From Nostoc sp. B(2019) (GTDB taxonomy: Bacteria > Cyanobacteriota > Cyanobacteriia > Cyanobacteriales > Nostocaceae), in contig NZ_WVID01000003.1 in NCBI RefSeq assembly GCF_010091925.1, forward strand, positions 186,001 to 250,000: 64,000 nucleotides of DNA, read 5' to 3'. Made by a program: the position numbers and the translations under genes. Below the pieces are notes generated by a model. The model saw only the letters and a program-made list of their open reading frames with translations, was not told where the DNA came from and searched no databases. Positions 1 through 64,000 of this stretch are shown piece after piece (the first letter of the stretch is position 1; each line of letters starts with the position of its first letter).

Positions 1-746
1 GTGTCTAGAATATCGGCAAAGCGATCGCTAACCCGTACACACTCACGCCAAAGGGGTTGACCAGTCCGAGAATCTTCGTCCAGAAGATAGGGAGGAATTC
101 CTGTCAAGGCTTCAATGCCCATCATTCCTAGAGCGTAGACATCACTGCATAAGCGAGGTTTACCTCTGGCTTGCTCAGCGGGTATATAGCCTAGAGTGCC
201 AATAAATACAGTGTTACGAATTATCTTCCGAAGATTTATTGAGAGAGTACCAATTTCTTTCACAGAGCCAAAATCAATCAAGAATAGCTTGCCATCCTGT
301 TGACACCGCATCACATTTTCCGGTTTGATGTCTCGGTGAATTACATTGTGTTGATGGACAAAAACTAGCACCTCCAAAATTTCCTGTAACAGCTTCGTGA
401 CATTGCTCTCTTTAAGTTGCTTTCCCCGCACAATTTCTTTTCTTAGGGTGTGTCCCTCTACATAGTCTTGGATAATGTACAGTTCGTTGTTGACAGCAAA
501 GTGAGCCAGCAGCCGGGGGATTTGGGGATGTTCGCCTAATTTCTCCAAGATCACTGCTTCCTGCTCAAAAAGTTCTAGTATCTTTGGATGAGTATGCTTC
601 GGCTTGAGTCGCTTAACTACACATACAGGTTTGCTGGGACGTTTCTGATCTCTAGCCAAGTAGGTTTCACCAAAATTTCCTTCACCCAGTTGTTTAAGGA
701 TTTTGTAGCGTCCATCCAGTAGTTCTCCTATAAAATCCATACTCAT
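1..746 (-). CDS. Serine/threonine protein kinase, N-terminal part (cut by window edge)
   Basis: Reading the minus strand from 746 gives an open frame that runs off the left edge. It begins MSMDFIG and carries a complete set of Hanks-type kinase motifs: glycine loop GEGNFGETY near residue 20, the VVKRLK lysine strand, catalytic loop HRDIKPEN (about 325-345) and DFGS (about 270-280), followed by a GTLGYIPAEQ activation segment. ATG at 740 is an alternative start. It would phosphorylate Ser/Thr on unknown cytoplasmic targets; cyanobacteria carry many such PknB-like kinases. The C-terminal part, often a sensor or repeat domain, lies outside the window, so the input signal cannot be judged. Confidence 0.9.
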   Translation of the reverse strand, partial: MSMDFIGELLDGRYKILKQLGEGNFGETYLARDQKRPSKPVCVVKRLKPKHTHPKILELFEQEAVILEKLGEHPQIPRLLAHFAVNNELYIIQDYVEGHTLRKEIVRGKQLKESNVTKLLQEILEVLVFVHQHNVIHRDIKPENVMRCQQDGKLFLIDFGSVKEIGTLSINLRKIIRNTVFIGTLGYIPAEQARGKPRLCSDVYALGMMGIEALTGIPPYLLDEDSRTGQPLWRECVRVSDRFADILD

Positions 747-1084
747 TGGTAAAGCCCAGACTCAGCGCCAGTGAGGTTTTAGCGTATTTACAATTTTATG
801 ATTTTAAAGCTTCGGGTTAAGAGCAATACGAAAAAGTTGTTGACAAAAAAGCTAGGATTTTTCTGATAGTAAATGGTTTAAGAACAAATGTTAGTACCTT
901 AAACATAGCAAAATCACCAACTTACTGGAACAGGGTACTAGGGATTGGGTAACTTGGGGGCCCCTCCAGAGATCAGGAGTGATGAGGAAGAAATCCACCT
1001 TTACCTTGGGTGGGGTTTTAACCAAGTCTCAAGAGTCCCTAATTTCCAATCCCTAATCAAAGCTGTTACCTATTACCTACCAAT
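747..1084. other. Intergenic region, no gene seen
   Basis: About 340 bases between the divergent-side start of the kinase and the stop of the 295-residue hypothetical gene. The only local structure I see is the palindrome GGGGCCCC at 957-964 and a short run resembling the degenerate 'agtccctaatttccaatccctaatc' spacer text common in Nostocales. The kinase promoter should lie in the left part, but no clear -10/-35 pair stands out. Confidence 0.5.
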
Positions 1085-1972
1085 CTAAATCTCGGCTACA
1101 GCTCTTTCAATCAAGCGACGTGCTAAAGTTTGCGTACCTGTATGTTCATAGTAATTTGTTGACATATCCAAGAACGCCGCTAAGTAGTCTAATTTGTCAT
1201 CAGCAATTTCTACAAAACCTTGCAAGTTGTGAACAACTTTTTGGGGCGTTAAATTATTGCTGTTGACGATACCACTCATCCAACCTTTAACTGAGTCAAA
1301 GCTTTCGCCAATAAAGTTGAGTTTGCCAGCAGAATTGTTACCTGGAATCACATCTTTGATGTTTTGAAAAGTCGAGTTTTTTTCTAACTCTTGGGGATTT
1401 GTCTGATTAAGCCCAGATATTGCTTTGCTGATGAAGTCTGGGCCCAGGGGTATCAAACCATCAACGCAAACTAATGCCACCATCCGAATAAGTGATTCAC
1501 CACTATACTCACCTAAAGAAGCAACAAAATCGCCAATACTATCTCCAGGAATGCCGTTAATTTGGCAAAATGCTACCAATTCAGCGACTAATTTCAATGT
1601 TAAATCGATGGTTTGAGCTTTATCTGGTTTGGGAGTGACAGAATTTAAAAAACCTAAAAGGGGAATTTTCTCACCGACTTTGTTCGCTAAAGCTGCTGCA
1701 CCAAGAGCTCTATCTGTACTATCAACAGTTTGATAAAGCCACAAGGCTCTTTGATATCCTTGAGAGCGATCGTTGTAAAGATAAATCGCTCGTTCGCCAA
1801 TTTGTTGAATTAAATCTTCGTCGGTTTCACCAGTAACGGTCTTGATGGTGTTGACAAAGCCAACAGTATTCTGCCACTCACCAGGAGCGACAAAATCGAG
1901 GGATTTCAACATAGAAATGGTCAAGTTATTGGTTGGAAGTTCATCAACCAACTCAAAAATCGATTTGCTCAC
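1085..1972 (-). CDS. Conserved hypothetical protein, 295 aa
   Basis: I do not recognise a named family. The protein is soluble-looking, starts MSKSIFELVDELP, has no signal peptide and no convincing membrane helix, and is rich in short amphipathic helices. It follows the lipoprotein gene at 2021-2530 on the same strand with a 48-base gap, so the two probably share a transcript. An AAGGAG-like ribosome site (plus-strand 'ctccttg' near 1980-1986) sits just upstream of the chosen ATG at 1972, supporting that start. Confidence 0.75.
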   Translation of the reverse strand: MSKSIFELVDELPTNNLTISMLKSLDFVAPGEWQNTVGFVNTIKTVTGETDEDLIQQIGERAIYLYNDRSQGYQRALWLYQTVDSTDRALGAAALANKVGEKIPLLGFLNSVTPKPDKAQTIDLTLKLVAELVAFCQINGIPGDSIGDFVASLGEYSGESLIRMVALVCVDGLIPLGPDFISKAISGLNQTNPQELEKNSTFQNIKDVIPGNNSAGKLNFIGESFDSVKGWMSGIVNSNNLTPQKVVHNLQGFVEIADDKLDYLAAFLDMSTNYYEHTGTQTLARRLIERAVAEI

Positions 1973-2020
1973 AAAAATCTCCTTGTTTAGGTTTTGTTAT
2001 CTAGATGTCCGCAGTTCAGA

Positions 2021-2530
2021 TCATTTGACTTTGGCTAGACCGTTAAGATTAAATTTCTCTATCCAATTGGCGCGATCGCTAGCTGTAAATGACGGTGAGC
2101 GAGAAAGTACTTTGACTTGGTACTTACCTACCAAAACAGCAGTCTGCGTCTTACCAACTTCTACCGCTGGATAACCACCAATTTTTTTGGTGCTATTTGA
2201 AAATTTTGCGGCTGCTGTCGGTGTGCTAGTAGTATCAGAAATAGACAGCATAGCTAGATCTTTACCGTCTTTTTTCAACTTCGCTTCTGCAAAGCCTTTT
2301 TTCTCTTGGGTATAGACGGATTGGTAGCCAGCTTGAGCAGATGGAAAGAATTTATTAAATTTCTCGCCTTGAGTTGCGTTCTTAGCAACCGCTTGACCAC
2401 TCTTTTGTTGGCTACTTTCTTGTTGCACTTGGTCAAAACGTCCGGGTGCTTTTGGAGTACAAGCTGTGGTTAGTAGTACAACTGAGAGCAATAAAGCAGC
2501 TAAAATTCTACGCTTACGGGTTAAAATCAT
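2021..2530 (-). CDS. Putative lipoprotein, 169 aa
   Basis: The N-terminus has positive charges (MILTRKRR), a hydrophobic stretch and the lipobox LTTAC at residues 20-24, so the mature protein should be lipid-anchored through Cys24. The rest is hydrophilic and Gln/Lys/Ser-rich with no recognised catalytic motif; it resembles small PsbP-like or unknown lipoproteins in size only. First gene of a likely two-gene unit with the 295-residue protein downstream. Function unknown. Confidence 0.75.
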   Translation of the reverse strand: MILTRKRRILAALLLSVVLLTTACTPKAPGRFDQVQQESSQQKSGQAVAKNATQGEKFNKFFPSAQAGYQSVYTQEKKGFAEAKLKKDGKDLAMLSISDTTSTPTAAAKFSNSTKKIGGYPAVEVGKTQTAVLVGKYQVKVLSRSPSFTASDRANWIEKFNLNGLAKVK

Positions 2531-2746
2531 CTCTGGCTTATCCTTATCTTGAGCTTTTAGGCAATTATCGGCGCTGCTGTCAGTTATACCCAGAAAATTT
2601 ACTTTTTGATAATTATTTTTGGGTATCTAGAGTTACTTATTTTTTTGCTTTGTGATTAATTGGAGGAGATCTAAAGACGGGAGTCAAGAAATGGGAGACA
2701 GGAAAAGTATATATTTTGACTTTTTCTTGGTGAAATTTATAACCCC

Positions 2747-3406
2747 TCACTCATCACTACTTGCTTCACTGCGGTAAGCTATCACAGCATAGAATGGATC
2801 CCCACCAGCTGCACCCAACCACTGTAAAACAGCTGGCGCTGTTGACTTATGGACAATGACTTCTGGGGTAGTGAATCCTGGGACTGAGGCGAAGTAACGC
2901 TTGACTAATTCAACGCGATATGTTTCAGAAGCATCCCGCCAGGCTTGAATCGCTTTTTGAAAAAACATCCGGTTAGAAAAGCTGATAATTGCAACGCCAC
3001 CAGGTTTGAGAATCCGATGAATTTCGGAAAATACTGCTTCTGGATATTGCACATACTGCACTGAAACGCAGTTGAGAACGGCGTCAAAATCCTGATCTGG
3101 CAAGGGTAACTGAGGATTTTCGTTGATATTTTGGACAAAGTAATGATTTAAACGGGGATTACGTGCCAGTTCTTCAGCATTTAGTCCGTGTCCCTCAACG
3201 TGAGCAAACTGCATCTCTGGTGGCAGATGAGACACCCAGCTGCTCATCATATCAAGTATGCGTGTGTTGGGTTGAAGGCGATCGCGATATAAATCCGTTA
3301 GCTGTTGAATAAATCCTTCATCGACATGAGTAACGAAGCGAGGATAATCATAAAACAGCTTGTCGTTTGTATCATCTAATTTTAGGCGTTGATTCGGTCT
3401 TAGCAT
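2747..3406 (-). CDS. SAM-dependent methyltransferase (class I, divergent)
   Basis: A Rossmann-fold methyltransferase pattern is visible: a motif-I-like strand ILDMMSSW, an acidic/loop position after AHVEGHG, the post-I block FDAVLNCVSVQYV and motif RILKPGGVAIISF. The usual GxGxG after motif I is replaced by MMSSWVSHLP, a variant that I believe recurs in cyanobacterial homologs. The frame stays open upstream to 3502, but the start MLRPNQRLKLDD at 3406 fits better because the extra 32 residues look non-conserved. Substrate unknown. Confidence 0.8.
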   Translation of the reverse strand: MLRPNQRLKLDDTNDKLFYDYPRFVTHVDEGFIQQLTDLYRDRLQPNTRILDMMSSWVSHLPPEMQFAHVEGHGLNAEELARNPRLNHYFVQNINENPQLPLPDQDFDAVLNCVSVQYVQYPEAVFSEIHRILKPGGVAIISFSNRMFFQKAIQAWRDASETYRVELVKRYFASVPGFTTPEVIVHKSTAPAVLQWLGAAGGDPFYAVIAYRSEASSDE

Positions 3407-3669
3407 TATAAATCTCTGTTTTGCACAACTTTTTTCCAAAATTGCTGGAATTTCAGGTATTCTTTTGAACAAGTTCTCTGTAACATATTTTAATAAAATC
3501 AAGACACATATAGCGATTCTCTGATCAATGAAATATCCGAACTCAACAGAATAAACAACCAGTAGCCAAAATATATAATTCTCCAGTCTCCTAAACGAAA
3601 GAGTATTGTAGACAACTGAGAACCGCTATCAGCGAGTCTACGTAACAGCATTCAATTCTGATTAATTCG

Positions 3670-5349
3670 ATGTTGTATAGACTACAGTTATTGCAGCCTA
3701 TGTGGCGGCAAATGCGCCTAGCAGGAGCATTACCATATATTAGTTTGTTACTTTGGATACTCCCTTTATTGCTATTCAGTTCTGGGGAGAATAGCCTTAT
3801 GGCACATGATGAAGGGCTGTATGCTTGGCGCGCACGCCAGATGTTTGATTCTGGCGATTGGATAGCTCCCTGGGGCAATGCCCATCATAAAACCCCTGGG
3901 CCCTATTGGTTAATTGCTGCTTCCTACCAGCTGTTTGGCATTAGCGAAGCCAGTGGACGAATTCCCACTATGATAGCTGGGATTTTTAGCCTATTACTTG
4001 TATATGAAATCGGCAAAATTTTACTGGGTAAAAAAGTGGCTTGGCTAGCTGGTGCGATTTTGAGTGTGGAATTTCTCTGGTTGCAATACTGTCGTTTAGG
4101 CACGCCTGATTTACCGATGATTCTATTGGTGCTTTTAGCTATTTGGTCTTTATTAAAAGCTGAATTGCATCCTAAATATTGTTATTTTTGGACTTTTATT
4201 GCTGGCTTAAGTTTAGGTTTAGGCTTCTTAGTCAGAAGCTTTATGATTTTGTTACCAATCATGGCTTTATTCCCTTATTTAATTTGGGAACATCGCCGTC
4301 ATCGCCATCTTGCTAACCCAATTTTGTATTTAGGTTTAGTGGTAGGTTTAATTCCTACCTTGGGTTGGCTATGGTTTAACTGGCTGCGCTACGGTAATTT
4401 GAGTTATGGGCATTTGCTTAAGTTTGTTGTGGATTTAGGTTCTGAAGACCGTAACCACAATGGAGCATTTTTCTATGTCTGGAATATTCCTTTAAAGTCA
4501 TTTCCTTGGTTTTTTTTAAGTCTTTTAGGCTTAGTTGTGGCGTTACGTCGTCCTCTGCCTCGCTATCAACTTATATTGGTGGGTTTTCCACTTGTACTGT
4601 TTGCGGAACTTAGTCTGTTCTCGACTCGTTTACCTCACTACAGTCTTTGTCTTTATCCCTTCATCGCGATGCTTGCGGCGGTGGGTTTAAATTGGTTGGG
4701 TAGGATTTATCAAATAGGACTTACATACCGAAAAATCTCCCCTCAATCCCTTCTTTTAAAAGGGAGAAAAAATTTATTAACTCCTTTTGCAAAGATAGCT
4801 GGGGATCTTCCCCGTAATCTCAGTTATGCCTGTGGTGTGTTAGGTATTGTACTTTTACTGGGAGGTACAGTCGCTTTAGCTAGCGCTAATGCTGATATCC
4901 GCAAGTACTCACCACTCGGCTTGATTGTGGGGTTAGCTTGGTTAATTATGCCTGTGGTGTGGATTGGTCGTTACCGTTTTGGTTACAAGTTTCTCACAGC
5001 TCGTTACTGGGTAGCTAGTTGGTTAATTCCCTGTTGGTTAGCTTTGGCTGTGGCTGGTAGCATGGGTTTGTTAGGTGACTATAACCCTGTTTATAGAACT
5101 TTTTTACAACAAAGAGCGATCGCCTCAATTATTCAAACTCATCCCATCTATTTTGTGCAAGTGGGTGGGAAAAACGCTGTACTGCTAAATTTCTACACTC
5201 CTATTCACGCCCAACGAGTAGACACCATTTCCCAAGTGCCTGCTTTTAGCTATGCTTGGATTTATACAAAAAAGCCCCCTGAATTATCTACATCTCACCG
5301 CGTTCTCGGTACAGTCAAAGACTACCAGTTGATTCAAGTCCTTCCTTAG
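3670..5349 (+). CDS. ArnT/PMT-type membrane glycosyltransferase (GT39/GT83-like)
   Basis: A 559-residue polytopic membrane protein with about a dozen hydrophobic segments. The first periplasmic loop has the hallmark of dolichyl/undecaprenyl-phosphate sugar transferases: MAHDEGLYAWRARQM, then GDWIAPWGN, HHKTPGPYW and a following SEASGRIPT segment. Such enzymes move a sugar from a polyprenyl-phosphate carrier onto lipid A, protein or other surface acceptors on the outer face of the inner membrane. Residues about 350-380 form an odd basic, low-complexity insert encoded by repeat-like DNA (4722-4800). The start is uncertain; ATG codons at 3703 and 3712 are alternatives. Confidence 0.88.
   Translation: MLYRLQLLQPMWRQMRLAGALPYISLLLWILPLLLFSSGENSLMAHDEGLYAWRARQMFDSGDWIAPWGNAHHKTPGPYWLIAASYQLFGISEASGRIPTMIAGIFSLLLVYEIGKILLGKKVAWLAGAILSVEFLWLQYCRLGTPDLPMILLVLLAIWSLLKAELHPKYCYFWTFIAGLSLGLGFLVRSFMILLPIMALFPYLIWEHRRHRHLANPILYLGLVVGLIPTLGWLWFNWLRYGNLSYGHLLKFVVDLGSEDRNHNGAFFYVWNIPLKSFPWFFLSLLGLVVALRRPLPRYQLILVGFPLVLFAELSLFSTRLPHYSLCLYPFIAMLAAVGLNWLGRIYQIGLTYRKISPQSLLLKGRKNLLTPFAKIAGDLPRNLSYACGVLGIVLLLGGTVALASANADIRKYSPLGLIVGLAWLIMPVVWIGRYRFGYKFLTARYWVASWLIPCWLALAVAGSMGLLGDYNPVYRTFLQQRAIASIIQTHPIYFVQVGGKNAVLLNFYTPIHAQRVDTISQVPAFSYAWIYTKKPPELSTSHRVLGTVKDYQLIQVLP
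4722..4800. repeat. Repeat-like DNA inserted in frame inside the glycosyltransferase gene
   Basis: The text 'ctcccctcaatcccttcttttaaaaggga' looks like the intergenic 'tcccctcaaccct...aagggag' repeat of Nostocales and contains a small inverted repeat (CCCTT/AAGGG, 4748-4764). It encodes the basic stretch between two membrane helices of the glycosyltransferase and keeps the frame open. The identity as a mobile short repeat is inferred from memory of similar intergenic text. Confidence 0.4.
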
Positions 5350-5466
5350 TAATTTACCAAGAGGGATAAGCTTTCAATGTGAACTACTGAAGATATTGAA
5401 AGCAGTTATTGCTAAAACCAATTAGTCTAGTTATGATAATATTACGTACACTAAGCAATTTTCTGA

Positions 5467-5934
5467 ATGGTTTCTACATCCGATCATTCCCAAACTGTGG
5501 AGTCGTGGCAGCAAATTCTTGCACCAGACAGTATGGGCTACAGAATCAAATTGTTATCACAATTGCTCAGTCGCAAGTTTACAGAGAAGCTAGAACCGTT
5601 TGGACTGACGCCATTTCACTGGTTGATATTGTGCTGTTTATGGCAAGAAGATGGTTTACCGACTTCCAGCATTGGGGACAGACTTAAACAAGTAGGAGGG
5701 ACTTTAACTGGTGTACTAGACCGCATGGAAGAACGCAGCTTGGTACGTCGAGAACGTGACCCTCACGATCGCCGCATTTGGCGGATATGGCTAACGGATG
5801 CAGGTAAGGAACTAGAAAAGGTTTTACCCCCAATTTCGGCAGAATTGCGTGATCAAGCGATGCAGGGTATTTCCTCGGCTGATCGTGAACTGTTTTCGCA
5901 ACTCTTGAATCAGGCGATCGCTAACCTCTCATAA
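5467..5934 (+). CDS. MarR-family transcriptional regulator
   Basis: 155 residues, the usual MarR length, with a winged helix: LTPFHWLILCCLWQ (helix before the HTH), SIGDRLKQVGGTLTGVLDRMEERSLV (HTH recognition region) and the wing RERDPHDRRIWRIWLTDAG, whose D-x-R pattern is diagnostic. MarR proteins bind as dimers to palindromes and are released by small phenolic or oxidant ligands. It lies about 120 bases after the glycosyltransferase on the same strand; whether it controls that gene is unknown. Confidence 0.92.
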   Translation: MVSTSDHSQTVESWQQILAPDSMGYRIKLLSQLLSRKFTEKLEPFGLTPFHWLILCCLWQEDGLPTSSIGDRLKQVGGTLTGVLDRMEERSLVRRERDPHDRRIWRIWLTDAGKELEKVLPPISAELRDQAMQGISSADRELFSQLLNQAIANLS

Positions 5935-5944
5935 TTTTTGTTGT

Positions 5945-5974
5945 GCGATGCCTAGGTTGGGCTACGCCTACGCA
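5945..5974. repeat. 30-base dispersed repeat, copy 1
   Basis: This stretch (beginning GCGATGCCT and ending CCTACGCA) is found again at 17148-17177 with one mismatch. Such GC-richer 'gggctacgcctacgc' modules are typical short dispersed repeats in Nostocales intergenic DNA. It lies between the MarR gene and the convergent Uma2-type gene. Confidence 0.8.
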
Positions 5975-6015
5975 GAAATATATGAAGATGTAATATTGAT
6001 AGATGATAATATTTT

Positions 6016-6786
6016 CTAATCCAACATTTCTGGGTCAATACCTAAAGTATTGAGTTGTTCAGCAGAAAGCGATCGCAATTTCTCTACAATTCTCTCCCGC
6101 TTTTGTCGCTCAACTTCAGCCCGTTCTTCACCTGTGAATAATAAATTTCCTTGTGCATCCCACCAGCGCAACCAAGGTAACTCTGCATTCTGATATAATC
6201 CTTGCCAAATGCCCAACTCTACCCCTAAAGGAGCAATGGGATAATGTCCTCGTTCATTGGGTTTCATCAGTTGATAAGCGTTATCGATTAAGTGATATAC
6301 TTCTATCTGCGCTTTTGCTACTTCATAAATTCCATAATAAGGGACGCGGATAGCCTGCTCATAAACCCAGAACTTACCAACATTCCCACCTTCCCCTTGA
6401 GATGGCGGCGTTTGATCTCGTTCTTCTGAACCGTCTCCAGAAACAAATTCCAACACAATCAAGGGTGCAACATACTCCTTCCAAAGCACGTAAGAACGCC
6501 GCATTTTACCATCGAGAGTTGGCGGTACATTGGGTACATAAAACCAATCTGGTGCTTCAGCACCTTTCTCAGGAGGATCTGTCAATCGCCAGTAAATCCC
6601 AGAATCTTGTCCAATACAATATTGACCGTCAGGATGGCGTTGTTCTAAAACAGGTTTAATCGAATCTGTAATTAAGATGCTTTGCGGATGCTCCTGAAGA
6701 TTTTTCACGAACGTACCATCTGAGTCTGGTAACTGGGTGTGGTCAGGTAAAGTTAATGCCGATAAAGAAGTCATAGGCACAACCAA
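6016..6786 (-). CDS. Uma2 family (DUF820) putative endonuclease
   Basis: 256 residues. The core matches the Uma2/DUF820 PD-(D/E)XK-like fold: EAPDWFYVP, a central LIVLEFVSGDGSEER strand and KFWVYEQAIRVPYYGIY, ending in a charged helix AEVERQKRERIVEKLRS. This is the cyanobacterial version that replaces the usual IEVLSPST with LEFVSGDG. The family is hugely expanded in cyanobacteria and its biological role is poorly known. Met5 (MTSLSAL) is an equally possible start. Confidence 0.85.
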   Translation of the reverse strand: MVVPMTSLSALTLPDHTQLPDSDGTFVKNLQEHPQSILITDSIKPVLEQRHPDGQYCIGQDSGIYWRLTDPPEKGAEAPDWFYVPNVPPTLDGKMRRSYVLWKEYVAPLIVLEFVSGDGSEERDQTPPSQGEGGNVGKFWVYEQAIRVPYYGIYEVAKAQIEVYHLIDNAYQLMKPNERGHYPIAPLGVELGIWQGLYQNAELPWLRWWDAQGNLLFTGEERAEVERQKRERIVEKLRSLSAEQLNTLGIDPEMLD

Positions 6787-6924
6787 GATTATATTTGTAT
6801 TTTATTTATTATTCTAATAAATCTAACAAGCTTTCTTGTGCTAGAGGACTTGATACTTAGAACTTTTGCACTTATTTCGTGTAAGTATATAGCGACAGTT
6901 TGGATTCATTTCACCAATTGAAAA

Positions 6925-7620
6925 TTAATAGATGGCAAGAGAAGATTTAATCATATTGAGTAATGGTTGTATAAATATATCCACTATTGGCTTTGCAAAA
7001 GCAAGTAGAACTCCAATAGTAATCGTCAAGACTAAAGTCTGTTTAATAGAATAACTCTCTACTTTTTTCTCCAGATTATCCAAACGTTTTACCAAAGAAG
7101 GAAGAGAAGCAACTGAATCAGGACTATTCATTAAATCAGTGGGGATTAAATCATAACCTATCTTCTGTCGTGGCTTTTCATCATCTTTATCTAAGTCTGC
7201 ATACCATATAGAAAAAACTCTCTCACCTCTTCCTATATGAAGGTGAAGAGGCCCAGCATTATAAACAGCAAAAATTAGTTTTCCCCTATATCCAGGATCG
7301 ACATGAAGACCTGAAACATTGATCAACCCTTTAGATTTAAACTTAAATTTCATTGAAATAAATGCAAGTGCATTGTTAGGAACTTTGATGCTTTCAGAAG
7401 TTATCAGAAATGCAAACTGTCCTGGAGGGATAGTAACAGTTTGTTTATCGCTAAGAATAATTTTTTTCCGTTCTTTCAGAGGTGTATCAGGAAGGGCTGA
7501 AATATAAACTTCTTCCCCTAAACACAATTCGTATGATGCAGACTGAATTTGAGCCTCATTAAATGGTTCAATTAAACTGGGAAGACAAGAACTCAAAGTT
7601 TGTGATGACCAGAAACTCAT
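6925..7620 (-). CDS. dCTP deaminase/dUTPase-fold protein with C-terminal membrane anchor
   Basis: Residues 1-160 follow the Dcd/dUTPase trimer fold: SYELCLGEEV (30-38), IPPGQFAFLITSESI, GLHVDPGYRGKL (104-115) and the YNAGPLHLHIGRGERVFSIW segment. Compared with E. coli Dcd, the positions of catalytic Ser111/Arg115 (RSSLAR) read KFKFKS and the catalytic Glu138 is Ala118, so deamination is doubtful. After residue 170 comes a short coiled coil (LVKRLDNLEKKVES) and one membrane helix (about 194-216). It is the last gene of a four-gene minus-strand cassette and begins 21 bases after the MazG gene. Confidence 0.8.
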   Translation of the reverse strand: MSFWSSQTLSSCLPSLIEPFNEAQIQSASYELCLGEEVYISALPDTPLKERKKIILSDKQTVTIPPGQFAFLITSESIKVPNNALAFISMKFKFKSKGLINVSGLHVDPGYRGKLIFAVYNAGPLHLHIGRGERVFSIWYADLDKDDEKPRQKIGYDLIPTDLMNSPDSVASLPSLVKRLDNLEKKVESYSIKQTLVLTITIGVLLAFAKPIVDIFIQPLLNMIKSSLAIY

Positions 7621-7641
7621 TTTTTTCCCTATCAGATATCG

Positions 7642-8574
7642 TTAAATCAATGTTTTATTTCCACAGAGGCTAAACGTAGTATTAGACTCTTCCAAATAGG
7701 TTATTAAGCGTGCATCAAGATCAACGACTACCCTTCCTCCCCGATTTTTCTCTACCTGTCGCCAGACATCATAGCCCATTAGAATCGCCTTCTCCCAATC
7801 ACCCAGCGAACATTGAGAAACTTCTAAATGGGATGTCATATTTTTGATAGTCTTCAATAGTTGGTAATCTAATGTTGAAACGCCTTTTAAGAAACCGTGA
7901 TCTTTGGCATAGCTAAATACGAGTGCTGATATACCTTCCTCGATAGCTACTGCACGGCCACCGTCTTCAACTTCATCAATACTAGAGTTACTTTTGCGCT
8001 TACGTTTAAGCATACTACGAGTAACAACTGACCAACCTAAAACTGCGGCGTAAGAGAAATGGAAAACATCATGAAAGCGGTAGCCATCGCTTGTATAGGA
8101 ATTATCGGTGAGGTCATTTCCAATCTGTTTTTTGTTGATAAATGCCTTCATCTTGACTGAATTATCTTTGCTTACCTCCGTAATTTCTACTTCAAACTTC
8201 CGTGGTAAACTTTCATGTTCAGGGAAGTCATTATCAAATATGTAGCTTATAGCTTTATCATCTATTGTATCTGAATCTCTCCATCCCCAGCGATCACGGC
8301 ACTTTCTCAGATTCTCTTCCGCAATTTCTTCCAAATTAAGGTTAAATTTGCTTGCCAAATTGGAAATATACCAAAGCATATCTCCCAATTCTTCCGCGAT
8401 GCCTTCTTTAAATAATTTGTGTGCATCACCGTCGCGTAAATGTTTTTTATACTCAGTCATCAATGAGCCAACTTCACCAACTAAACCTAGTAGCGGTATG
8501 ATTAGTTCAGTACCTTCTACAGCAGGAATCTGGTCTGTGTTCAGTGCTTGTGTTTGATACTCAAAAAAATTCAT
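7642..8574 (-). CDS. MazG-like NTP pyrophosphohydrolase with extra C-terminal domain
   Basis: Residues 1-110 form an all-alpha MazG-type NTP pyrophosphatase: GLVGEVGSL, then EELGDMLWYISNLA with the metal-binding E-E-x-x-D pattern. Residues about 150-315 form a second conserved-looking helical domain (FHDVFHFSYAAVLGWS, EDGGRAVAIEEGISALVF), which I recall as a MazG C-terminal domain of nucleotide-modification systems. MazG proteins hydrolyse (d)NTPs to (d)NMP plus pyrophosphate. ATG at 8574 (MNFFEYQ) is preferred over the upstream ATG at 8589. Middle gene of the 6.9-10.6 kb cassette. Confidence 0.85.
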   Translation of the reverse strand: MNFFEYQTQALNTDQIPAVEGTELIIPLLGLVGEVGSLMTEYKKHLRDGDAHKLFKEGIAEELGDMLWYISNLASKFNLNLEEIAEENLRKCRDRWGWRDSDTIDDKAISYIFDNDFPEHESLPRKFEVEITEVSKDNSVKMKAFINKKQIGNDLTDNSYTSDGYRFHDVFHFSYAAVLGWSVVTRSMLKRKRKSNSSIDEVEDGGRAVAIEEGISALVFSYAKDHGFLKGVSTLDYQLLKTIKNMTSHLEVSQCSLGDWEKAILMGYDVWRQVEKNRGGRVVVDLDARLITYLEESNTTFSLCGNKTLI

Positions 8575-8678
8575 AATGAAACTGATCAAATTTTAAAGTT
8601 TTTGATTATAGGGATTATCATTGAGAGGATATATAAATTTGATAATACTTAAAAAATATCACCATTAAAGTCTCAAAA

Positions 8679-9209
8679 TCAGCTATATTTATAGGGAAAA
8701 ATAATTGGTTCTATATTATTTTTAAGACCTCTCGGATGGTGTGGGTCTTTATCCTTTGTCAGCTTTAGGCAGTGAAGAGGTTGTTGACCAGAAATTAGAC
8801 TTAGCACTTCTTCATTACGGTTCTTAATTCTGGGATACTTACCCGTACCCCATGCCAAAATAATTAATTCAGCGCGTTTTGTTGCTTCTTGAATATAGCA
8901 GTTATTTTTTTCCCCCACAGGATCATCTACTTGGGGTTGGGAAAGTTCAGGAGGTTTTGTAGCAATATAAGCGAATAGATTAACCACTTCAAGAGAACCA
9001 TATTTATTCCAAAACTTGGCAAAGTTAATACATCTAGTGAGGGTGGAATCACCTTTTTTCTCGTCAGCCTTGCTTGGGTTAAGCATTACAAAAGTAACTT
9101 GCGGCAAAGTTGTATCCCATCTACACCATAGTGAGTAGCGATACTTTCTCCTAATATCGTCGTCGAACTTGACATCTCTTTCCATGTCTATATATTTTTT
9201 TATTTTCAT
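8679..9209 (-). CDS. DUF1643 domain protein
   Basis: 176 residues with the DUF1643 pattern: YRYSLWCRWD, VTFVMLNPSKADE, STLTRCINFAKFW, VVNLFAYIATKPPEL, LIILAWGTG and the tail HPRGLKNN. The family has no assigned reaction; it is scattered among bacteria and phages and often lies in accessory regions, which fits this spot. It could also start at Met8 (MERDVKFDDD). It is 90-200 bases from its neighbours on the same strand, so it may belong to the same cassette as the MazG gene. Confidence 0.85.
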   Translation of the reverse strand: MKIKKYIDMERDVKFDDDIRRKYRYSLWCRWDTTLPQVTFVMLNPSKADEKKGDSTLTRCINFAKFWNKYGSLEVVNLFAYIATKPPELSQPQVDDPVGEKNNCYIQEATKRAELIILAWGTGKYPRIKNRNEEVLSLISGQQPLHCLKLTKDKDPHHPRGLKNNIEPIIFPYKYS

Positions 9210-9412
9210 GTGTTTTACACTGAATTGCTGTTGATTTATACTAAATAAAATAAATCACTGTTAGCTTTTACAAGTCCCGGAAACGAATTCATCATAATTT
9301 TTAGCCTATACTATCTTTTGGGCATTTTTTACGAGTGATAATTTTGATACTGCGTGAAACGCCTGACTTTAAGTTTTATAATGTTTTGAGAAAAGGAGTG
9401 CGAAATCCGGGA

Positions 9413-10600
9413 TCAAAACAGACACAACTGTTGAGATTTTTCGGTATCTGCATCTTGCAAAATTGTTGATTTTTTCCTCGGAGTTTCTTGCCCATATTGT
9501 TTACGTGGTTTTGATATATTATTCGGTATTTCAGATGTTGTTTTTCCCAGATAATCTAACTCCAAAGATAATTGCTGACAATTAATATTATTTAATAGTT
9601 GCAAATTAGGAATCTCTAATGTTGGTAATTTCTGTGCTAAAGTTTCTTGAACTTTATCGTTAATTTGCCATTTAGGTGGATAAAAGTAATCAATTGCTTG
9701 AGGCGTTGAAGTAAATTTGGATTTTATCTTTTTGCGATTACTTTTCAATTCTGGAAATGCTGCTCGGCAGTATTTATCAGTTTCACAAAAAAGGTTTTGA
9801 CAGTCTATTGCCTGTAGCGGACGACCCCAGAGTGATTGAAAATTTAACCCTAACCGTTGAAACTCTCTCTCTTGGTTTTCAGTCATCCAATGAATAATAT
9901 CAGTGTATGTTTTACCATCTGTATCAATAAAACACTTGCTGATACCACGTTCAGCTCCTGGGCCTGCTATAGTAAAACTGTTTTCGTCAAAGTTAATAAT
10001 TTCGCTATAGTTGATATCTGTGGCTAATTGGTAAGCCATAAACTTGCCTAGCAATGGATATTCTTGAATAATATGAAAAACGGCTTCAAAATTTTTGGCT
10101 TGGACTATGCGATTAACTACTTTATCTTGAACAACCATCTTATCAATTAGTGCCAAATGATTCTGGTGTTTTTTATCATAACCAAACTCTTTGCTGGCAC
10201 AAGACATATACGCACTTGTATAAATAACATATCCACAATTCATAGCCTCTTGTAATATGTTTGAATATGTATTTGAATCGAAATTAGATAGTGTAATATA
10301 GTCTCCTATTTTATTTTCTAAGTATTCCCATGTTTCTATTTTATTAAAAATTTTAAATAATAGAATCCGTAAAATTACTTCTTCTTCATTCTTGCTCCTA
10401 TTTTCATCGTAAATTACGTTTTTGAGCAGATATTGTGAAACGCGATCGCTTGCTCGGTATGCATTACAAAATTTATAAGTATTAATAATAGAGTCGCTTG
10501 TCCAGGGGGGTGGTGCATTGTTAATTTTGTTGAAAAATACTTCCTGGCGCATAGCAGCAAATCGCCAATACGTGTCAAAAATTTCTTGTCTTACTTGCAT
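9413..10600 (-). CDS. Putative alpha-glutamyl/putrescinyl-thymine pyrophosphorylase-like protein
   Basis: 395 residues. The N-terminus has a helical pattern that I recognise from the hydroxymethyl-dU kinase / alpha-glutamyl-putrescinyl-thymine pyrophosphorylase group described in phage base-hypermodification systems: a start like YWRFAAMRQEVFF, then PPPWTSDSIINTYKF (30-44) and NAYRASDRVSQYL (46-58). Such enzymes act on 5-hydroxymethyl-pyrimidine in DNA. The C-terminal 100 residues are low-complexity and Lys/Gln-rich. No phage gene neighbours are present. Recognition rests on motif memory, so the exact clade and activity are unproven. It heads the four-gene minus-strand cassette. Confidence 0.6.
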   Translation of the reverse strand: MQVRQEIFDTYWRFAAMRQEVFFNKINNAPPPWTSDSIINTYKFCNAYRASDRVSQYLLKNVIYDENRSKNEEEVILRILLFKIFNKIETWEYLENKIGDYITLSNFDSNTYSNILQEAMNCGYVIYTSAYMSCASKEFGYDKKHQNHLALIDKMVVQDKVVNRIVQAKNFEAVFHIIQEYPLLGKFMAYQLATDINYSEIINFDENSFTIAGPGAERGISKCFIDTDGKTYTDIIHWMTENQEREFQRLGLNFQSLWGRPLQAIDCQNLFCETDKYCRAAFPELKSNRKKIKSKFTSTPQAIDYFYPPKWQINDKVQETLAQKLPTLEIPNLQLLNNINCQQLSLELDYLGKTTSEIPNNISKPRKQYGQETPRKKSTILQDADTEKSQQLCLF

Positions 10601-10830
10601 ACACCGTTCTCCTGGCTTGTCGTCATCAGTTTAAAACCTGCCTAATTATGCGGTAATCATCCAGATTTCTTGTACGTTCTCAAAACCCCTGTTGTGATAT
10701 ATCTTGAGAATAAATCAAGTAAAAGGGATTCCAGCAGAAATAATTTTATTCACATAATACAAGTTAGGCGATTTTGTCCATGCGATACAGATTCTACACA
10801 GTTATCTGATACTTGTTTAAACTACGTGCT

Positions 10831-10969
10831 TTACCGCAACTCATCCAAGACCCTCTGATCTTCTAAAGTAGAAGTATTAGCACATACCTCTTGCTATGAT
10901 GTCAGATTAAGTAGCAAATACCGCATCACTATCTTACCCGATCGCAACTTTAGGCAAAGCTTCTGTAAA
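10831..10969 (-). pseudogene. Decayed remnant of an acetyl-CoA synthetase 3' end
   Basis: The sequence aligns along its whole length to the 3' end of the intact acs gene (12063-12205). Read on the minus strand it gives FTEALPK, then after a one-base frame change RSGKIVMRYLLLNL, an in-frame TAG, and STLEDQRVLDELR followed by a stop, against [20 protein letters not shown] and [13 protein letters not shown] in Acs. The frameshift, the internal stop and the missing remainder show it is dead. It lies just past the end of the TPR gene, same orientation as acs. Confidence 0.85.
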
Positions 10970-10977
10970 TATGAATT

Positions 10978-11667
10978 TTATGAAAGACTAGGATCATCTG
11001 AAGTTTTTATTTCGCGTAAAATACGTTCAATTTGCTTAACTTTTTCATTTCGATTCTGTGCTTTGAAGATATTTAAAGCTTTTTCTAGAGAAGATAGCGC
11101 CTCATCTCGTTTATTTGTTTGCCACAGTACCAGTGCTACATTAGTTAGTGCTTCGCCATAATTGGGATTAATTTCTAAAGCTTTCTGATATTCAGTAATG
11201 GCTTCTGTCCAGAGACTTTGGCTAGCGTAAACCATACCGATCGCATTATAAGCTAGAGCATATTGTGACCTAATCCGAATGGCTTCTCGGTAAGCGCTAA
11301 CTGCTGCTTCTGGTTGATTTTGACGAAAGAGCGTATTTCCTAGTTGAAAGTGTCCAAATGCATCTTCTGGGAATTTTTTAATAAATTTACGTAAATTTTC
11401 TTCTGCACCTTTGAAGTCACCTTGATTGTACAGAGCATTAGCTTGTTGGATCAGCTGCGATCGCTCTGCTGGTTGTTCCGCACCGGAAAACTGGGCTAAT
11501 TTTTGTGGTTGCTTCTGTGCAGACTGTTGAGGTGTGTGCAGAGAAATTCCTGTAACTGCTAACACTGATGGTGATATGCCAATTGCAGTTATGATACTCA
11601 GCATCATGCAGCTAAGAGGTTGAATAAATACTGATTTTAGTTGGCTATTCAGCTTCATTGTCCTCAA
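10978..11667 (-). CDS. TPR-repeat protein with signal peptide
   Basis: 229 residues. A hydrophobic N-terminal segment (about residues 10-37, ending SPSVLA) should export the protein. Three to four tetratricopeptide repeats follow from residue 70: ALYNQGDFKGAEENL, FGHFQLGNTLFRQNQPEAAV, LAYNAIGMVYASQSLWTEAI and GEALTNVALVLWQTNKRDEAL. TPRs mediate protein-protein contacts; the partner is unknown. Met4 is an alternative start. It is flanked downstream by the acs remnant. Confidence 0.88.
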   Translation of the reverse strand: MRTMKLNSQLKSVFIQPLSCMMLSIITAIGISPSVLAVTGISLHTPQQSAQKQPQKLAQFSGAEQPAERSQLIQQANALYNQGDFKGAEENLRKFIKKFPEDAFGHFQLGNTLFRQNQPEAAVSAYREAIRIRSQYALAYNAIGMVYASQSLWTEAITEYQKALEINPNYGEALTNVALVLWQTNKRDEALSSLEKALNIFKAQNRNEKVKQIERILREIKTSDDPSLS

Positions 11668-11759
11668 TGCCTTAATAATGTCCTGATTATCATCATAATT
11701 AGTAAATGCGTAATTAAAACTCTTGCATTGTGTTCAACATATTCTGCCAACGTTAAAAT

Positions 11760-11993
11760 ATGAGTTCTCTTCCAGAAATCGAAATAGCGATTGCAAAACT
11801 GCCAAAAACTCAGGCACGAAAGCTTTTAGAATGGCTCCAAGTATATCTAGATGACGCTTGGGACAGACAAATTGAAGCAGATATAAAATTAGGTCGCCTC
11901 AACAGTTTGCTACAACGTGCTGAGGCAGATATTGCTGCCAATCGCACCAAACCAATCGATGGATTGGGTCACATGATGAATATGAGAAGCTAA
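11760..11993 (+). CDS. Small antitoxin-like protein without a toxin neighbour
   Basis: 77 residues; the helical text KLPKTQARKLLEWLQVYLDDAWDRQIEADI and RAEADIAANRTKP matches a family of small cyanobacterial antitoxin-like proteins usually followed by a RelE/ParE-type toxin. Homologs I recall end in KPLDEVL; here the last dozen residues (IDGLGHMMNMRS) depart from that, suggesting a frameshifted or replaced tail. No toxin gene follows: the next gene is convergent acs. It is therefore an orphan or a remnant. Confidence 0.55.
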   Translation: MSSLPEIEIAIAKLPKTQARKLLEWLQVYLDDAWDRQIEADIKLGRLNSLLQRAEADIAANRTKPIDGLGHMMNMRS

Positions 11994-12016
11994 TTGATTG
12001 AAATAGGGGACGTTAG

Positions 12017-12042
12017 TAGGGGCGCAAGGGCTTACGCCCCTA
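12017..12042. terminator. Hairpin between convergent genes
   Basis: TAGGGGCG (12017-12024) and CGCCCCTA (12035-12042) form an 8-bp stem with a 10-base loop, just after the 77-residue gene and next to the acs stop. It could end transcription from either side, although no long T run follows. The 'gtaggggcgcaaggg' text is also a common dispersed cyanobacterial repeat. Confidence 0.5.
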
Positions 12043-12053
12043 TGATGAATTGT

Positions 12054-14027
12054 CTAATTGCCTTCCCGCAACTTATCCAACACGCTTCTATCTTCTAATG
12101 TGGAAGTATCACCAGATACTTCTTGCCCAGATGCTAAATTCCGTAATAAGCGCCGCATAATTTTACCCGATCGCGTTTTGGGCAAAGCATCCGTAAAGCG
12201 AATTTCTCCAGGACGAGCGATCGCACCAATTTCTTTTACAACGTGTTGCTTAAGTTCTTTACTCAGTTCCTCACTCGCCTGATAAGTCCCCTCTAGAGTC
12301 ACAAAAGCAACTACTTCTTCACCTTTGAGTTCGTCTGGCTTACCTACTACTGCCGCTTCTGCAACTGCTGGATGAGAAACCAAGGCCGATTCTACTTCCA
12401 TTGTACCAAGACGATGCCCCGATACGTTAAGTACATCATCTACGCGACCCATTACCCAGAAATAGCCGTCTTCATCTTGTCTTGCACCATCACCAGCAAA
12501 GTAAATATAGTTGCCATCTTTAGGGGGAATGTGTTCCCAGTAGGTGCGGCGGAAGCGTTCTGGATCGCCGTAGACTGTCCGCATCATCCCTGGCCAAGGA
12601 TGACGCACCGCCAGATAACCACCTTCGCTCTTGGGTACGGTGTTGCCTTCCAAATCTACGACATCTGCAAGAATTCCTGGGAAAGGAAGAGTTGCAGAAC
12701 CAGGTTTAGTAGGAATTGCTCCTGGTAGAGGCGTAATCATAATGCCACCAGTTTCAGTTTGCCACCAAGTATCAACAATTGGGCAACGTTCACCACCAAT
12801 TACTTTGTGATACCACATCCAAGCTTCTGGGTTAATTGGTTCGCCGACGGTTCCCAGCAAACGCAACGAAGACAAATTTCGCGCATTGGGATGTTGTTCA
12901 CCCATCTTAATAAATGCCCGAATTGCCGTAGGTGCAGTATAAAAAATATTCACGCCGTATTTTTCAATCACATCCCAGAAACAGCCTGGATTGGAAGCAC
13001 GGGGCGCACCTTCATACATCAAAGTTGTTGCACCGTTAGAAAGAGGCCCATAAATAATATAGCTGTGTCCAGTAATCCAACCTACGTCTGCGGTACACCA
13101 GTATACATCTGTGTCTTGCAGGTCAAAGATCCATTTGGTGGTGATATGGGTATATAAGTTATAACCAGCAGTTGTATGCACCACACCTTTCGGTTTACCT
13201 GTACTACCGGAAGTGTAGAGGACAAATAGCATATCTTCGCTGTCCATTGGTTCAGCTGGACAATCAGCTGATACACCTTTTTGTAAATCATGCCACCAAT
13301 GATCGCGTCCACCTAATTGCATATAAGTTTCCTGTCCGGTGCGCTTAACAACCAAGACGTTTTGCACACTGGGAACAGCACCATCAGCTAAGGCTTTATC
13401 TACTTGTTCTTTAAGAGGAACGATCGCATCTTTGCGCCAACCACCATCAGCAGTGATCACTAGCTTTGCTTGAGCATCAATTAAGCGATCGCGCAAAGCT
13501 TCAGCACTGAAACCACCAAATACCACACTATGAGGTGCGCCGATTCTGGCACAGGCTAACATAGCGATCGCAGCTTCGGGAATCATTGGCATATAAATAC
13601 CAATGCGATCGCCTTTTTGCACCCCCAGTTGCTTGAGCACATTGGCAAACTGGCAAACTTCCCGATGCAGTTGGGCATAAGTAAGGGTACGCGAATCTCC
13701 TGGTTCCCCTTCCCAAATTAGTGCAGCTTTATTCTTACGCCAGGTTGTGAGGTGTCGATCAAGGCAGTTGTAAGAGATATTGATTTTACCACCAACGAAC
13801 CACTTAGCAAAAGGCGGTTGCCAGTCGAGAACCGTGTCCCATTTTTGGAACCAGTGCAACTCTTTTTCCGCCAATTCTGCCCAGAATTGCTGAGGATCAG
13901 CCTTAGCTTGCTCGTAGAGACGCTGATAGTCTGCCAGACTTTTGATATGGGCGTTCTGAGAAAATTCGCTAGGAGGATGGAATAGGCGCTTCTCTTGTAG
14001 GATTGATTCTATAGTTGGTTGAGACAT
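12054..14027 (-). CDS. acs: Acetyl-CoA synthetase (AMP-forming)
   Basis: 657 residues, full family length. It activates acetate with ATP and CoA to acetyl-CoA through acetyl-adenylate. Motifs in order: the P-loop-like [12 protein letters not shown] near 275, the adenylation segment WWQTETGG near 420, [27 protein letters not shown] (hinge region) and the C-terminal [13 protein letters not shown] containing the catalytic, acetylatable lysine. Start [10 protein letters not shown]. Monocistronic by position. A partial decayed copy of its 3' end lies 1.2 kb away at 10831-10969. Confidence 0.97.
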
Positions 14028-14195
14028 AGTTATGGCTGCAAACGGTATTGTTACTGAACTATATTCTTAACGGAGATTTGTGCGAAAGTGTTTAGAGTTT
14101 CGTTAAGCTGCGCGAATGTAAAAATGTGTTTTGCAATGTCTCTGCTGAAAATATTGCAAGATGATAAGTAGTCTTGACAAATAACGCTTGAAACT

Positions 14196-14840
14196 ATGCC
14201 ACTTACTGTCGAAGCCAGCAGCCTATCTCTCAATGATGTTCATCGTTTTCTTAAACTGCAAGAGCTTTCAAATGGCTCCTTTGGAGATTTTTTAAATTTA
14301 GAACCGCTGACAGACATTGAACAGCAGGATGTATTGCGAATTAGAAACGACTTCCGCCGTTATCTAACGTTGGGTAAAATCTCTGAGGGTTTAGTGAAAT
14401 TTTTAACAATAGCGCCACTAATGCGGTTAGCTGGATTTTATGACGTGCCGATTCGGTTGACAATGGAAGATAGCATTGCGATCGCTGTCGAAGATGAAGA
14501 TAAAAAAATTACCGGACGGATGGACATTTTAGCAATCAGCAGTCCGCAAACTAATACTGCACCACCTTTTTGGGTTCTAGTGATTGAAACGAAAAACAGT
14601 GCGATTAATGTGATTGAGGGTTTACCTCAGTTACTTACTTATGCTTTTAAGAGTTTAGAACAGCAACCATCAGTTTGGGGTTTAGTCACTAACGGACAGC
14701 TTTATCAATTTGTTTATCTAAGACGTGATCAGCAGCTAACTTATCAGGTAATGACATTATTGAACTTAAATGAATCCGAGGGAGCAATAAAGTTATTACA
14801 AGTTCTCAAAGCCATCTGCCAGTTACTAAATTTTCAGTAA
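14196..14840 (+). CDS. Type I restriction R-subunit N-terminal-like (HsdR_N) putative nuclease
   Basis: 214 residues. After a helical N-terminus comes the PD-(D/E)XK-like core GRMDILAISS followed by FWVLVIETKNS, matching the D...ExK order of the HsdR N-terminal nuclease fold, then a GLPQLLTYAF helix and WGLVTNGQLYQFV. It is a stand-alone domain: no helicase, specificity or methylase subunits are nearby. Such solo proteins are widespread in cyanobacteria with unknown role. It starts 168 bases from acs in divergent orientation. Confidence 0.75.
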   Translation: MPLTVEASSLSLNDVHRFLKLQELSNGSFGDFLNLEPLTDIEQQDVLRIRNDFRRYLTLGKISEGLVKFLTIAPLMRLAGFYDVPIRLTMEDSIAIAVEDEDKKITGRMDILAISSPQTNTAPPFWVLVIETKNSAINVIEGLPQLLTYAFKSLEQQPSVWGLVTNGQLYQFVYLRRDQQLTYQVMTLLNLNESEGAIKLLQVLKAICQLLNFQ

Positions 14841-14869
14841 AATGAACGTAAACTTAGGGGCGATCGCTT

Positions 14870-15619
14870 ATGTCTGAACCTGCTATCCTAGAATTCGTCT
14901 CTTCTCATATTGCAGAGGACGAAGTTGTTTTTCCTCCAGGCGATTTACTCAGCGACGAACCACCCTTGGAAAGTGACCTACACCGTGACCAAATCGATCT
15001 ACTAATTCGCATACTCAAATTGTGGTGGCGAGAGCGGCAAGATTTCTATGCTTCCGGCAATTTGACAGTTTACTATAGTCCAAACCAAAAAAAATCAGAG
15101 GATTTTCGAGGCCCAGACTTTTTTGTCGTGTTGGGAACCCAGAAAAAAGACCGTAAGAGTTGGGTAGTATGGCAAGAAAACGGCAAGTATCCAAATCTGA
15201 TTATAGAAATTTTGTCGAATACAACAGCAGCAGTTGATAAAGGCTTAAAAAAACAAATTTACCAGGATACCTTTCGCACACCCGATTATTTCTGGTTTGA
15301 TCCTGTAACAATGGAGTTTCAGGGATTTCATTTAGTAGATGGGAAGTATCAAGAAATTCAACCTACTACTGAAGGTAAATTATGGAGTCAGCAGTTAGAA
15401 CTTTACTTAGGAGTTTATGAAGGTAAACTAAGATTTTTTACTACTGAAAATCAATTGATACTCTCATCTGAAGAACTAGCTCAACAAGAAAGTTTACGCG
15501 CCCAACAGGCAGAAGAACGAGCACAACAGGCAGAAGAACGCGCCCAACAAGCAGAGCAAGAAATAGCTAGATTGCGTGAGGTTTTAAGAGCACAGGGCAT
15601 CGACCAAGAGAATATTTGA
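14870..15619 (+). CDS. Uma2 family (DUF820) putative endonuclease with coiled-coil tail
   Basis: 249 residues. The Uma2 core is clear: GPDFFVVLG (PD-type aspartate), WQENGKYPNLIIEILSNTT and PDYFWFDP. The last 45 residues are an in-frame repeat of AQQAEER units (about 211-232) ending ARLREVLRAQG, a typical coiled-coil tail of this family. It begins 29 bases after the HsdR_N-like gene and may be cotranscribed. Confidence 0.88.
   Translation: MSEPAILEFVSSHIAEDEVVFPPGDLLSDEPPLESDLHRDQIDLLIRILKLWWRERQDFYASGNLTVYYSPNQKKSEDFRGPDFFVVLGTQKKDRKSWVVWQENGKYPNLIIEILSNTTAAVDKGLKKQIYQDTFRTPDYFWFDPVTMEFQGFHLVDGKYQEIQPTTEGKLWSQQLELYLGVYEGKLRFFTTENQLILSSEELAQQESLRAQQAEERAQQAEERAQQAEQEIARLREVLRAQGIDQENI
15498..15560 (+). 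repeat. 21-base in-frame tandem repeat
   Basis: About three near-identical units of 'cgcgcccaacaggcagaagaa' encode AQQAEER repeats in the coiled-coil tail of the Uma2-type gene. Unit number is expected to vary between strains through slippage. Confidence 0.8.
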
Positions 15620-15709
15620 TCACACCTGAAAATTAACAGAGCCATTTTCCAGTTAAAATTAGTTGTAAATTTGTGAAAAAAGCGTTATTTTCTGAAGTAG
15701 GGCATCTGT

Positions 15710-16402
15710 TTGCAAGCAAAAGAGATTAAGAATAAGTTAAAATCCCTCATCGAGCAAGCGTCCTCGATAGATCCTAATTTAGCGAGAAGATTAGATGAAA
15801 TCAATCGCTGGGTAAAAAATATTAGGCCGGGTAATCTGACTGCTAAACCATTTGTCCTGGCCTTCCTCCTAGAGGTGATTACGGATTCTACAATTTGGCT
15901 GATCATCAAATCCCTACCTTCGCCAGAAGAACAAAAAGCAAAGTTCGAGCAGATGACGCCTAATGAGAGATATTGGTATGGTTATCTCTTTCCAAGATGG
16001 ATTAATGCAAGTGACTCCAAATTTTATATTTGGAAGCAAAAATTAATGTCAGGCGAATTTAATCAGGTTGATGATGATATCATTAAATCTATAGCCCAAG
16101 ATGTTGTTCAGCGGGAAGGTAGTTTTTGGCAGCGTTATATTGCCGACCTCTCTATGGCAACAGATTTAATTATTAGTAGTCGTAATAATCAACCGCTCTG
16201 CATTCAAGTTACCAGTGTCAGTGAAGAACTCAATCAACAAAAGTACCAAGCTTGGCAAAATACACTGCGATCGTGGGAAATAGAAAGAGGATTATTCTTA
16301 AGTTACAATCCCAAAAATGCTAACTTTGTCAACCAGTTAGTTAACGTAGCACTATTTAACAGTGATTATCTTTCTGGTGGCAAGTATTTAAAATTTTCGT
16401 AA
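15710..16402 (+). CDS. Hypothetical protein, 230 aa, TTG start
   Basis: I do not recognise the family. No ATG is available near the N-terminus, and the coding text reaches back to a TTG at 15710 just after an upstream stop. The protein has a helical start (MQAKEIKNKLKSLIEQ), a possible single hydrophobic segment (about residues 44-65) and a C-terminal part with LIISSRNNQPLCIQVTS, which resembles a nuclease-like beta strand but lacks enough motif to call. A single TAA separates it from the next frame, which continues in the same phase (see 16472-16915). Confidence 0.6.
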   Translation: MQAKEIKNKLKSLIEQASSIDPNLARRLDEINRWVKNIRPGNLTAKPFVLAFLLEVITDSTIWLIIKSLPSPEEQKAKFEQMTPNERYWYGYLFPRWINASDSKFYIWKQKLMSGEFNQVDDDIIKSIAQDVVQREGSFWQRYIADLSMATDLIISSRNNQPLCIQVTSVSEELNQQKYQAWQNTLRSWEIERGLFLSYNPKNANFVNQLVNVALFNSDYLSGGKYLKFS

Positions 16403-16471
16403 TCCTCTCAGGAATTTGATATTCAAGATTTGTGTCATAGCCTACATACTTATCTGCTTATTACAGCTTTT

Positions 16472-16915
16472 ATGGGTAATCAACGAGAAACTCACAGCTA
16501 CGAAAATCGAATAGATAAATTTGCTGAAGCTTTAGAAACAGCCCGACAAATGCAACAGAACTGGTTAACTTACGGGCTGGATTTTGTAAATTTTTATGTT
16601 GAGGATGTGGATGGAGATTGGCTAGAAACTTGGGGACATGACGAAATATTAGGTAATTCTCAGTTAGATACTATTAAAGAATTTCTAGTAAGTGATGATC
16701 ATGTAGCTGTAAAAATAAGACAGCATTTGGGAGAACGTTCCCTGTTTGATCTAGCAGTAAATTTAGAAGAATGTTGCAGAATTCCCGAAGTAAATGACAG
16801 GTTATCTGCTGTTAGAAATCTGTTGGCTGGTGAGGGAAATAGTGTTGATCGAGACGATATTAATTTATTGGATTTAGCAGATAGCCTGCTGGCAAAGTTG
16901 GCAGAAATTTCGTGA
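16472..16915 (+). CDS. Hypothetical acidic protein, about 147 aa
   Basis: The open frame begins at 16403, directly after and in phase with the TAA of the previous gene; the first ATG is at 16472 (MGNQRETHSYENR). The product is acidic and helical with no recognised domain. The in-phase text before the ATG (SSQEFDIQDLCHSLHTYLL) looks like coding sequence, so this may be the C-terminal half of one gene split by a nonsense mutation, or a separate gene overlapping the 3' spacer. Confidence 0.5.
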   Translation: MGNQRETHSYENRIDKFAEALETARQMQQNWLTYGLDFVNFYVEDVDGDWLETWGHDEILGNSQLDTIKEFLVSDDHVAVKIRQHLGERSLFDLAVNLEECCRIPEVNDRLSAVRNLLAGEGNSVDRDDINLLDLADSLLAKLAEIS

Positions 16916-17292
16916 AATTGTGCGATTTCTGAGTAGCCTCATCCCATTTTAAAAATCTTTGTAACAGATGCGGCTGTAATGGCGCATAGCTAGCTGTATA
17001 CTCTGACCCATGCCTTTGTAACAGAGGTACTTACTCGATTAAGTGTATCGAGTTACAAAGTATGCTAAATTGACATTCCAAGCCTCGAATGTTCTAAATT
17101 CCGGCGCTATTTTATGGCTAGGAGTGTGCAAAGCGCAATAATCGAGAGCGATGCCTGGGTTGGGCTACGCCTACGCACATTGTCCTTCTCTTGTAGTGGC
17201 ATTAGAAACCAATGGGTTTTTCCTTATCCCTTTTGTCCAATGACTGTCAACTTTCGCTAAATTGGAAAAAGGTAAATTCAAGGAAATTTTAA
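16916..17292. other. Intergenic region with repeats upstream of a response regulator
   Basis: About 375 bases. It holds two direct copies of CTTTGTAACAGA (16957-16968 and 17014-17025) and an inverted GTTACAAAG at 17052-17060, enclosing CTCGAT/ATCGAG (about 17035-17052). It also contains copy 2 of the 30-base dispersed repeat (17148-17177). The inverted repeats could be an operator for the downstream regulator gene, but the spacing to its start (230 bases) is long. Confidence 0.6.
17148..17177. repeat. 30-base dispersed repeat, copy 2
   Basis: Matches 5945-5974 at 29 of 30 positions (G instead of A after GCGATGCCT). See copy 1. Confidence 0.8.
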
Positions 17293-17988
17293 ATGTCAGC
17301 ACAACTGTTACTGGTAGATGATGAACCAGGATTGCGTGAAGCCGTGAAAGACTATTTGCAGGAAAGCGGTTTCAGCGTTCAAGTTGCCAGTAACGCCCGT
17401 GAGGGTTGGGACTTGATGCAGCAAAATACACCTGATTTAGTTATTTCTGATGTCATGATGCCCCAAGTGGATGGCTATCAGTTCCTTAAGCAATTGCGAG
17501 AAGACCCCCGCTTCCAAGCGCTTCCGGTAGTATTCTTAACTGCTAAAGGTATGACAGGCGATCGCATCCAAGGCTATCAAGCTGGTGTTGATGCTTATCT
17601 ACCCAAACCCTTTGATCCAGATGAGTTAGTGGCAATAGTCGAAAACTTACTGACCCGCCGCACCGCCGCGCCTCCAGCTACAGGAGAAGAAGTTGAAACT
17701 CCTGATATTGCTGAACTGGCCAATCAGATTGCTCAAATTAAGGCCTTGTTAACTCAAAGAAGTGCAATTTCTCAATCCCCAGCACCATTCAAAATTGATT
17801 TAACCCCCAGGGAACAAAGTGTTTTAAACTTGGTGGCCGAAGGGTTGATGAACAAAGAAATCGCTCGTCGGTTAGAAACTAGTGTCCGTAATGTAGAAAA
17901 GTATGTAAGTCGTTTGTTTAGCAAAACTGGCACTAATAGCCGTACGGAGTTAGTTCGTTTTGCTCTAGAACACGGTCTTGCTAAATAG
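17293..17988 (+). CDS. REC-LuxR (NarL-type) response regulator, Ycf29-like
   Basis: 231 residues. Receiver domain 1-120: acidic pair DDE (9-11), phosphoacceptor aspartate in VISDVMMP (about 55), conserved TAKG (about 86) and lysine in YLPKPFDPDE. A Pro/Ala linker leads to a LuxR-type HTH at 170-231: LTPREQSVLNLVAEGLMNKEIARRL. The text RNVEKYVSRLF and TGTNSRTELVRFAL is what I recall of the Ycf29/TctD group conserved in cyanobacteria and red-algal plastids. An AAGGAA ribosome site precedes the ATG. Partner kinase not in the window. Confidence 0.9.
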   Translation: MSAQLLLVDDEPGLREAVKDYLQESGFSVQVASNAREGWDLMQQNTPDLVISDVMMPQVDGYQFLKQLREDPRFQALPVVFLTAKGMTGDRIQGYQAGVDAYLPKPFDPDELVAIVENLLTRRTAAPPATGEEVETPDIAELANQIAQIKALLTQRSAISQSPAPFKIDLTPREQSVLNLVAEGLMNKEIARRLETSVRNVEKYVSRLFSKTGTNSRTELVRFALEHGLAK

Positions 17989-18058
17989 ATAGCCCGTAAA
18001 ATCTTCCTTCTCTCAAAAGTCCAGAGTCCAGAATAACTCTTGACCATACGAGCGTGCT

Positions 18059-18297
18059 GAGTCCTGAGTGAGGAAAAACCACTCAGTACGCTTTGTACTT
18101 GGTGAAGTAGCCCTGAAGACGGGTTTACCGTCGCAGGGGACTACTGAACCCGAAGGGTACACATCCCGGAAGAAAGTAGGCGGATCGTGAATGTCACCAG
18201 AAGGTTGATACTCCGCTTCTAGAGTGAGCGGTCTTTTAACTCAATGTGAGCTTATAACGAATGCCATTCGTTATAAGCTCACATTAGCTCAGGACTC
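18059..18297 (+). ncRNA. Strongly folded non-coding RNA candidate, possibly an IscB omega-RNA (HEARO)-like element
   Basis: No ORF crosses this stretch. Local pairings: GTAC/GTAC (18086-18098); a compound stem AGTAG-CCCTG-GACGG (18106-18122) with CCGTC-CAGGG-CTACT (18128-18145); ACCC-GAA-GGGT (18148-18158); GTGA-ATG-TCAC (18187-18197); GCGGA/TCCGC (18180-18216); and CCGCT/AGCGG followed by TCTTTT (18213-18236), a terminator shape. The last two share bases and exclude each other. The ends GAGTCCTGAG (18059-18068) and CTCAGGACTC (18288-18297) are perfect complements. The TAGAGTG segment, the overall stem order and the GTGA at 18246 resemble HEARO/omega-RNA as I remember it; no IscB gene is nearby. 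Confidence 0.6.
18243..18285. repeat. Perfect 20-bp inverted repeat with 3-base loop
   Basis: Arms 18243-18262 and 18266-18285 (AATGTGAGCTTATAACGAAT and its exact complement) with loop GCC. It lies directly after the T run of the RNA candidate. A stem this long and perfect in AT-rich spacer is unlikely by chance; it could be a transcription stop, an RNase-resistant 3' end or a small palindromic mobile repeat. Confidence 0.9.
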
Positions 18298-18752
18298 TTC
18301 ATTATTGCCGCACAAAATGGCATTATTCAACTTTGTAAAATCCTACATTAGGTAACGGTATTAGCTCCGAACATCAACCATAAATATTATCCAAAATACT
18401 TGATTTGTTCAGATATTTAGCCTAATCAGTTACTAGCTAATATTACTTCAAATCTAAGTACAACAATGGTTTCAGGATTCTCTGGGAATATAAATTTAGA
18501 AAAATTGCAACCAACCTTGGAAGCAAGGTATGACTGCATTAGAAGTCACCTAAGTATATTCGTAGTGTAAAGGTTAAAGACTACTGTAGATGCTTCTTTA
18601 GCTTCCCTTGGGGTAAGCTCTAGCTCGTAGCCGTGGGGATAATTTGTACAAAAGCCAACTCATAATAAGAGCAAATAGGCAAATAGACAAATTTAACACC
18701 AATTAAATATTTGATGCTTAATTCACAATTTGCCACTACTCAAACTACACTT

Positions 18753-19037
18753 TTAAGCTTGTGCATTATCAGCAGCATTACGCAAGCGCATTAGCTGACG
18801 TCGCATTTGAGGTGAGGCTTTGAACTCAGATACTTCCTGGGCTTTAACAGACGCTTGTAGCGTCTCCAGAAAGTCGTCAGATCCCTCGGTTAAAGCATCA
18901 AGTAGCACCTGCAACAGTTGCTCGCGATCGCCCAATAGACTCTTTTCCTCAATCAACCGAAATTTGAGATGTATCTCGCACTCATAAACACCTACTTCGA
19001 GATTATTTATTTGGCGTGGTAATGCTTTGGAGTTCAT
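18753..19037 (-). CDS. Conserved small hypothetical protein, 94 aa
   Basis: Starts MNSKALPRQINNLEVGVYECEIHLKFRLIEE; a beta-rich N-terminus is followed by two helices (DREQLLQVLLDALTEG, QMRRQLMRLRNAADN). I recall near-identical small proteins in other Nostocales, without known function. Coding quality (regular codon phase, acidic then basic ending) supports a real gene. It is isolated, with 700-900 bases of non-coding DNA on each side. Confidence 0.7.
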   Translation of the reverse strand: MNSKALPRQINNLEVGVYECEIHLKFRLIEEKSLLGDREQLLQVLLDALTEGSDDFLETLQASVKAQEVSEFKASPQMRRQLMRLRNAADNAQA

Positions 19038-19944
19038 AGTTTTTAGGATTCCTTTATTTGGGGGCTATCAGGGTCAGAAAGTAGATCTCCAGCAAAAATT
19101 CTTTATATTTTTTTTGAATCCAAAGTGTTTGAATTAAGAATTTTTCTTCATCCATCACATTTGTATTCCATTTCACTCTCCTGTGGTTTTTTTTTGGGAA
19201 GCTAGACTCTCACCGTCTAGGTTTTGCTGTTCCTGCGCCAAATGTAGCTTAAGGTAAGCCATAACTATTATTCAGTTTTTAAGATTCCATACAATAAAGT
19301 TTCTGTAAGAAGTTGTTCTGGCTTTTTAAAGGTTTTTACATCAACTTTATCTTTACGTCAATAATAGTTTGAGTTGTTACTAGATTTTTGGTGTTTATAC
19401 GTAAGTAAAAACGCTGATTTTTTTCCATTTAATTAGAGCCAGAGGTCGATGTACCCCAACTACGTAAAACTACTTGATGTACGTTTTTTTCATCAGCAAA
19501 TTTAGGAAACGTTAATGAGCAAAGTTATTCAAGGTAAACTTTTTTTGGAAGGACAACATATACACCGCTCAAATTATTCCAGTCGAGTATTTTATCCTAC
19601 TGTCTTCTGTCCCTGATAAGTACGAAAAGTTAGGCTGTTAAGCTTTGGTAAGACTAGCAGACCGCTGAGACTTGTTTGTGGTTTTCTCAAATGAAAACAC
19701 TCTACCCAATAATTGTGGTAAGAGAACAATTAGGCGACTTTAAATCCTAGCAGTGATTTCCTGCTTCAACCCTTAACAGCAGTCGGAGCAACAAGTAACC
19801 CAGGCGATATTTTGACTTCAGCCCGTTCAATATTCCTTTGGGGAGTTAAGGCTGGGCTTAAAGCTTGTGAGTTAAGGACATTCAAGCTCAGGTATAGCGT
19901 CTACAATGATTTCAGTGTAATTCACCCAAATCTTACACCCTCTT
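19038..19944. other. 900-base gene-free region upstream of ndhM
   Basis: No supportable ORF on either strand. One small hairpin, CTAGAC/GTCTAG (19204-19221). The segment 19740-19940 just before ndhM is less AT-rich than the rest, and contains AGCCC/GGGCT (about 19822-19858), so it may be a long 5' leader of ndhM. Function not visible. Confidence 0.5.
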
Positions 19945-20304
19945 ATGGATAACCCGATGCTGCTCAAGTCCACAACCCGTCATATCCGCATTTTTGCGGC
20001 TGAAATGGATCGGGATGGCGAACTGCTTCCTAGTAATCAAGTTTTAACGTTAGATGTTGACCCAGACAACGAATTCAATTGGAATGAAGATGCACTGCAA
20101 AAGATTTATCGGAAGTTTGATGAACTAGTAGAAGCATCTAGCGGTGTGGACTTAACAGACTATAACTTGCGTCGCATTGGTTCAGACTTGGAGCATTTTT
20201 TGCGATCGCTCCTGCAACAAGGTGAAGTCAGCTACAATCTTTCTGCCCGTGTTACTAACTACAGCATGGGAATTCCCCAAGTTGCAGCTGACGGCAATCA
20301 ATAA
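19945..20304 (+). CDS. ndhM: NAD(P)H-quinone oxidoreductase (NDH-1) subunit M
   Basis: 119 residues matching NdhM: MLLKSTTRHIRIFAAE, VLTLDVDPDNEFNWNEDALQK, YRKFDELVE, LTDYNLRRIGSDLEHFLRSLL and a C-terminal SYNLSARVTNYSMG. NdhM is an oxygenic-photosynthesis-specific subunit on the cytoplasmic side of NDH-1, needed for cyclic electron flow, respiration and CO2 uptake forms. The MDNPMLLKST start is that of Nostoc homologs as I recall them; Met5 is possible. Monocistronic here, with unusually large empty flanks. Confidence 0.93.
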   Translation: MDNPMLLKSTTRHIRIFAAEMDRDGELLPSNQVLTLDVDPDNEFNWNEDALQKIYRKFDELVEASSGVDLTDYNLRRIGSDLEHFLRSLLQQGEVSYNLSARVTNYSMGIPQVAADGNQ

Positions 20305-21731
20305 GGTTAAGAGTTTGCAAATTATGAGTTATGAGTTTTGTAACTCTTGACTCATCGGGGCATGGTTTATCCATGCCCCAACTTACTCTTAAATGATGAT
20401 TCTGAATAAAACCCAGATGTATCATAAAACTGCTCAAACAGTATATTTATGATTTTGTCTGTTCTATTTACAACTTGTTAATAGTAGAATCCCATCACAA
20501 TTTGCTAAGGTTTTCACCTCTAGAACAGCCAAACTTAATTTTTGTGAGAATGTCCCACGAATCCTAGCATGAAAATTTAATCTTTTAAAGAATTTGGCAG
20601 CAGCAAATTAAATTTTATAAAATCCCCTAATTGAGAATTCGCTAACTTACCCAATGAGCTAGTATCAGGTTTAACGCCAGTTGTAATGTATTGTGCTCAG
20701 TACCAGTGACCAGAAGTTTGAGGTAATGTTAGCCGGGACATGGATAGGCAAACTTAAACAGAATAAATGATTAATTCATGACATAACTTAATTTTTTCTC
20801 CAAAGGTAAAAAATTAACTATGTAAATCATGAGCTAACAGTATTTAACAAAAACGACTTGATTGTAATTGAGCACTAACCTAAATCAGGCGATTCCAAAA
20901 ACCTAGTTTTGCAGAAATCTGCTCAATACAAACGCTTCTCAAAAATTACATCAAAAATTTAACTAAATAGGTTTTTCTCAATCAGAAATTACTAATAGAT
21001 TTATTTAAAATTCAAAATTGTAAAGAAATTAACAGGGATGTTAGTATCAATAGATATATTTGCATTCCTGAGCGTAACCATTACCAGGATATTGGTAATT
21101 AATGACAACAATTGCTCTAATACATTGCTCCTACTACGAGACAGAGTAGTAATCTTCAATTTTTAGCCTGAAAACGAAATAAATCGCCTACTTTGGTTAA
21201 TAGCCAAAATTTATGACTGTTGACTAGAGATCAGCACTGATCTAATTTGGTTGTTTGTCAACGTGGTAAATGCTAAAATTTAGCAAATATTTATTACCAA
21301 TATTTAAGATTATTTAGAATCGCGATAACTTTATATATTACCTATCTTAATTCTTAATTAAAGTTCATTAGTGCCTTCCTACTTATAAACTAAATTAATA
21401 CCAACATTATCTATCTCTTGATCATGGGGTAATTTAGTAAAACAAAATAGCATAGCTGAGCTTGGGTTATGTTTTGGTGACAGGGTTAGCGTTAGTTGCT
21501 CTGGTGATGCAGAGTCACAGAGCAATAGAAGCTATGATTGAGGCTGTAGGGTTGACTTAGGAGCGTGTTCTTTGGATAAGTAGGTAAATAAGTATTAGCA
21601 CCTGCTGGTATCTGCCAGCTAAAATCATTATCCAAAGTTTGGATATGTCAAGTTCAAGAAACATGAGCGGTCTAGGTTGCCGCTGCCAATGCTGTTGAAG
21701 AAATTGCCAAGCGCTGATCGGTGCGACAACT
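20305..21731. other. 1.4-kb gene-poor AT-rich region
   Basis: No convincing gene. The most coding-like text is 21462-21560, a TTG-started frame of 32 codons (YVLVTGLALVALVMQS, EAMIEAVG) directly after a stop, which may be the tail of a decayed gene or chance. The rest has many poly-A/T tracts. The region separates ndhM from the phosphatase/CHAT block and could hold a long leader for the phosphatase gene at 21732. Confidence 0.5.
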
Positions 21732-24011
21732 ATGGAAAATGAAGCGGCAACACTCTACTGCCCAAATGAAAACTGTCAGGCTCTCAACCCCCTGACTCAC
21801 AAGTTTTGTCAGCGATGCTCCACACCCCTACCCAAAATTTATCTCTGGGCTGTGGTAGATGGATTGAGTGTGGGTAGCTCTGGAGAAATATTAGCCGATC
21901 GCTATTTAGTCATCAATCAATCTGTAGTTTTAGATACGAAGCCAGGTTTATTACCTCAAACGCCTGAGTTAGATGATGTAGAAGTAATCAGAGCTTATTT
22001 GAGGCTAATTCCCTACCGCTTAAACGTACCGCAGGTATATGGAGTAATGCCTTTAACTGACGGACACTCCCATCAAGAAATCTTACTTTTAGAAAAACCG
22101 CCACTGCTTGTAGATGATATTCAACAAGTGCATCTATGCAGCGATTTAATTACAGCTTGGCGTGATGCGACATCGATGCGTCAATTAAATTGGCTATGGC
22201 AATTAGCTCATCTGTGGCAACCTCTTTTAAGTGAAGGCGTCGTCTCTAGCTTACTTGATCCTTATTTATTGCGGGTAGAAGGGCCATTAGTGCGCTTGTT
22301 GGAATTGCGTTTCGACCCCGAAACAGCGCCAGAACTGCCTCAATTAGGTGAATTTTGGCAGCAGTTGCTCAGCGAAACCAAACCAGTTATAGCCGAATTT
22401 GTAAGTGTTATTAGCCAGTCTTTAATTCAAGGAGAGATTAACTCACCTGAGCAATTAATCGCAGTTTTAGATCGCGGACTAGCAGAATTAGGGCGATCGC
22501 AAACACCCACGATCGCAATTGCGACCAAAACTGACACTGGTCCCAGCCGCCAACGTAACGAAGACGCTTGTTACCCCCCCAGTGGCACACTTCTAAGCAA
22601 ACCACCACAGCCGACAGCCTTAGCAATTGTTTGTGATGGCATTGGCGGACACGAGGGAGGCAATGTTGCATCAAATTTAGCAATTGAAACGATCCAGCAG
22701 CAGGTACAACAATTAACAAAGGTTCCCTACGATCACATAGACCCTCCAATGCTGCTCGCTGACTTAGAATTGGCTGTAGCAGTTGCCAATGACAAAATTA
22801 GTCAGCGCAACGATGGAGAAAATCGCCAAGGGCGTCAACGCATGGGCACAACCTTAGTGATGGCATTGCCCGTTGCTCATGAAATTTATATTACTCACGT
22901 TGGCGATAGTCGTGCCTACTGGATTACACGCCACGGCTGTTACCAAGTTACTCTTGATGATGATGTCGCTTCCCGCGAGGTAAGGCTAGGCTATGCAGTC
23001 TACCGCGAGGCCGTGCAACAGAGTGCTTCTGGATCTCTTGTGCAGGCTTTGGGGATGAGTCCCAGCACTTCATTGCATCCTACTTCCCAACGATTTATCC
23101 TCGATGAAGATGCTGTTTTTCTACTCACATCCGATGGTTTGAGTGATTTTGATCGCATAGAGGAGTCCTGGGAAACAGAAATTTTGCCAATTCTGGCTAG
23201 CGAAGTTAATTTAGCAACTGTTGCGGACAGGTTAGTAGAAATCGCCAATACTAAGAATGGACACGATAATGTCACCATCGCTTTAGTACATTATCAAGTC
23301 CAATACTGGGAACCAGAAATCGCTGTAAAAGCAGTCATTCCAGACAGTGCTTCCGTAAAAACTGCTGATTTAGCGTCCAGAGGGACAGGTGGAACAGTTT
23401 TAGGTAGCCCCAATCAGAAAACTCAGGTAATTCCAGAAAGCAAACCAGCTAAAACTCCCCAATTACCGCTACAGTTCTTAGTCCCATTAATATTGGTTAT
23501 AGCCGCTGGTTCTCTGGGATACTTCGTGATGAAACTGCGATCGCCATCTGGCTCGATTCCATTGTTGTCTAGTCCGACACCCCAACAGCCAACTCCCGCA
23601 GCAACACTTGAGGCGCGATCGCTTGCTAACCTTGCAGCCGGGTGGGTAATTCAAACTCAGCGTGCAATCCCCTTAAGAAACAACCAATCGCTTCCCTCTG
23701 GTACTTTTTTAGAAGTTGTTGACAAAATACCGAGTACTAGAACTGCTTCTGGTGGCTCTGAGGTACAACTGCGGCTCTGCTCAAATCAAAGTACGCCAAC
23801 AGCAAATGTAAACAAACCACTAGTATCTTCCCCTGCGGCTCCAACAACAACTTTACCGGAAGAGAAAACAGTATTGATTGACTTCTCCCAACTGAAACGT
23901 TTTGGAGTCTCTGTTTTGCCATCGGACGCACCAAGTCCATGTAATACTATCACGCAACCGCCAGTTAGTAATTCACCTGATACCAGTCCAACTGAATCAA
24001 ATACTCGATAA
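21732..24011 (+). CDS. PP2C-type Ser/Thr phosphatase with zinc ribbon and membrane segment
   Basis: 759 residues. Order: a four-Cys zinc ribbon at Cys10/15/26/29; a helical middle region; a PP2C (PPM) catalytic domain at about 260-522 with RQRNEDA, VCDGIGGHEGG (metal Asp302), GTTLVMA, HVGDSRAYW (389-397), LTSDGLSDF (about 466-474) and GHDNVTIALV; one membrane helix at 579-602; a Ser/Thr/Pro-rich tail. It would remove phosphate from Ser/Thr on targets of Hanks kinases, from the cytoplasmic side. The next gene (CHAT-FHA) follows on the same strand and carries a phosphothreonine-binding FHA domain, suggesting a shared pathway. Confidence 0.93.
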   Translation: MENEAATLYCPNENCQALNPLTHKFCQRCSTPLPKIYLWAVVDGLSVGSSGEILADRYLVINQSVVLDTKPGLLPQTPELDDVEVIRAYLRLIPYRLNVPQVYGVMPLTDGHSHQEILLLEKPPLLVDDIQQVHLCSDLITAWRDATSMRQLNWLWQLAHLWQPLLSEGVVSSLLDPYLLRVEGPLVRLLELRFDPETAPELPQLGEFWQQLLSETKPVIAEFVSVISQSLIQGEINSPEQLIAVLDRGLAELGRSQTPTIAIATKTDTGPSRQRNEDACYPPSGTLLSKPPQPTALAIVCDGIGGHEGGNVASNLAIETIQQQVQQLTKVPYDHIDPPMLLADLELAVAVANDKISQRNDGENRQGRQRMGTTLVMALPVAHEIYITHVGDSRAYWITRHGCYQVTLDDDVASREVRLGYAVYREAVQQSASGSLVQALGMSPSTSLHPTSQRFILDEDAVFLLTSDGLSDFDRIEESWETEILPILASEVNLATVADRLVEIANTKNGHDNVTIALVHYQVQYWEPEIAVKAVIPDSASVKTADLASRGTGGTVLGSPNQKTQVIPESKPAKTPQLPLQFLVPLILVIAAGSLGYFVMKLRSPSGSIPLLSSPTPQQPTPAATLEARSLANLAAGWVIQTQRAIPLRNNQSLPSGTFLEVVDKIPSTRTASGGSEVQLRLCSNQSTPTANVNKPLVSSPAAPTTTLPEEKTVLIDFSQLKRFGVSVLPSDAPSPCNTITQPPVSNSPDTSPTESNTR

Positions 24012-24134
24012 ACTGGTAGAAACCTGAAATAATACAGGTAACAATCAGAATAAAAAACTTACAAGGTGAAAGTTTTTACCTTGAAAAATTGTTATTTGAA
24101 ATGATTTGTTTTTAGCTTGTAGTTTAATGAATCC

Positions 24135-25715
24135 ATGCCATCCCTGAATCTGGCGATCGCCCGTCTCCTAAACACTGGCACTGACAACTTCGCCATTTGG
24201 GTGGTCAAAGCTCCCTATCCTAGTGGCTATGTTCTACGTGACTGTGTATGGCCTGTTGAACTAACTCAAGTCTGGCAAGAATGGCAGCAAATGTTTGCTG
24301 GTCATAGTCGCTTAGATATTTCCCCTTCAACATCTGAGCGGGCAAACCCATTCCCCATTAACTTGATTTCACCCCCTTCAAGTCAGGCCACGGGGCCTTA
24401 CAGTAGTCGTCTAATGCAATACTTGGGAATAAGTTTATGGCGCTGGGTATTCGACGGAGCAATTCTTGGTAGTCTGGAACGTAGTCGCGGCATTGCTATG
24501 GGTCAGCATACACAATTGCGTTTTCGACTGGAAATTCGTGACCCGGATCTCATCGCTCTGCCTTGGGAAATTATGCAGCGTGAACCTGGTCAATCTGCTA
24601 TGTCCTTATCCCAAGATTTGCTATTTAGTCGCACCAGCAGTGAAGTTGACCCCCTGCCATATTTGCGAACTGACCAGGCTTTAAGTATCCTGCTAGTTTT
24701 GGGTCATGATGATAACCTGCAACTAGAACAAGAAGCCGCCATTTTACAGCAAACTCTTGCAGATGCCGCGACTGGGGCTGGCAATTCTCAGAGATATGCA
24801 CCATGCATAGTAAAGACACTTCTGCAACCAACCCCGCACGAGTTGATTCAAGAGCTAGAAACTAAAGCATATAACGTCTTTTTTTATGCTGGTCATGGTT
24901 TGCCTGGCCCAGATGGGGGATTACTGTTTTTACGCCCAGAGATGACCCTTAATGGTATAGAATTAGCGCAAGTATTGACGCGTACGGGTGTGAAATTGGC
25001 GGTTTTCAATGCCTGTTGGGGAGCACAACCCGCTGCTATCAATCACCAAGCCGTACCTGCTAGCAGTTTAGCAGAGGTACTAATTCGTCATGGTGTGCCT
25101 GCTGTTTTAGGGATGCGTGATGAGATTGCTGATCACGAAAGCCACAGTTTTATTCAAGCCTTTACCGAAGCTTTGCGATCGCGCAAGCCAATTGATGAAG
25201 CTGTAGCACAGGCTAGGCAAGAATTATTAACTCTATATAAATTCAATCAACCAGCTTGGACTTTGCCTGTTCTCTACCTGCATCCAGATTTTGATGGCGA
25301 ACTCATTAAGAGCTTTGATGAAGGAATTACGGAATTACCCGATACTGCTATCCCTGAAATCGGTTCCCCGGTTCCCATAGCCTCTTTGCGATCACTTTCT
25401 CCAGGTGGTATAACCTGGTCTTTGCGTTCTGGAGTCACTCGCATCGGTCGCACGAGAGATAATGATATTGTCATCCCAGAACCGTCGGTTTCTAAACGCC
25501 ACGCTGAAATCTTATGCCGTAACACCCTAACCGATGCTACGCTGGTGCGAACTTATTACTTGCAAGATTTATCTACCTACGGCACAACTTGGTTTTTAGC
25601 TCCTAATGGTTGGCAGCAAATCCTCCGCGAGGAAGTCCCATTGAAATCAGGAATGCAGTTAAAGTTTGGTAGTGCTAGAGGCGAAACCTGGGAGTTTATT
25701 ATTGAAGACTCTTAG
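24135..25715 (+). CDS. CHAT-domain caspase-like protein with C-terminal FHA domain
   Basis: 526 residues. The CHAT protease fold spans about 125-385: LRFRLEIRDPDLIALPWEIM, then the histidine box FFYAGHG (His254) and the cysteine box VFNACWG (Cys294), ending HGVPAVLGMRDEI and HSFIQAFTEAL. Both members of the His/Cys dyad are present, so it could be an active cysteine protease. The C-terminus (about 430-520) is an FHA domain: RIGRTRDNDIVI, SVSKRHAEI, LQDLSTYGTTW. FHA binds phosphothreonine, so a kinase/phosphatase could gate the protease. It starts 123 bases after the PP2C phosphatase gene. Confidence 0.92.
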   Translation: MPSLNLAIARLLNTGTDNFAIWVVKAPYPSGYVLRDCVWPVELTQVWQEWQQMFAGHSRLDISPSTSERANPFPINLISPPSSQATGPYSSRLMQYLGISLWRWVFDGAILGSLERSRGIAMGQHTQLRFRLEIRDPDLIALPWEIMQREPGQSAMSLSQDLLFSRTSSEVDPLPYLRTDQALSILLVLGHDDNLQLEQEAAILQQTLADAATGAGNSQRYAPCIVKTLLQPTPHELIQELETKAYNVFFYAGHGLPGPDGGLLFLRPEMTLNGIELAQVLTRTGVKLAVFNACWGAQPAAINHQAVPASSLAEVLIRHGVPAVLGMRDEIADHESHSFIQAFTEALRSRKPIDEAVAQARQELLTLYKFNQPAWTLPVLYLHPDFDGELIKSFDEGITELPDTAIPEIGSPVPIASLRSLSPGGITWSLRSGVTRIGRTRDNDIVIPEPSVSKRHAEILCRNTLTDATLVRTYYLQDLSTYGTTWFLAPNGWQQILREEVPLKSGMQLKFGSARGETWEFIIEDS

Positions 25716-25855
25716 CTCAAGTCATAGCAGAAATGAGATTTCAGTCATTAACATCAGCTTTTAGAACCTGCGTTCACTATAAGGAAAAACAACTTTGTTT
25801 TTGCGGAAATCTGATTCTTGCAGTTGTAGCTGTCAATACCGCTAATTAATCAATC

Positions 25856-26515
25856 ATGAGGCAAAAAATGAATAATAAAATCAACAGTTCTAACACTTCC
25901 AACTCTTTGCCGTCTCAAGTGGATTTAGAGTTTTTAGAAGCGTTATTGGAATCAGAGGATGTGACTTATCCCTGGAATCCAGCTGATGAGGAGTCAGAAG
26001 CTTATTTTCACGAACTAGAACAGGAGTTCGTTATCCCAGATTGGCTGGAGGATGAACTTAAAACAAGATCAGAAGGTTTTTACAACCATCTAGATACACT
26101 TTGGTCTGGTATTCCAGATACTCTATATTACGAACGTACTACAGAGCAAGTACTTGATGTTAATCTTCAAGAAACTTTACAAAATACTTTTGCTGCTTGT
26201 GTCCCCCAAGTTTGGCTCAACGCGATCGCCAAGAAAGCTGCTGAAATTTTTGCGCCTCACCAATCAATAGGCAACCAACTGGTTGAGTGCGTTCAGAGCG
26301 TACTACCAACCTGGGGAGCAGAAGACCTACTGGTATTAGCCCGTCCCCTTGCCTACTCTATGCGAAGCAACGAACCGCAAAATGTAGCATCTGTAGTTAA
26401 TAATCTTGACAATCGTGAGTGGACAACTTTATCAGAAATAGAGCAAGCCAAAGTTAGTTTAGCGATCGCCTACTATGCTTTAAATCAACTTAATAGCTAT
26501 CAGTCTAAACCATAA
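25856..26515 (+). CDS. Conserved hypothetical acidic protein, 219 aa
   Basis: No recognised domain. Acidic N-terminus (DLEFLEALLESEDV, DEESEAYFHELEQEF) followed by a helical C-terminal half (AAEIFAPHQSIGNQLVECVQ, LARPLAYSMRS). No membrane segment. It is the third plus-strand gene after the phosphatase and the CHAT-FHA gene, 140 bases downstream, so it may be a partner or regulatory target of that pair; this is inference from position only. Alternative start at Met4. Confidence 0.7.
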   Translation: MRQKMNNKINSSNTSNSLPSQVDLEFLEALLESEDVTYPWNPADEESEAYFHELEQEFVIPDWLEDELKTRSEGFYNHLDTLWSGIPDTLYYERTTEQVLDVNLQETLQNTFAACVPQVWLNAIAKKAAEIFAPHQSIGNQLVECVQSVLPTWGAEDLLVLARPLAYSMRSNEPQNVASVVNNLDNREWTTLSEIEQAKVSLAIAYYALNQLNSYQSKP

Positions 26516-26724
26516 CTTCAGTTTGTCATCTATTCCTTTCATCTCACATTATTTTGATTAGATTCAAGGGGCAAGTATGTATGATGTCTGTAAGTGGAGT
26601 AGTGGTTGTGTTGAAAGTATTACAGCTCTCTTATTTTCTTGCTTCAGACATAGAAACCCCAGATTAATTTCACAATAAGTTTATTGTAAGAATACCGCTA
26701 TCTATCCCAAGACGTAAATAGTTA

Positions 26725-26749
26725 GTCAAGAGTCAAGAGTCAAGGGTCA
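26725..26749. repeat. Heptanucleotide tandem repeat (GTCAAGA)
   Basis: Three to four units of GTCAAGA/GTCAAGG in the spacer between convergent genes. Typical short tandemly repeated repetitive DNA of heterocystous cyanobacteria. Confidence 0.75.
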
Positions 26750-26794
26750 GTATTTATTCCCCTTGTGCTCTCATGCTCCTTCATCTTCCCTCTC

Positions 26795-28174
26795 CTATTT
26801 TGGCCCAAGAAAGCGAGTCGCAAAATTTTGCGATCGCGTTGGTGACAGCGCCCGTGCTTTGAGAATTGCTGCCATCAAAAAGGCGTAAGATAACACACCA
26901 ACAACCACTAACAGCAGAGCGTTGATAGATCCTGTAGCATTCCATAAAGCGTGGAGTGCAGCGGCGCTCAGATAACCAACTAAGAGAATTTGCCAACTCC
27001 TACTGGGCTTAAGCACAGCCAAACCAATAAAATAGCCCAAATACCCACTGTAAGCCATGTGTCCGGCTACAGAGCCTAAAATTCGAGGAATAAGTAATTG
27101 TAAACCCACCAATTGACCAGTCCCGATGTCTACCTGTTGGGTAACATTTTGAGTGATATCTGGCACATATTGGCCGAGAGTTTCCAATAGAGTAAAACCC
27201 ACAGCAGAAGCCGTTCCTAGAAGAATGCCATCTAAAGGTTCCCAAACGCCTATACGTTCCCGCCAAGGTGAGGACAGTATTCTCCCGATAAAAAACGCTC
27301 CTAATACAGGTAATGCCTTGAGTAATTCCTCCATCAACCCCGCGCCAAAAAACATTCGCACTAGCAATTCTGTAAAGGTTGTAGAGTCTTGAGGCGAAGA
27401 CAAGTTACCAGGTAGGATGCCACGAAACACGAAGATAAATAAATTCAACAGAGGACTGAGCAAAATTAGCGTTGTGCTCAATGCGGTAGCCATTAGTACC
27501 CACCAAGGCTTTTGTTTACCGCAAAGTTGGTAAACAAAATAGTAGGCAGCAGAAGCTATGTAAGTTGCTACAATCACTTGATTGGCTTGGGGTTGACCTA
27601 CCGTAGCAAACATCAATACCACAAATATTACCGTCAGTATTCCTGGTATGAGGTAAGCTTTGCGAGTCAAATCTTTACCAGTGGAAATAATTGGAAACAG
27701 TTGAGTAAAGCTAACCGAATCTGGCGGCTTTAATTGTGTGTGGTTGTAGTAGTTTGTCGCCGAAGGCAGTGGTGTGACTTGGTTAGTCGACATTACTGTT
27801 GCTTGGGAAGTGAATTCATACTCAAAAACGAATTGCGGCCCATCAGTACCCAGAGAAATGCGATCGCCAGGGTGCAATTCCTGACACCCATACAAACGCT
27901 GTCCATTTAAATAAGTGCCATTAGCACTATTCAAATCACAAACCAACCAGCTGAATTTGCTATCTGGTGATGAAGAGAGGGGACGAACCACTGCATGACG
28001 ACGAGATACCATCCGGTGCATCATGGCATCCAAGACAACTTGGCAGCTGGGGTCGCGTCCAATTACCATCTCTTTACTGGGAGGGAGCGAGTAGCGAGAT
28101 TCTGACCCTGAAGCTGCTCCATTACCAGACACTAGCCGCAGAAATGCATTTTGTCTTGCGTTTTTGCCTGTCAT
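26795..28174 (-). CDS. PrsW-family intramembrane protease with N-terminal FHA domain
   Basis: 459 residues. FHA domain at about 35-112: VIGRDPSCQVVLD, VSRRHAVV and LNSANGTYLNG. After a linker come about eight membrane helices with the PrsW/M82 glutamate and histidine motifs: MEELLKALP (Glu282/283), DGILLGTASAVGFTLLET, GHMAYSGYLGYF (His372) and ALHALWNATG (His408). PrsW proteins resemble the CAAX-protease/ABI superfamily and cleave membrane anti-sigma factors in Bacillus. The substrate here is unknown. It converges on the CHAT-FHA operon, a second FHA-linked protease in the same 6 kb. Confidence 0.9.
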   Translation of the reverse strand: MTGKNARQNAFLRLVSGNGAASGSESRYSLPPSKEMVIGRDPSCQVVLDAMMHRMVSRRHAVVRPLSSSPDSKFSWLVCDLNSANGTYLNGQRLYGCQELHPGDRISLGTDGPQFVFEYEFTSQATVMSTNQVTPLPSATNYYNHTQLKPPDSVSFTQLFPIISTGKDLTRKAYLIPGILTVIFVVLMFATVGQPQANQVIVATYIASAAYYFVYQLCGKQKPWWVLMATALSTTLILLSPLLNLFIFVFRGILPGNLSSPQDSTTFTELLVRMFFGAGLMEELLKALPVLGAFFIGRILSSPWRERIGVWEPLDGILLGTASAVGFTLLETLGQYVPDITQNVTQQVDIGTGQLVGLQLLIPRILGSVAGHMAYSGYLGYFIGLAVLKPSRSWQILLVGYLSAAALHALWNATGSINALLLVVVGVLSYAFLMAAILKARALSPTRSQNFATRFLGPK

Positions 28175-28649
28175 CGAGTTGAGTACGTTTCTAAAATTAT
28201 TCTTAAAATACTTTGGCAGTAGGACTTAACCTTAGCCACATCAACACAACATTACTAAATACACTATAGCTTCACTCACTGCTAATAAATTCAAAATCTT
28301 TAAAGTTCTGATTGATGGAAGCCATTGCTTCGATTTGTCTCAAAATTTAAAATTGTTTTACTAATGTTAATAGGCATTTTAGCTGTTGGTAGCGTTTCCT
28401 GAGTCTATGTCAGGTTTATTAATCATAGTCCATAAGTTATCTACTCCTGACACTCCATTGCAAATTAAACGCATAATAATTTGTCAGAAAATAGTAGTTT
28501 TTACCACATTCAGTCGTATTCAAAAAAGATAGAATTATCAGCGGTCTATTATCAGTTCTTTTTACCACTGACAACAGACTGCTGACTACTGATAATTCTC
28601 AGACTTGAATGATTAAGCAAGCTACTTGGGGGTTAACTTTTACTAGCAC
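28175..28649. other. Intergenic region with an 11-bp inverted repeat
   Basis: 475 bases without an ORF. AGAATTATCAG (28531-28541) and its exact complement CTGATAATTCT (28589-28599) flank a 47-base spacer with a TTTTT run and 'actgac/gctgac' short repeats, just past the stop of the DJ-1 gene side. It looks like one of the dispersed short repeats of this genome or a weak terminator for the minus-strand gene upstream. Confidence 0.5.
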
Positions 28650-29252
28650 TTAATTAACTCTAGCCAGTTCCGAGTGTTCAACCTTAGTTCCGAGTACTTT
28701 GAGGAATTCTGCCAACCAACGCGGGTGAGCAGGCCAAGCTGGTGCTGTCACTAAGTTACCGTCAACGATTGCCTCATCGACTGGAATATTTACGTAGATA
28801 CCTCCAGCTAGGTGTACATCTGGGCGACAAGCAGGATAGGCAGTACATCTCTTGCCTTGTAGTACATCAGCAGCCGCTAATAATTGTAAGCCATGACAAA
28901 TGGCAGCAATAGGCTTATTTGCTTGAGCAAAGTGACGAGTTATTTCTAACACCGACTGATTCAGACGGATATATTCTGGTGCTCGTCCTCCAGGGATGAC
29001 TAAGGCATCGTAAGTTTCAGCTTCTACTTCTGCAAACGTGGCGTTTAAACTGAAGTTGTGACCAGGTTTTTCACTATAAGTTTGGTCGCCCTCAAAGTCA
29101 TGAATGGCTGTCCGCACCTTATCGCCGGCTTTCTTATCAGGACAAACTGCATCGACTGTATGTCCCACCATTTGCAACGCCTGGAAAGGAACCATTACCT
29201 CATAGTCTTCCACATAATCCCCAACAAGCATCAAAATCTTTTTCGCAGCCAT
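28650..29252 (-). CDS. DJ-1/PfpI family protein
   Basis: 200 residues of the PfpI/DJ-1 superfamily: start [15 protein letters not shown] with the conserved Glu15, [14 protein letters not shown] and the nucleophile elbow [12 protein letters not shown] (Cys119-His120). Known members are proteases, glyoxalases/deglycases or stress chaperones; this one is in the subgroup with a long [14 protein letters not shown]-terminal segment. Substrate unknown. Monocistronic by position. Confidence 0.9.
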
Positions 29253-29462
29253 TTTTTTAGTATCCTTACGTAGTAGTTAATAGTCTCAAGTCACTGATAA
29301 AGTAAATATTAATTTAAAGTAGATTACATGCAGCGTTACCTTATTCACAAATTTTTACATATCACAACATACACATCTCTATGTATACGCCATTTGGGGT
29401 TGACGCCTTAGCGAAGTGTAGCGCACTGTACAGATTGGTTTAACTAATAACTATTAACTAAG

Positions 29463-29921
29463 TTAAAGCAAATAAAATTCTGCCATTGCTCTGGGAAAGT
29501 TTTTGTTTTCATGTCCTGATCGGCTAAGTTTAATTAGGGCAAAACGTTGTAAAGGGGTTAAATTTTCCCACTGATGAGGTGTGAGGGTAATACCCATTTC
29601 TTGAGATTTTTCCTGAATGCTGGCTGGTATAGTGGTAGAGTCCATCCATGCAGGATGAGGCTCGATAGGCAATTTTGCAGCTAGTGTGCCTGTGCGTTCT
29701 AAGATTAACTGCTGAAGATACTCTTGGTAAGATTGAATTTCTTGTTCCGTAGTGCAAGGTAATTCAACTAAAGCTTCACGCTCAGCGCGAGTCATCTGGT
29801 TCCAATCAGACAATTTTAGCTTGATGCCACAGCTATCTAATTTGTAGCGTACTTGCATGGGGATGCAACGTAGGGAATCAACAAAATCTCTTTCAAATTT
29901 AAAGAAAGTTGCCATGATCAA
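29463..29921 (-). CDS. narM: Nitrate reductase-associated protein
   Basis: 152 residues matching the cyanobacterial nitrate-reductase-associated family: ATFFKFERDFVDSLRCIPMQVRYKL, LKLSDWNQMTRAEREALVELPC and a second half repeating a similar helical unit (LTPHQWENLTPLQRFALIKL). In Synechococcus, NarM is required for active ferredoxin-nitrate reductase. It lies on the same strand about 1.1 kb past narB, with the PsiE-like gene between. Met3 (MATFF) is a likely start. High confidence in family, moderate in the gene symbol. Confidence 0.88.
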   Translation of the reverse strand: MIMATFFKFERDFVDSLRCIPMQVRYKLDSCGIKLKLSDWNQMTRAEREALVELPCTTEQEIQSYQEYLQQLILERTGTLAAKLPIEPHPAWMDSTTIPASIQEKSQEMGITLTPHQWENLTPLQRFALIKLSRSGHENKNFPRAMAEFYLL

Positions 29922-30237
29922 TAATTAGAAATTAAATTTCAGATAAAACTTTTGTTTGTAGTTAGCGATTTATCGCTCTATGTAAAGCTTCAAAGGGCTA
30001 GAGCCGCTGACTACAAGCTTGTATTTAATTATAAGCTTTTCTACTTAATATGATCTAGCAATAAAGCTAATAAGTAGCAGCTAAATGCAAGGCTGCTTCA
30101 AAGTTAACAGTGCATAATAATAAGTTTTATGAAATTTGATGCCAGGGAAATAGCGATCGCTTGATTCTTTTAAACACACATAATTGAGAATTTTGGCTTC
30201 TGACCCCTAATTTATTCTAAATTTTAAATATCCTCTT
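29922..30237. other. Intergenic region upstream of narM
   Basis: About 315 AT-rich bases with no gene; the narM promoter should be here. I found no GTA-N8-TAC NtcA site in it by eye. One AAGCTTG...TAAGCTT near-palindrome around 30015-30038 is the only local structure. Confidence 0.45.
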
Positions 30238-30705
30238 TTAGCGGGAATGCTTAGAATTACTGAAACGAATTATTAAATAACTAATTGATAAAGAAAGAAT
30301 GGCAATTCCTAAACCAATAATATCAATACCTGTGACTTTTTCCAAGTCAAGAATAATAATTTTTCTGGCAATAGCAATCAAAGAAGTTACGATAACTAAC
30401 TCTACCTGAAAAACGTGTTTTCGCAGATAAGCTGTGATGTTTTCTAAGATTTCCAAAGCAATTAGAACATTCAAAAATAAACCAAATATTTTAAACAATG
30501 TTGTGTTAAACTTGGCGTATGGAGTTGTAAATAATTCTTGAATAATAAAAACTACTAGATCCCCGATCGCTACCAAAATTACTAACACCATTAGAATAGA
30601 TAGAACTTTAGAAACTATCACCTCTATGTGTTCGATGACGTGCATAAAGTTTTCATCTTTGGTAACTTCTGCAATTCTCCTAAGTAACTTCTTCATCTGC
30701 TGCAC
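30238..30705 (-). CDS. PsiE-like phosphate-starvation-inducible membrane protein
   Basis: 155 residues with four predicted membrane helices and the PsiE signature: a first helix VLSILMVLVILVAIGDLVVF, TTLFKIFGLFLNVLIALEILENI, then VELVIVTSLIAIARKIIIL and a last helix ISLSISYLI-type. Family role unknown (named from an E. coli phosphate-starvation gene). It sits between narB and narM on the same strand, 280 bases after narB; a link to nitrate use is not evident. Confidence 0.85.
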   Translation of the reverse strand: MQQMKKLLRRIAEVTKDENFMHVIEHIEVIVSKVLSILMVLVILVAIGDLVVFIIQELFTTPYAKFNTTLFKIFGLFLNVLIALEILENITAYLRKHVFQVELVIVTSLIAIARKIIILDLEKVTGIDIIGLGIAILSLSISYLIIRFSNSKHSR

Positions 30706-30983
30706 CCGGTTTTAAAGTAAAAAAAAGAAAAATCCCATAGATAAATCTAGAGGATTAAAAAAAGTACTTTGCAAGTTTTATATTAAGTTTTTTACTTTTC
30801 ATAACTCAAGCTCGTACTAGGCAAGCTTCTTTATAATGAGAATTTTACCTTTATTAAAATGGTAATAGCTTATAGTCAAGAGTATATAATCAAAAAACTT
30901 AATAATTACCATTGACTATTGATTATGGATATTTGACTAGATTATTTATTACCAATTTACTATTGAAAGGTATACTTAGCAGC

Positions 30984-33281
30984 TTACCACTGTGAAGACT
31001 GGAGTTGATAATTTTTGACTGTAACTTCTACAGAAATTGGTATTAGCTGCACCGCACAAGCTTTTAATTCTGGTTGCAGTGAATCCGGGCAAGCTTCTGG
31101 ATGAGTGAGGGCGTTGGCTTCGGCGTCATCTGCCCACAGAGCACCCCAGTGCATGGGGACAAAAACTGTGCCAGGTGCGATCGCCTTTGTCACCTTCGCT
31201 GGAAACTTAGCTTTTCCTCGGCGCGATCGCACCTCTACCAACTGATGATCTGCAATACCTAAAACAGCAGCATCACGAGGATGAATTTCTATAAACGGTT
31301 CAGGGTGCATTTTGCAAATTTTTTCAATTCGACCGGTACGCGTCTGAGTGTGCCAGTGTCCGTAGAGCCTTCCATTAGTCAGCACAAAAGGATAATTTGG
31401 ATCAGGTGGTTCTGCCAATCCGCGTGAATAATATGCCGCAAATCGAGCGCGTCCATCAGGGGTATGAAAGCGCAAATCGGTGTAGAGACGCTTACCAGTT
31501 CTGAGTCTATGGTACTTCTGTTTCTTCGCGGCTTCTTTGTGTAATGAAGTTTCTTCATCGTCGCCTTCTTCTGATTCAAAACTGAGAATTCCTGTTTCGG
31601 AATCCATAAATATTGGCTCGGCTTTTTCTTCTGGATAAGGCCATTGAGTCGATCCTTGTGTCTGTAATTGCTCATGACTGATACCCGTCATATCGCATGG
31701 CCTCCCGCGAGTTAGTTGGGCAAACTCAGCATAAACTTCAGCCGAGTTAGCAAAGGCAAACTCTCCAGCAAAACCGAGTCTGCGCCCAACTTCTGCGAAA
31801 ATTTCCCAATCGGCTTTAGCTTCTCTTGGCGGTTGGCGGAATGCTGAACACAACGTTACTACCCGTTCAGAATTTGTCATCACGCCAGTTTTCTCACCCC
31901 ATTGTGCAGCGGGTAATAGGACGTGAGCGTAAGCGGCGGTTTCTGTAGGGTAATAGGCGTCTTGGTAGATAGTAAAAGGCGATCGCAATAACGCCTTCTT
32001 CGTCCGCTCCAAATCTGGCATACTTACAGCTGGATTAGTAGCAGCAATCCACAGTAACCCCACATCGCCAGTTTCCAACCCAGTAATCATATCCCAAGCA
32101 GTCAGACCCGGATTGGGCGAAATCTGTCCTGGCTTGAGTCCCCAAAATTCCTCAACTTCTGCGCGGTGCTGAGGATTTTTTACCACCCGATAACCAGGTA
32201 ATAAATGCGCCAAACCTCCGGCTTCCCGTCCTCCCATCGCGTTCGGCTGACCTGTAAGCGAGAAAGGGCCCGCCCCCGGCTTGCCAATTTGTCCGGTCAT
32301 CAGGTGCAGATTAATGATCGTTCTGACCTTAGCCGTCCCTTCTGACGATTGATTCACACCCATTGACCACAAAGACAGTACCCGCCCAGATTCACCCCAG
32401 TAGCGAGCTGCTGTTTCTAAATCTTCAATGCTGATCCCACATTCACGAGCGACTACTTCTGGTGGATAGTGCCGAATCACCTCAGCATAAGCGGGAAAGT
32501 TACTGGTGCAGTCATCCATAAACATCGTATCGATGTAGTTCCAGCGCATCAATAAATGTGCGATCCCATTCAACAAATCGATATCTGTACCAGGACGAAT
32601 TGCTAAATGTAAGTCTGCGGCTTCTGCGGTTGGTGTGCGACGGGGATCGACCACAATCATTTTGACTTTGCGGTTCTTTTTGTGATATTTTGCTAGCCGA
32701 TTGAAAACAATGGGGTGACATTCAGCCGTATTAGTGCCAATTAAAAATGCACAATCGGTTAACTCCAAGTCGTCATAACAGCAGGGCGGGCCATCTGAGC
32801 CAAAGCTTTGAATATAGCCAGCCACAGCACTAGACATACATAAACGAGAGTTGGCATCAAAATTATTTGTACCTAGACACCCTTTCATGAGCTTTTGAGC
32901 TATGTAGTAGTCCTCAGTTTGAAACTGACCGGAACCATACATACATAGGGCTTCTGGGCCCTGAGTGAAGCGCACAGTTTGAATGCGCTTGGTGATCAGA
33001 TCAAAAGCTTCATCCCAGCTAACCCGGCGAAACTCCTGATCCAAAGAGTCTCGCACCATTGGGTAATGTAGTCTACTTTTATCTAAAGATTCAGCGATCG
33101 TTGCGCCTTTGACACAAACCATACCCTGACTAGATGGGTGTGCTTTGTCACCCCGCACCCGCCAAATCGGATTTCCTTGGCTATCTCGATTAGTTGCTTT
33201 GTTAGATTGAGCTGGGGGTGAAACTTCTAAACCACAGCCAACACCACAGTATGGACAAAGGGTTTTGGTAAATTCACTCAT
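30984..33281 (-). CDS. narB: Ferredoxin-dependent assimilatory nitrate reductase
   Basis: 765 residues, Mo-bisMGD family. The N-terminal 4Fe-4S cluster ligands are Cys9, Cys12, Cys16 and Cys56 (CPYCGVGC ... MVCVKG), and Cys148 ([10 protein letters not shown]) is the likely Mo ligand. It reduces nitrate to nitrite with electrons from ferredoxin in the cytoplasm. Near residue 550-585 there is a charged, low-complexity insert ([18 protein letters not shown]) before the [14 protein letters not shown] block, making it longer than the roughly 730-residue NarB I recall from relatives. Last gene of the nitrate cluster; a 587-base gap separates it from nrtP. Confidence 0.96.
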
Positions 33282-33868
33282 GACAGTTGTACCGTGTTCG
33301 CTGATTTTTTAAATGTTGAAAAGCAAGGTTTGTAGAGGCGCAATTCTAGCGAATTATGTCGTTACTAACTTGACTGACGGTAATGAGAAAATATTTAAAC
33401 TACTCCTGGATCAAAACTAATAATTTAAGTTGCTAAAATTTGCCAAATTCTATTTTTTTAACTTTGGGTAAATGCTTACTCTAGTGTTTTTACCTATTTA
33501 ATATTAGTTAAGCAAAAGAAAATGTAATGCGTGATACTTTCCATGTTTTATCTTTAATAGTTTTTCTCTATAAAAATTCTAGTAATCATTGATTAAACAC
33601 CTATTTTTTTGAAATTTGATAATGATGTTTTTTGTAAATTTTTAAAATTTGCTGCCGTGATAATTTACATATTGATTCAATAAATATTTACAAAAATTTT
33701 CCCCTTATAAAAAGGTAAATTTAAACGAATAAAGCCTGTAGGCAGGCTTTGAGATCCTGTAGTCCGCTCCAAGGTTCCGAAAATCTAAAGCTAAATCTTG
33801 CCTTTCTCTCTACGCGGACTACATTTATATAACTGAAACTTCAGTCCATGAGTACTTTTGCAATTAGC
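33282..33868. other. Long gap between nrtP and narB
   Basis: 587 AT-rich bases with no gene. AAAGCCTG (33731-33738) and CAGGCTTT (33743-33750) form an 8-bp hairpin shortly after the nrtP stop on the minus strand; the repeat-like 'tacgcggactaca' text is near 33815. The hairpin may end part of the nir transcript, in which case narB would have its own promoter in the remaining 450 bases. I saw no GTA-N8-TAC site here. Confidence 0.5.
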
Positions 33869-35371
33869 TTATTCTTCTAATAGAACAGTAGAGTTTTTAG
33901 TTGCCGTTTCTGGTAATTCACTCTCATCAGCCGCCGCAAATGAGCCTTGTGGTTCTTTGAGGAAGAAGGCACACATAAAAGCACAGATGAAAGCGGCTAT
34001 AGCCATTGTGGTAAACAGTGTTGGTGCGTCGGTTAAACTGAAAATTGTCAGATAAACCACACCACCAAAATTACCGTAAGCCCCAACATTTCCGGCAATT
34101 TGTCCAGTGGCTTCTTTTTTAATTAGAGGTACAATGCCGTAGGTTGCACCGCAACCAGCTTGAGCACAGTAAGCAGCAAACATAGTAGCTGCGATCGCTA
34201 GCGGAATCGGCCAACTGCTATTAATAAAATGGGTCATCAAATAGCCGATACCAATACCAACACTGATAATTGTCATTGTCCATTTGCGAGAGCCAAACTT
34301 ATCAGAAATTAAACCACCGCTAGGACGAGAAATTAAATTCAAAAAGGGATATGTAGCAGCAATCATCCCAGCTACTACATGCTCTAAACTAAAAGTTTTT
34401 TCAAAAAATGCAGGTAACATGGAAACGGCTGCCAACTCGCTACCAAAGTTAGTTACATAAGTGAATTCGAGTAAAGCTACTTGACCAAACTGAAAGCGTT
34501 CAGATGCAGCGTAAGTTTTCTTCCCAATTAAAAGCTCCCGGTTTACCTGCCAAGCTTTGTAAGTTTGGTAAGCAAATAATCCTCCTAATAGCAACCAAGC
34601 CAAATACATTTGGCTTAAAGTCAGGAAGTGAATGTTCTTTTGTTCCAAACGCCAAGCTAATAAACCCAGAGCAAAAATCAAACCAAAATTCGAGATAATC
34701 ATTGCCCAGAAGCTTTTGACGCTGGTCACTTCTAGAGAACCATTTTTCTTAGGTTTCTTGTAGACTTTGCCTGGGGGTGTATCTTGGACACTGTTGTAAT
34801 AAATTACGCCGTAGATGGCTGCAATGATCCCTGTAAGAGCGATCGCAAACCGCCAGTTAGAAGCACCGCCAGCCAAAAAGCTAGTAGAAACTGCAAGTAT
34901 CGGTAAGGCAAACTCTGCCCCAAAAGCACCAAAGTTACCCCAACCGCCATAAATACCTTGGGCAATTCCCATCTCTTTTGGGGGAAACCACTCCGACACC
35001 ATGCGGATACCAACCACAAACCCAGATCCAACAATTCCCATCAATAAGCGGCTGATGACTAGTTGGTTAAAGTCTTGCGACAGTGCCGTAGCCAAACAAG
35101 GAACAGCCGCAAAAATCAGCAGCATTGAATAGGTACGTCTGGGGCCAAAACGATCCAGAAGCATCCCAATGATGATCCGCGCTGGGATAGTCAAGGCAAG
35201 ATTACAGATAGCCAAAGTTTTAATTTGTTCAGGTGCTAGCTGTAGCTGTTTACCAATCGTTGTTGCAAAAGGAGCAAAGTTAAACCAACAGACAAAGGTG
35301 AGAAAGAAGGCAAACCAAGTCCTATGTAATATGCTGTAGCGTCCGCTGAATGAAAATAATTTTTTAAGCAT
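33869..35371 (-). CDS. nrtP: MFS nitrate/nitrite permease
   Basis: 500 residues with 12 predicted membrane helices and the nitrate/nitrite-porter hallmarks: FNFAPFATTIGKQL early, the MFS loop LLDRFGPRRTY, RMVSEWFPPKEMGIAQGIYGGWGNFGAFG (the NNP glycine-rich signature) and the C-half FISRPSGG-type loop (LISRPSGGLISDKFGSRKW). NrtP is the nitrate carrier of many marine and some freshwater cyanobacteria. It starts 147 bases after nrtD on the same strand, with an AGGAAGG ribosome site just before the ATG. It coexists with a full NrtABCD transporter. Confidence 0.93.
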   Translation of the reverse strand: MLKKLFSFSGRYSILHRTWFAFFLTFVCWFNFAPFATTIGKQLQLAPEQIKTLAICNLALTIPARIIIGMLLDRFGPRRTYSMLLIFAAVPCLATALSQDFNQLVISRLLMGIVGSGFVVGIRMVSEWFPPKEMGIAQGIYGGWGNFGAFGAEFALPILAVSTSFLAGGASNWRFAIALTGIIAAIYGVIYYNSVQDTPPGKVYKKPKKNGSLEVTSVKSFWAMIISNFGLIFALGLLAWRLEQKNIHFLTLSQMYLAWLLLGGLFAYQTYKAWQVNRELLIGKKTYAASERFQFGQVALLEFTYVTNFGSELAAVSMLPAFFEKTFSLEHVVAGMIAATYPFLNLISRPSGGLISDKFGSRKWTMTIISVGIGIGYLMTHFINSSWPIPLAIAATMFAAYCAQAGCGATYGIVPLIKKEATGQIAGNVGAYGNFGGVVYLTIFSLTDAPTLFTTMAIAAFICAFMCAFFLKEPQGSFAAADESELPETATKNSTVLLEE

Positions 35372-35518
35372 TAAGCCTTCCTATTGAAGATGAGGTAAGG
35401 GGGCAGTGCTTCCCTACGGGAGGCTACGCCAACGACTGCGCTCAGCAACGGGGGCAGAGAGGGGGAGCAGGGAAAGAAAAATTACAAATAACCAATGACC
35501 AATGACTCCGCCAAGCAG

Positions 35519-36367
35519 TTACTCGTCAGCGTGAGCAAATCGGCGAAAGAGGAAGTCTAGAGCGTAGTTTCGCAAGTCGTAGTACTCAGGGTCTTCCATG
35601 ATGCGGCGACGATTGCGGGGACGGGAGAAGGGAATATTGAGGATTTCACCGATGTGAGCAGCTGGGCCGTTAGTCATCATCACAACTCTGTCGGCGAGGA
35701 AAAGCGCTTCATCAATGTCATGAGTAATCATCAGTACGGTGACTTGATGTTCACGCCAAATTTGCAGGAGTTCTTCTTGTAATTCTTCTCTGGTGATGGC
35801 ATCTAATGCACCAAAGGGTTCATCGAGAATCAATACTTGCGGACGGATGGAGAGGGCGCGGGCGATCGCAACTCGCTGTTTCATCCCTCCAGAAAGCTGA
35901 TTGGGTTTCTTGTCAGCCGCTTCTGTAAGCCCCACCATTGCTAAATGTTCTCTGGCGATCGCCCGTTTCTCTGCCTGGGGTTTTTTCGGAAACACCGAAT
36001 CAATAGCTAGGTAAACGTTATCAAAAACACTCAGCCAAGGCAGTAAACAATAGTTTTGGAATACCATCATCCGGTCGGGGCCTGGTTCGGTGATGGGTTT
36101 GTCTTGCAGCAGGACGACGCCATCGGTGGGAGTGTTAAACCCGGAAATCATGTTGAGGAGAGTTGATTTACCGCAGCCAGAATGACCAATGATGCAAACG
36201 AATTCGCCCTCACGCACTTTCAGGTCAACTCCATCCAGTACGGTATGAGGGCCTTCGGAAGTTGGATAAATTTTGCTTACACCTTCAATTACCAAAAAGT
36301 TTTCTGCTTTTTTCGTTTGTAGTTGATTGATTTGGGTTTTGCTGTTAGTTCCGTTTACTGTTTGCAT
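35519..36367 (-). CDS. nrtD: Nitrate ABC transporter ATP-binding subunit NrtD
   Basis: 282 residues: Walker A GHSGCGKST, Q-loop VFQNYCLLPW, signature LSGGMKQRVAIARAL, Walker B VLILDEPFGALD and H-loop ITHDIDEAL. The C-terminal DPEYYDLRNYALDFLFRR is typical of NrtD. It pairs with NrtC to power nitrate/nitrite import through NrtB. It lies 162 bases after nrtC; that gap holds GC-rich dispersed-repeat text (36430-36490). Confidence 0.95.
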   Translation of the reverse strand: MQTVNGTNSKTQINQLQTKKAENFLVIEGVSKIYPTSEGPHTVLDGVDLKVREGEFVCIIGHSGCGKSTLLNMISGFNTPTDGVVLLQDKPITEPGPDRMMVFQNYCLLPWLSVFDNVYLAIDSVFPKKPQAEKRAIAREHLAMVGLTEAADKKPNQLSGGMKQRVAIARALSIRPQVLILDEPFGALDAITREELQEELLQIWREHQVTVLMITHDIDEALFLADRVVMMTNGPAAHIGEILNIPFSRPRNRRRIMEDPEYYDLRNYALDFLFRRFAHADE

Positions 36368-36529
36368 GATGAATTTAGTAATTTGTTATTTATTTAGTTG
36401 TTGTTTCTGCTCGAAGACTATTTTTTTTAACGAACCGCCTTCGCGCAGCGTCTCGTAGAGAAGGACGCCAAGGACGCCAAGGATGCAAAGGAAGAGGTAG
36501 GTAATCTTATGATGAGAAGTGATTAATGA

Positions 36530-38518
36530 CTAAATAAATACTTCCTCAATACGTATTTGCCGTTTAATTTCTAAGCTTTTGAGATACTCTATCGGCTCTG
36601 ATGGGTTGAAAACTTTACCATCAAATAAGTGAATTGGGTCATCCTCTCCGATATCGAGTAAGCCGAGTTCGCGTGCAGCAGCACCAAATATGTCTGTGCG
36701 ACAGACTCTTTCAATCACCTCCACCCAGTTTTTTGGGAAGGGTGTTAAGCCCCAACGTGCCATTTGAGTGACCATCCACAAAATTTCAGTCCGGTTGGGA
36801 TAGTTGGTTTTATGAAGATAAAACTGGTTATATGCTGTGAAGTCTTGTGGTTGTGTACCGTCGCCGCGATCGTAGGGATCGATGAACCCCGGACGGACGT
36901 ACACAGGATCTATATCTAGATATTCAGAACGGCAGAGTATTTCTAAAATTTCTTCGCGGTTGCGGAAATCGTCACAGTATTTGCAAGCTTCTAACAGCGC
37001 TTTGATGAGAGCAAGATAAGTTTCTGGGTACTGCTGCGCCCAATCTTCTCGCACTCCTAACACTTTTTTCGGCTGTCCTGACCAAATTTCCAAAGCTGTA
37101 GCCGCAACAAAGCCCAAGTCTTGATGGACAGCAAGGTAATTCCAGGGTTCTCCAGCACAGTAACCGTCAATATTTCCGGCTTTGAGTTGAGAAACCATTT
37201 CCATTGGTGGAACCACTGTCAAGCTGACATCTCTATCAGGATCTATGCCGCCAGCCGCCAGCCAATAACGCAACATTAGGTTCAGCATTGAAGTAGGATG
37301 AACTACACCCAAAGTCAGAATTTGGTCGGGAGTAGCGCTAATCGCTGCTTTTAAGTCAGTTAGGTTTCTGACTCCTTGGCTGTACAATTTTTTGCTTAAA
37401 GTAATGGCGTTAGCATTGCGAGAGATATTTAGTGCATTGATTACAGGAATTGGTTTTTTGCCACCAGCACCCAAAGTTAGGGCTAAGGGCATTCCTGCAA
37501 GCATCTGAGCAGCATCTAATTTACCATTAACAACCCCTTGAGTTATTTCTTCCCAACTACTGGCACGATTGAGGGTGATTTTTTCTAAACCGTACTGGGC
37601 AAAGAAGCCTTTTTCTTGAGCAATAATTAAAGGTGCAGCATCAGTTAAAGGTAGAAAGCCGATTTCCAGATTGATTTTTTCTAAGCCGTTGTGGAATGTA
37701 GCTACTGGTACTGAAGTCTGCTGTGCTTTGCGTTTCTTGGCCAGCTTTTGCTGGTTGAGGAAGTAAATCATTTCATTCCGCAGACTGTAGTAGCTGGGAT
37801 GTTTGACTACTTCCAAGCGTTGACGCGGGCGAGGGATCGGTACTTCGATAATTTGCCCGATATGAGCTTCTGGCCCGTTGGTGAGCATGACAACGCGATC
37901 GCTCAACAATAACGCCTCATCTACGTCGTGTGTCACCATCACGCATGTAACGTTGTGTTCGTTACAGATTTTCATTAGCTGTTCTTGTAAACTACCCCGC
38001 GTTAAGGCATCCAACGCTCCAAAGGGTTCATCTAGCAGTAACAACTTGGGACGGGTTGCTAAGGCGCGAGCGATCGCCACCCGTTGTTTCATCCCCCCAG
38101 ATAACTCACTCGGACGTTTATTCGCCGCAGGGCGTAGCCCCACCATATCGATATGTTCTTCAATAATGCTTTGACGTTGACCTTTGGGCTTACCTTTATA
38201 CACTTCATCAACAGCCAGGGCTACGTTTTCCCGTACTGTTAACCAAGGCAGCAAAGAGTAGTTTTGAAACACAACCATCCGATCTGGACTCGGATCTTTA
38301 ATTTCCCGCCCTTCCAAAGTAACGCCGCCAACACTTGCTCGATCTAAACCTGCAATGATGTTGAGCAAGGTAGATTTACCACAACCAGAGTGTCCAATTA
38401 GAGAAACAAATTCCCCTTGTTGGATTTTCAACTCAATATTTTTTAGAGCAATATATTTGCCACCAGTTGGGAGATCAAATACACGGTCAACGTGGTCAAC
38501 TTCAACAAAAGTAGTCAT
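36530..38518 (-). CDS. nrtC: Nitrate ABC transporter NrtC, ATPase fused to a NrtA-like sensor domain
   Basis: 662 residues. Residues 1-260 are an ABC ATPase (GHSGCGKST, VFQNYSLLPW, LSGGMKQR, LLLLDEPFGALD, THDVDEAL). Residues about 280-655 are homologous to the substrate-binding protein NrtA in the same operon (EIGFLPLTDAAPLIIAQEKGFF against GFIALTDAAPLIIAKEKGFF). In Synechococcus the C-terminal domain mediates ammonium-triggered inhibition of transport. Position and order are as in other nir operons. Confidence 0.97.
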   Translation of the reverse strand: MTTFVEVDHVDRVFDLPTGGKYIALKNIELKIQQGEFVSLIGHSGCGKSTLLNIIAGLDRASVGGVTLEGREIKDPSPDRMVVFQNYSLLPWLTVRENVALAVDEVYKGKPKGQRQSIIEEHIDMVGLRPAANKRPSELSGGMKQRVAIARALATRPKLLLLDEPFGALDALTRGSLQEQLMKICNEHNVTCVMVTHDVDEALLLSDRVVMLTNGPEAHIGQIIEVPIPRPRQRLEVVKHPSYYSLRNEMIYFLNQQKLAKKRKAQQTSVPVATFHNGLEKINLEIGFLPLTDAAPLIIAQEKGFFAQYGLEKITLNRASSWEEITQGVVNGKLDAAQMLAGMPLALTLGAGGKKPIPVINALNISRNANAITLSKKLYSQGVRNLTDLKAAISATPDQILTLGVVHPTSMLNLMLRYWLAAGGIDPDRDVSLTVVPPMEMVSQLKAGNIDGYCAGEPWNYLAVHQDLGFVAATALEIWSGQPKKVLGVREDWAQQYPETYLALIKALLEACKYCDDFRNREEILEILCRSEYLDIDPVYVRPGFIDPYDRGDGTQPQDFTAYNQFYLHKTNYPNRTEILWMVTQMARWGLTPFPKNWVEVIERVCRTDIFGAAARELGLLDIGEDDPIHLFDGKVFNPSEPIEYLKSLEIKRQIRIEEVFI

Positions 38519-38522
38519 TTTT

Positions 38523-38549
38523 TAATTCGTAATTCGTAATTCGTAATTG
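38523..38549. repeat. Heptanucleotide tandem repeat (TAATTCG)
   Basis: Three to four tandem TAATTCG units in the 56-base gap between nrtB and nrtC. Typical Nostocales short tandem repeat; it lies inside the operon, so it is transcribed. Confidence 0.8.
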
Positions 38550-38574
38550 AGAAATAACCCATTTCCTACTTTTG

Positions 38575-39408
38575 TTATTCGGGTACAAGTTTGCTAGCTA
38601 TAAAGCCAACCATTCTATCTAGGATTAAGCCGACCAAGCCAACATAAATTAAGGCGAGGATAATTTCGCTTAAGTTAGTTTCTGTGGTGGTATTATAGGC
38701 ATCCCAAATAAATGAACCAATTCCGACACCACCGACTAACATTTCTGCCGCGACAATTGCTAACCAAGATAAACCAATGCCAATGCGTAATCCTGTGAAT
38801 ATATAAGGAACAGTGGCAGGAAACACCACTTTAAAGAAATATTTGACTCCTTTCAAACGCAAAACTCTGGCTACATTTATGTAGTCTTGAGGAATTTGTT
38901 GCACGCCCACTGTAGTGTTGATTACAACTGGCCAAACAGATGTAATAAAAATCACGAAAATAGCTGAAGGATTAGCCTGTTGAAACGCTGCTAAAGAAAT
39001 TGGTAGCCATGCCAGAGGTGGTACAGTCCGCAACACTTGGAAGATGGGATCTAAGGCGTTATAAAGTAATTTATTCGCACCAATCAAAATCCCCAATGCG
39101 ATACCAACAATTGCTGCTAAAGAAAAGCCTAAACCAACTCTACCTAAACTACTGAGTATCTGCCAGCCTAAGCCTTTATCACTTTCGCCATTATCAAAAA
39201 ATGGATTAATGATAAAAGGATCCCAAGTTTCAGAAAAGGTTTCTATCGGCCCAGGTAACTTAAAGTTAGGATTTAAACAAAGTAGTTGCCAAATCACTAG
39301 AAAAATAGCTAACGCTACCAGTGGCGGCACAATTTTTTGTGAAACTAATTTATTAAAATTCTTACGGTGATTTTTCTTGATAGTGCGACTTCCAAGGATA
39401 GCTGCCAT
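38575..39408 (-). CDS. nrtB: Nitrate ABC transporter permease NrtB
   Basis: About 277 residues with six membrane helices and the permease loop APLAWLPISLAA... and GVQQIPQDYINVARVLRLKG (EAA-type contact with the ATPases). The frame is open back to 39435, but the sequence between 39409 and 39435 is itself a ribosome site (GGGAGAGGAGA), placing the real start at the ATG at 39408 (MAAILGSR). It forms the membrane channel with NrtC/NrtD. Confidence 0.94.
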   Translation of the reverse strand: MAAILGSRTIKKNHRKNFNKLVSQKIVPPLVALAIFLVIWQLLCLNPNFKLPGPIETFSETWDPFIINPFFDNGESDKGLGWQILSSLGRVGLGFSLAAIVGIALGILIGANKLLYNALDPIFQVLRTVPPLAWLPISLAAFQQANPSAIFVIFITSVWPVVINTTVGVQQIPQDYINVARVLRLKGVKYFFKVVFPATVPYIFTGLRIGIGLSWLAIVAAEMLVGGVGIGSFIWDAYNTTTETNLSEIILALIYVGLVGLILDRMVGFIASKLVPE

Positions 39409-39439
39409 TTTATTTTTTCTCCTCTCCCATTGCAATTGA

Positions 39440-40762
39440 TTAGACTTTCTTAATTTTCAAACTCTGCAAATATTCTTCTGGTTTTTCTGGATCAAATTTC
39501 ACACCATCAAAGAAAGTCTCAATACCACGAGAACTACTCTTAGGAATTTCGGAATCAGGAACAGCAATAGCTTTAGCTGCTTTTTTCCACAAATCCTCTT
39601 TATTCACTTGATTAACTATTTCTTGAACTTTAGTATCTTTTGGTAAATAGCCCCAGCGAATATCTTCTGTTAAAAACCAAATATCGTGACTTTTGTAAGG
39701 ATAAGAGGCATTGTCTGCCCAGAATTTCATGCGATTTGGGAAGTTTTGCTGAGTACGACCATTACCAAAGTCGATATTGCCTTTCGACCTTTCTAAAATA
39801 TCTGCGGCAGCAACGTTAAAGTATTTACGGTCAGAGCAGATTTTGCACATCTCCTCTTTATTTTCTGCGCGATCGCACCATTGTTGAGCTTCCATAACTG
39901 CCATCAACATTGCTTGTGCAGCATTAGGATTTTGATCAACCCAATCTTTCCGCATAGTAAAGGCTTTTTCTGGATGATCTTTCCATAACTCGCCTGTAAC
40001 TAAAGCTGAATAACCTATTTTTTGGTTTACCAATTGAGCGTTCCAAGGCTCTCCCACGCAGAAAGAATCGATGGTGTTGACTTTCATATTCGCCACCATT
40101 TGTGGTGGTGGTACGGGTTCCAAAACCACATCTTGATCTGGATTGATGCCGCCAGCCGCTAACCAGTAGCGCATCCACAAATCGTGAGTACCACCAGGAA
40201 AGGTAACACCAAATTTCAAGGCTTTTTTATTAGCTTTGGCCTGGCTCGCAGCTTCTTTCAGCCCTTTGCTTTCTAAATTGACATTGAGTTCTTTAAATTT
40301 ATTGGCAACAGAGATAGCCTGACCATTGGTATTTAACCTTGCCAAGATATACATTGGCACTTTATCGTTGATGGTCATTAAGTAAGGCATGGGGCTGAGG
40401 ATATGTGCGCCATCAATACCGCCGCCAGCTGAGCCGATTTTTAAGTTGTCACGAGTTACAGGCCAAGATTTCTGCTTGATCACCTCAACATCAGTCATGC
40501 CGTACTTAGCAAAGAAACCCTTTTCTTTAGCAATAATTAAGGGAGCAGCATCAGTTAGAGCGATGAATCCTAGCTTGGCTTTGGTTACTTCTACCTTCGG
40601 TGCGTTGGCTACTGTAGAGACGTTGGCGGCGGGAGCAGCAGAGGGCGAGTCACCACCTGTTGAGGCTGTATTGCTGCCAGCAGAACAACCGTGAGCCAAA
40701 ATAGAAGCGGTAGCCGTAGCGCTTGCGGTGAAAATAAATTTTCTTCTTGAAAGATTTGTCAT
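39440..40762 (-). CDS. nrtA: Nitrate/nitrite-binding lipoprotein NrtA
   Basis: 440 residues. The N-terminus has a twin-arginine motif (SRRKFIF) and a lipobox ending at Cys26 (ILAHGC), so it should be Tat-exported and anchored to the outer face of the cytoplasmic membrane. The body is the CmpA/NrtA fold: LGFIALTDAAPLIIAKEKGFF, GGGIDGAHILSPMPY, FPGGTHDLWMRYWLAAGGINPD and FCVGEPWNAQLV. It captures nitrate and nitrite for the NrtBCD complex. It follows nirA by 26 bases. Confidence 0.96.
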   Translation of the reverse strand: MTNLSRRKFIFTASATATASILAHGCSAGSNTASTGGDSPSAAPAANVSTVANAPKVEVTKAKLGFIALTDAAPLIIAKEKGFFAKYGMTDVEVIKQKSWPVTRDNLKIGSAGGGIDGAHILSPMPYLMTINDKVPMYILARLNTNGQAISVANKFKELNVNLESKGLKEAASQAKANKKALKFGVTFPGGTHDLWMRYWLAAGGINPDQDVVLEPVPPPQMVANMKVNTIDSFCVGEPWNAQLVNQKIGYSALVTGELWKDHPEKAFTMRKDWVDQNPNAAQAMLMAVMEAQQWCDRAENKEEMCKICSDRKYFNVAAADILERSKGNIDFGNGRTQQNFPNRMKFWADNASYPYKSHDIWFLTEDIRWGYLPKDTKVQEIVNQVNKEDLWKKAAKAIAVPDSEIPKSSSRGIETFFDGVKFDPEKPEEYLQSLKIKKV

Positions 40763-40788
40763 TTGTCCTTTATTTAGTTGTTAACTGA

Positions 40789-42390
40789 TTAGTTGTGATC
40801 TACTGACCAATGAGTTACCAAGGCTTCTTGCTTCGGTTTTGCGCCAAAGTGTTCGATGAGTAAATTTTGCAATATTGGCTGTAAGTCTTCACAGGGTATA
40901 CCTTTGATGACACAAGCTCCTAGATGGGCGTCTTTGCCAACTTTGCCGCCCATGTAGATATCAACCCCTTCTACAGCTTTGCCATTTTTGCGGGTTTTAG
41001 TTCCCATCAAGCCGATATCTGCAACTTGAGGCTGTCCGCAGGAGTTGGGGCAACCTGTCCAGTGAATTCGCACATTTGCAGTGAGTATTAACTCTGCTTC
41101 TAATGCTTTAATGATCCCTAAAGCACGGTTTTTGGTTTCAATTAGGGCAAAGTTGCAAAATTGTGAGCCTGTGCAAGAAACTAGCGATCGCGTCAGTAGA
41201 CCAGGATCAATCGAAAATCTTTCTAGCAGCGGCTCTGTCAAAAATGTTGCCAACCGCGAGTCAGGAATATTGGGAATGATGATGTTCTGCTCAACGGTGA
41301 AGCGGATTTCACCACTACCGTAAACTTCCGCTAGACGTGCGATTTCAAACATATCTTCGGCATACAGCCGACCGACTGGGATATGCAAGCCTACGTAGTT
41401 TAATCCTGGTTGTTTTTGTTTATATACCCCGATATGGTCGCGTTTTTCCCAGTCGATTTCGTCTTTTGGCGCTGCGGGTAACAATGATTTACCCAAACGG
41501 TTTTCGACTTCTTGGCGAAACTTTTCTAAACCCCATTCATCAATTAGCCACATCAAGCGGGATTTTTGGCGATTCGCGCGTAAACCGTGATCCCGATAAA
41601 CTTCCAAAACGGCTCTACATACGGCTACAACGTCTTCTGGAGACACCCAAGCATTTAGAGGAATCGCCGCCTCACAGCGTTTGGCTGAGAAAAAGCCACC
41701 CACCAAGACGTTAAATCCAAATATTGGAGATTGGGAAGATTCTTCCCCAGTCCCTTCTTCAAACGCGGGAACGAAAGCTAAATCGTTGATTTCGGCGTGA
41801 ACTGAATTGTCTCGTCCACCTGCGATCGCAATGTTAAATTTCCTTGGTAGGTTACTAAACTCTGGATTGCCTTCACCTTTATTGGTGAGCATATCCTGAA
41901 TCTGCTGTACCACCTCTCGTGTGTCATACAATTCATCTGCATCCAATCCCGCCACCGGGTCGCCTGTGATATTGCGGATGTTGTCCATCCCTGACTGGAC
42001 GCTGGTTAAACCAACTGCGTGAAATCTATTAAAAATATCAGGTAAGTCTTCAATCCTGATGCCCCGCAATTGGATATTCTGTCTGGTAGTAATGTCAGCA
42101 TTGCCGTCATCTCCGTAACGCTGCACCACTCCTGCTAAAGCACGCATCTGACTGCTGGTGAGAATACCGTTAGGTAAGCGCATCCGCATCATAAACTTGC
42201 CCGGAGTCACTGGGCGAAAAAACACACCTACCCACTTGAGTCGGTGATCACGGTCTGTCTCGTCCATTGCTTCCCAGCCTAGGGCAGCAAATTTCTCTAT
42301 CTCACCTTTGACGGCGAGTCCATCTTTTTCTGCTTTGAATTTCTCAAACTTGTTAAGGCTTGTTGTGGTGGTAGTTGCTGTGTCTGTCAT
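40789..42390 (-). CDS. nirA: Ferredoxin-nitrite reductase
   Basis: 533 residues. It reduces nitrite to ammonium with six electrons from ferredoxin. The siroheme/4Fe-4S cysteines are visible in SCTGSQFCNFALIETKNRA and in GCPNSCGQPQ; the nitrite/sulfite reductase half-domains begin GVFFRPVTPGKFMMRMRLPNG and end in the IADIGLMG-type block. The protein is slightly longer at the N-terminus than the shortest NirA forms. First gene of the nitrate operon, behind an NtcA-type promoter about 260 bases upstream. Confidence 0.97.
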   Translation of the reverse strand: MTDTATTTTTSLNKFEKFKAEKDGLAVKGEIEKFAALGWEAMDETDRDHRLKWVGVFFRPVTPGKFMMRMRLPNGILTSSQMRALAGVVQRYGDDGNADITTRQNIQLRGIRIEDLPDIFNRFHAVGLTSVQSGMDNIRNITGDPVAGLDADELYDTREVVQQIQDMLTNKGEGNPEFSNLPRKFNIAIAGGRDNSVHAEINDLAFVPAFEEGTGEESSQSPIFGFNVLVGGFFSAKRCEAAIPLNAWVSPEDVVAVCRAVLEVYRDHGLRANRQKSRLMWLIDEWGLEKFRQEVENRLGKSLLPAAPKDEIDWEKRDHIGVYKQKQPGLNYVGLHIPVGRLYAEDMFEIARLAEVYGSGEIRFTVEQNIIIPNIPDSRLATFLTEPLLERFSIDPGLLTRSLVSCTGSQFCNFALIETKNRALGIIKALEAELILTANVRIHWTGCPNSCGQPQVADIGLMGTKTRKNGKAVEGVDIYMGGKVGKDAHLGACVIKGIPCEDLQPILQNLLIEHFGAKPKQEALVTHWSVDHN

Positions 42391-42821
42391 GAAGATGAGT
42401 CTCGTTGCAAATAACTGATCCGCTGAGAACTTATAGAGTTACTTACCCAATATCAACCAGCCCGTAATCTCATCAGTTAATGGATCTACGAGGGTTAATG
42501 ATCAAAAAATTTGATTTAGTTACGGTTGATTATCTGTACTCAAGAGCGTTACAACTTGAAACCTAAAATAGGTAAAATCTGTCGCCCTTACATTTTGTAA
42601 ATTTGTCAAGAAGGTGTGAATACTGTTTATGTAACAATTTCGATACCTCTAAGTTAAGACGGGATTTATGTTAAAATCGTATAAATTGTTACGGTTTTTT
42701 AGTGAAATTGCTGAAAGTGTATCATTAATATGCGTTTTTTGCATAAAGAACAGCTAATAAGCGATGCAAAGCGCTTGCTGAACAGCATTTGGGATTGATG
42801 TATGTTAACTAAAACGCAGTC
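42391..42821. other. Divergent regulatory region between nirA and the Rieske gene
   Basis: 430 bases containing the NtcA promoter (42651-42692), a second NtcA-like half-site pair with wrong spacing (GTAACAATTTCGATAC, about 42631-42646) and an AT-rich nirA leader. The plus-strand side may use the same palindromic NtcA box, but the -10 for that direction is less well placed. LysR-type T-N11-A sites for NtcB are probable but cannot be fixed by eye. Confidence 0.6.
42651..42692 (-). promoter_or_regulatory. NtcA-activated promoter of nirA
   Basis: On the minus strand: NtcA box GTA-ACAATTTA-TAC (42679-42692), exactly 22 bases, then TAACTT (42651-42656), which fits the TAN3T -10 element. This is the canonical class II NtcA promoter layout (GTA-N8-TAC, about 22-23 bases, TAN3T). 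It predicts a start near 42644 and a leader of roughly 250 bases before nirA. NtcA activates such promoters under nitrogen limitation; NtcB likely acts close by. Confidence 0.85.
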
Positions 42822-43229
42822 ATGAAACGTCGTGATTTCATTTATTGGGTCGGCTTGGGTTCGATAGCGAGTTCTTTACCTGTAGCGCTGGCAGCTTGTT
42901 CTTCTCAGACAATTGCTGGAGATTGGCAAACTGTGGGTACATCGGCAGAATTAGATAAGACTGGTCAAATACTTGCTAAAAACTCACCCGTTGGGCCTGT
43001 TTTGGTAGTCGGCACATCTAAAACCGAGAATCTGACTGCTGTTAACCCGGCTTGTTCTCATGCAGGTTGCACGGTAACATGGCAAGCTGAGGCCAAAAAA
43101 TTCACTTGTCCCTGTCATGGTTCGGAATTTGGTGTTGATGGTAAAGTGCAAAGAGGCCCAGCAACAACACCGCTAAAAACTTACGCCGCTAAGATTGAGG
43201 GTGATTCAGTTGTAGTTAAGCCAACCTAG
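42822..43229 (+). CDS. Exported Rieske 2Fe-2S protein
   Basis: 135 residues. The N-terminus has twin arginine-like KRRDF, a hydrophobic core and a lipobox ALAAC (Cys25), so it is probably Tat- or Sec-exported and lipid-anchored. The Rieske cluster ligands are in CSHAGC (about 79-84) and CPCHGSEF (about 97-104). It is a short soluble Rieske domain, not the PetC of cytochrome b6f, which has a long helix. It is the first gene on the plus strand opposite nirA; a role in nitrate metabolism is inferred only from this position. Confidence 0.88.
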   Translation: MKRRDFIYWVGLGSIASSLPVALAACSSQTIAGDWQTVGTSAELDKTGQILAKNSPVGPVLVVGTSKTENLTAVNPACSHAGCTVTWQAEAKKFTCPCHGSEFGVDGKVQRGPATTPLKTYAAKIEGDSVVVKPT

Positions 43230-43255
43230 ACAATTCCAAATTTAAGCAAAGTGTC

Positions 43256-44554
43256 GTGAATAATTTCAACCAGCTTTTGGTGCAGGCCCAAATAGCATAC
43301 GATGCAGCTGATTGGTCATCACTGATTCAATATTTGCAACAGTTAGTTTTGGGAGTAAACTCTAGACATTCAGAGATAGTTAAAAATCGAGAACATATCC
43401 TGAAATTAGCAATTTCCATTTTAGAGATGGGGGATTTTCAACAACGTTGGGAAGTTGCCAAGGTGTTGACTAGCTTGGGAAATATTGCCATCCCACCACT
43501 CATTGAAATCTTAGAAGATGAAGACGCAGAAGAAGAATTGCGTTGGTATGCAGCAAAGATTTTGGGCGAGTTTCAGCACCCAGATGCGATCGCGCCGTTG
43601 GTAGAATTGTTGAAAACCGATGAAAATGAAGAACTCAAAGCGATCGCCACAACAGCACTTGGGCAAATGGGTACTGTTGCGATCGCTGCACTCTGTGAAC
43701 TACTAGCAGCAGAAGATACACGACTTTTAGCAGTGCGATCGCTCTCTTGTATTCGGCAACCAAAAACCATCACGCCTCTGTTGAGTGTAGTCCAAGATTC
43801 ACAAGCAGCAATCCGCGCCGCTGCAATTGAAGCCCTCAGTAGCTTTCATGACGAACGTGTGCCACCAGTACTATTGATTGCTTTGGATGATGTCGCTGCC
43901 ACTGTTAGACGTGCAGCAGTGATGGGTTTAGGTTTTCGCTCTGACTTATGTGCAGAATTAAATTTAGTGACGAGACTGCAACCTAGGCTTTATGACTTTA
44001 ACCTTGAGGTTTGTTGTGCCGCAGCAGTTGCCCTTTCGCGGATGAATTGTGATGATGCTGCTAAGCAATTATTTCAGGTATTGATATCATCTCATACACC
44101 AATCAAGCTACAACTCGAAATTATCCGCGCCTTAAGTTGGATGGGTACAACATCGGGTTTGGAATACATACAACAAGCACTGAATCACAACTTATCAGAG
44201 ACAATGTGGCAGGAAATCGTTACAGTTCTAGGACGAGTACAAAAGCCGCAGTTAACTCAACAAGCTACAGAAATTTTGCTAGAAATCTTGCAATCAAAGC
44301 ATCCAGCTACAGAAATTGTCAACATCAAAAGCGCGATCGCCCTATCATTAGGTCAGCTAGGCAACATGCAAGCAATTGAACCCTTGATTTCGCTACTAGC
44401 TGATGCAAATGCAGCGGTAAGACTGCACGCGATCGCCGCACTGAAAAGTCTAGATAAGGAAGTCGCACATCAACAATTACAGCAGTTAGCAAATAACGCC
44501 ACACTCACACCAGATTTGCAAACAGGAGTAGCGATCGCTTTAGCAGAATGGTAA
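43256..44554 (+). CDS. HEAT-repeat protein, PBS-lyase type, next to the nir operon
   Basis: 432 residues, GTG start, built almost wholly from HEAT/PBS-lyase repeats: AIPPLIEILEDEDAEEELRWYAAKILGEF, AIAPLVELLKTDENEELKAIATTALGQMG and several more up to AVRLHAIAALKSL. Such repeats bind proteins, for example in phycobilin lyases CpcE/F or NblB. In Synechococcus a gene called nirB, next to nirA, is needed for full nitrite reductase activity; whether this protein is its counterpart I cannot confirm. It starts 26 bases after the Rieske gene, so the two are likely cotranscribed. Confidence 0.85.
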   Translation: MNNFNQLLVQAQIAYDAADWSSLIQYLQQLVLGVNSRHSEIVKNREHILKLAISILEMGDFQQRWEVAKVLTSLGNIAIPPLIEILEDEDAEEELRWYAAKILGEFQHPDAIAPLVELLKTDENEELKAIATTALGQMGTVAIAALCELLAAEDTRLLAVRSLSCIRQPKTITPLLSVVQDSQAAIRAAAIEALSSFHDERVPPVLLIALDDVAATVRRAAVMGLGFRSDLCAELNLVTRLQPRLYDFNLEVCCAAAVALSRMNCDDAAKQLFQVLISSHTPIKLQLEIIRALSWMGTTSGLEYIQQALNHNLSETMWQEIVTVLGRVQKPQLTQQATEILLEILQSKHPATEIVNIKSAIALSLGQLGNMQAIEPLISLLADANAAVRLHAIAALKSLDKEVAHQQLQQLANNATLTPDLQTGVAIALAEW

Positions 44555-44569
44555 ATTCTCTCAAAGAGA

Positions 44570-44803
44570 ATGAACAAAGAAATTGAGAATAAAATGAAAG
44601 ACGAATTACGTTCTAAGTATGACTTTGCTCAAATGGAGGGAAGCATCAGAGGCAAGTATGTTAAGCGGGAAGAACTCGAAGATGAAATTCGATGGGATAA
44701 AGCATTTGCAGGTTCTAAGGATACCCTTGCTAAACTCGCGGCCGAAGCAATGGCTGAGTATTATGCGGGAAAAACCCAAGAATTAGACGCAGAAACATTG
44801 TGA
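44570..44803 (+). CDS. Small antitoxin-like protein, no toxin partner
   Basis: 77 residues (or 69 from Met9, MKDELRSKYDF). The N-terminal text KDELRSKYDFAQMEGSIRGKYVKR resembles a common cyanobacterial VapB/antitoxin-like family, but the C-terminal part (KAFAGSKDTLAKLAAEAMAEY) resembles a different antitoxin tail, so it may be a chimera. No toxin gene follows. It is 15 bases after the HEAT gene and may be read through from it. Confidence 0.6.
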   Translation: MNKEIENKMKDELRSKYDFAQMEGSIRGKYVKREELEDEIRWDKAFAGSKDTLAKLAAEAMAEYYAGKTQELDAETL

Positions 44804-45052
44804 AGTCACGCACAACCGCTTAATTTCGTGCTCAGTTGTAGCCACGTAGAAAAAATTAGCAAGATTACAGCCATTTTCCGCGATATTTACCAAAAAATCT
44901 TGAGCAAAGCGGATAATTGACCATGAAGTCAGTAAAACCTGATTTATATTTATATAAATTTGACAAAATGACTTGTAACAAACTTGACTAAATTGCAAAT
45001 TAAAAACCGTTAACTTAATGAAAGCCATAAATGTAATTCAGGCTACATAAAA

Positions 45053-46000
45053 ATGCGACTAGAGCAGTTGCAAGCTTTTCTGGCGATCGCCCAAACCGGC
45101 AGCTTTCAACAAGCAGCGCGGCAATGTAGTGTCACCCAATCGACGATCAGTCGCCAAATTCAGGCATTGGAAGCAGATTTGGGATTAGAACTGTTTCACA
45201 GAACAAGTCACGCCAAGTTGACGCTAGCAGGTGAACGATTGCTACCCCGCGTCCGCAAAATTTGCCAAGAGTGGCAAACAGCCACAGACGAGTTAGCAGA
45301 TTTGATCGCAGGAAAACAGCCAGAACTCTGCATTGCAGCGATTCACTCAATGTGTGCCGCTTACTTGCCGCCAGTGTTACAAAAATTTTGCCATGATTAT
45401 CCAGATGTACAATTGCGAGTGACTTCATTAGGTAGCGATCGCGCCCTCAAAGTCCTCAAAGATGGATTAGTAGATCTAGCGATAGTGATGAATAATCGGT
45501 TTTTAACCACTGGCAGAGAAATGGTGGTAGAAGTACTTTATGATGAACCTATAGAAGTCCTAACCGCAGCCAATCATCCCCTAGCCAAATATGAATGTAT
45601 CCCTTGGTCGGAGCTAATTGTTTATCCCCAAGTGGTTTTTAAAGATGGTTATGGAATGCAACGTCTAATACAAGATAGATTTGAGCGACTGGAAGCTAAA
45701 CTTCAGGCGGCTTTAGAGGTAAATACCTTAGACGCCTTTCGGGGAGTAGTGCGCCAAGGAGAACTGATAGCTTTGCTACCTCAATCAGCACTAATCGAAG
45801 CACGTTGCGACCCTACCCTTGCAGTCAGACCCCTAGCCAGTAATAGTACGGGTACTTTACCTGATAGTTCAAGTTTGACTCGTCGTGTAGTGATGGTAAC
45901 AACTCAAGACCGTCTCCAAATTCCACCCATCAAACACTTTTGGCAACTGGTACGAGAAAATATCCCACTGCAACTTAACCAGCAGCGATCGGCTTCATAA
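45053..46000 (+). CDS. ntcB: LysR-type activator of nitrate assimilation NtcB
   Basis: 315 residues. LysR family: winged HTH at 1-62 (MRLEQLQAFLAIAQTGSFQQAARQ, STISRQIQALEADLGLELFHRT), then a co-inducer domain (SMCAAYLPPVLQKF, LVDLAIVMNNRF, IELIPQ-type ELIALLPQSALIEA). NtcB activates the nir operon in response to nitrite in cyanobacteria, together with NtcA. The identification rests on the family match plus its place beside nirA, as in Anabaena. A GTA-N8-TAC motif (45033-45046) lies only 6 bases before the ATG. Confidence 0.88.
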   Translation: MRLEQLQAFLAIAQTGSFQQAARQCSVTQSTISRQIQALEADLGLELFHRTSHAKLTLAGERLLPRVRKICQEWQTATDELADLIAGKQPELCIAAIHSMCAAYLPPVLQKFCHDYPDVQLRVTSLGSDRALKVLKDGLVDLAIVMNNRFLTTGREMVVEVLYDEPIEVLTAANHPLAKYECIPWSELIVYPQVVFKDGYGMQRLIQDRFERLEAKLQAALEVNTLDAFRGVVRQGELIALLPQSALIEARCDPTLAVRPLASNSTGTLPDSSSLTRRVVMVTTQDRLQIPPIKHFWQLVRENIPLQLNQQRSAS

Positions 46001-46003
46001 GTG

Positions 46004-46038
46004 TCATTAGTCATTGGTCATTGGTCATTAGTCATTAG
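46004..46038. repeat. Heptanucleotide tandem repeat (TCATTAG/TCATTGG)
   Basis: Five consecutive units from 46004 to 46038 in the 80-base gap between ntcB and the TrpD-like gene. A common STRR of filamentous cyanobacteria, likely variable in copy number. Confidence 0.9.
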
Positions 46039-46080
46039 TTGCAGATAGGAAAAGGATAAAGGACAAGGGACAAAGGGCAA

Positions 46081-47154
46081 ATGAGCAATGAATTTAGAAA
46101 ACTTCTGCAAAAAGTAGGCAGTGGAAACCACACAGGCGAGAATTTAACTCGTGCTGAAGCCGCCACTGCTATAAAAATGATGCTGCTAGGTGAAGCAACA
46201 CCAGCCCAGATTGGAGCATTTTTGATTGCCCATCGGATTAAGCGTCCCACTGGGGAAGAGTTAGCGGGCATGTTGGATGCATACAACGAACTAGGGCCAA
46301 AACTGCAACCAATCACTTCTGCACGTCAGACGATAGTTTTGGGTCTACCTTATGATGGCAGAACGCGTACTGCACCCATTGCCCCAATAACGGCTTTAAT
46401 TTTGGCTGCGTCTGGGCAACCAGTGGTAATGCATGGTGGCGATCGCCTACCCACAAAGTATGGATTACCCCTGATAGATATTTGGCAGGGATTAGGTGTC
46501 AATTGGACTACCTTACCACTAACAAAAACCCAACAGGTATTTGAGCAAACAGGTATTGGCTTTGTCTATACACCACAGCATTTTCCCCTAACTAACAGCA
46601 TTTGGGAATACCGTGACCAACTCGGCAAGCGTCCGCCTTTGGCAACAATGGAGTTAATTTGGTGTCCTTACGCTGGTGATGCTCATATAATTACTGGGTT
46701 TGTTCACCCTCCTACGGAAGCGATGTTTCAGGTAGCTTTGGCACTGCGTGGCGTAACAAAATTTACATTGGTAAAGGGATTGGAAGGTAGTTGCGACTTA
46801 CCGCGCGATCGCACTGCGATTATTGGCTTATCTTCATCAACACCCCAAGAATTAGAACGCTTACACCTCGTACCGCGTGAATACGGTTTTACCACCAAGA
46901 ACGTACCCCTTGGCACTAGCGAAGAACTCGTAGCGAATATGCAGCAGGTTTTGGTTAGTAATCCAGGCGAACTGATGGAAACAGCTTTGTGGAATGGCGG
47001 GTTTTACTTATGGCGGAGTGGCATTTGTCCAGATATGCGATCGGGTATAGCCAAAGCGGCAGAATTATTAACCAGTGGCGCAGTAGCTAATAAACTTCAA
47101 GAACTCAGTCAAGCAGTAAATTCAGTGTCAGCAGAAATATTTCAGCCCGTTTAA
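46081..47154 (+). CDS. cnaT: TrpD-like glycosyltransferase-fold protein, probable CnaT
   Basis: 357 residues of the anthranilate phosphoribosyltransferase/nucleoside phosphorylase fold: N-terminal LTRAEAATAIKMMLLGEATPAQIGAFLIAHRIK, then a PRPP-type region MHGGDRLPTKYG and KFTLVKGLEGSCDLP. It differs from true TrpD (the GTGGD motif is not present: the text is LGLPYDGRTRTAP), so it is probably not a tryptophan enzyme. In Anabaena a protein of this kind, CnaT, is required for expression of the nir operon. It follows ntcB, as expected, which supports the assignment. Confidence 0.75.
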   Translation: MSNEFRKLLQKVGSGNHTGENLTRAEAATAIKMMLLGEATPAQIGAFLIAHRIKRPTGEELAGMLDAYNELGPKLQPITSARQTIVLGLPYDGRTRTAPIAPITALILAASGQPVVMHGGDRLPTKYGLPLIDIWQGLGVNWTTLPLTKTQQVFEQTGIGFVYTPQHFPLTNSIWEYRDQLGKRPPLATMELIWCPYAGDAHIITGFVHPPTEAMFQVALALRGVTKFTLVKGLEGSCDLPRDRTAIIGLSSSTPQELERLHLVPREYGFTTKNVPLGTSEELVANMQQVLVSNPGELMETALWNGGFYLWRSGICPDMRSGIAKAAELLTSGAVANKLQELSQAVNSVSAEIFQPV

Positions 47155-47223
47155 GTCGTAAAATTAATCTTGCAACAGGAGTGGAAGCCTGTTTAAATTT
47201 ATTTGTTGAGAGGATTAGCGAAT

Positions 47224-48015
47224 ATGAGCCAAATAACAGTACGGCGATTAAACTTTAATTTTTCTCAAGATATTGAAAAATACTGGCTCAACCAAAGTGC
47301 TTTCAAAACACACTTGTTTAATAGCCTCACAATTAGCGTTACAGATATCGAAAAATACTTAACTCTGAATGTCAAAAAAAGAATAAATTTCATCGACAAT
47401 CCTCAACTGAAGCAAGAAGCTCAAGCTTTTATCGGTCAAGAAACGCAACACTTGCTTCAGCATACAAAATTTTGGGCTAACCTACACTACTTAGGTTATG
47501 AATTTGACACTCATTTAAGCTGGCTGCGGTGGATTCTTTTTAATATTCTAGAACGCGGAATGAGTACTAATTTAAATTTAGCTATTAGTGCTGGAATTGA
47601 ACACCTAACGATTTTGATAGCTGAATTTATCTTAGAAGATAATTCCTTGGCTGAAGCTGATCCGCAGTTAAAAAAGCTTTTTGAATGGCACGCAGTAGAA
47701 GAAATTGAACACAAAACAGTTTTATTTGATGTGCTGCAAAATGCAACTAAGAATTACTTGTTGCGTATATCGGGGATGTTGATAGCCTATATTTTAGTTT
47801 TCTCTTTTCTGAATTTGGGTTTGATTACACTGCTGTATCAAGACAAAAAACTTCTGGATAAAAAAGTTTGGTGGGAATTTATTAAGTTTTGGATTACTAA
47901 AGATAAATTCCTGTACAAAGCATTATTAAGCGCGACAGATTATTTGAGAAAGGACTTTCATCCTACACAAAAGGATCATCTATTTTTAATTAAGAAGGTG
48001 ACAGTAACAGTATGA
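47224..48015 (+). CDS. PF10118-type 'metal-dependent hydrolase', ferritin-like helical membrane protein
   Basis: About 263 residues. The helical core has paired Glu/His motifs expected for a diiron-like site: AFIGQETQHLLQHTKF, SAGIEHLTILIAEF and WHAVEEIEHKTVLFDVL. One strongly hydrophobic segment (GMLIAYILVFSFLNLGLITLL) lies in the C-terminal part. The Pfam family is called metal-dependent hydrolase, but its real reaction is uncertain. The frame extends back to a TTG at 47203; the ATG at 47224 with GAGAGG upstream is preferred. Confidence 0.8.
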   Translation: MSQITVRRLNFNFSQDIEKYWLNQSAFKTHLFNSLTISVTDIEKYLTLNVKKRINFIDNPQLKQEAQAFIGQETQHLLQHTKFWANLHYLGYEFDTHLSWLRWILFNILERGMSTNLNLAISAGIEHLTILIAEFILEDNSLAEADPQLKKLFEWHAVEEIEHKTVLFDVLQNATKNYLLRISGMLIAYILVFSFLNLGLITLLYQDKKLLDKKVWWEFIKFWITKDKFLYKALLSATDYLRKDFHPTQKDHLFLIKKVTVTV

Positions 48016-48024
48016 GTCATTCAA

Positions 48025-48054
48025 TTTTAGATTTTGGATTTTAGATTTTAGATT
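48025..48054. repeat. Short tandem repeat (TTTTAGA/TTTTGGA)
   Basis: Four imperfect heptamers just after the PF10118-type gene, in a convergent intergenic gap. Same class as the other heptanucleotide repeats in this window. Confidence 0.7.
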
Positions 48055-48135
48055 GATCCCACAGATAAATCTGGGGGCTTGTACCATCAAGGAATGTTGG
48101 TCAAAATCAATCAGTCAAAAAAAATAAACTTAAAA

Positions 48136-49035
48136 TTACTTACCAACAGGTAACACCAAACTTTCACGAGCTAGTAAGGCTTTGGGAAATACAGATTTAA
48201 CTTCAATTTGAACCTTGTCAAGAAAATCATCATCGTCATCTGGATGATGATGAGAGATTACTAAGCGTTGTACATCAGCATTTTGAGCTACATTCACCGC
48301 AGTTTGCCAATGTAAATCGGCTGAGTCATGGTTGTGAGCCGTTGGCGGAGTGTAGGTAGCATTGGCAATCAGTAAATCAACACCTTTGATAAACTGTAAA
48401 ATCTGCTCTCGCTCTACTTCATCGGCATTTTGGTGCAAATCTGTGACATAAGCAACACTAAATTCCTGCCAGGTAACTCGATAGCCAACTGACCGCTGAG
48501 TTTGATTGATCAACGCTACTGTAATTGTGACATCATCTAGTTTGACTTCCTTGTTTGGAGTCAGATTATAAAACTGCAATTCCGACTGCATTACCTGCAA
48601 AGGGTAAGGAAAGTGTGGCTGGAGCATCTGGTCACACAAGCATTGTTTGATTGAGGCTCCATTTGAAGCAGCTGTACCGTAAATATGGAAGCAATTTTCT
48701 GCAATAAATGCAGGGACAAAAAAGGGAAAGCCTTGAATACGATTTGATTGAGAGTTGGTAAAAAATAAATGAGCTTCCAGCGGTTGTTGCTGTTGCCAAG
48801 TTTTACCCAGTATGCGTAGGCCAGTACCGCCATCAAAAATTAAGCGTTTTCCGGCTACATACATTTCTACACAAGCGGTATTGCCACCATAACAGCTAGT
48901 GTTACTGCCTGGGGTGGGAATTAAACCCCGAACACCCCAGAATTGCACAAGAAATTCACCCGATAGGTTACTTAGCAGGGTAGTTGACTTTTCAGTTAGG
49001 TAACTCTGAGAACCCGACAACTCAAAATTTGACAT
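48136..49035 (-). CDS. Metallo-beta-lactamase-fold protein with degenerate active site
   Basis: 299 residues. The fold is clear: FWGVRGLIPTPGSNTSCYGGNTACVEM, LIFDGGTGLRILG, RIQGFPFFVPAF and a C-terminal LVISHHHPDDDDDFLDKV. But the central metal motif, normally THSHWDH before IQGFPFF in this cyanobacterial subfamily, reads TNSQSNR (residues 93-99), losing both His pairs and the Asp. The later DTEH-like position is DLHQN. It should not bind two zinc ions in the usual way and may be a non-enzymatic paralog. It lies 11 bases after panD and is probably cotranscribed with it. Confidence 0.9.
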   Translation of the reverse strand: MSNFELSGSQSYLTEKSTTLLSNLSGEFLVQFWGVRGLIPTPGSNTSCYGGNTACVEMYVAGKRLIFDGGTGLRILGKTWQQQQPLEAHLFFTNSQSNRIQGFPFFVPAFIAENCFHIYGTAASNGASIKQCLCDQMLQPHFPYPLQVMQSELQFYNLTPNKEVKLDDVTITVALINQTQRSVGYRVTWQEFSVAYVTDLHQNADEVEREQILQFIKGVDLLIANATYTPPTAHNHDSADLHWQTAVNVAQNADVQRLVISHHHPDDDDDFLDKVQIEVKSVFPKALLARESLVLPVGK

Positions 49036-49046
49036 TTTCCTTGAAT

Positions 49047-49430
49047 TTAGACCTTGCTGAGCAGGTCATCGTAGCGCCGGACTTCCGACAGCCGGTTTTT
49101 TTCATCCACAATGACTACCGTAGGAGAGTAACTTTTTAACTCTTCTAAAGTGAACTGCCCGTAAGTCATTATAATCAAGCGATCGCCAATAATGCCTAGA
49201 CGTGCCGCAGCCCCATTTAACTCAATTATTCCTGAATTAGCAGGGGCCGGGATCGCATACGTAATGAAACGCTCGCCATTGGCATTATTTACTACTTGTA
49301 CCTGTTCATAGGGTAAGATGCCAGCTTTCTCTAAGAGGATTTGATCGATACTGATACTACCCACATAGTGGAGATTCGCCCCTGTGAGGGTGCAGTTGTG
49401 AATTTTTGCCAAAAGGAGCGTGCGCTGCAT
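49047..49430 (-). CDS. panD: Aspartate 1-decarboxylase
   Basis: 127 residues. It converts L-aspartate to beta-alanine for pantothenate and CoA synthesis. The pyruvoyl-forming self-cleavage site is Gly24-Ser25 in HYVGSISID; the N-terminus [20 protein letters not shown] and the middle [23 protein letters not shown] match the family. It is normal in length. The downstream degenerate MBL gene starts 11 bases later. Confidence 0.95.
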
Positions 49431-49520
49431 TGCGTTTATGGGTTCTGTGGCAATTGAGCTAAAGTCAAGTTAAGTCAAGTTTTGTGCTTTCCTTTTGCCT
49501 AACTTTTGTTGAAGGTTCGT

Positions 49521-50063
49521 TCAGGTAGTTTGAGAATCAGAATCCCGACCCTTTTCACTACCGGCTTTTATGCACTTTTCTACTAAAGGCATAACCTGTT
49601 CAACATCCTGCCACCCGCGAATTTCAGTTACCTTTTTTTCCAAATTTTTATAAGTGCGGAAAAATTCGGCAATTTCAGCTAAGCGGTGTGGCGGCAAGTC
49701 TTTCAGGGATCTTATTTGAGCGTAGCGGGGATCTTTGTCAGGAACACAAAGGATTTTTTCATCGCGATCGCCGCCGTCAATCATCTCCAGGAATCCAATT
49801 GGTCTTGCGGCTATAACACAGCCTGGAAAGGTTGGTTCATCTATTAATACCATACCATCCAGCGGATCGCCATCATCGGCCAAGGTATTGGGTACAAAGC
49901 CGTAGTCATAAGGGTATTGTACCGAGGAATAAAGTACCCGGTCTAGAGCAAAAGCTTGTATGTCTTTGTCGTATTCGTATTTATTTTTACTCCCGCCTAC
50001 AATTTCAATCAGAACGTTGATTAGACCCGGTTTGGGTTGGGCAGGAATACGAGATAAGTCCAC
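49521..50063 (-). CDS. ppa: Inorganic pyrophosphatase (soluble, class A)
   Basis: 180 residues from a GTG at 50063. The frame stays open to an ATG at 50162, but GGAGGAG lies 6 bases before the GTG and the text [13 protein letters not shown] is where family members begin, so the GTG is the real start. Catalytic motifs: [28 protein letters not shown] and DKDPRY. It hydrolyses PPi to two phosphates and drives biosynthesis. It precedes panD by about 90 bases. Confidence 0.95.
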
Positions 50064-50508
50064 AAAAAACTCCTCCGCTAACAGTGAATCATGGGAGCAT
50101 TCAGCTTCACTCCCCGTGTAGAATTTTAGGGCAATATGGATCTCTCTTCCCAAGGTATTCATTTGTATTGGGGATTGAGGTTAACGTGAGTTCTACAGGA
50201 TATAAAGGCTGAAAATCATAACAGATAAAGGTTTGAAGAATTAAGAGGTTTGAAATACCACAGGATTTATTGACAATGAAATCAATAACGATAATGAAGA
50301 GGAATTTTTTAAATCGCAAAAAAAGCTGAAACTCAAATTGATAAGAACAAAAATAGAGTTTCAGCTATGTTAAAGATTGTATCTCGATTAGATTTAACGT
50401 GAGTTCGACAGAGTATTATCTGGCACTTCTAGCAATATGGTGCTGCAATTCAAAATGTAGGCGATCGCTAAAATTTTGTGCTGTCTGTTTGAGCTACCAA
50501 TAGCTAAA
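50064..50508. repeat. Intergenic region with direct and inverted repeats
   Basis: 445 bases. AACGTGAGTTCTACAG (about 50182-50197) recurs as AACGTGAGTTCGACAG (about 50397-50412). Between them AGCTGAAACTC (50324-50334) pairs exactly with GAGTTTCAGCT (50356-50366). The layout, a hairpin inside direct repeats, resembles a small decayed non-autonomous element, but no transposase is present. Confidence 0.6.
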
Positions 50509-51438
50509 TTAGATTGTAATATTATCGCTTCCTTGCTGATTAATCAATAATCGCAAAATCGATAACCCTAAAATTATCAAAAATAGCACCAACCCAATTG
50601 TACATGCATAGCTAATTTCTAAATTATTAAAAGCTTGCTCATATAAATAATAAACAATTGTTTTCGAGCTACTGAGTGGGCCCCCTTGGGTCATGATGTA
50701 TACTTCTTCAAACACTTTGGTGGCAGAAATAGCTGAAATTACCGCCACTAATGCCAAATACGGCTTCATCAAAGGTATGGTAATATCCAAGTGTTTGCGG
50801 ATACCATCAGAGCCATCAATGGCTGCGGCTTCGTATATATCAGCAGGAATTGATTGCAATCCCGCTAAATAAATTACCATGTAGTAGCCTAATCCCTTCC
50901 ACACAGTCACAGCCATCACACTGGCCAGAGAAATTGGTATAATGCCAAAAATTTTCGCTGGGCTGGTTAGCCAGGGAATACCTTCTGGAAAAATCCCCAA
51001 AGTTTTCAAGAACTGATTAAGTAAGCCGTTTTCTGCATACAGCCATTTCCAAGCTATCCCTGCAACTACCATTGAAATCACTACTGGGGTGTAGTATGCA
51101 GATCTAAACCAATTCATTCCCCGTAGTTTTTGATTAACTAAAATTGCCAGTCCTAAAGGAGCAATTACCAAAATCGGTACTACACCCACAAGATATAAAA
51201 AAGTGTTTTCTAAAGTTTTCCAAAAAACTGCATCTTTCCAAAGCTGAAAGAAGTTAGTAAGACCTATCCATTGCGGCGGTTGAGCAAGATCTTCGTAGCT
51301 GGTAAAGCTGAGATAAAACGCTTGTAGTGCAGGCCAAAAGACAGTTAATCCCAAAATAACTAAGGCGGGTAACAAAAACAAATAAGGAGTCAGTCGTTGT
51401 TTGATAAACATCCAATTTTTAGAATTAAATTGATTCAT
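50509..51438 (-). CDS. Sugar-type ABC transporter permease (MalF/UgpA-like)
   Basis: 309 residues, six membrane helices, with the binding-protein-dependent permease EAA loop EAAAIDGSDGIRKHLDITIPLMKP and the start LTPYLFLLPALVILGLTVFWP. It should carry a carbohydrate or glycerol-phosphate-type solute with a second permease, a binding protein and an ATPase, none of which lie in this window. It is therefore a solitary subunit here, as is common in cyanobacteria. Substrate unknown. Confidence 0.92.
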   Translation of the reverse strand: MNQFNSKNWMFIKQRLTPYLFLLPALVILGLTVFWPALQAFYLSFTSYEDLAQPPQWIGLTNFFQLWKDAVFWKTLENTFLYLVGVVPILVIAPLGLAILVNQKLRGMNWFRSAYYTPVVISMVVAGIAWKWLYAENGLLNQFLKTLGIFPEGIPWLTSPAKIFGIIPISLASVMAVTVWKGLGYYMVIYLAGLQSIPADIYEAAAIDGSDGIRKHLDITIPLMKPYLALVAVISAISATKVFEEVYIMTQGGPLSSSKTIVYYLYEQAFNNLEISYACTIGLVLFLIILGLSILRLLINQQGSDNITI

Positions 51439-51613
51439 AAGTGGCGTTTTTTAGACTAAGGTAACGCATATTGGTGTTTTTGCTCTGGAAAAATCTTCAA
51501 GAATAAAAGACTTGGGGATGTGAGTAGATTTAAGCTTCAATATTTTAAAGGCATATATTTGCGTAGCTTGCCGCCGAGGGCATCGCCTAATTCTTGCATA
51601 CGGAGCAACTGCA

Positions 51614-52276
51614 ATGGAAACTCAGAACAACTTACCAATTGAACATCAAAATGTCCCCACAAATCACCGTGGACTACATGATTTTTTGTATAATTCCGAC
51701 AGCGAACACACCACTACTGAGGTGAGCATAACCCCTGAATTGGCAAATAATGGAGTTGAAATCATGCCCCTTGCGGTTTGGTGTGCGGCTGCTCAGAATG
51801 CAAAAATTGCAGGTGTTTACGCAGTTTTGGATACAGAAAGTTGCACGCAGTACATCGGCTATTCCCGGAATGTGTTGCTATCCCTAAACGGTCATGTCGC
51901 CCAAAATGGAGAGCAAAAATGTGCTTTTGTGCGCGTGCAAACATTCAAGTTTCCAAAGCGTCAAGAAATGGAAGATTTGCGAGATGCGTGGATAGCAGAA
52001 CTCAATAGTATACCAAATGGTAATGGTTCCGAAAGCGGAATGTGGGCTAGCACTGTAGGCGAAGTTGCTAAAGCGGCAATGTCAGAGGCGGAACGCCAAG
52101 CTTACGAGGAGAAAAAGTTAAAATTGCGGAAAGCAATGGCTGACTCAACTCTTTCTAAAGAGTCAGAAACAATAGATACAACTGAAGCCGAGCGCCGGCG
52201 TCAACTCGAAGCTGCTGTAAAAAACGATGACTGGAGTGCAATTATCGACACACAGACACAAGAAACCCAGCATTGA
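51614..52276 (+). CDS. GIY-YIG nuclease-fold protein
   Basis: 220 residues. The central text AGVYAVLDTESCTQYIGYSRNVLLSLNGHV matches the GIY-YIG start (GVY ... YIG with an arginine after it), followed by a MEDLRDAWIAEL helix. N- and C-terminal extensions are hydrophilic; the C-terminal half is charged and helical (EAERQAYEEKKLKLRKAMA). The full catalytic glutamate/asparagine set is not obvious, so activity is uncertain. Stand-alone gene. Confidence 0.82.
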   Translation: METQNNLPIEHQNVPTNHRGLHDFLYNSDSEHTTTEVSITPELANNGVEIMPLAVWCAAAQNAKIAGVYAVLDTESCTQYIGYSRNVLLSLNGHVAQNGEQKCAFVRVQTFKFPKRQEMEDLRDAWIAELNSIPNGNGSESGMWASTVGEVAKAAMSEAERQAYEEKKLKLRKAMADSTLSKESETIDTTEAERRRQLEAAVKNDDWSAIIDTQTQETQH

Positions 52277-52391
52277 AAGGGCGCTAATTGAGATTGTTAA
52301 ATAGTCATAAAGACGTCCCTTTTTATTTACACGCAGGGACGCCTTTAATATGGGCAGTTTATACAACAGTTGGCATTTTCATGAATCATAC

Positions 52392-52419
52392 GTAGAGACG
52401 TTACATATAACGTCTCTAC
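52392..52419. repeat. Palindromic hairpin, 12-bp stem
   Basis: GTAGAGACGTTA and TAACGTCTCTAC around loop CATA. The 'gtagagacgtt...aacgtctctac' palindrome is a frequent dispersed intergenic repeat in cyanobacteria. It lies between the GIY-YIG gene and the convergent 126-residue gene and could act as a terminator in either direction. Confidence 0.85.
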
Positions 52420-52484
52420 AGGGTTTCGGGTTTTATTTATGTACTCCATTTACCTGAAATCTGCTGTATGAATAAACTACAGTG

Positions 52485-52508
52485 GGGTGGGCATTGTAAT
52501 GCCCACCC
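52485..52508. repeat. Palindromic hairpin, 11-bp stem
   Basis: GGGTGGGCATT and AATGCCCACCC around loop GT, a second dispersed-type palindrome 65 bases from the previous one, just past the stop of the 126-residue gene (minus strand). Confidence 0.85.
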
Positions 52509-52549
52509 TACTAGCGCATTGAACCCAGGTAATAATTTATAACTAGGAA

Positions 52550-52930
52550 TTATTTGACTTCACTAGCAGCAAACTTATTGACTTTACCATTTTTCACTGC
52601 AACCACTACATCGTAAGTTGCACAATAAGCGATCGTTACATTATTGGCTTTATTGTAAAGGTTGACTACCATTCCTGCACCACCCGGTTGAACTGCGATC
52701 GGTTCTAGATCACCAAAAAAGAAACGGCGTAGCTGATCACCGCTACCAAATTTACCTTTATTCTTGATGAGCATATCGATTTTTTGTTGAGCAGTTAAAC
52801 CTGTAACATCTTTCATTTCCTCAGCTGATGCTCGAACTAATGAAGGATTCACAGCTTGAAGTGGAACATCCCAAACTGTCAAAACACCAGCTAGGGCAAC
52901 ACCTGTAAGTAGTGATGAGGCAAGTTTCAT
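52550..52930 (-). CDS. Exported hypothetical protein, 126 aa
   Basis: The N-terminus is a signal-peptide-like helix (MKLASSLLTGVALAGVLTVW, cleavage probably after LQA at residue 26). The remainder is a small domain with FGSGDQLRRFFFGDLEP and ATYDVVVAVKNGKVNKF. I do not recognise the family. Two dispersed hairpins follow its stop. It is isolated. Confidence 0.75.
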   Translation of the reverse strand: MKLASSLLTGVALAGVLTVWDVPLQAVNPSLVRASAEEMKDVTGLTAQQKIDMLIKNKGKFGSGDQLRRFFFGDLEPIAVQPGGAGMVVNLYNKANNVTIAYCATYDVVVAVKNGKVNKFAASEVK

Positions 52931-53184
52931 TTATTTTTCCTAATCTTTGATCTCGAATAACCAAAGCATCGCACTTGGTACTGAAGCTTATATGAAACCA
53001 AGGCAGATATTGTCTGAATTTATCCCTTGAGAATATTCAGTTTGAATTCAGCATATTCTCAGACAAGTATGATATTTTGATTTTTTAGTCTATTTTCAGT
53101 GTTTTTTTATATCTATCTAATCACTGAATAAAATAAGCCGAGTATAGTTGACAGTATTTTTATAGTAATAGTAGTAGTGTTATT

Positions 53185-54243
53185 GTGACTAGACTGAGAA
53201 AACCGCATCATCTCATCCACAAAATCCCAGGTCAAACTTATCTCTGGCTAGCAATCCTGATTTTTGGAGCATCTAGCGCAGTTACTCGCAAGCTTACAGA
53301 AATCGGTACTCAACATTTTATTGGTGGTCGGAATCCAATTTCTTTGTGTAATGTTTTGTTTGTGGGAAATTTATGTGCCTTAATCATTCTGATACTGATC
53401 TATTGGCGACAGTGGAACAAAGCAGCTTTGATGCAGCTGTCAAAGAAGGATTGGTTTAGTCTAACAGCAGTAGCAATTTTATCAGGAGCGATCGCACCTG
53501 GTTTAATTTTCCAAGCGCTGGCACTAACTAAGGTTAATAATGTGATTTTGGTTGGCAGATTGGAACTCCCCCTAACTTTGGCTTTATCCATTTGGTTGCT
53601 GAGGGAACGGGTGAATCTTTGGGAAATTGTCGGGGCGATCGCAGCCTTTTTCGGTGTTACTCTAACTATTATTCTTCAACCTCCAGAAGCAGCCATGATG
53701 AACATGGGAAGTTTCAGTGTGGGTATCGGAGAACTTTTGGCAGTAGTAGGAGCAGTGGCTTCGTCTGCTGCCACAATTATTAGCAAAGGACAAATCTCTC
53801 ATATTCCTCTGGGAATCTACAGTATTTTTCGTACTGCCCTAGGAACTGTAATATTTTTCTTCCTTGCTTTAATACTCTATGGAAGCGACCATTTCATGGA
53901 TGTGTTCTCACCTTTTCTATGGCGGTGGATGTTGCTTTATGGTGCTTTAATTGTGGTGTTAGGTCAGTCATTTTGGATCAAAGGCTTGAGAGCTTCTACG
54001 GTTTCTGCTGCTTCCTTAGCTAGCTCTTTTGTCCCAATTGTGGGCATTTTGGCAGCTTATTTAATACTAGGCGAAGTCCCTACATTCGCTCAATATGTCG
54101 GCGGTAGCTTGATTTTAGTTGGCATATTTCTCAGTCAGGTTGGCATTCGGCGTCAAAATTCTCGTAGAGTTGCTTTGAGCAAAGTGAGTTCTACTCAAGC
54201 AAAACAAGAAATAGAAACTGGTATGGGATTTAAAGGTATATAA
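53185..54243 (+). CDS. EamA/DMT-superfamily transporter
   Basis: 352 residues, GTG start, about ten membrane helices in two EamA halves: LAILIFGASSAVTRKLTEIG at the start and the repeats FQALALTKVNNVILVGRLELPLTL and IKGLRASTVSAASLASSFVPIVGILAAYLILGE. EamA proteins export or import metabolites such as amino acids; the substrate is not predictable. Charged C-terminal tail in the cytoplasm. It converges on the ABC ATPase gene. Confidence 0.9.
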   Translation: MTRLRKPHHLIHKIPGQTYLWLAILIFGASSAVTRKLTEIGTQHFIGGRNPISLCNVLFVGNLCALIILILIYWRQWNKAALMQLSKKDWFSLTAVAILSGAIAPGLIFQALALTKVNNVILVGRLELPLTLALSIWLLRERVNLWEIVGAIAAFFGVTLTIILQPPEAAMMNMGSFSVGIGELLAVVGAVASSAATIISKGQISHIPLGIYSIFRTALGTVIFFFLALILYGSDHFMDVFSPFLWRWMLLYGALIVVLGQSFWIKGLRASTVSAASLASSFVPIVGILAAYLILGEVPTFAQYVGGSLILVGIFLSQVGIRRQNSRRVALSKVSSTQAKQEIETGMGFKGI

Positions 54244-54262
54244 ATTGGGTATTATCTGAAGT

Positions 54263-55039
54263 TTATACAGCAGCGATCGCACAAACTTGTAAACCAACAG
54301 GCGTGTGAATAATCACAGATTCGACACCAAAAACTTGCTCTATAGTGTTTGGATTGAGAACTTTTTCTGGTGTACCAACTTCCCAAAGATGACCCTGTTT
54401 TAATAAAGCGATGCGGGAACTATAGCGTGCCGCTAAATTTAGTTCGTGTAAAACTGTGACAATGGTTAATTCTTGTTGACGATTTAGGTTTTTGAGCAGT
54501 TCCAATAGTTGTAATTGATAGTTGATATCTAAATAAGTTGTAGGTTCATCTAACAGTAATACCTTTGATTCTTGCGCCAGTGCTAAAGCCAAAAAAGCGC
54601 GTTGTCTTTCACCGCCTGAAAGTTGTTCGACTAGGCGATCGCTCAATTTTTCAAGTTGCGTTTTTTGAATTGCAGCTTCAACTTTTTGCCAATCTTCTGC
54701 GTTTAATTCCCATTGCCACCAGGGTTGATGTGGCGTACGTCCTAAACTTACTAATTGTCGCACTGTCAACCCAACAGGAACCGTTTGTTGTTGCGGTAAT
54801 AACGCCAATTTTTGTGCAACTAAATTCGGTGGTTGAGAGTGAATTGCTTTGCCATCAAGTAGTACTGTTCCCTGTTGAGGTGAGAGGATGCGGCTCAACA
54901 ATTTGAGTAATGTAGACTTTCCAGAACCATTAGCACCAACTAAACTTAGCCATTCTCCTGTTTGCAGAGTCAGGTTAACATCTTGGACAATTGGGACTGC
55001 GGCGTAACCACCAGTGAGATTTTGCAGTTCGAGGGGCAT
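54263..55039 (-). CDS. FecE/BtuD-type ABC transporter ATPase
   Basis: 258 residues: Walker A GANGSGKST, Q-loop and LALLPQQQTVPVGLTVRQLVSLGRTPHQ (a hallmark of FecE/BtuD/FhuC ATPases), signature LSGGERQRAFLALALAQ, Walker B LLLDEPTTYLDINYQ and H-loop VLHELNLAARY. It pairs with the permease at 55161-56198 to import a siderophore, heme or cobalamin. No substrate-binding protein is present in the window. Confidence 0.92.
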   Translation of the reverse strand: MPLELQNLTGGYAAVPIVQDVNLTLQTGEWLSLVGANGSGKSTLLKLLSRILSPQQGTVLLDGKAIHSQPPNLVAQKLALLPQQQTVPVGLTVRQLVSLGRTPHQPWWQWELNAEDWQKVEAAIQKTQLEKLSDRLVEQLSGGERQRAFLALALAQESKVLLLDEPTTYLDINYQLQLLELLKNLNRQQELTIVTVLHELNLAARYSSRIALLKQGHLWEVGTPEKVLNPNTIEQVFGVESVIIHTPVGLQVCAIAAV

Positions 55040-55160
55040 TTTAATAATTCAAAATTATAAAAACTAAAGCGTTTTTAAACGCAGAGGAACGCGGAGGAAA
55101 TGCAGAGGAATGGAGAGTTTTGCCAAATTTAATTCGCTCCGAATTTATGGAACGTTGTAT

Positions 55161-56198
55161 TCAGAGTTTACTAAACCCAGTAGAACGACGATAAAGTAAC
55201 CAGATAAATAATGGGGAACCTAGCAAGGCGGTGACAGAACCTACTGGTAGTTCTACTGCTCCTAGTCTAGAGAGTAAATCTGCAAATGTGAGTAACCATG
55301 CACCCGCTAGCGCTGAAAGTGGCAAAACAAAGCGGTGATCTGTACCGACGATCAGGCGGACACCGTGAGGAACGACAAGACCGACAAATCCAATTAAGCC
55401 GCCAATGCTAACTGCACCTGCGGCTAATAGGGTAGCGACACCACCAATTAAAAGGCGCGATCGCGTTAATGAAACCCCCAAACCCACAGCCATATCGTCT
55501 CCCAACGCCAGCACATTCACAGACCGCGCCAGTAAACATCCGCCTAGCAGTGCAACAATAATGTAAGGGCCAGCCGTTGAGATTTCCTTCCAACCCCGCC
55601 CATTGAGAGTACCAACCAGCCAACTGAGCGCAATTTGAATTTGACCGTCTTCAGCTAGTAAGAGTAATGTACTTTGTACTGCACCAAATAAAGCGCTTAC
55701 AGCCACTCCGCCTAAAATTAACCGCTCAACTGAAATTCCCGACCCTGCACGACCGAGTAAAATGACGATCGCTGAAGTCAAAATTGCTCCCATCCACGCT
55801 GCTAGAGGAATCGCTACTGGAAATACTTGCAACACGATCATGAGAATGACTACTAGTCCTGCACCCGCTGAAATGCCAAGAATAAATGGATCAGCAAGAC
55901 TATTGCGTAACATTCCTTGCAGCAATGCTCCTGACATCCCCAGCGCTGCGCCAACGATGAGAGCAGCAATAATCCGCGGGAGACGCAAATCCCAGAGGAT
56001 TGTCTGTTTGACGCTATCGCCTTCGTGAAGAATTGCTTGCCAAAATTCGGAGATACTAAAGGGTACTGCTCCTTGAGACAGGGACAGCACTAGCGTTACC
56101 ACCAGTGCCGTACCAAGGAGTAAAACAGCCCAGATTACGCGGTGTTTGCTAAAAATTGTTGAAAATGATCTAGTCAATTTTCCATTAAATATTTTCAT
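55161..56198 (-). CDS. FecCD/BtuC-type ABC transporter permease
   Basis: 345 residues with about ten membrane helices and the FecCD signature LRLPRIIAALIVGAALGMSGALLQG followed by NSLADPFILGISAGAGL, and IGFVGLVVPHGVRLIVGTDHR near the C-terminus. It starts 41 bases after cobB and is followed after 121 bases by its ATPase. With an adjacent cobalamin-synthesis gene, a corrinoid (BtuC) role is plausible, but iron-siderophore uptake cannot be excluded. Confidence 0.92.
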   Translation of the reverse strand: MKIFNGKLTRSFSTIFSKHRVIWAVLLLGTALVVTLVLSLSQGAVPFSISEFWQAILHEGDSVKQTILWDLRLPRIIAALIVGAALGMSGALLQGMLRNSLADPFILGISAGAGLVVILMIVLQVFPVAIPLAAWMGAILTSAIVILLGRAGSGISVERLILGGVAVSALFGAVQSTLLLLAEDGQIQIALSWLVGTLNGRGWKEISTAGPYIIVALLGGCLLARSVNVLALGDDMAVGLGVSLTRSRLLIGGVATLLAAGAVSIGGLIGFVGLVVPHGVRLIVGTDHRFVLPLSALAGAWLLTFADLLSRLGAVELPVGSVTALLGSPLFIWLLYRRSTGFSKL

Positions 56199-56239
56199 TA
56201 ACTGATTTAAATTATGAATTATTAATTATCAACTATGAA

Positions 56240-57631
56240 TTATTTTGACTCATCAGGATTTAGTTTAATATCTAGACATTGCTTGAGAAATCGCTGTGGA
56301 ATCTCTACACTTTCTCCCCAATGTAGATGAACATAAGAGGCATGAACATTCCCAGGCAAACCCCATCCTTCGCGTCCCATATTTTCCTCACAATCGTAGC
56401 GATAAGTTTCAAACAAGGGCTGATGGGGATTTGAGATTAAACGGGAACGATGAAACTCATGCCCATAAACATTTGTACCTGCTGCTACTAGCAAATTATC
56501 TTGCAAAGCTACTGCGCGACGATATCCCAAAGTTAAACGCCCACCCATTACAGCAGATGTCGGTAACACTCCTGCCATTGACCAAGATTTACCTTCAAAA
56601 TCGACAATTTGTTCGCACAAATACATCAATCCTCCACACTCGGCGATCGCAGGCATTCCTGCAAGAATTGCTCTTTTCACCTGATCACGAACGCTGGTGT
56701 TTTCTGCAAGTTGCTGAGCGAAAACTTCTGGGAAACCACCACCAAAATACATTCCCTGCACACCCTGTGGTAATCCAGCATCTTCCAAAGGACTCCAGAA
56801 AACTAATTCTGCTCCCAACTGTTGCAGCAAGTCGAGATTGTCTTGGTAATAGAAATTAAAAGCGCGATCGCGGGCAACTGCAACTTTAACAGAGGAGGGG
56901 GAGGGTGGGGGAGTTGGAGAGGGGGGAAATTGTTCTGATTTTAATAGAGGTAATAAACGTTGCCAGTCGAAGCAAGTATCTCCTAAATCGGCAAGGTGAT
57001 CAATTAAAGCATTGAGTTGGGGGAGTTCTGCCGTGGGGACTAAACCCAGATGGCGATCGGGAATTGTGATGTTATCCTGACGCCGCAGTACGCCGAGAAT
57101 AGGTAATTGTAGGGGTTCTAGGGAGTCTTTGAGTAGGGAGAGGTGGCGATCGCTTCCTACGCGATTGAGTACTACCCCAGCCATTTTAATTCGGGGATCA
57201 AAACAGCGGTAGCCGTGGGCGATCGCAGCTACAGAACCAGACAAGCGACTGCAATCAATCACCAATACCACAGGTAAATCTACCAGTCGGGCAATGTGTG
57301 CCGTACTAGCAAAGTCAGTCATTTGCCCCCTGTCAGTTGTAAATGACGAAATTCCATCAAACAACCCCATTACCCCTTCCACCAGGGCATATTCACTCTC
57401 TTGGCTATGACGAGCAAAACATTGCTGAACGTAAGCTTCTGAAGTCAGCACCGGATCTAAATTCCGACAAGCACGTCCAGTAACGTGCTGATGAAACATC
57501 GGATCAATATAGTCTGGGCCTACCTTAAAAGATTGCACCACGCCACCACGACGGCGCAAAGATGCTAAAAGGGTGAGCGTGACTGTTGTCTTGCCCACCC
57601 CACTACGTTCTCCTGCAATGACTAAAGCCAT
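56240..57631 (-). CDS. cobB: Cobyrinic acid a,c-diamide synthase
   Basis: 463 residues of the CobB/CbiA family. N-terminal P-loop GERSGVGKTT (7-16), Mg-binding and substrate motifs (FKVGPDYIDPMFH, EGVMGLFDG) and a C-terminal class I glutamine amidotransferase with FGGGFPEVFAQ and the nucleophile cysteine in IAECGGLMYL. It amidates the a and c carboxylates of (hydrogeno)byrinate in adenosylcobalamin synthesis. In oxygenic cyanobacteria this is usually named CbiA/CobB interchangeably. First gene of a unit with the FecCD/BtuC permease and ATPase. Confidence 0.93.
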   Translation of the reverse strand: MALVIAGERSGVGKTTVTLTLLASLRRRGGVVQSFKVGPDYIDPMFHQHVTGRACRNLDPVLTSEAYVQQCFARHSQESEYALVEGVMGLFDGISSFTTDRGQMTDFASTAHIARLVDLPVVLVIDCSRLSGSVAAIAHGYRCFDPRIKMAGVVLNRVGSDRHLSLLKDSLEPLQLPILGVLRRQDNITIPDRHLGLVPTAELPQLNALIDHLADLGDTCFDWQRLLPLLKSEQFPPSPTPPPSPSSVKVAVARDRAFNFYYQDNLDLLQQLGAELVFWSPLEDAGLPQGVQGMYFGGGFPEVFAQQLAENTSVRDQVKRAILAGMPAIAECGGLMYLCEQIVDFEGKSWSMAGVLPTSAVMGGRLTLGYRRAVALQDNLLVAAGTNVYGHEFHRSRLISNPHQPLFETYRYDCEENMGREGWGLPGNVHASYVHLHWGESVEIPQRFLKQCLDIKLNPDESK

Positions 57632-57750
57632 AGATTGGGTATTGTCGGGTACTGGATATGGGTATTAGAGATTAGGGAAAGGGATAAAGGAAAAAACCAT
57701 CCCTTTAACCTTTACCCACTCTTGAGAGTCCCTAGTCCTCATTACATCAT

Positions 57751-59112
57751 TTAATTATCCAGTTTGAAAATCTTCGCTGTTACTGCCAGGCTTTCTTCAA
57801 AAAGTGACTCACGACCCCAGCGTTGTACTTGCTGACTCAGCAATGCTTCCGCTTTTTGTTCCGAAAGTGAACTCACTTGTTGAAATAGACCTGCGGATTG
57901 AGCACCGCCGTGTGTTTCCATCCGCATACAACCACCAGTTTCCGAGCAGATGACCGTACCACAGTCTGCCTGGGGATTTGTTGAGCTGAGGCGCAAGGCA
58001 ATCAAGTCACCCATAACCTGACCGACATCAGCAACCGGGACTCCTGCTAACTCGGCTTCTATTTGCCGTTGATCTTGGGCCACAAAGCGAATTCGAGTTA
58101 TGTCATAATCTCCGCTTTCCTTTTGGTAGGAAACTGGCTCCCATTCCAACCGACTCGCCAGCCAACCCAAAAAAAGCAAAGCTTGGGCGGGGTTGCCTTT
58201 TTCGTAATCAATTGTTACTCGGTCAATTTCTTTCAGGGCTGCACGACGGTTGGGTGAGTCGTAAGCTTCAGCAGTTAGCTCTTGCCATGATGAGAGACGA
58301 CGCCAGTTGAGGTCAGCCAGAGGAACGCCAATTTCTACCAACTCTTGCAGGCTGAGTAAATCGCTTTCTGGCTCGTTAAAGTTGCAAGAATCTACAATTA
58401 CATTATTGCAGACTGCTGCTAGTCGTTTGAATAGAGGGTTGTTAGGGTCTGGTGTTGCCTTCCACCAAAGAAACTTCGGCAAGCCACCAATCAACAATGC
58501 CGGAATCATCCCGCCTATACGTTCTAAAGCAGCAGCAGTGCCACTAAGAGTTATATATTCACAACAGATAAGTGTACTTGATGATTGCTTTTGGATGGGG
58601 CAATAGGCAGAAACTTGAGCTTTGACCCCTTCATCTTCCCCAGCAATTGGAAACAGAGCAATGATACGGCAAGGATTGCGGAGGGCGATCTCATCAGCAA
58701 TTGTGGGGCTTGCAGAATTTAAGCTATAAGTACCACCATTATCTCCTGTAGTTCCTCCCTGGCGTTTGGAAAATTCTTCCCGCAATACAGCCAGGGTTTC
58801 AGGCGTTGCTGTGCCAGTTTCCGACACTCCATATTTTTTCTGGACTTGTCGCAGCGCCGTGTCCATTTGCGGCCCTAAAATCCCATCAATCGGGCCGTTG
58901 TAAAAACCCAAAGCAGCTAATAGATACTGGGTTTCTTCTGGTTCGTAAACTACTAAGGTAAATGTCGTGGCCCGAGTAGCAGCCGGAAGCCCACCGTCTT
59001 CACCGGTGATGCCGTAGCTTTGCCAAATTTGATTAAGTTCCGCGTCTATTTCTGAGAGCGAAATATCCTTCGGTGCTTGGAGTGAAAAAATGGTAGGAGC
59101 TTGGGGAGTCAT
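57751..59112 (-). CDS. opcA: Glucose-6-phosphate dehydrogenase assembly protein
   Basis: 453 residues. OpcA (OxPPCycle protein) activates and oligomerises G6PDH and links it to thioredoxin control in cyanobacteria. An N-terminal segment (about 52-112) looks like a peptidoglycan-binding-1-type helical repeat: LAALGFYNGPIDGILGPQMDTALRQVQKKYG, unusual in a cytoplasmic protein. The OpcA core follows (ALRNPCRIIALFPI, LPKFLWWKATPDPNNPLF). It is the last gene of fbp-tal-zwf-opcA, 88 bases after zwf, the gap holding a heptanucleotide repeat. Confidence 0.93.
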   Translation of the reverse strand: MTPQAPTIFSLQAPKDISLSEIDAELNQIWQSYGITGEDGGLPAATRATTFTLVVYEPEETQYLLAALGFYNGPIDGILGPQMDTALRQVQKKYGVSETGTATPETLAVLREEFSKRQGGTTGDNGGTYSLNSASPTIADEIALRNPCRIIALFPIAGEDEGVKAQVSAYCPIQKQSSSTLICCEYITLSGTAAALERIGGMIPALLIGGLPKFLWWKATPDPNNPLFKRLAAVCNNVIVDSCNFNEPESDLLSLQELVEIGVPLADLNWRRLSSWQELTAEAYDSPNRRAALKEIDRVTIDYEKGNPAQALLFLGWLASRLEWEPVSYQKESGDYDITRIRFVAQDQRQIEAELAGVPVADVGQVMGDLIALRLSSTNPQADCGTVICSETGGCMRMETHGGAQSAGLFQQVSSLSEQKAEALLSQQVQRWGRESLFEESLAVTAKIFKLDN

Positions 59113-59130
59113 AGCAAATTGTGGATTTTG

Positions 59131-59196
59131 TCATTTATCATTTGTCATTAGTCATTTGTCATTTGTTTTTACTAAATGACTGATGACTAATGACTA
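59131..59196. repeat. Heptanucleotide tandem repeats between zwf and opcA
   Basis: TCATTTA/TCATTTG/TCATTAG units (59131-59165) followed by an inverted set AAATGACTGATGACTAATGAC (59173-59196), so the transcript could fold back on itself between zwf and opcA. It is inside the operon. Confidence 0.85.
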
Positions 59197-59200
59197 ATTT

Positions 59201-60730
59201 TTACAGTCTGCGCCAGCGACGACCATCCTGATTAATTAAGAATTCTGCTTCCGCTGGTTCCCAAGTTCCGGCTTCGTACTGGGGAATGGAAGTGGGATCT
59301 GCGGGCGCATCCCAAACGGAAAGGGCTGGAGTTACTACTTGCCAGGCTGCTTCCACTTCGTCCGCCCGTGTGAACAATGTTTGATCACCCATCATACAAT
59401 CAAGAAACAGGCGATCGTAGGCATCAGAAGTTGCTTGGATGCCAAAGGAACCATAACTAAAGTCCATGTCAACGGAACGAGTACGGAATTCTGCCCCAGG
59501 CATTTTCACATCAAAACGTAGAGAAATACCCTCATTTGGCTGAATCCGCATCGCCAAAATATTGGCGTTTGCTTGCTGCGCGGCGGATTGAAACATCCGA
59601 GAGGGAACTTCGCGGAAGTGGATCGAAATTTCACTCACTTTTTTCGGCATCCGCTTCCCGGTTCGCAGGTAAAAGGGAACACCTTGCCAGCGCCAGTTGT
59701 CAACCAGAAACTTCATCGCGACATAGGTGGGTGTTGTGGAATTGGGATCAACTCCCGGTTCTTGGTGATACCCTGGCACTGGTTGACCCTTCATCCAGCC
59801 AGCACTATACTGACCGCGGACTGCTGAACGTGACAGATTGTGAACATCCGCAAGACGGGTAGCTTGGAGTGCTTTTACTTTTTCTGTGCGGATGCTGTCG
59901 GCGTCCATTGCGTTGGGTGGCTCCATTGCAGTTAGGCAATAAAGCTGCATCAGATGGTTTTGCAACATATCCCGCAGTGCGCCGGCTTTTTCATAGTAAC
60001 CAGCCCGGTCTTCCACTCCCACGGTTTCTGCTACTGTAATTTGAACGTGGTCAACAAAACGACGATTCCACAGAGGTTCAAAAATCGCATTGGCAAAGCG
60101 AAATACTAGCAAATTTTGAACTGTCTCTTTACCTAAGTAGTGGTCAATACGGTATACTTGATTTTCTTTGCAGAATTTCTGTACCACTTGGTTAAGACTC
60201 TGAGCAGAAGCCAAATCTCGACCAAAGGGTTTTTCAATTACCAGACGATGCTTGTATGGGTCGTCCAGCATCCCTGCTGTACCTAATTGCTTGATGGCTT
60301 CAGGAAAGAAGTTAGGAGCCACGGACAGGTAAAACATTCGGTTCCCCCGTGTACCCCGTTTCTCATCTAATTCGCTCAAGAGGTTTTTTAGTTTCTGGTA
60401 GCCTTCAGGATTGTCTATGTCTCCAGGACAGTAGAACAGACCTTGAGAGAAATCTTGCCACAGTTCCCCTAGATCGACACTAGCATGAGCCTCTTCCATG
60501 CCTTTTTGCATCTGTTCGCGGAAGTATTCGTGGCTCCACTCTCGACGTGCCACACCGACAATGGTGGTTTCTGGTGGAATGCGCCGTTCCCGTCGCAATT
60601 TGTAAAGTGCTGGCACTAGTTTACGCCAGGTAAGATCACCAGAAGCTCCAAAGATGACTATAATCTGGGGTTCGGGCATCCCTTGCTGTTGCAGGCCAAC
60701 GCGCAAGGGATTTTCTAGCAGACTGACCAT
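59201..60730 (-). CDS. zwf: Glucose-6-phosphate 1-dehydrogenase
   Basis: 509 residues: NADP-binding [15 protein letters not shown], the active-site [13 protein letters not shown], and substrate-binding [11 protein letters not shown]. It oxidises glucose-6-phosphate, producing NADPH for dark metabolism and for nitrogenase in heterocysts. It is cotranscribed with tal upstream (103 bases) and opcA downstream. Full family length, unremarkable start [10 protein letters not shown]. Confidence 0.97.
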
Positions 60731-60747
60731 AGAAGTTTGGGATTTGG

Positions 60748-60797
60748 GATTTGGGATTTGAGATTAGGGATTTAAGATTTGAGATTGGGGATTGGGA
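60748..60797. repeat. Heptanucleotide tandem repeat between tal and zwf
   Basis: GGGATTT/GAGATTT/AAGATTT units in the 100-base gap between tal and zwf. Same STRR class as elsewhere; it lies in transcribed spacer. Confidence 0.85.
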
Positions 60798-60832
60798 AAA
60801 TTCCCCAGTCCCCAGTCCTTAGTCCCCAGACC

Positions 60833-62002
60833 CTACACTGGTGACAATACCTTGATTTTTTCTTCTAAAGAGTTCATCAAGGATTGAAAGGGCTTGACAA
60901 ACTTGTCAATACCTTCAACAAGTAGTTCGTCCATCACTTTACCGAGATCAATGTTGATGTCGGGATCTTTGAGGTTTTCGAGCAGCGTGTAAGCTTCTTC
61001 TACGTTTGTTTCCACGCGATTAGCTACATCGCAGTGGTCAGCGCAAGCTTTAATTGTTGCTGGTGGTAGGGTGTTAACTGTATCTGGGCCAATCAACTCA
61101 TCGACATACATCACGTCGTTGTAGTTGGGGTCTTTGGTGCTGGTGCTTGCCCAAAGTAGCCGTTGGACTTTTGCCCCTTTTGCTGCCAAGGCTTGCCAGC
61201 GACCCCCTTCCGGGGAAGCTTCGCTAACGCTATTAACAATTTTCTTGTATTCTTGATAAGCAATCTTCGCGTTGGCGATCGCGACTTTTCCTTTGACAGC
61301 TTTTAGCTTTGCTTCTTGGGCAATATCATCAACGCCTTTTTTCAATTTATCATCAATTTTGGCGTCAATGTTGCTATCAATCCGACTGAGAAAGAAACTA
61401 GCTACCGAAGCAATATTGCTGATGTCTTTACCCTCAGCCACCCGTTTTTCTAAACCACGAATATAAGCCCAAGCTGTGTTAATGTAACTATCTACAGAAA
61501 ACAACAGCGTGACATTGACATTCATGCCTTCGGCTATTACCTGTTCGACTGCTGGTAAACCAGCCTCAGTACCAGGAATTTTAATCATCAGATTTTCCCG
61601 ACCAATTTCTTGGAAATAACGTCGGGCTTCGTTTATTGTGGCTTGAGTATCATGAGCGATAGTGGGTGGTACTTCTATGCTCACGTAACCATCGAGTCCA
61701 TTCGAGGCTTCATATACAGGGCGCAGAATATCACAAGCACTGCGGATATCTGCAAAAGCTAGCGATTCGTAAATTTTGTATGTTGGTAAGCCAGCACGAA
61801 CTCCGGCTTCAATATCGGCATCATAAATTACGTTACCAGCGATCGCTTTTTCAAAGATGGCTGGGTTGGAGGTAATTCCACAGATTCCTTGATTTTCAAC
61901 CAGGTCTTTGAGTTCGCCTGATTGGATAATGTCACGGCTCAAATTATCCATCCAGATACTTTGACCGTATTGTTTAATTTCTAGTAGATGATTGGTTGCC
62001 AT
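60833..62002 (-). CDS. tal: Transaldolase
   Basis: 389 residues, the longer TalB-like form. The Schiff-base lysine is in ENLMIKIPGTEAGLPA, the start GQSIWMDNLSRDIIQSG and the phosphate-binding RLLWASTSTKDPNYNDVMYVDELIGP are typical. It interconverts C3/C4/C6/C7 sugar phosphates in the oxidative pentose phosphate pathway. The order fbp-tal-zwf-opcA is that of Nostoc punctiforme. A long hairpin lies 250-290 bases upstream, between fbp and tal. Confidence 0.96.
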   Translation of the reverse strand: MATNHLLEIKQYGQSIWMDNLSRDIIQSGELKDLVENQGICGITSNPAIFEKAIAGNVIYDADIEAGVRAGLPTYKIYESLAFADIRSACDILRPVYEASNGLDGYVSIEVPPTIAHDTQATINEARRYFQEIGRENLMIKIPGTEAGLPAVEQVIAEGMNVNVTLLFSVDSYINTAWAYIRGLEKRVAEGKDISNIASVASFFLSRIDSNIDAKIDDKLKKGVDDIAQEAKLKAVKGKVAIANAKIAYQEYKKIVNSVSEASPEGGRWQALAAKGAKVQRLLWASTSTKDPNYNDVMYVDELIGPDTVNTLPPATIKACADHCDVANRVETNVEEAYTLLENLKDPDINIDLGKVMDELLVEGIDKFVKPFQSLMNSLEEKIKVLSPV

Positions 62003-62342
62003 AGCTGTTGTTTTTCACTCCTGTTAATGATGTTTCCAAGTGAAGGCAAGTAAAACCCATCAAATGTTGGTTGATGGTGACTCTTGAATTCTGACGTTGC
62101 CCATCACTTATTGCATCGACCAGCTGAGGTAATCTTTAATTCACATTCATTAAAGTGCTATTCTGCATTCCCAATCACAAAACGCCCTGATTAATTTTCT
62201 AATTACTGGCGTACATTAGATGCATCCTTGACAATTTTTTCACCCCCGTCTATTTTTGACGGCGGAAAAAATCCGACGTTAAAAATAGACAAAAAGTATA
62301 CACATTCAAGCATTTGCACCTTCTGCCTTGTACTTGTCTTTA
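62003..62342. other. 340-base spacer between fbp and tal
   Basis: No gene. It contains the long hairpin at 62248-62290 and a run of T before it. The length leaves room for a separate tal-zwf-opcA promoter near 62050-62200; no canonical NtcA site (GTA-N8-TAC) was seen. Confidence 0.55.
62248..62290 (-). promoter_or_regulatory. Long hairpin between fbp and tal
   Basis: GTCTATTTTT (62248-62257) pairs with AAAAATAGAC (62281-62290); inside, ACG-CGGA (62259-62266) pairs with TCCG-CGT around loop AAAAA, joined by a G.T pair and one mismatch. This gives about 19 paired positions in 43 bases. It lies between fbp and tal in the transcript direction, about 55 bases past the fbp stop, so it could be a partial terminator, an RNA-processing site or a stabiliser that sets the fbp:tal ratio. 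Confidence 0.75.
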
Positions 62343-63392
62343 CTAGTGACCGTTTTGAATAAAAGACTCCACCTTTGCTACATCCTCTTTGCTACCAATA
62401 ATTAGAGGCGTGCGCTGATGCAGTTTCTTTGGAACCACGTCTAGAATATCTACCAGTCCTGTAGTGGCACGACCACCTGCTTGCTCAATCAACATAGCCA
62501 GAGGAGCAGTTTCATACAACAAGCGCAATTTACCTTCTGGTTTTTGAATTGTGCCTGGGTAAAGAAACACACCGCCTTGAACCAAAATTCTATGAATATC
62601 ACTCACCATCGCCCCACTATAACGAGCGGTATAGCCCTCTGTGCGATGGACGTAGCGAATATATTCCCGGATTGATTCTTCCCACTGCCAAAAATTCCCC
62701 TCGTTGACGCTGTAAACAGAACCGTGGTTGGGAATGCGGATATTTTCTTCTGTGAGAATAAATTCTCCTAAGCTGGGATCAAGGACAAAGGAATGAACGC
62801 CCTTACCTATAGTATAGACCAGCATTGTGCTAGGCCCATATAGGATATACCCAGCAGCAATTTGCTTACGTCCGTTAGTCAGTAGGTCAGTTGCCTTGCG
62901 ATCGCTATCGTTCCCTTCCTGTTGCCGAATGGCAAAGATGGAACCCAAGCTCAAATTAGTATCCGTATTGGATGAACCATCAATTGGATCATACAGTAAG
63001 GTATAGCGACCAATCGGGCAATTTTCGGGTATGTAATAGGGATTTTCCATTTCCTCGGAAGCTAAGCGACAAACTAAGCCACTTTGCTTAAACACCGAGA
63101 TAAATACGTCGTTGGCATAGACATCCATCTTTTTGACGGATTCTCCTTGCACATTTACTTCCCCAGTAAATCCGAGAACGCCTTCCATTAACCCGGCGCG
63201 GCTGAGGCGACGAGCAACCAGTTTGCCAGCAAGAGCGATACGATTCATCAATGCACTCAAATCCTGTGCATCTGCTGAAAAACTCTGAAGTTGCTGTAAA
63301 ACGTGACGGGATAAGGTTGTACAATCACGATCTAGAGCTTTATCTGTAGTATCGTTGATCAACAAATCTAAAGATTCTGGCGCTTTAGCCAT
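62343..63392 (-). CDS. fbp: Fructose-1,6-bisphosphatase, class I
   Basis: 349 residues. Class I FBPase motifs: metal-binding [34 protein letters not shown] and the substrate-site [18 protein letters not shown]. It dephosphorylates fructose-1,6-bisphosphate in gluconeogenesis and sugar recycling through the pentose phosphate route. First gene of the fbp-tal-zwf-opcA unit. The 420 bases upstream should hold the main promoter. Confidence 0.95.
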
Positions 63393-63814
63393 TTTTGTAT
63401 TCTCTCTAATGATGGGCTGTTAGTTGGGTGATCTTTGTATGTGGCAATTTATGGTTGCTGCCTCTATCTTAGAAAGGTAAGTCTCTAACTTAGATGTGAT
63501 TTTAGATAAACTAAAGAAATGAATGTTTGGCGGCTTCTGTTTCCCAAGCATAAAAACACAGAGGCTTGCTGTTTGGCTTTATTGTTTTCTAAGGGTAGAA
63601 ACCACCAATAGCAAATACTTTTTTTAGTAGATATACTTATATATTTTACTCTGTCGGAGGAAAAACCAACTAGTTGTGAGATGTGTTTGGCGATCGCAAC
63701 TAGTCGGGCGTAGTTTTATCAGGTTGCTTGATTTTGCATTGTTTCTAGTAAAGTTGAGCGACGTTGTATTGCGTAACTAGAAAACAATTTGCTATGATGA
63801 TTATTCGTGTTTAT
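63393..63814. other. Upstream region of fbp
   Basis: 420 bases without a gene, between the fbp start and the 3' end of the RRM gene. ACTAGTTG (about 63670-63677) and CAACTAGT (about 63697-63704) form an 8-bp inverted repeat near the RRM gene's stop side. Promoter elements for the fbp operon are expected near 63450-63550 but none is clear. Confidence 0.5.
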
Positions 63815-64000
63815 TAGAACTCTGGCTTTTTACCCCAACTATCTCGCCGATTATCCTCTCGCGGTTTGGCTTTATTGACTCTGAGTTGACGGCCCATCCA
63901 TTCTGCACCATCTAACTCGGTGATAGCAGCGTCTTCTTGGGCATCTTCATTCATCTCAACAAAGGCAAAGCCACGCATCCTGCCTGTTTCGCGGTCAGTA
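63815..64000 (-). CDS. RRM RNA-binding protein, C-terminal part (cut by window edge)
   Basis: The minus strand from 64000 encodes TDRETGRMRGFAFVEMNED, the RNP1 motif of a cyanobacterial Rbp-type RRM protein, then ELDGAEWMGRQLRVNKAKPRED and a short basic tail. Such single-RRM proteins bind RNA and are often cold-induced or place thylakoid mRNAs. The 5' half is outside the window. The last few codons and the exact stop (63815 or about 63802) are uncertain by one base; the glycine-rich tail of many Rbps is absent. Confidence 0.88.

Follow-up and report, generated by a model that had tools for sequence, protein, structure and literature searches.

A mobile four-gene cassette of the HMUDK_hel/MazG_C kind in Nostoc sp. 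B(2019), a candidate anti-phage module

Gene clusters for thymidine hypermodification (ViI- and M6-like) have reportedly been described in phages by Iyer (2013) and Lee (2018 and 2021). The cassette described here lies in the window, i.e., the whole stretch of 64,000 nucleotides of Nostoc sp. B(2019) that was analyzed. It shares the HMUDK_hel/aGPT-Pplase2 family with those clusters, and a fuller bacterial operon also shares a TS (thymidylate synthase)-family partner, but neither the PF18748 kinase nor a dUMP hydroxymethylase (TS family) is present among the four genes, and phage genes were not noticed around them. Thoeris and CBASS offer a second comparison: ThsB-type TIR and patatin proteins occur in gene strings of some relatives of the core pair (HMUDK_hel and MazG_C), whereas TIR, cyclase, patatin and Nmad2 are all missing among the cassette genes. 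A third set of relatives comes from DefensePredictor (PMC13092281). Its main text describes E. coli systems that were validated and that contain 5hmdU-kinase, TS, dNMP-kinase and NMAD domains; aGPT-Pplase, MazG, MazG-C and dUTPase appear there among defence systems that are predicted but untested. The predicted systems are bacterial, draw on the same protein families as the cassette and were called defensive from sequence and context; as the text gives neither gene maps nor a grouping of domains per system, the likeness is one of domains only, and DUF1643, deaminase, acyl carrier, ImmA and TIR do not occur in it. Related domains are thus already predicted there to be defensive. The cassette is more likely a little-known offshoot of a system predicted to act against viruses than part of ordinary metabolism, because relatives of the core pair are plasmid-borne and in some cases neighbour known immune effector genes.

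Four ORFs were confirmed as genes, all co-directional on the minus strand. The cassette and its features are as follows.

6779..10925, no strand: extent of the mobile cassette, a segment missing at the syntenic site of a same-genus genome
9413..10600, minus strand: gene 1, 395 aa, HMUDK_hel (PF18723; phage aGPT-Pplase2 family), without P-loop kinase domain
9743..10585, minus strand: HMUDK_hel domain of gene 1, residues 6-286, Pfam 2.3e-107
8679..9209, minus strand: gene 2, 176 aa, DUF1643 (PF07799), Pfam 1.2e-43
7642..8589, minus strand: gene 3, 315 aa, MazG pyrophosphohydrolase-like domain (Pfam 7.1e-5) plus MazG_C
7690..8244, minus strand: MazG_C domain (PF18722) of gene 3, residues 116-300, Pfam 2.2e-84
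6925..7620, minus strand: gene 4, 231 aa, dCTP deaminase/dUTPase fold (Pfam DCD 6.2e-18), without the deaminase glutamate
6982..7038, minus strand: predicted membrane-spanning segment of gene 4, residues 195-213, mean hydropathy 2.09
10827..10960, minus strand: fragment resembling the 3' end of a 657-aa gene (12054-14027), 73% over 134 bp

By eye, and without a profile run, the 657-aa gene resembles an acetyl-CoA synthetase gene. Pfam profile matches bore out all four family calls of the initial annotation (gene 1 at 2e-107, DUF1643, MazG with MazG_C, and the DCD fold). In particular, the 395-residue protein, whose failure to match its family would have counted against the proposal, is an HMUDK_hel protein (2e-107). 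The reading of the genes as a module of nucleotide or base chemistry was supported, as was its anti-phage direction.

The cassette behaves like a mobile segment. In the same-genus genome L194 the flanks corresponding to 2770-6778 and 10926-14902 are just 163 bp apart, and the cassette G+C content of 0.351 (window, 0.419) is lower than that of all 531 equal-sized segments (100-base steps) lying clear of the cassette. HMUDK_hel occurs sporadically, in 14 of 292 cyanobacterial genomes, and 34 plasmid records carried relatives of gene 3; in 29 of these the match spanned 80% of the query or more, and 18 were called conjugative. A search of the cassette region for transposon ends yielded weak short repeats alone, a clear target duplication was not seen, and promoter and terminator scans remained near chance (24 promoter-like sites versus 17.0 expected, sd 3.9; 2 terminators versus 2.5). 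Among 50,697 phage records, tblastn with gene 3 matched 20, none covering 80% of the query; the 12 matches listed reached at most 33% of it, within the MazG half, and a record covering the MazG_C half was not found. The TS-like protein of L079 found none by tblastn against phage records. Since PHROG families match all four proteins (phrog_229 spans both halves of gene 3, residues 5-296, at 1.4e-42), remote phage relatives exist, including ones of MazG_C. Judged from these sequence comparisons, a phage origin is not supported, though still conceivable. The locus indeed has neither hydroxymethylase nor kinase, as the proposal of a "reduced version" held, but reduction from a phage cassette, while likewise conceivable, did not find support.

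To place the cassette among its relatives, 95 loci were surveyed (two search sets of 80 and 13, L006 and the window). After removal of L086, in which no HMUDK_hel ORF was called, and of seven loci identical in their HMUDK_hel core, 87 loci were counted; the tree comprises 86 rows after a length filter. The alignments are selections: A1, the window and 52 of 64 listed rows; A2, 40 rows of a 52-member cluster (length limits, first 40); A3, 27 of 28 rows; A4, 18 of 30 rows. Every one of the ten MazG_C copies in the 292 cyanobacterial genomes has an HMUDK_hel gene no more than 1.5 kb away, and MazG_C is found at most eight genes from HMUDK_hel in 64 of the 87 loci, with a single fused gene in addition. 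The pairing of HMUDK_hel with MazG_C is genuine and also recurs in unrelated phyla. A locus of Nostoc linckia (L047, compact clade) with ample downstream sequence carries HMUDK_hel without DUF1643, MazG_C or DCD nearby; therefore, the pair is not obligatory. Two forms can be distinguished. The compact form, to which the window belongs, accounts for 24 of the 87 loci, occurs in Nostocales and near relatives, and makes up a clade apart, which has a DUF1643 gene of its own. The full form, spread over many phyla, adds several of a carrier protein (ACP), AcpS, XRE, ImmA/IrrE peptidase and a thymidylate-synthase-like enzyme (the TS-like gene is present in 51/87 loci), bringing to light a recurrent ACP - XRE - ImmA/IrrE - TS-like - HMUDK_hel - MazG_C operon. 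The genome of the window carries one locus of each form. Hence the initial annotation was right that the usual partners are absent from the cassette, but the cell possesses a TS-like protein, an ACP-like protein and a second HMUDK_hel/MazG_C pair at the other locus. The expected co-occurrence of the four genes held in part: genes 1-3 stand within eight genes of each other in 28/87 loci, of which 24 are compact and 4 full-type, and gene 4 is present too in 12 of the 28. However, as all 28 are cyanobacterial, the complete set is not shared with unrelated phyla. DCD is present in just 12 of the 24 compact loci.

Gene 1 matched PF18723 with 359 bits (cut-off 25) over profile positions 2-280 of 281, and retains all 18 positions that are identical across 53 bacterial and 4 phage HMUDK_hel rows. 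In the AlphaFold2 model (mean pLDDT 83; residues 331-395 of low confidence) the domain is nearly all-helical, with a helix-hairpin-helix-like motif at about residues 182-191, GPG at 213-215, and C272/E273/K276/R279. HhH-GPD glycosylases made up 18 of the 35 best Foldseek rows, although the best E of 0.33 is below significance, and hhalign of HMUDK_hel against HhH-GPD gave E values of 0.045 without and 0.016 with the phage rows (probability 1.2% and 2.8%). The modelled likeness to DNA glycosylases is therefore suggestive only. Gene 1 as a complete kinase was not supported, the cassette having neither PF18748 nor a Tmk-like kinase, fused or separate. Among the bacterial relatives, a Tmk-like kinase is fused to HMUDK_hel in 7/87 loci (BLAST match) and separate in 6/87, and eight HMUDK_hel proteins exceed 500 aa. 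In phage phiMAM1, HMUDK_hel and PF18748 (8.9e-118) are encoded by separate genes.

These data bear on the idea that HMUDK_hel builds a modified thymine in DNA of the host or element as a self-mark that evades or guides restriction, while MazG and DCD clear unwanted nucleotides. Such a role would fit the 18 intact family-wide residues, the place of aGPT-Pplase2 among thymidine-modification genes in passages of PMC10458263 and PMC9476957, and phage PaMx11, in which HMUDK_hel adjoins TS and a P-loop protein weakly matching PF18748. We nevertheless regard it as improbable: the locus has no hydroxymethylase, the P-loop kinase PF18748 ("5-hmdU DNA kinase") was detected in none of the six cyanobacterial genomes searched, that of the window included, and the TS-like profile is missing in 7 of 14 HMUDK_hel genomes, including the compact-type ones except the window's own, where it belongs to the other locus.

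The MazG_C domain of gene 3 scored 282 bits (cut-off 29.7). Gene 3 rows were scored by the MazG acidic motif, which we take to bind metal: Glu39, Glu67 and Asp70 are kept in 55/55 rows covering them (65 aligned), while position 42 is Ser in 31, Gln in 12, Glu in 11 and Thr in 1, i.e., Ser/Gln/Thr in 44/55. For DUF1643, the motifs LNPS and HPRHP, seen by eye, raised the suspicion of kinship with uracil-DNA glycosylase (UDG). UDG was absent among the best 50 of 1124 Foldseek rows obtained with an AlphaFold2 model (18 rows, pLDDT 79), and the hhalign match to UDG (E 0.016 with 18 rows) became weaker with 39 rows (E 0.1). Gene 4 shares the fold and HVDPG motif of dCTP deaminase/DCD-DUT enzymes but differs by the lost catalytic glutamate and a C-terminal hydrophobic anchor; furthermore, the RSSxAR stretch of E. 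coli dCTP deaminase, presumably phosphate-contacting, is altered. At the glutamate position, assumed to be Glu138 of the E. coli enzyme, gene 4 has Ala and aligns to Ala in 1xs4, which we take to be the E138A mutant. None of the 41 rows with a residue at this site (42 aligned) keeps the glutamate (Ala 21, Ser 18, Met 1, Thr 1), so that the name dCTP deaminase fits gene 4 in its fold but not in its active site, and an active deaminase is not supported. The hydrophobic segment is present in 36 of the 37 gene 4 relatives that reach 195 aa. A "dCTP deaminase" annotation can thus mask a membrane-anchored protein that lacks the deaminase glutamate and is found with the system in several phyla.

In comparison with four Nostocales relatives, dN/dS was 0.12-0.21 for gene 1, 0.14-0.20 for gene 3 and 0.34-0.49 for gene 4; DUF1643 was highest (0.41-0.82), its fast change resting on 3/4 pairwise comparisons. 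With dN/dS well below 1, genes 1, 3 and 4 at the least evolve under constraint (purifying selection). This argues against a decaying, functionless remnant of the full ACP/TS-like operon, as do the separate compact clade with its own DUF1643 gene and the retention of both types in the window's genome. A remnant would account for the lack of ACP, AcpS, XRE, ImmA/IrrE and the TS-like gene, the last present in over half of the loci and the others in many, and for the loss of DCD from some compact-clade loci and of DUF1643 and MazG_C as well from L047, but we consider it very improbable.

Immune genes adjoin some relatives. On a Gloeothece plasmid the order is patatin - HMUDK_hel - MazG_C - ThsB-type TIR (Thoeris-type) - Nmad2, and because the pair sits between patatin and TIR with Nmad2, a defence role is likely. 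Mesorhizobium has Tmk-like - TIR - Nmad2 - MazG_C - UDG and Parabacteroides TIR - Nmad2 - HMUDK_hel - radical SAM; one Streptomyces set has type I-E CRISPR genes ~6 kb away, and next to a Sinorhizobium set an ABC-three-component system is found at a distance of ~3.5 kb. The anticipated proximity to defence genes is thus seen for some relatives, but not within the cassette itself. TIR and Nmad2 are near 4/87 loci only, and relatives of the Gloeothece patatin near none of the 87. As DCD co-occurs with TIR and Nmad2 in L065 and L105, it does not simply stand in for them. No DNA-level match to the Amphibacillus Tmk-HMUDK_hel / TS / TIR / Nmad2 stretch turned up in E. coli genomes. Sanitation of the nucleotide pool, by which the cassette would remove 5-hydroxymethyl-dU or oxidised pyrimidine nucleotides of a photosynthetic cell without any conflict role, is decidedly improbable: MazG and dUTPase folds are well known from house-cleaning enzymes, and purifying selection on genes 1, 3 and 4 would be expected, but sporadic presence (14/292), the empty site, plasmid carriage, the TIR, patatin and CRISPR neighbours of some relatives and a hydrophobic anchor on a deaminase-dead protein speak against it.

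We thus favor, with a probability of roughly 0.55, the reading that the cassette is the compact form of a mobile HMUDK_hel + MazG-MazG_C module that serves in bacterial conflict, most likely against phages. That the module is an anti-phage or anti-plasmid system, whatever its chemistry, is probable. HMUDK_hel, possibly glycosylase-like, and MazG_C would act on 5-hydroxymethyl- or hypermodified thymine nucleotides, either brought by an infecting phage or a compound made by the pair itself. DUF1643 may supply specificity, and the membrane-anchored, deaminase-dead DCD-fold protein would bind the resulting nucleotide and act at the membrane, a place possibly held by patatin phospholipase or a TIR protein in other versions. 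This division of labour among the four proteins is itself rather unlikely. A more specific reading, quite unlikely at present, makes the pair the core of an as yet undescribed nucleotide-signal immune system with interchangeable modules, swapped effectors and carrier-protein-dependent chemistry. In the compact type the phage would supply a 5-substituted (hydroxymethyl-type) pyrimidine nucleotide, and in the full type the TS-like enzyme would make it with a group bound to a carrier protein; the pair would then convert this nucleotide into a signal read by an effector: TIR with Nmad2, patatin phospholipase or, in the window, the deaminase-dead, membrane-anchored dUTPase-fold protein, which might perforate or signal at the membrane. 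If true, this would be an immune system with carrier-protein-dependent nucleotide chemistry. The favored anti-phage module ties phage base-hypermodification chemistry to probable bacterial immunity, and its compact four-gene form is small enough to be cloned and tested whole.

PADLOC 2.0 (E up to 1) matched none of the four cassette proteins, and a defence island was not seen in the flanks, 40 of 41 window genes having been scanned with scattered matches only. Among 122 scanned full-type neighbours (of 130 randomly drawn from 269; eight omitted, some running off the locus end), type I methyltransferase was matched by 3-4, AbiEii by 3 and phage integrase by 5, counts that are not a measure of enrichment; the type I methyltransferase and AbiEii models remained unmatched in the 40 window control genes. 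These 40 genes matched eight PADLOC families, mads_3 and mads_8 with three members each and six others with one each.

The cassette consists of four genes on the minus strand (10600-6925), and Pfam matched their products to HMUDK_hel (PF18723, 2.3e-107; gene 1), DUF1643 (1.2e-43; gene 2), MazG and MazG_C (7.1e-5 and 2.2e-84; gene 3) and DCD (6.2e-18; gene 4). The four-gene cassette described in the initial annotation thus stands. All four proteins had matches among PHROG families, and none was matched by the PADLOC models. The cassette stretch has a G+C content of 35.1% compared with 41.9% for the window. One gene adjoins it:

Window, 6016-6786: Uma2-family gene (PF05685), outside the mobile segment

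A P-loop kinase domain is absent from gene 1; in phage phiMAM1 the P-loop 5-hmdU kinase family and HMUDK_hel are encoded by separate genes. Comparison of 53 bacterial and four phage HMUDK_hel rows revealed 18 identical residues, all of which are present in the window protein. The AlphaFold2 model of gene 1 (mean pLDDT 83, poor beyond residue 330) retrieved HhH-GPD DNA glycosylases in 18 of the first 35 Foldseek rows, with a lowest E of 0.33, and a profile comparison including the phage rows aligned the helix-hairpin-helix motif (E 0.016, probability 2.8%). We regard this predicted likeness to HhH-GPD DNA glycosylases as a lead.

The cyanobacterial genome that contains the window has a size of 7.43 Mb, its nearest named kin being Nostoc. 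It encodes another copy each of HMUDK_hel and MazG_C, adjacent to each other on a different contig, while DUF1643 was found once, as the cassette copy. The second locus is of the full type, a larger operon with a thymidylate synthase (TS)-like gene, so that the genome has both this and the compact type (HMUDK_hel, DUF1643 and MazG_C, with or without DCD) found in the window:

L006 (own genome, C20:16000-35900), approximately 6400-10950: acyl carrier protein (ACP)-like protein, XRE regulator, ImmA/IrrE peptidase, TS-like protein, HMUDK_hel, MazG-MazG_C

The usual partners, reported missing in the initial annotation, are therefore not missing for the cell, given the TS-like protein encoded at this locus alongside the ACP-like protein, HMUDK_hel and MazG-MazG_C.

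A survey across bacteria started from 95 loci: the best 80 of 214 relatives, 13 loci from cyanobacteria, L006 and the window itself. Removal of seven duplicates, and of one locus in which no ORF had been called, left 87. Since the search was seeded with the window protein, the sample is biased towards near kin. Neighbours were counted up to eight genes from HMUDK_hel on either strand, and the counts are lower bounds because some loci stop at contig ends. MazG_C occurred in at least 64 of the 87 loci, plus one fusion, followed by the TS-like protein (at least 51), ImmA/IrrE (at least 42), DCD (at least 41), AcpS (at least 39), XRE (at least 36), DUF1643 (at least 29), ACP (at least 28), TS (at least 9) and a separate Tmk-like kinase (at least 6). 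A 659-aa Gemmataceae protein (L058, 7887-9863) joining HMUDK_hel to MazG-MazG_C supports the two acting together.

A branch with 100/99 support divides the family in the HMUDK_hel tree, whose bootstrap was not yet fully settled. The compact side (28 rows) holds 24 cyanobacterial loci with HMUDK_hel, DUF1643 and MazG_C, 12 of them also with DCD, three other cyanobacterial rows that lack one or more of this set, and one Clostridia row, the branch of which is long and unsure. The full side (58 rows) includes all 51 TS-like loci and members of Bacteroidota, Pseudomonadota, Planctomycetota, Cyanobacteriota and others. The three exceptional cyanobacterial rows include a compact-clade HMUDK_hel gene of Nostoc linckia (L047, 8001-9200), near which no DUF1643, MazG_C or DCD was called despite ample downstream sequence; HMUDK_hel can therefore occur alone. 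Among 292 cyanobacterial genomes, HMUDK_hel was present in 14 and MazG_C in nine, the latter with 10 copies, each of them at most 1.5 kb from an HMUDK_hel gene. The TS-like profile was found in seven genomes, always beside HMUDK_hel, and not in the remaining seven of the 14 HMUDK_hel genomes. DUF1643 is common (78 of 292), and its tie to the cassette is therefore a local one. In one cyanobacterial genome (G002, C1:4851536-4855161), a gap of about 2.8 kb separates the two pieces in which the TS-like gene matches, which looks like the effect of an insertion.

Compared with an alignment of thymidylate synthase, the TS-like profile gave 1.1e-5 and brought the catalytic Cys into register (two unrelated alignments gave 0.2 and 0.36); it also matched CMP 5-hydroxymethylase at 0.0012, and the aligned Cys was invariant in all 40 rows. 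Pfam gave no TS match for two TS-like members and a value below the cut-off (0.0036) for a Streptomyces member. Among 27 aligned ACP-like proteins (about 98 aa), Pro38 and Ser47 were the sole invariant columns. Searched against the PDB, their profile gave a designed repeat protein as the best row (0.0015) and the first ACP at 0.0026, ACPs making up most of the 60 rows among the matches listed. Pfam returned no ACP match in three members tested, and PP-binding (1.4e-5) for a Streptomyces member; the Allocoleopsis plasmid copy is annotated as acyl carrier protein. AcpS was a clear match (1.4e-17). Taken together, the TS-like and ACP-like profile matches and the invariant Cys point to a 5-substituted pyrimidine nucleotide as the probable product of the full type, in whose synthesis a carrier-bound group may be used. 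On the Rhizobium ruizarguesonis plasmid pRlX4 (L116, 1-8987), a C1-family peptidase gene separates the ImmA/IrrE gene from two short ORFs, each matching part of the TS-like protein; this variant adjoins caspase-family and pYEATS genes.

Two plasmid loci place relatives of the cassette among further genes:

L201 (Gloeothece citriformis PCC 7424 plasmid pP742404), 4978-9524: patatin phospholipase (6.3e-27), HMUDK_hel (2e-115), MazG_C (1.1e-80), ThsB-type TIR (1.3e-21), Nmad2 (1.5e-81)
L200 (Mesorhizobium sp. 131-2-1 plasmid), 449-11778: several TIR proteins, patatin, two Nmad2-like proteins, Tmk-like kinase, MazG_C, UDG-family protein

The Gloeothece gene string looks like an immune operon, and we know of no name for this type. 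An AAA + TIR protein is encoded near it. A TIR and Nmad2 pair neighbours MazG_C and UDG in Mesorhizobium; in Parabacteroides it adjoins HMUDK_hel and a radical SAM protein, and in Rhodococcus, where TIR was called by eye only, it stands next to MazG_C and HMUDK_hel. Among Nmad2-bearing plasmids (12 of 16 listed), at least six carry HMUDK_hel or a gene 3 relative within about 3 kb, judged by coordinates. Of two further plasmid copies, one has type I-E CRISPR genes at a distance of about 6 kb and the other has an ABC-three-component system roughly 3.5 kb away. Counting against an immune context, the pair was found in four of the 87 surveyed loci and not seen in the other 83, and the window cassette has no TIR, Nmad2 or such immune genes. 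The anti-phage direction proposed initially is strengthened by the gene context of relatives, which is invisible from the sequence alone.

The text of PMC13092281 covered here describes E. coli systems that have been validated and that contain 5-hmdU kinase, TS, dNMP kinase and NMAD domains; it includes no mechanism study of them and leaves unstated which domains share one system. It lists aGPT-Pplase, MazG, MazG-C and dUTPase as predicted, untested defence domains, and its main text has no occurrence of acyl carrier, ImmA, TIR or DUF1643. Our literature search did not find the ACP-containing combination; Iyer 2013 and Burroughs 2015, the papers likeliest to treat operons of this kind, lay outside this search, and we do not claim the full operon to be unpublished. 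The cassette fits best into a class of nucleotide-based defence modules that is already known as a prediction, as a compact variant with a DUF1643 component and a membrane-anchored DCD-fold partner that is unexplained.

Glu39, Glu67 and Asp70 of MazG were kept in all 55 rows covering them, while position 42 was Glu in only 11 of the 55. The dCTP-deaminase reading of the initial annotation does not hold for the active site of the DCD-fold protein: all 41 rows have Ala, Ser, Met or Thr at the place of E. coli Glu138. The HVDPG motif is nearly invariant, and of the 37 members with a length of 195 aa or more, 36 have a hydrophobic segment C-terminal to the DCD domain. Gene 4 thus looks like a distinct membrane-anchored family, predicted from these residues to be without deaminase activity; it may have dUTPase-like activity.

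In comparisons with four relatives, genes 1 and 3 had the lowest dN/dS and DUF1643 (window 8679-9209) had the highest. The dN of DUF1643 was 0.24-0.32 at a dS of 0.38-0.51 in three of these four comparisons, whereas gene 1 had a dN of 0.04-0.08 at comparable dS, as if DUF1643 were under diversifying pressure or swapped by recombination. The comparison with the related locus L036 does not show this, dN being only 0.037 with dS also low (0.088).

In one same-genus genome (L194), the cassette flanks lie 163 bp apart compared with 4.1 kb in the window; in two others (L195, L197) both flanks enclose other sequence, and in a fourth (L196) the right flank matched and the left did not. A tblastn search of these four stretches with the cassette proteins gave no match. 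Just upstream of gene 1 lies the following:

Window, 10827-10960: duplicate-like fragment resembling the 3' end of a neighbouring gene (657 aa)

Read by eye, we take this neighbour to be an acetyl-CoA synthetase gene. Because of this fragment, and because the cassette directly follows the counterpart of the 657-aa gene in the related loci L024 and L026, arrival by recombination from an L024/L026-like donor is plausible. Relatives of gene 3 were found in 34 plasmid records, 18 of which were called conjugative.
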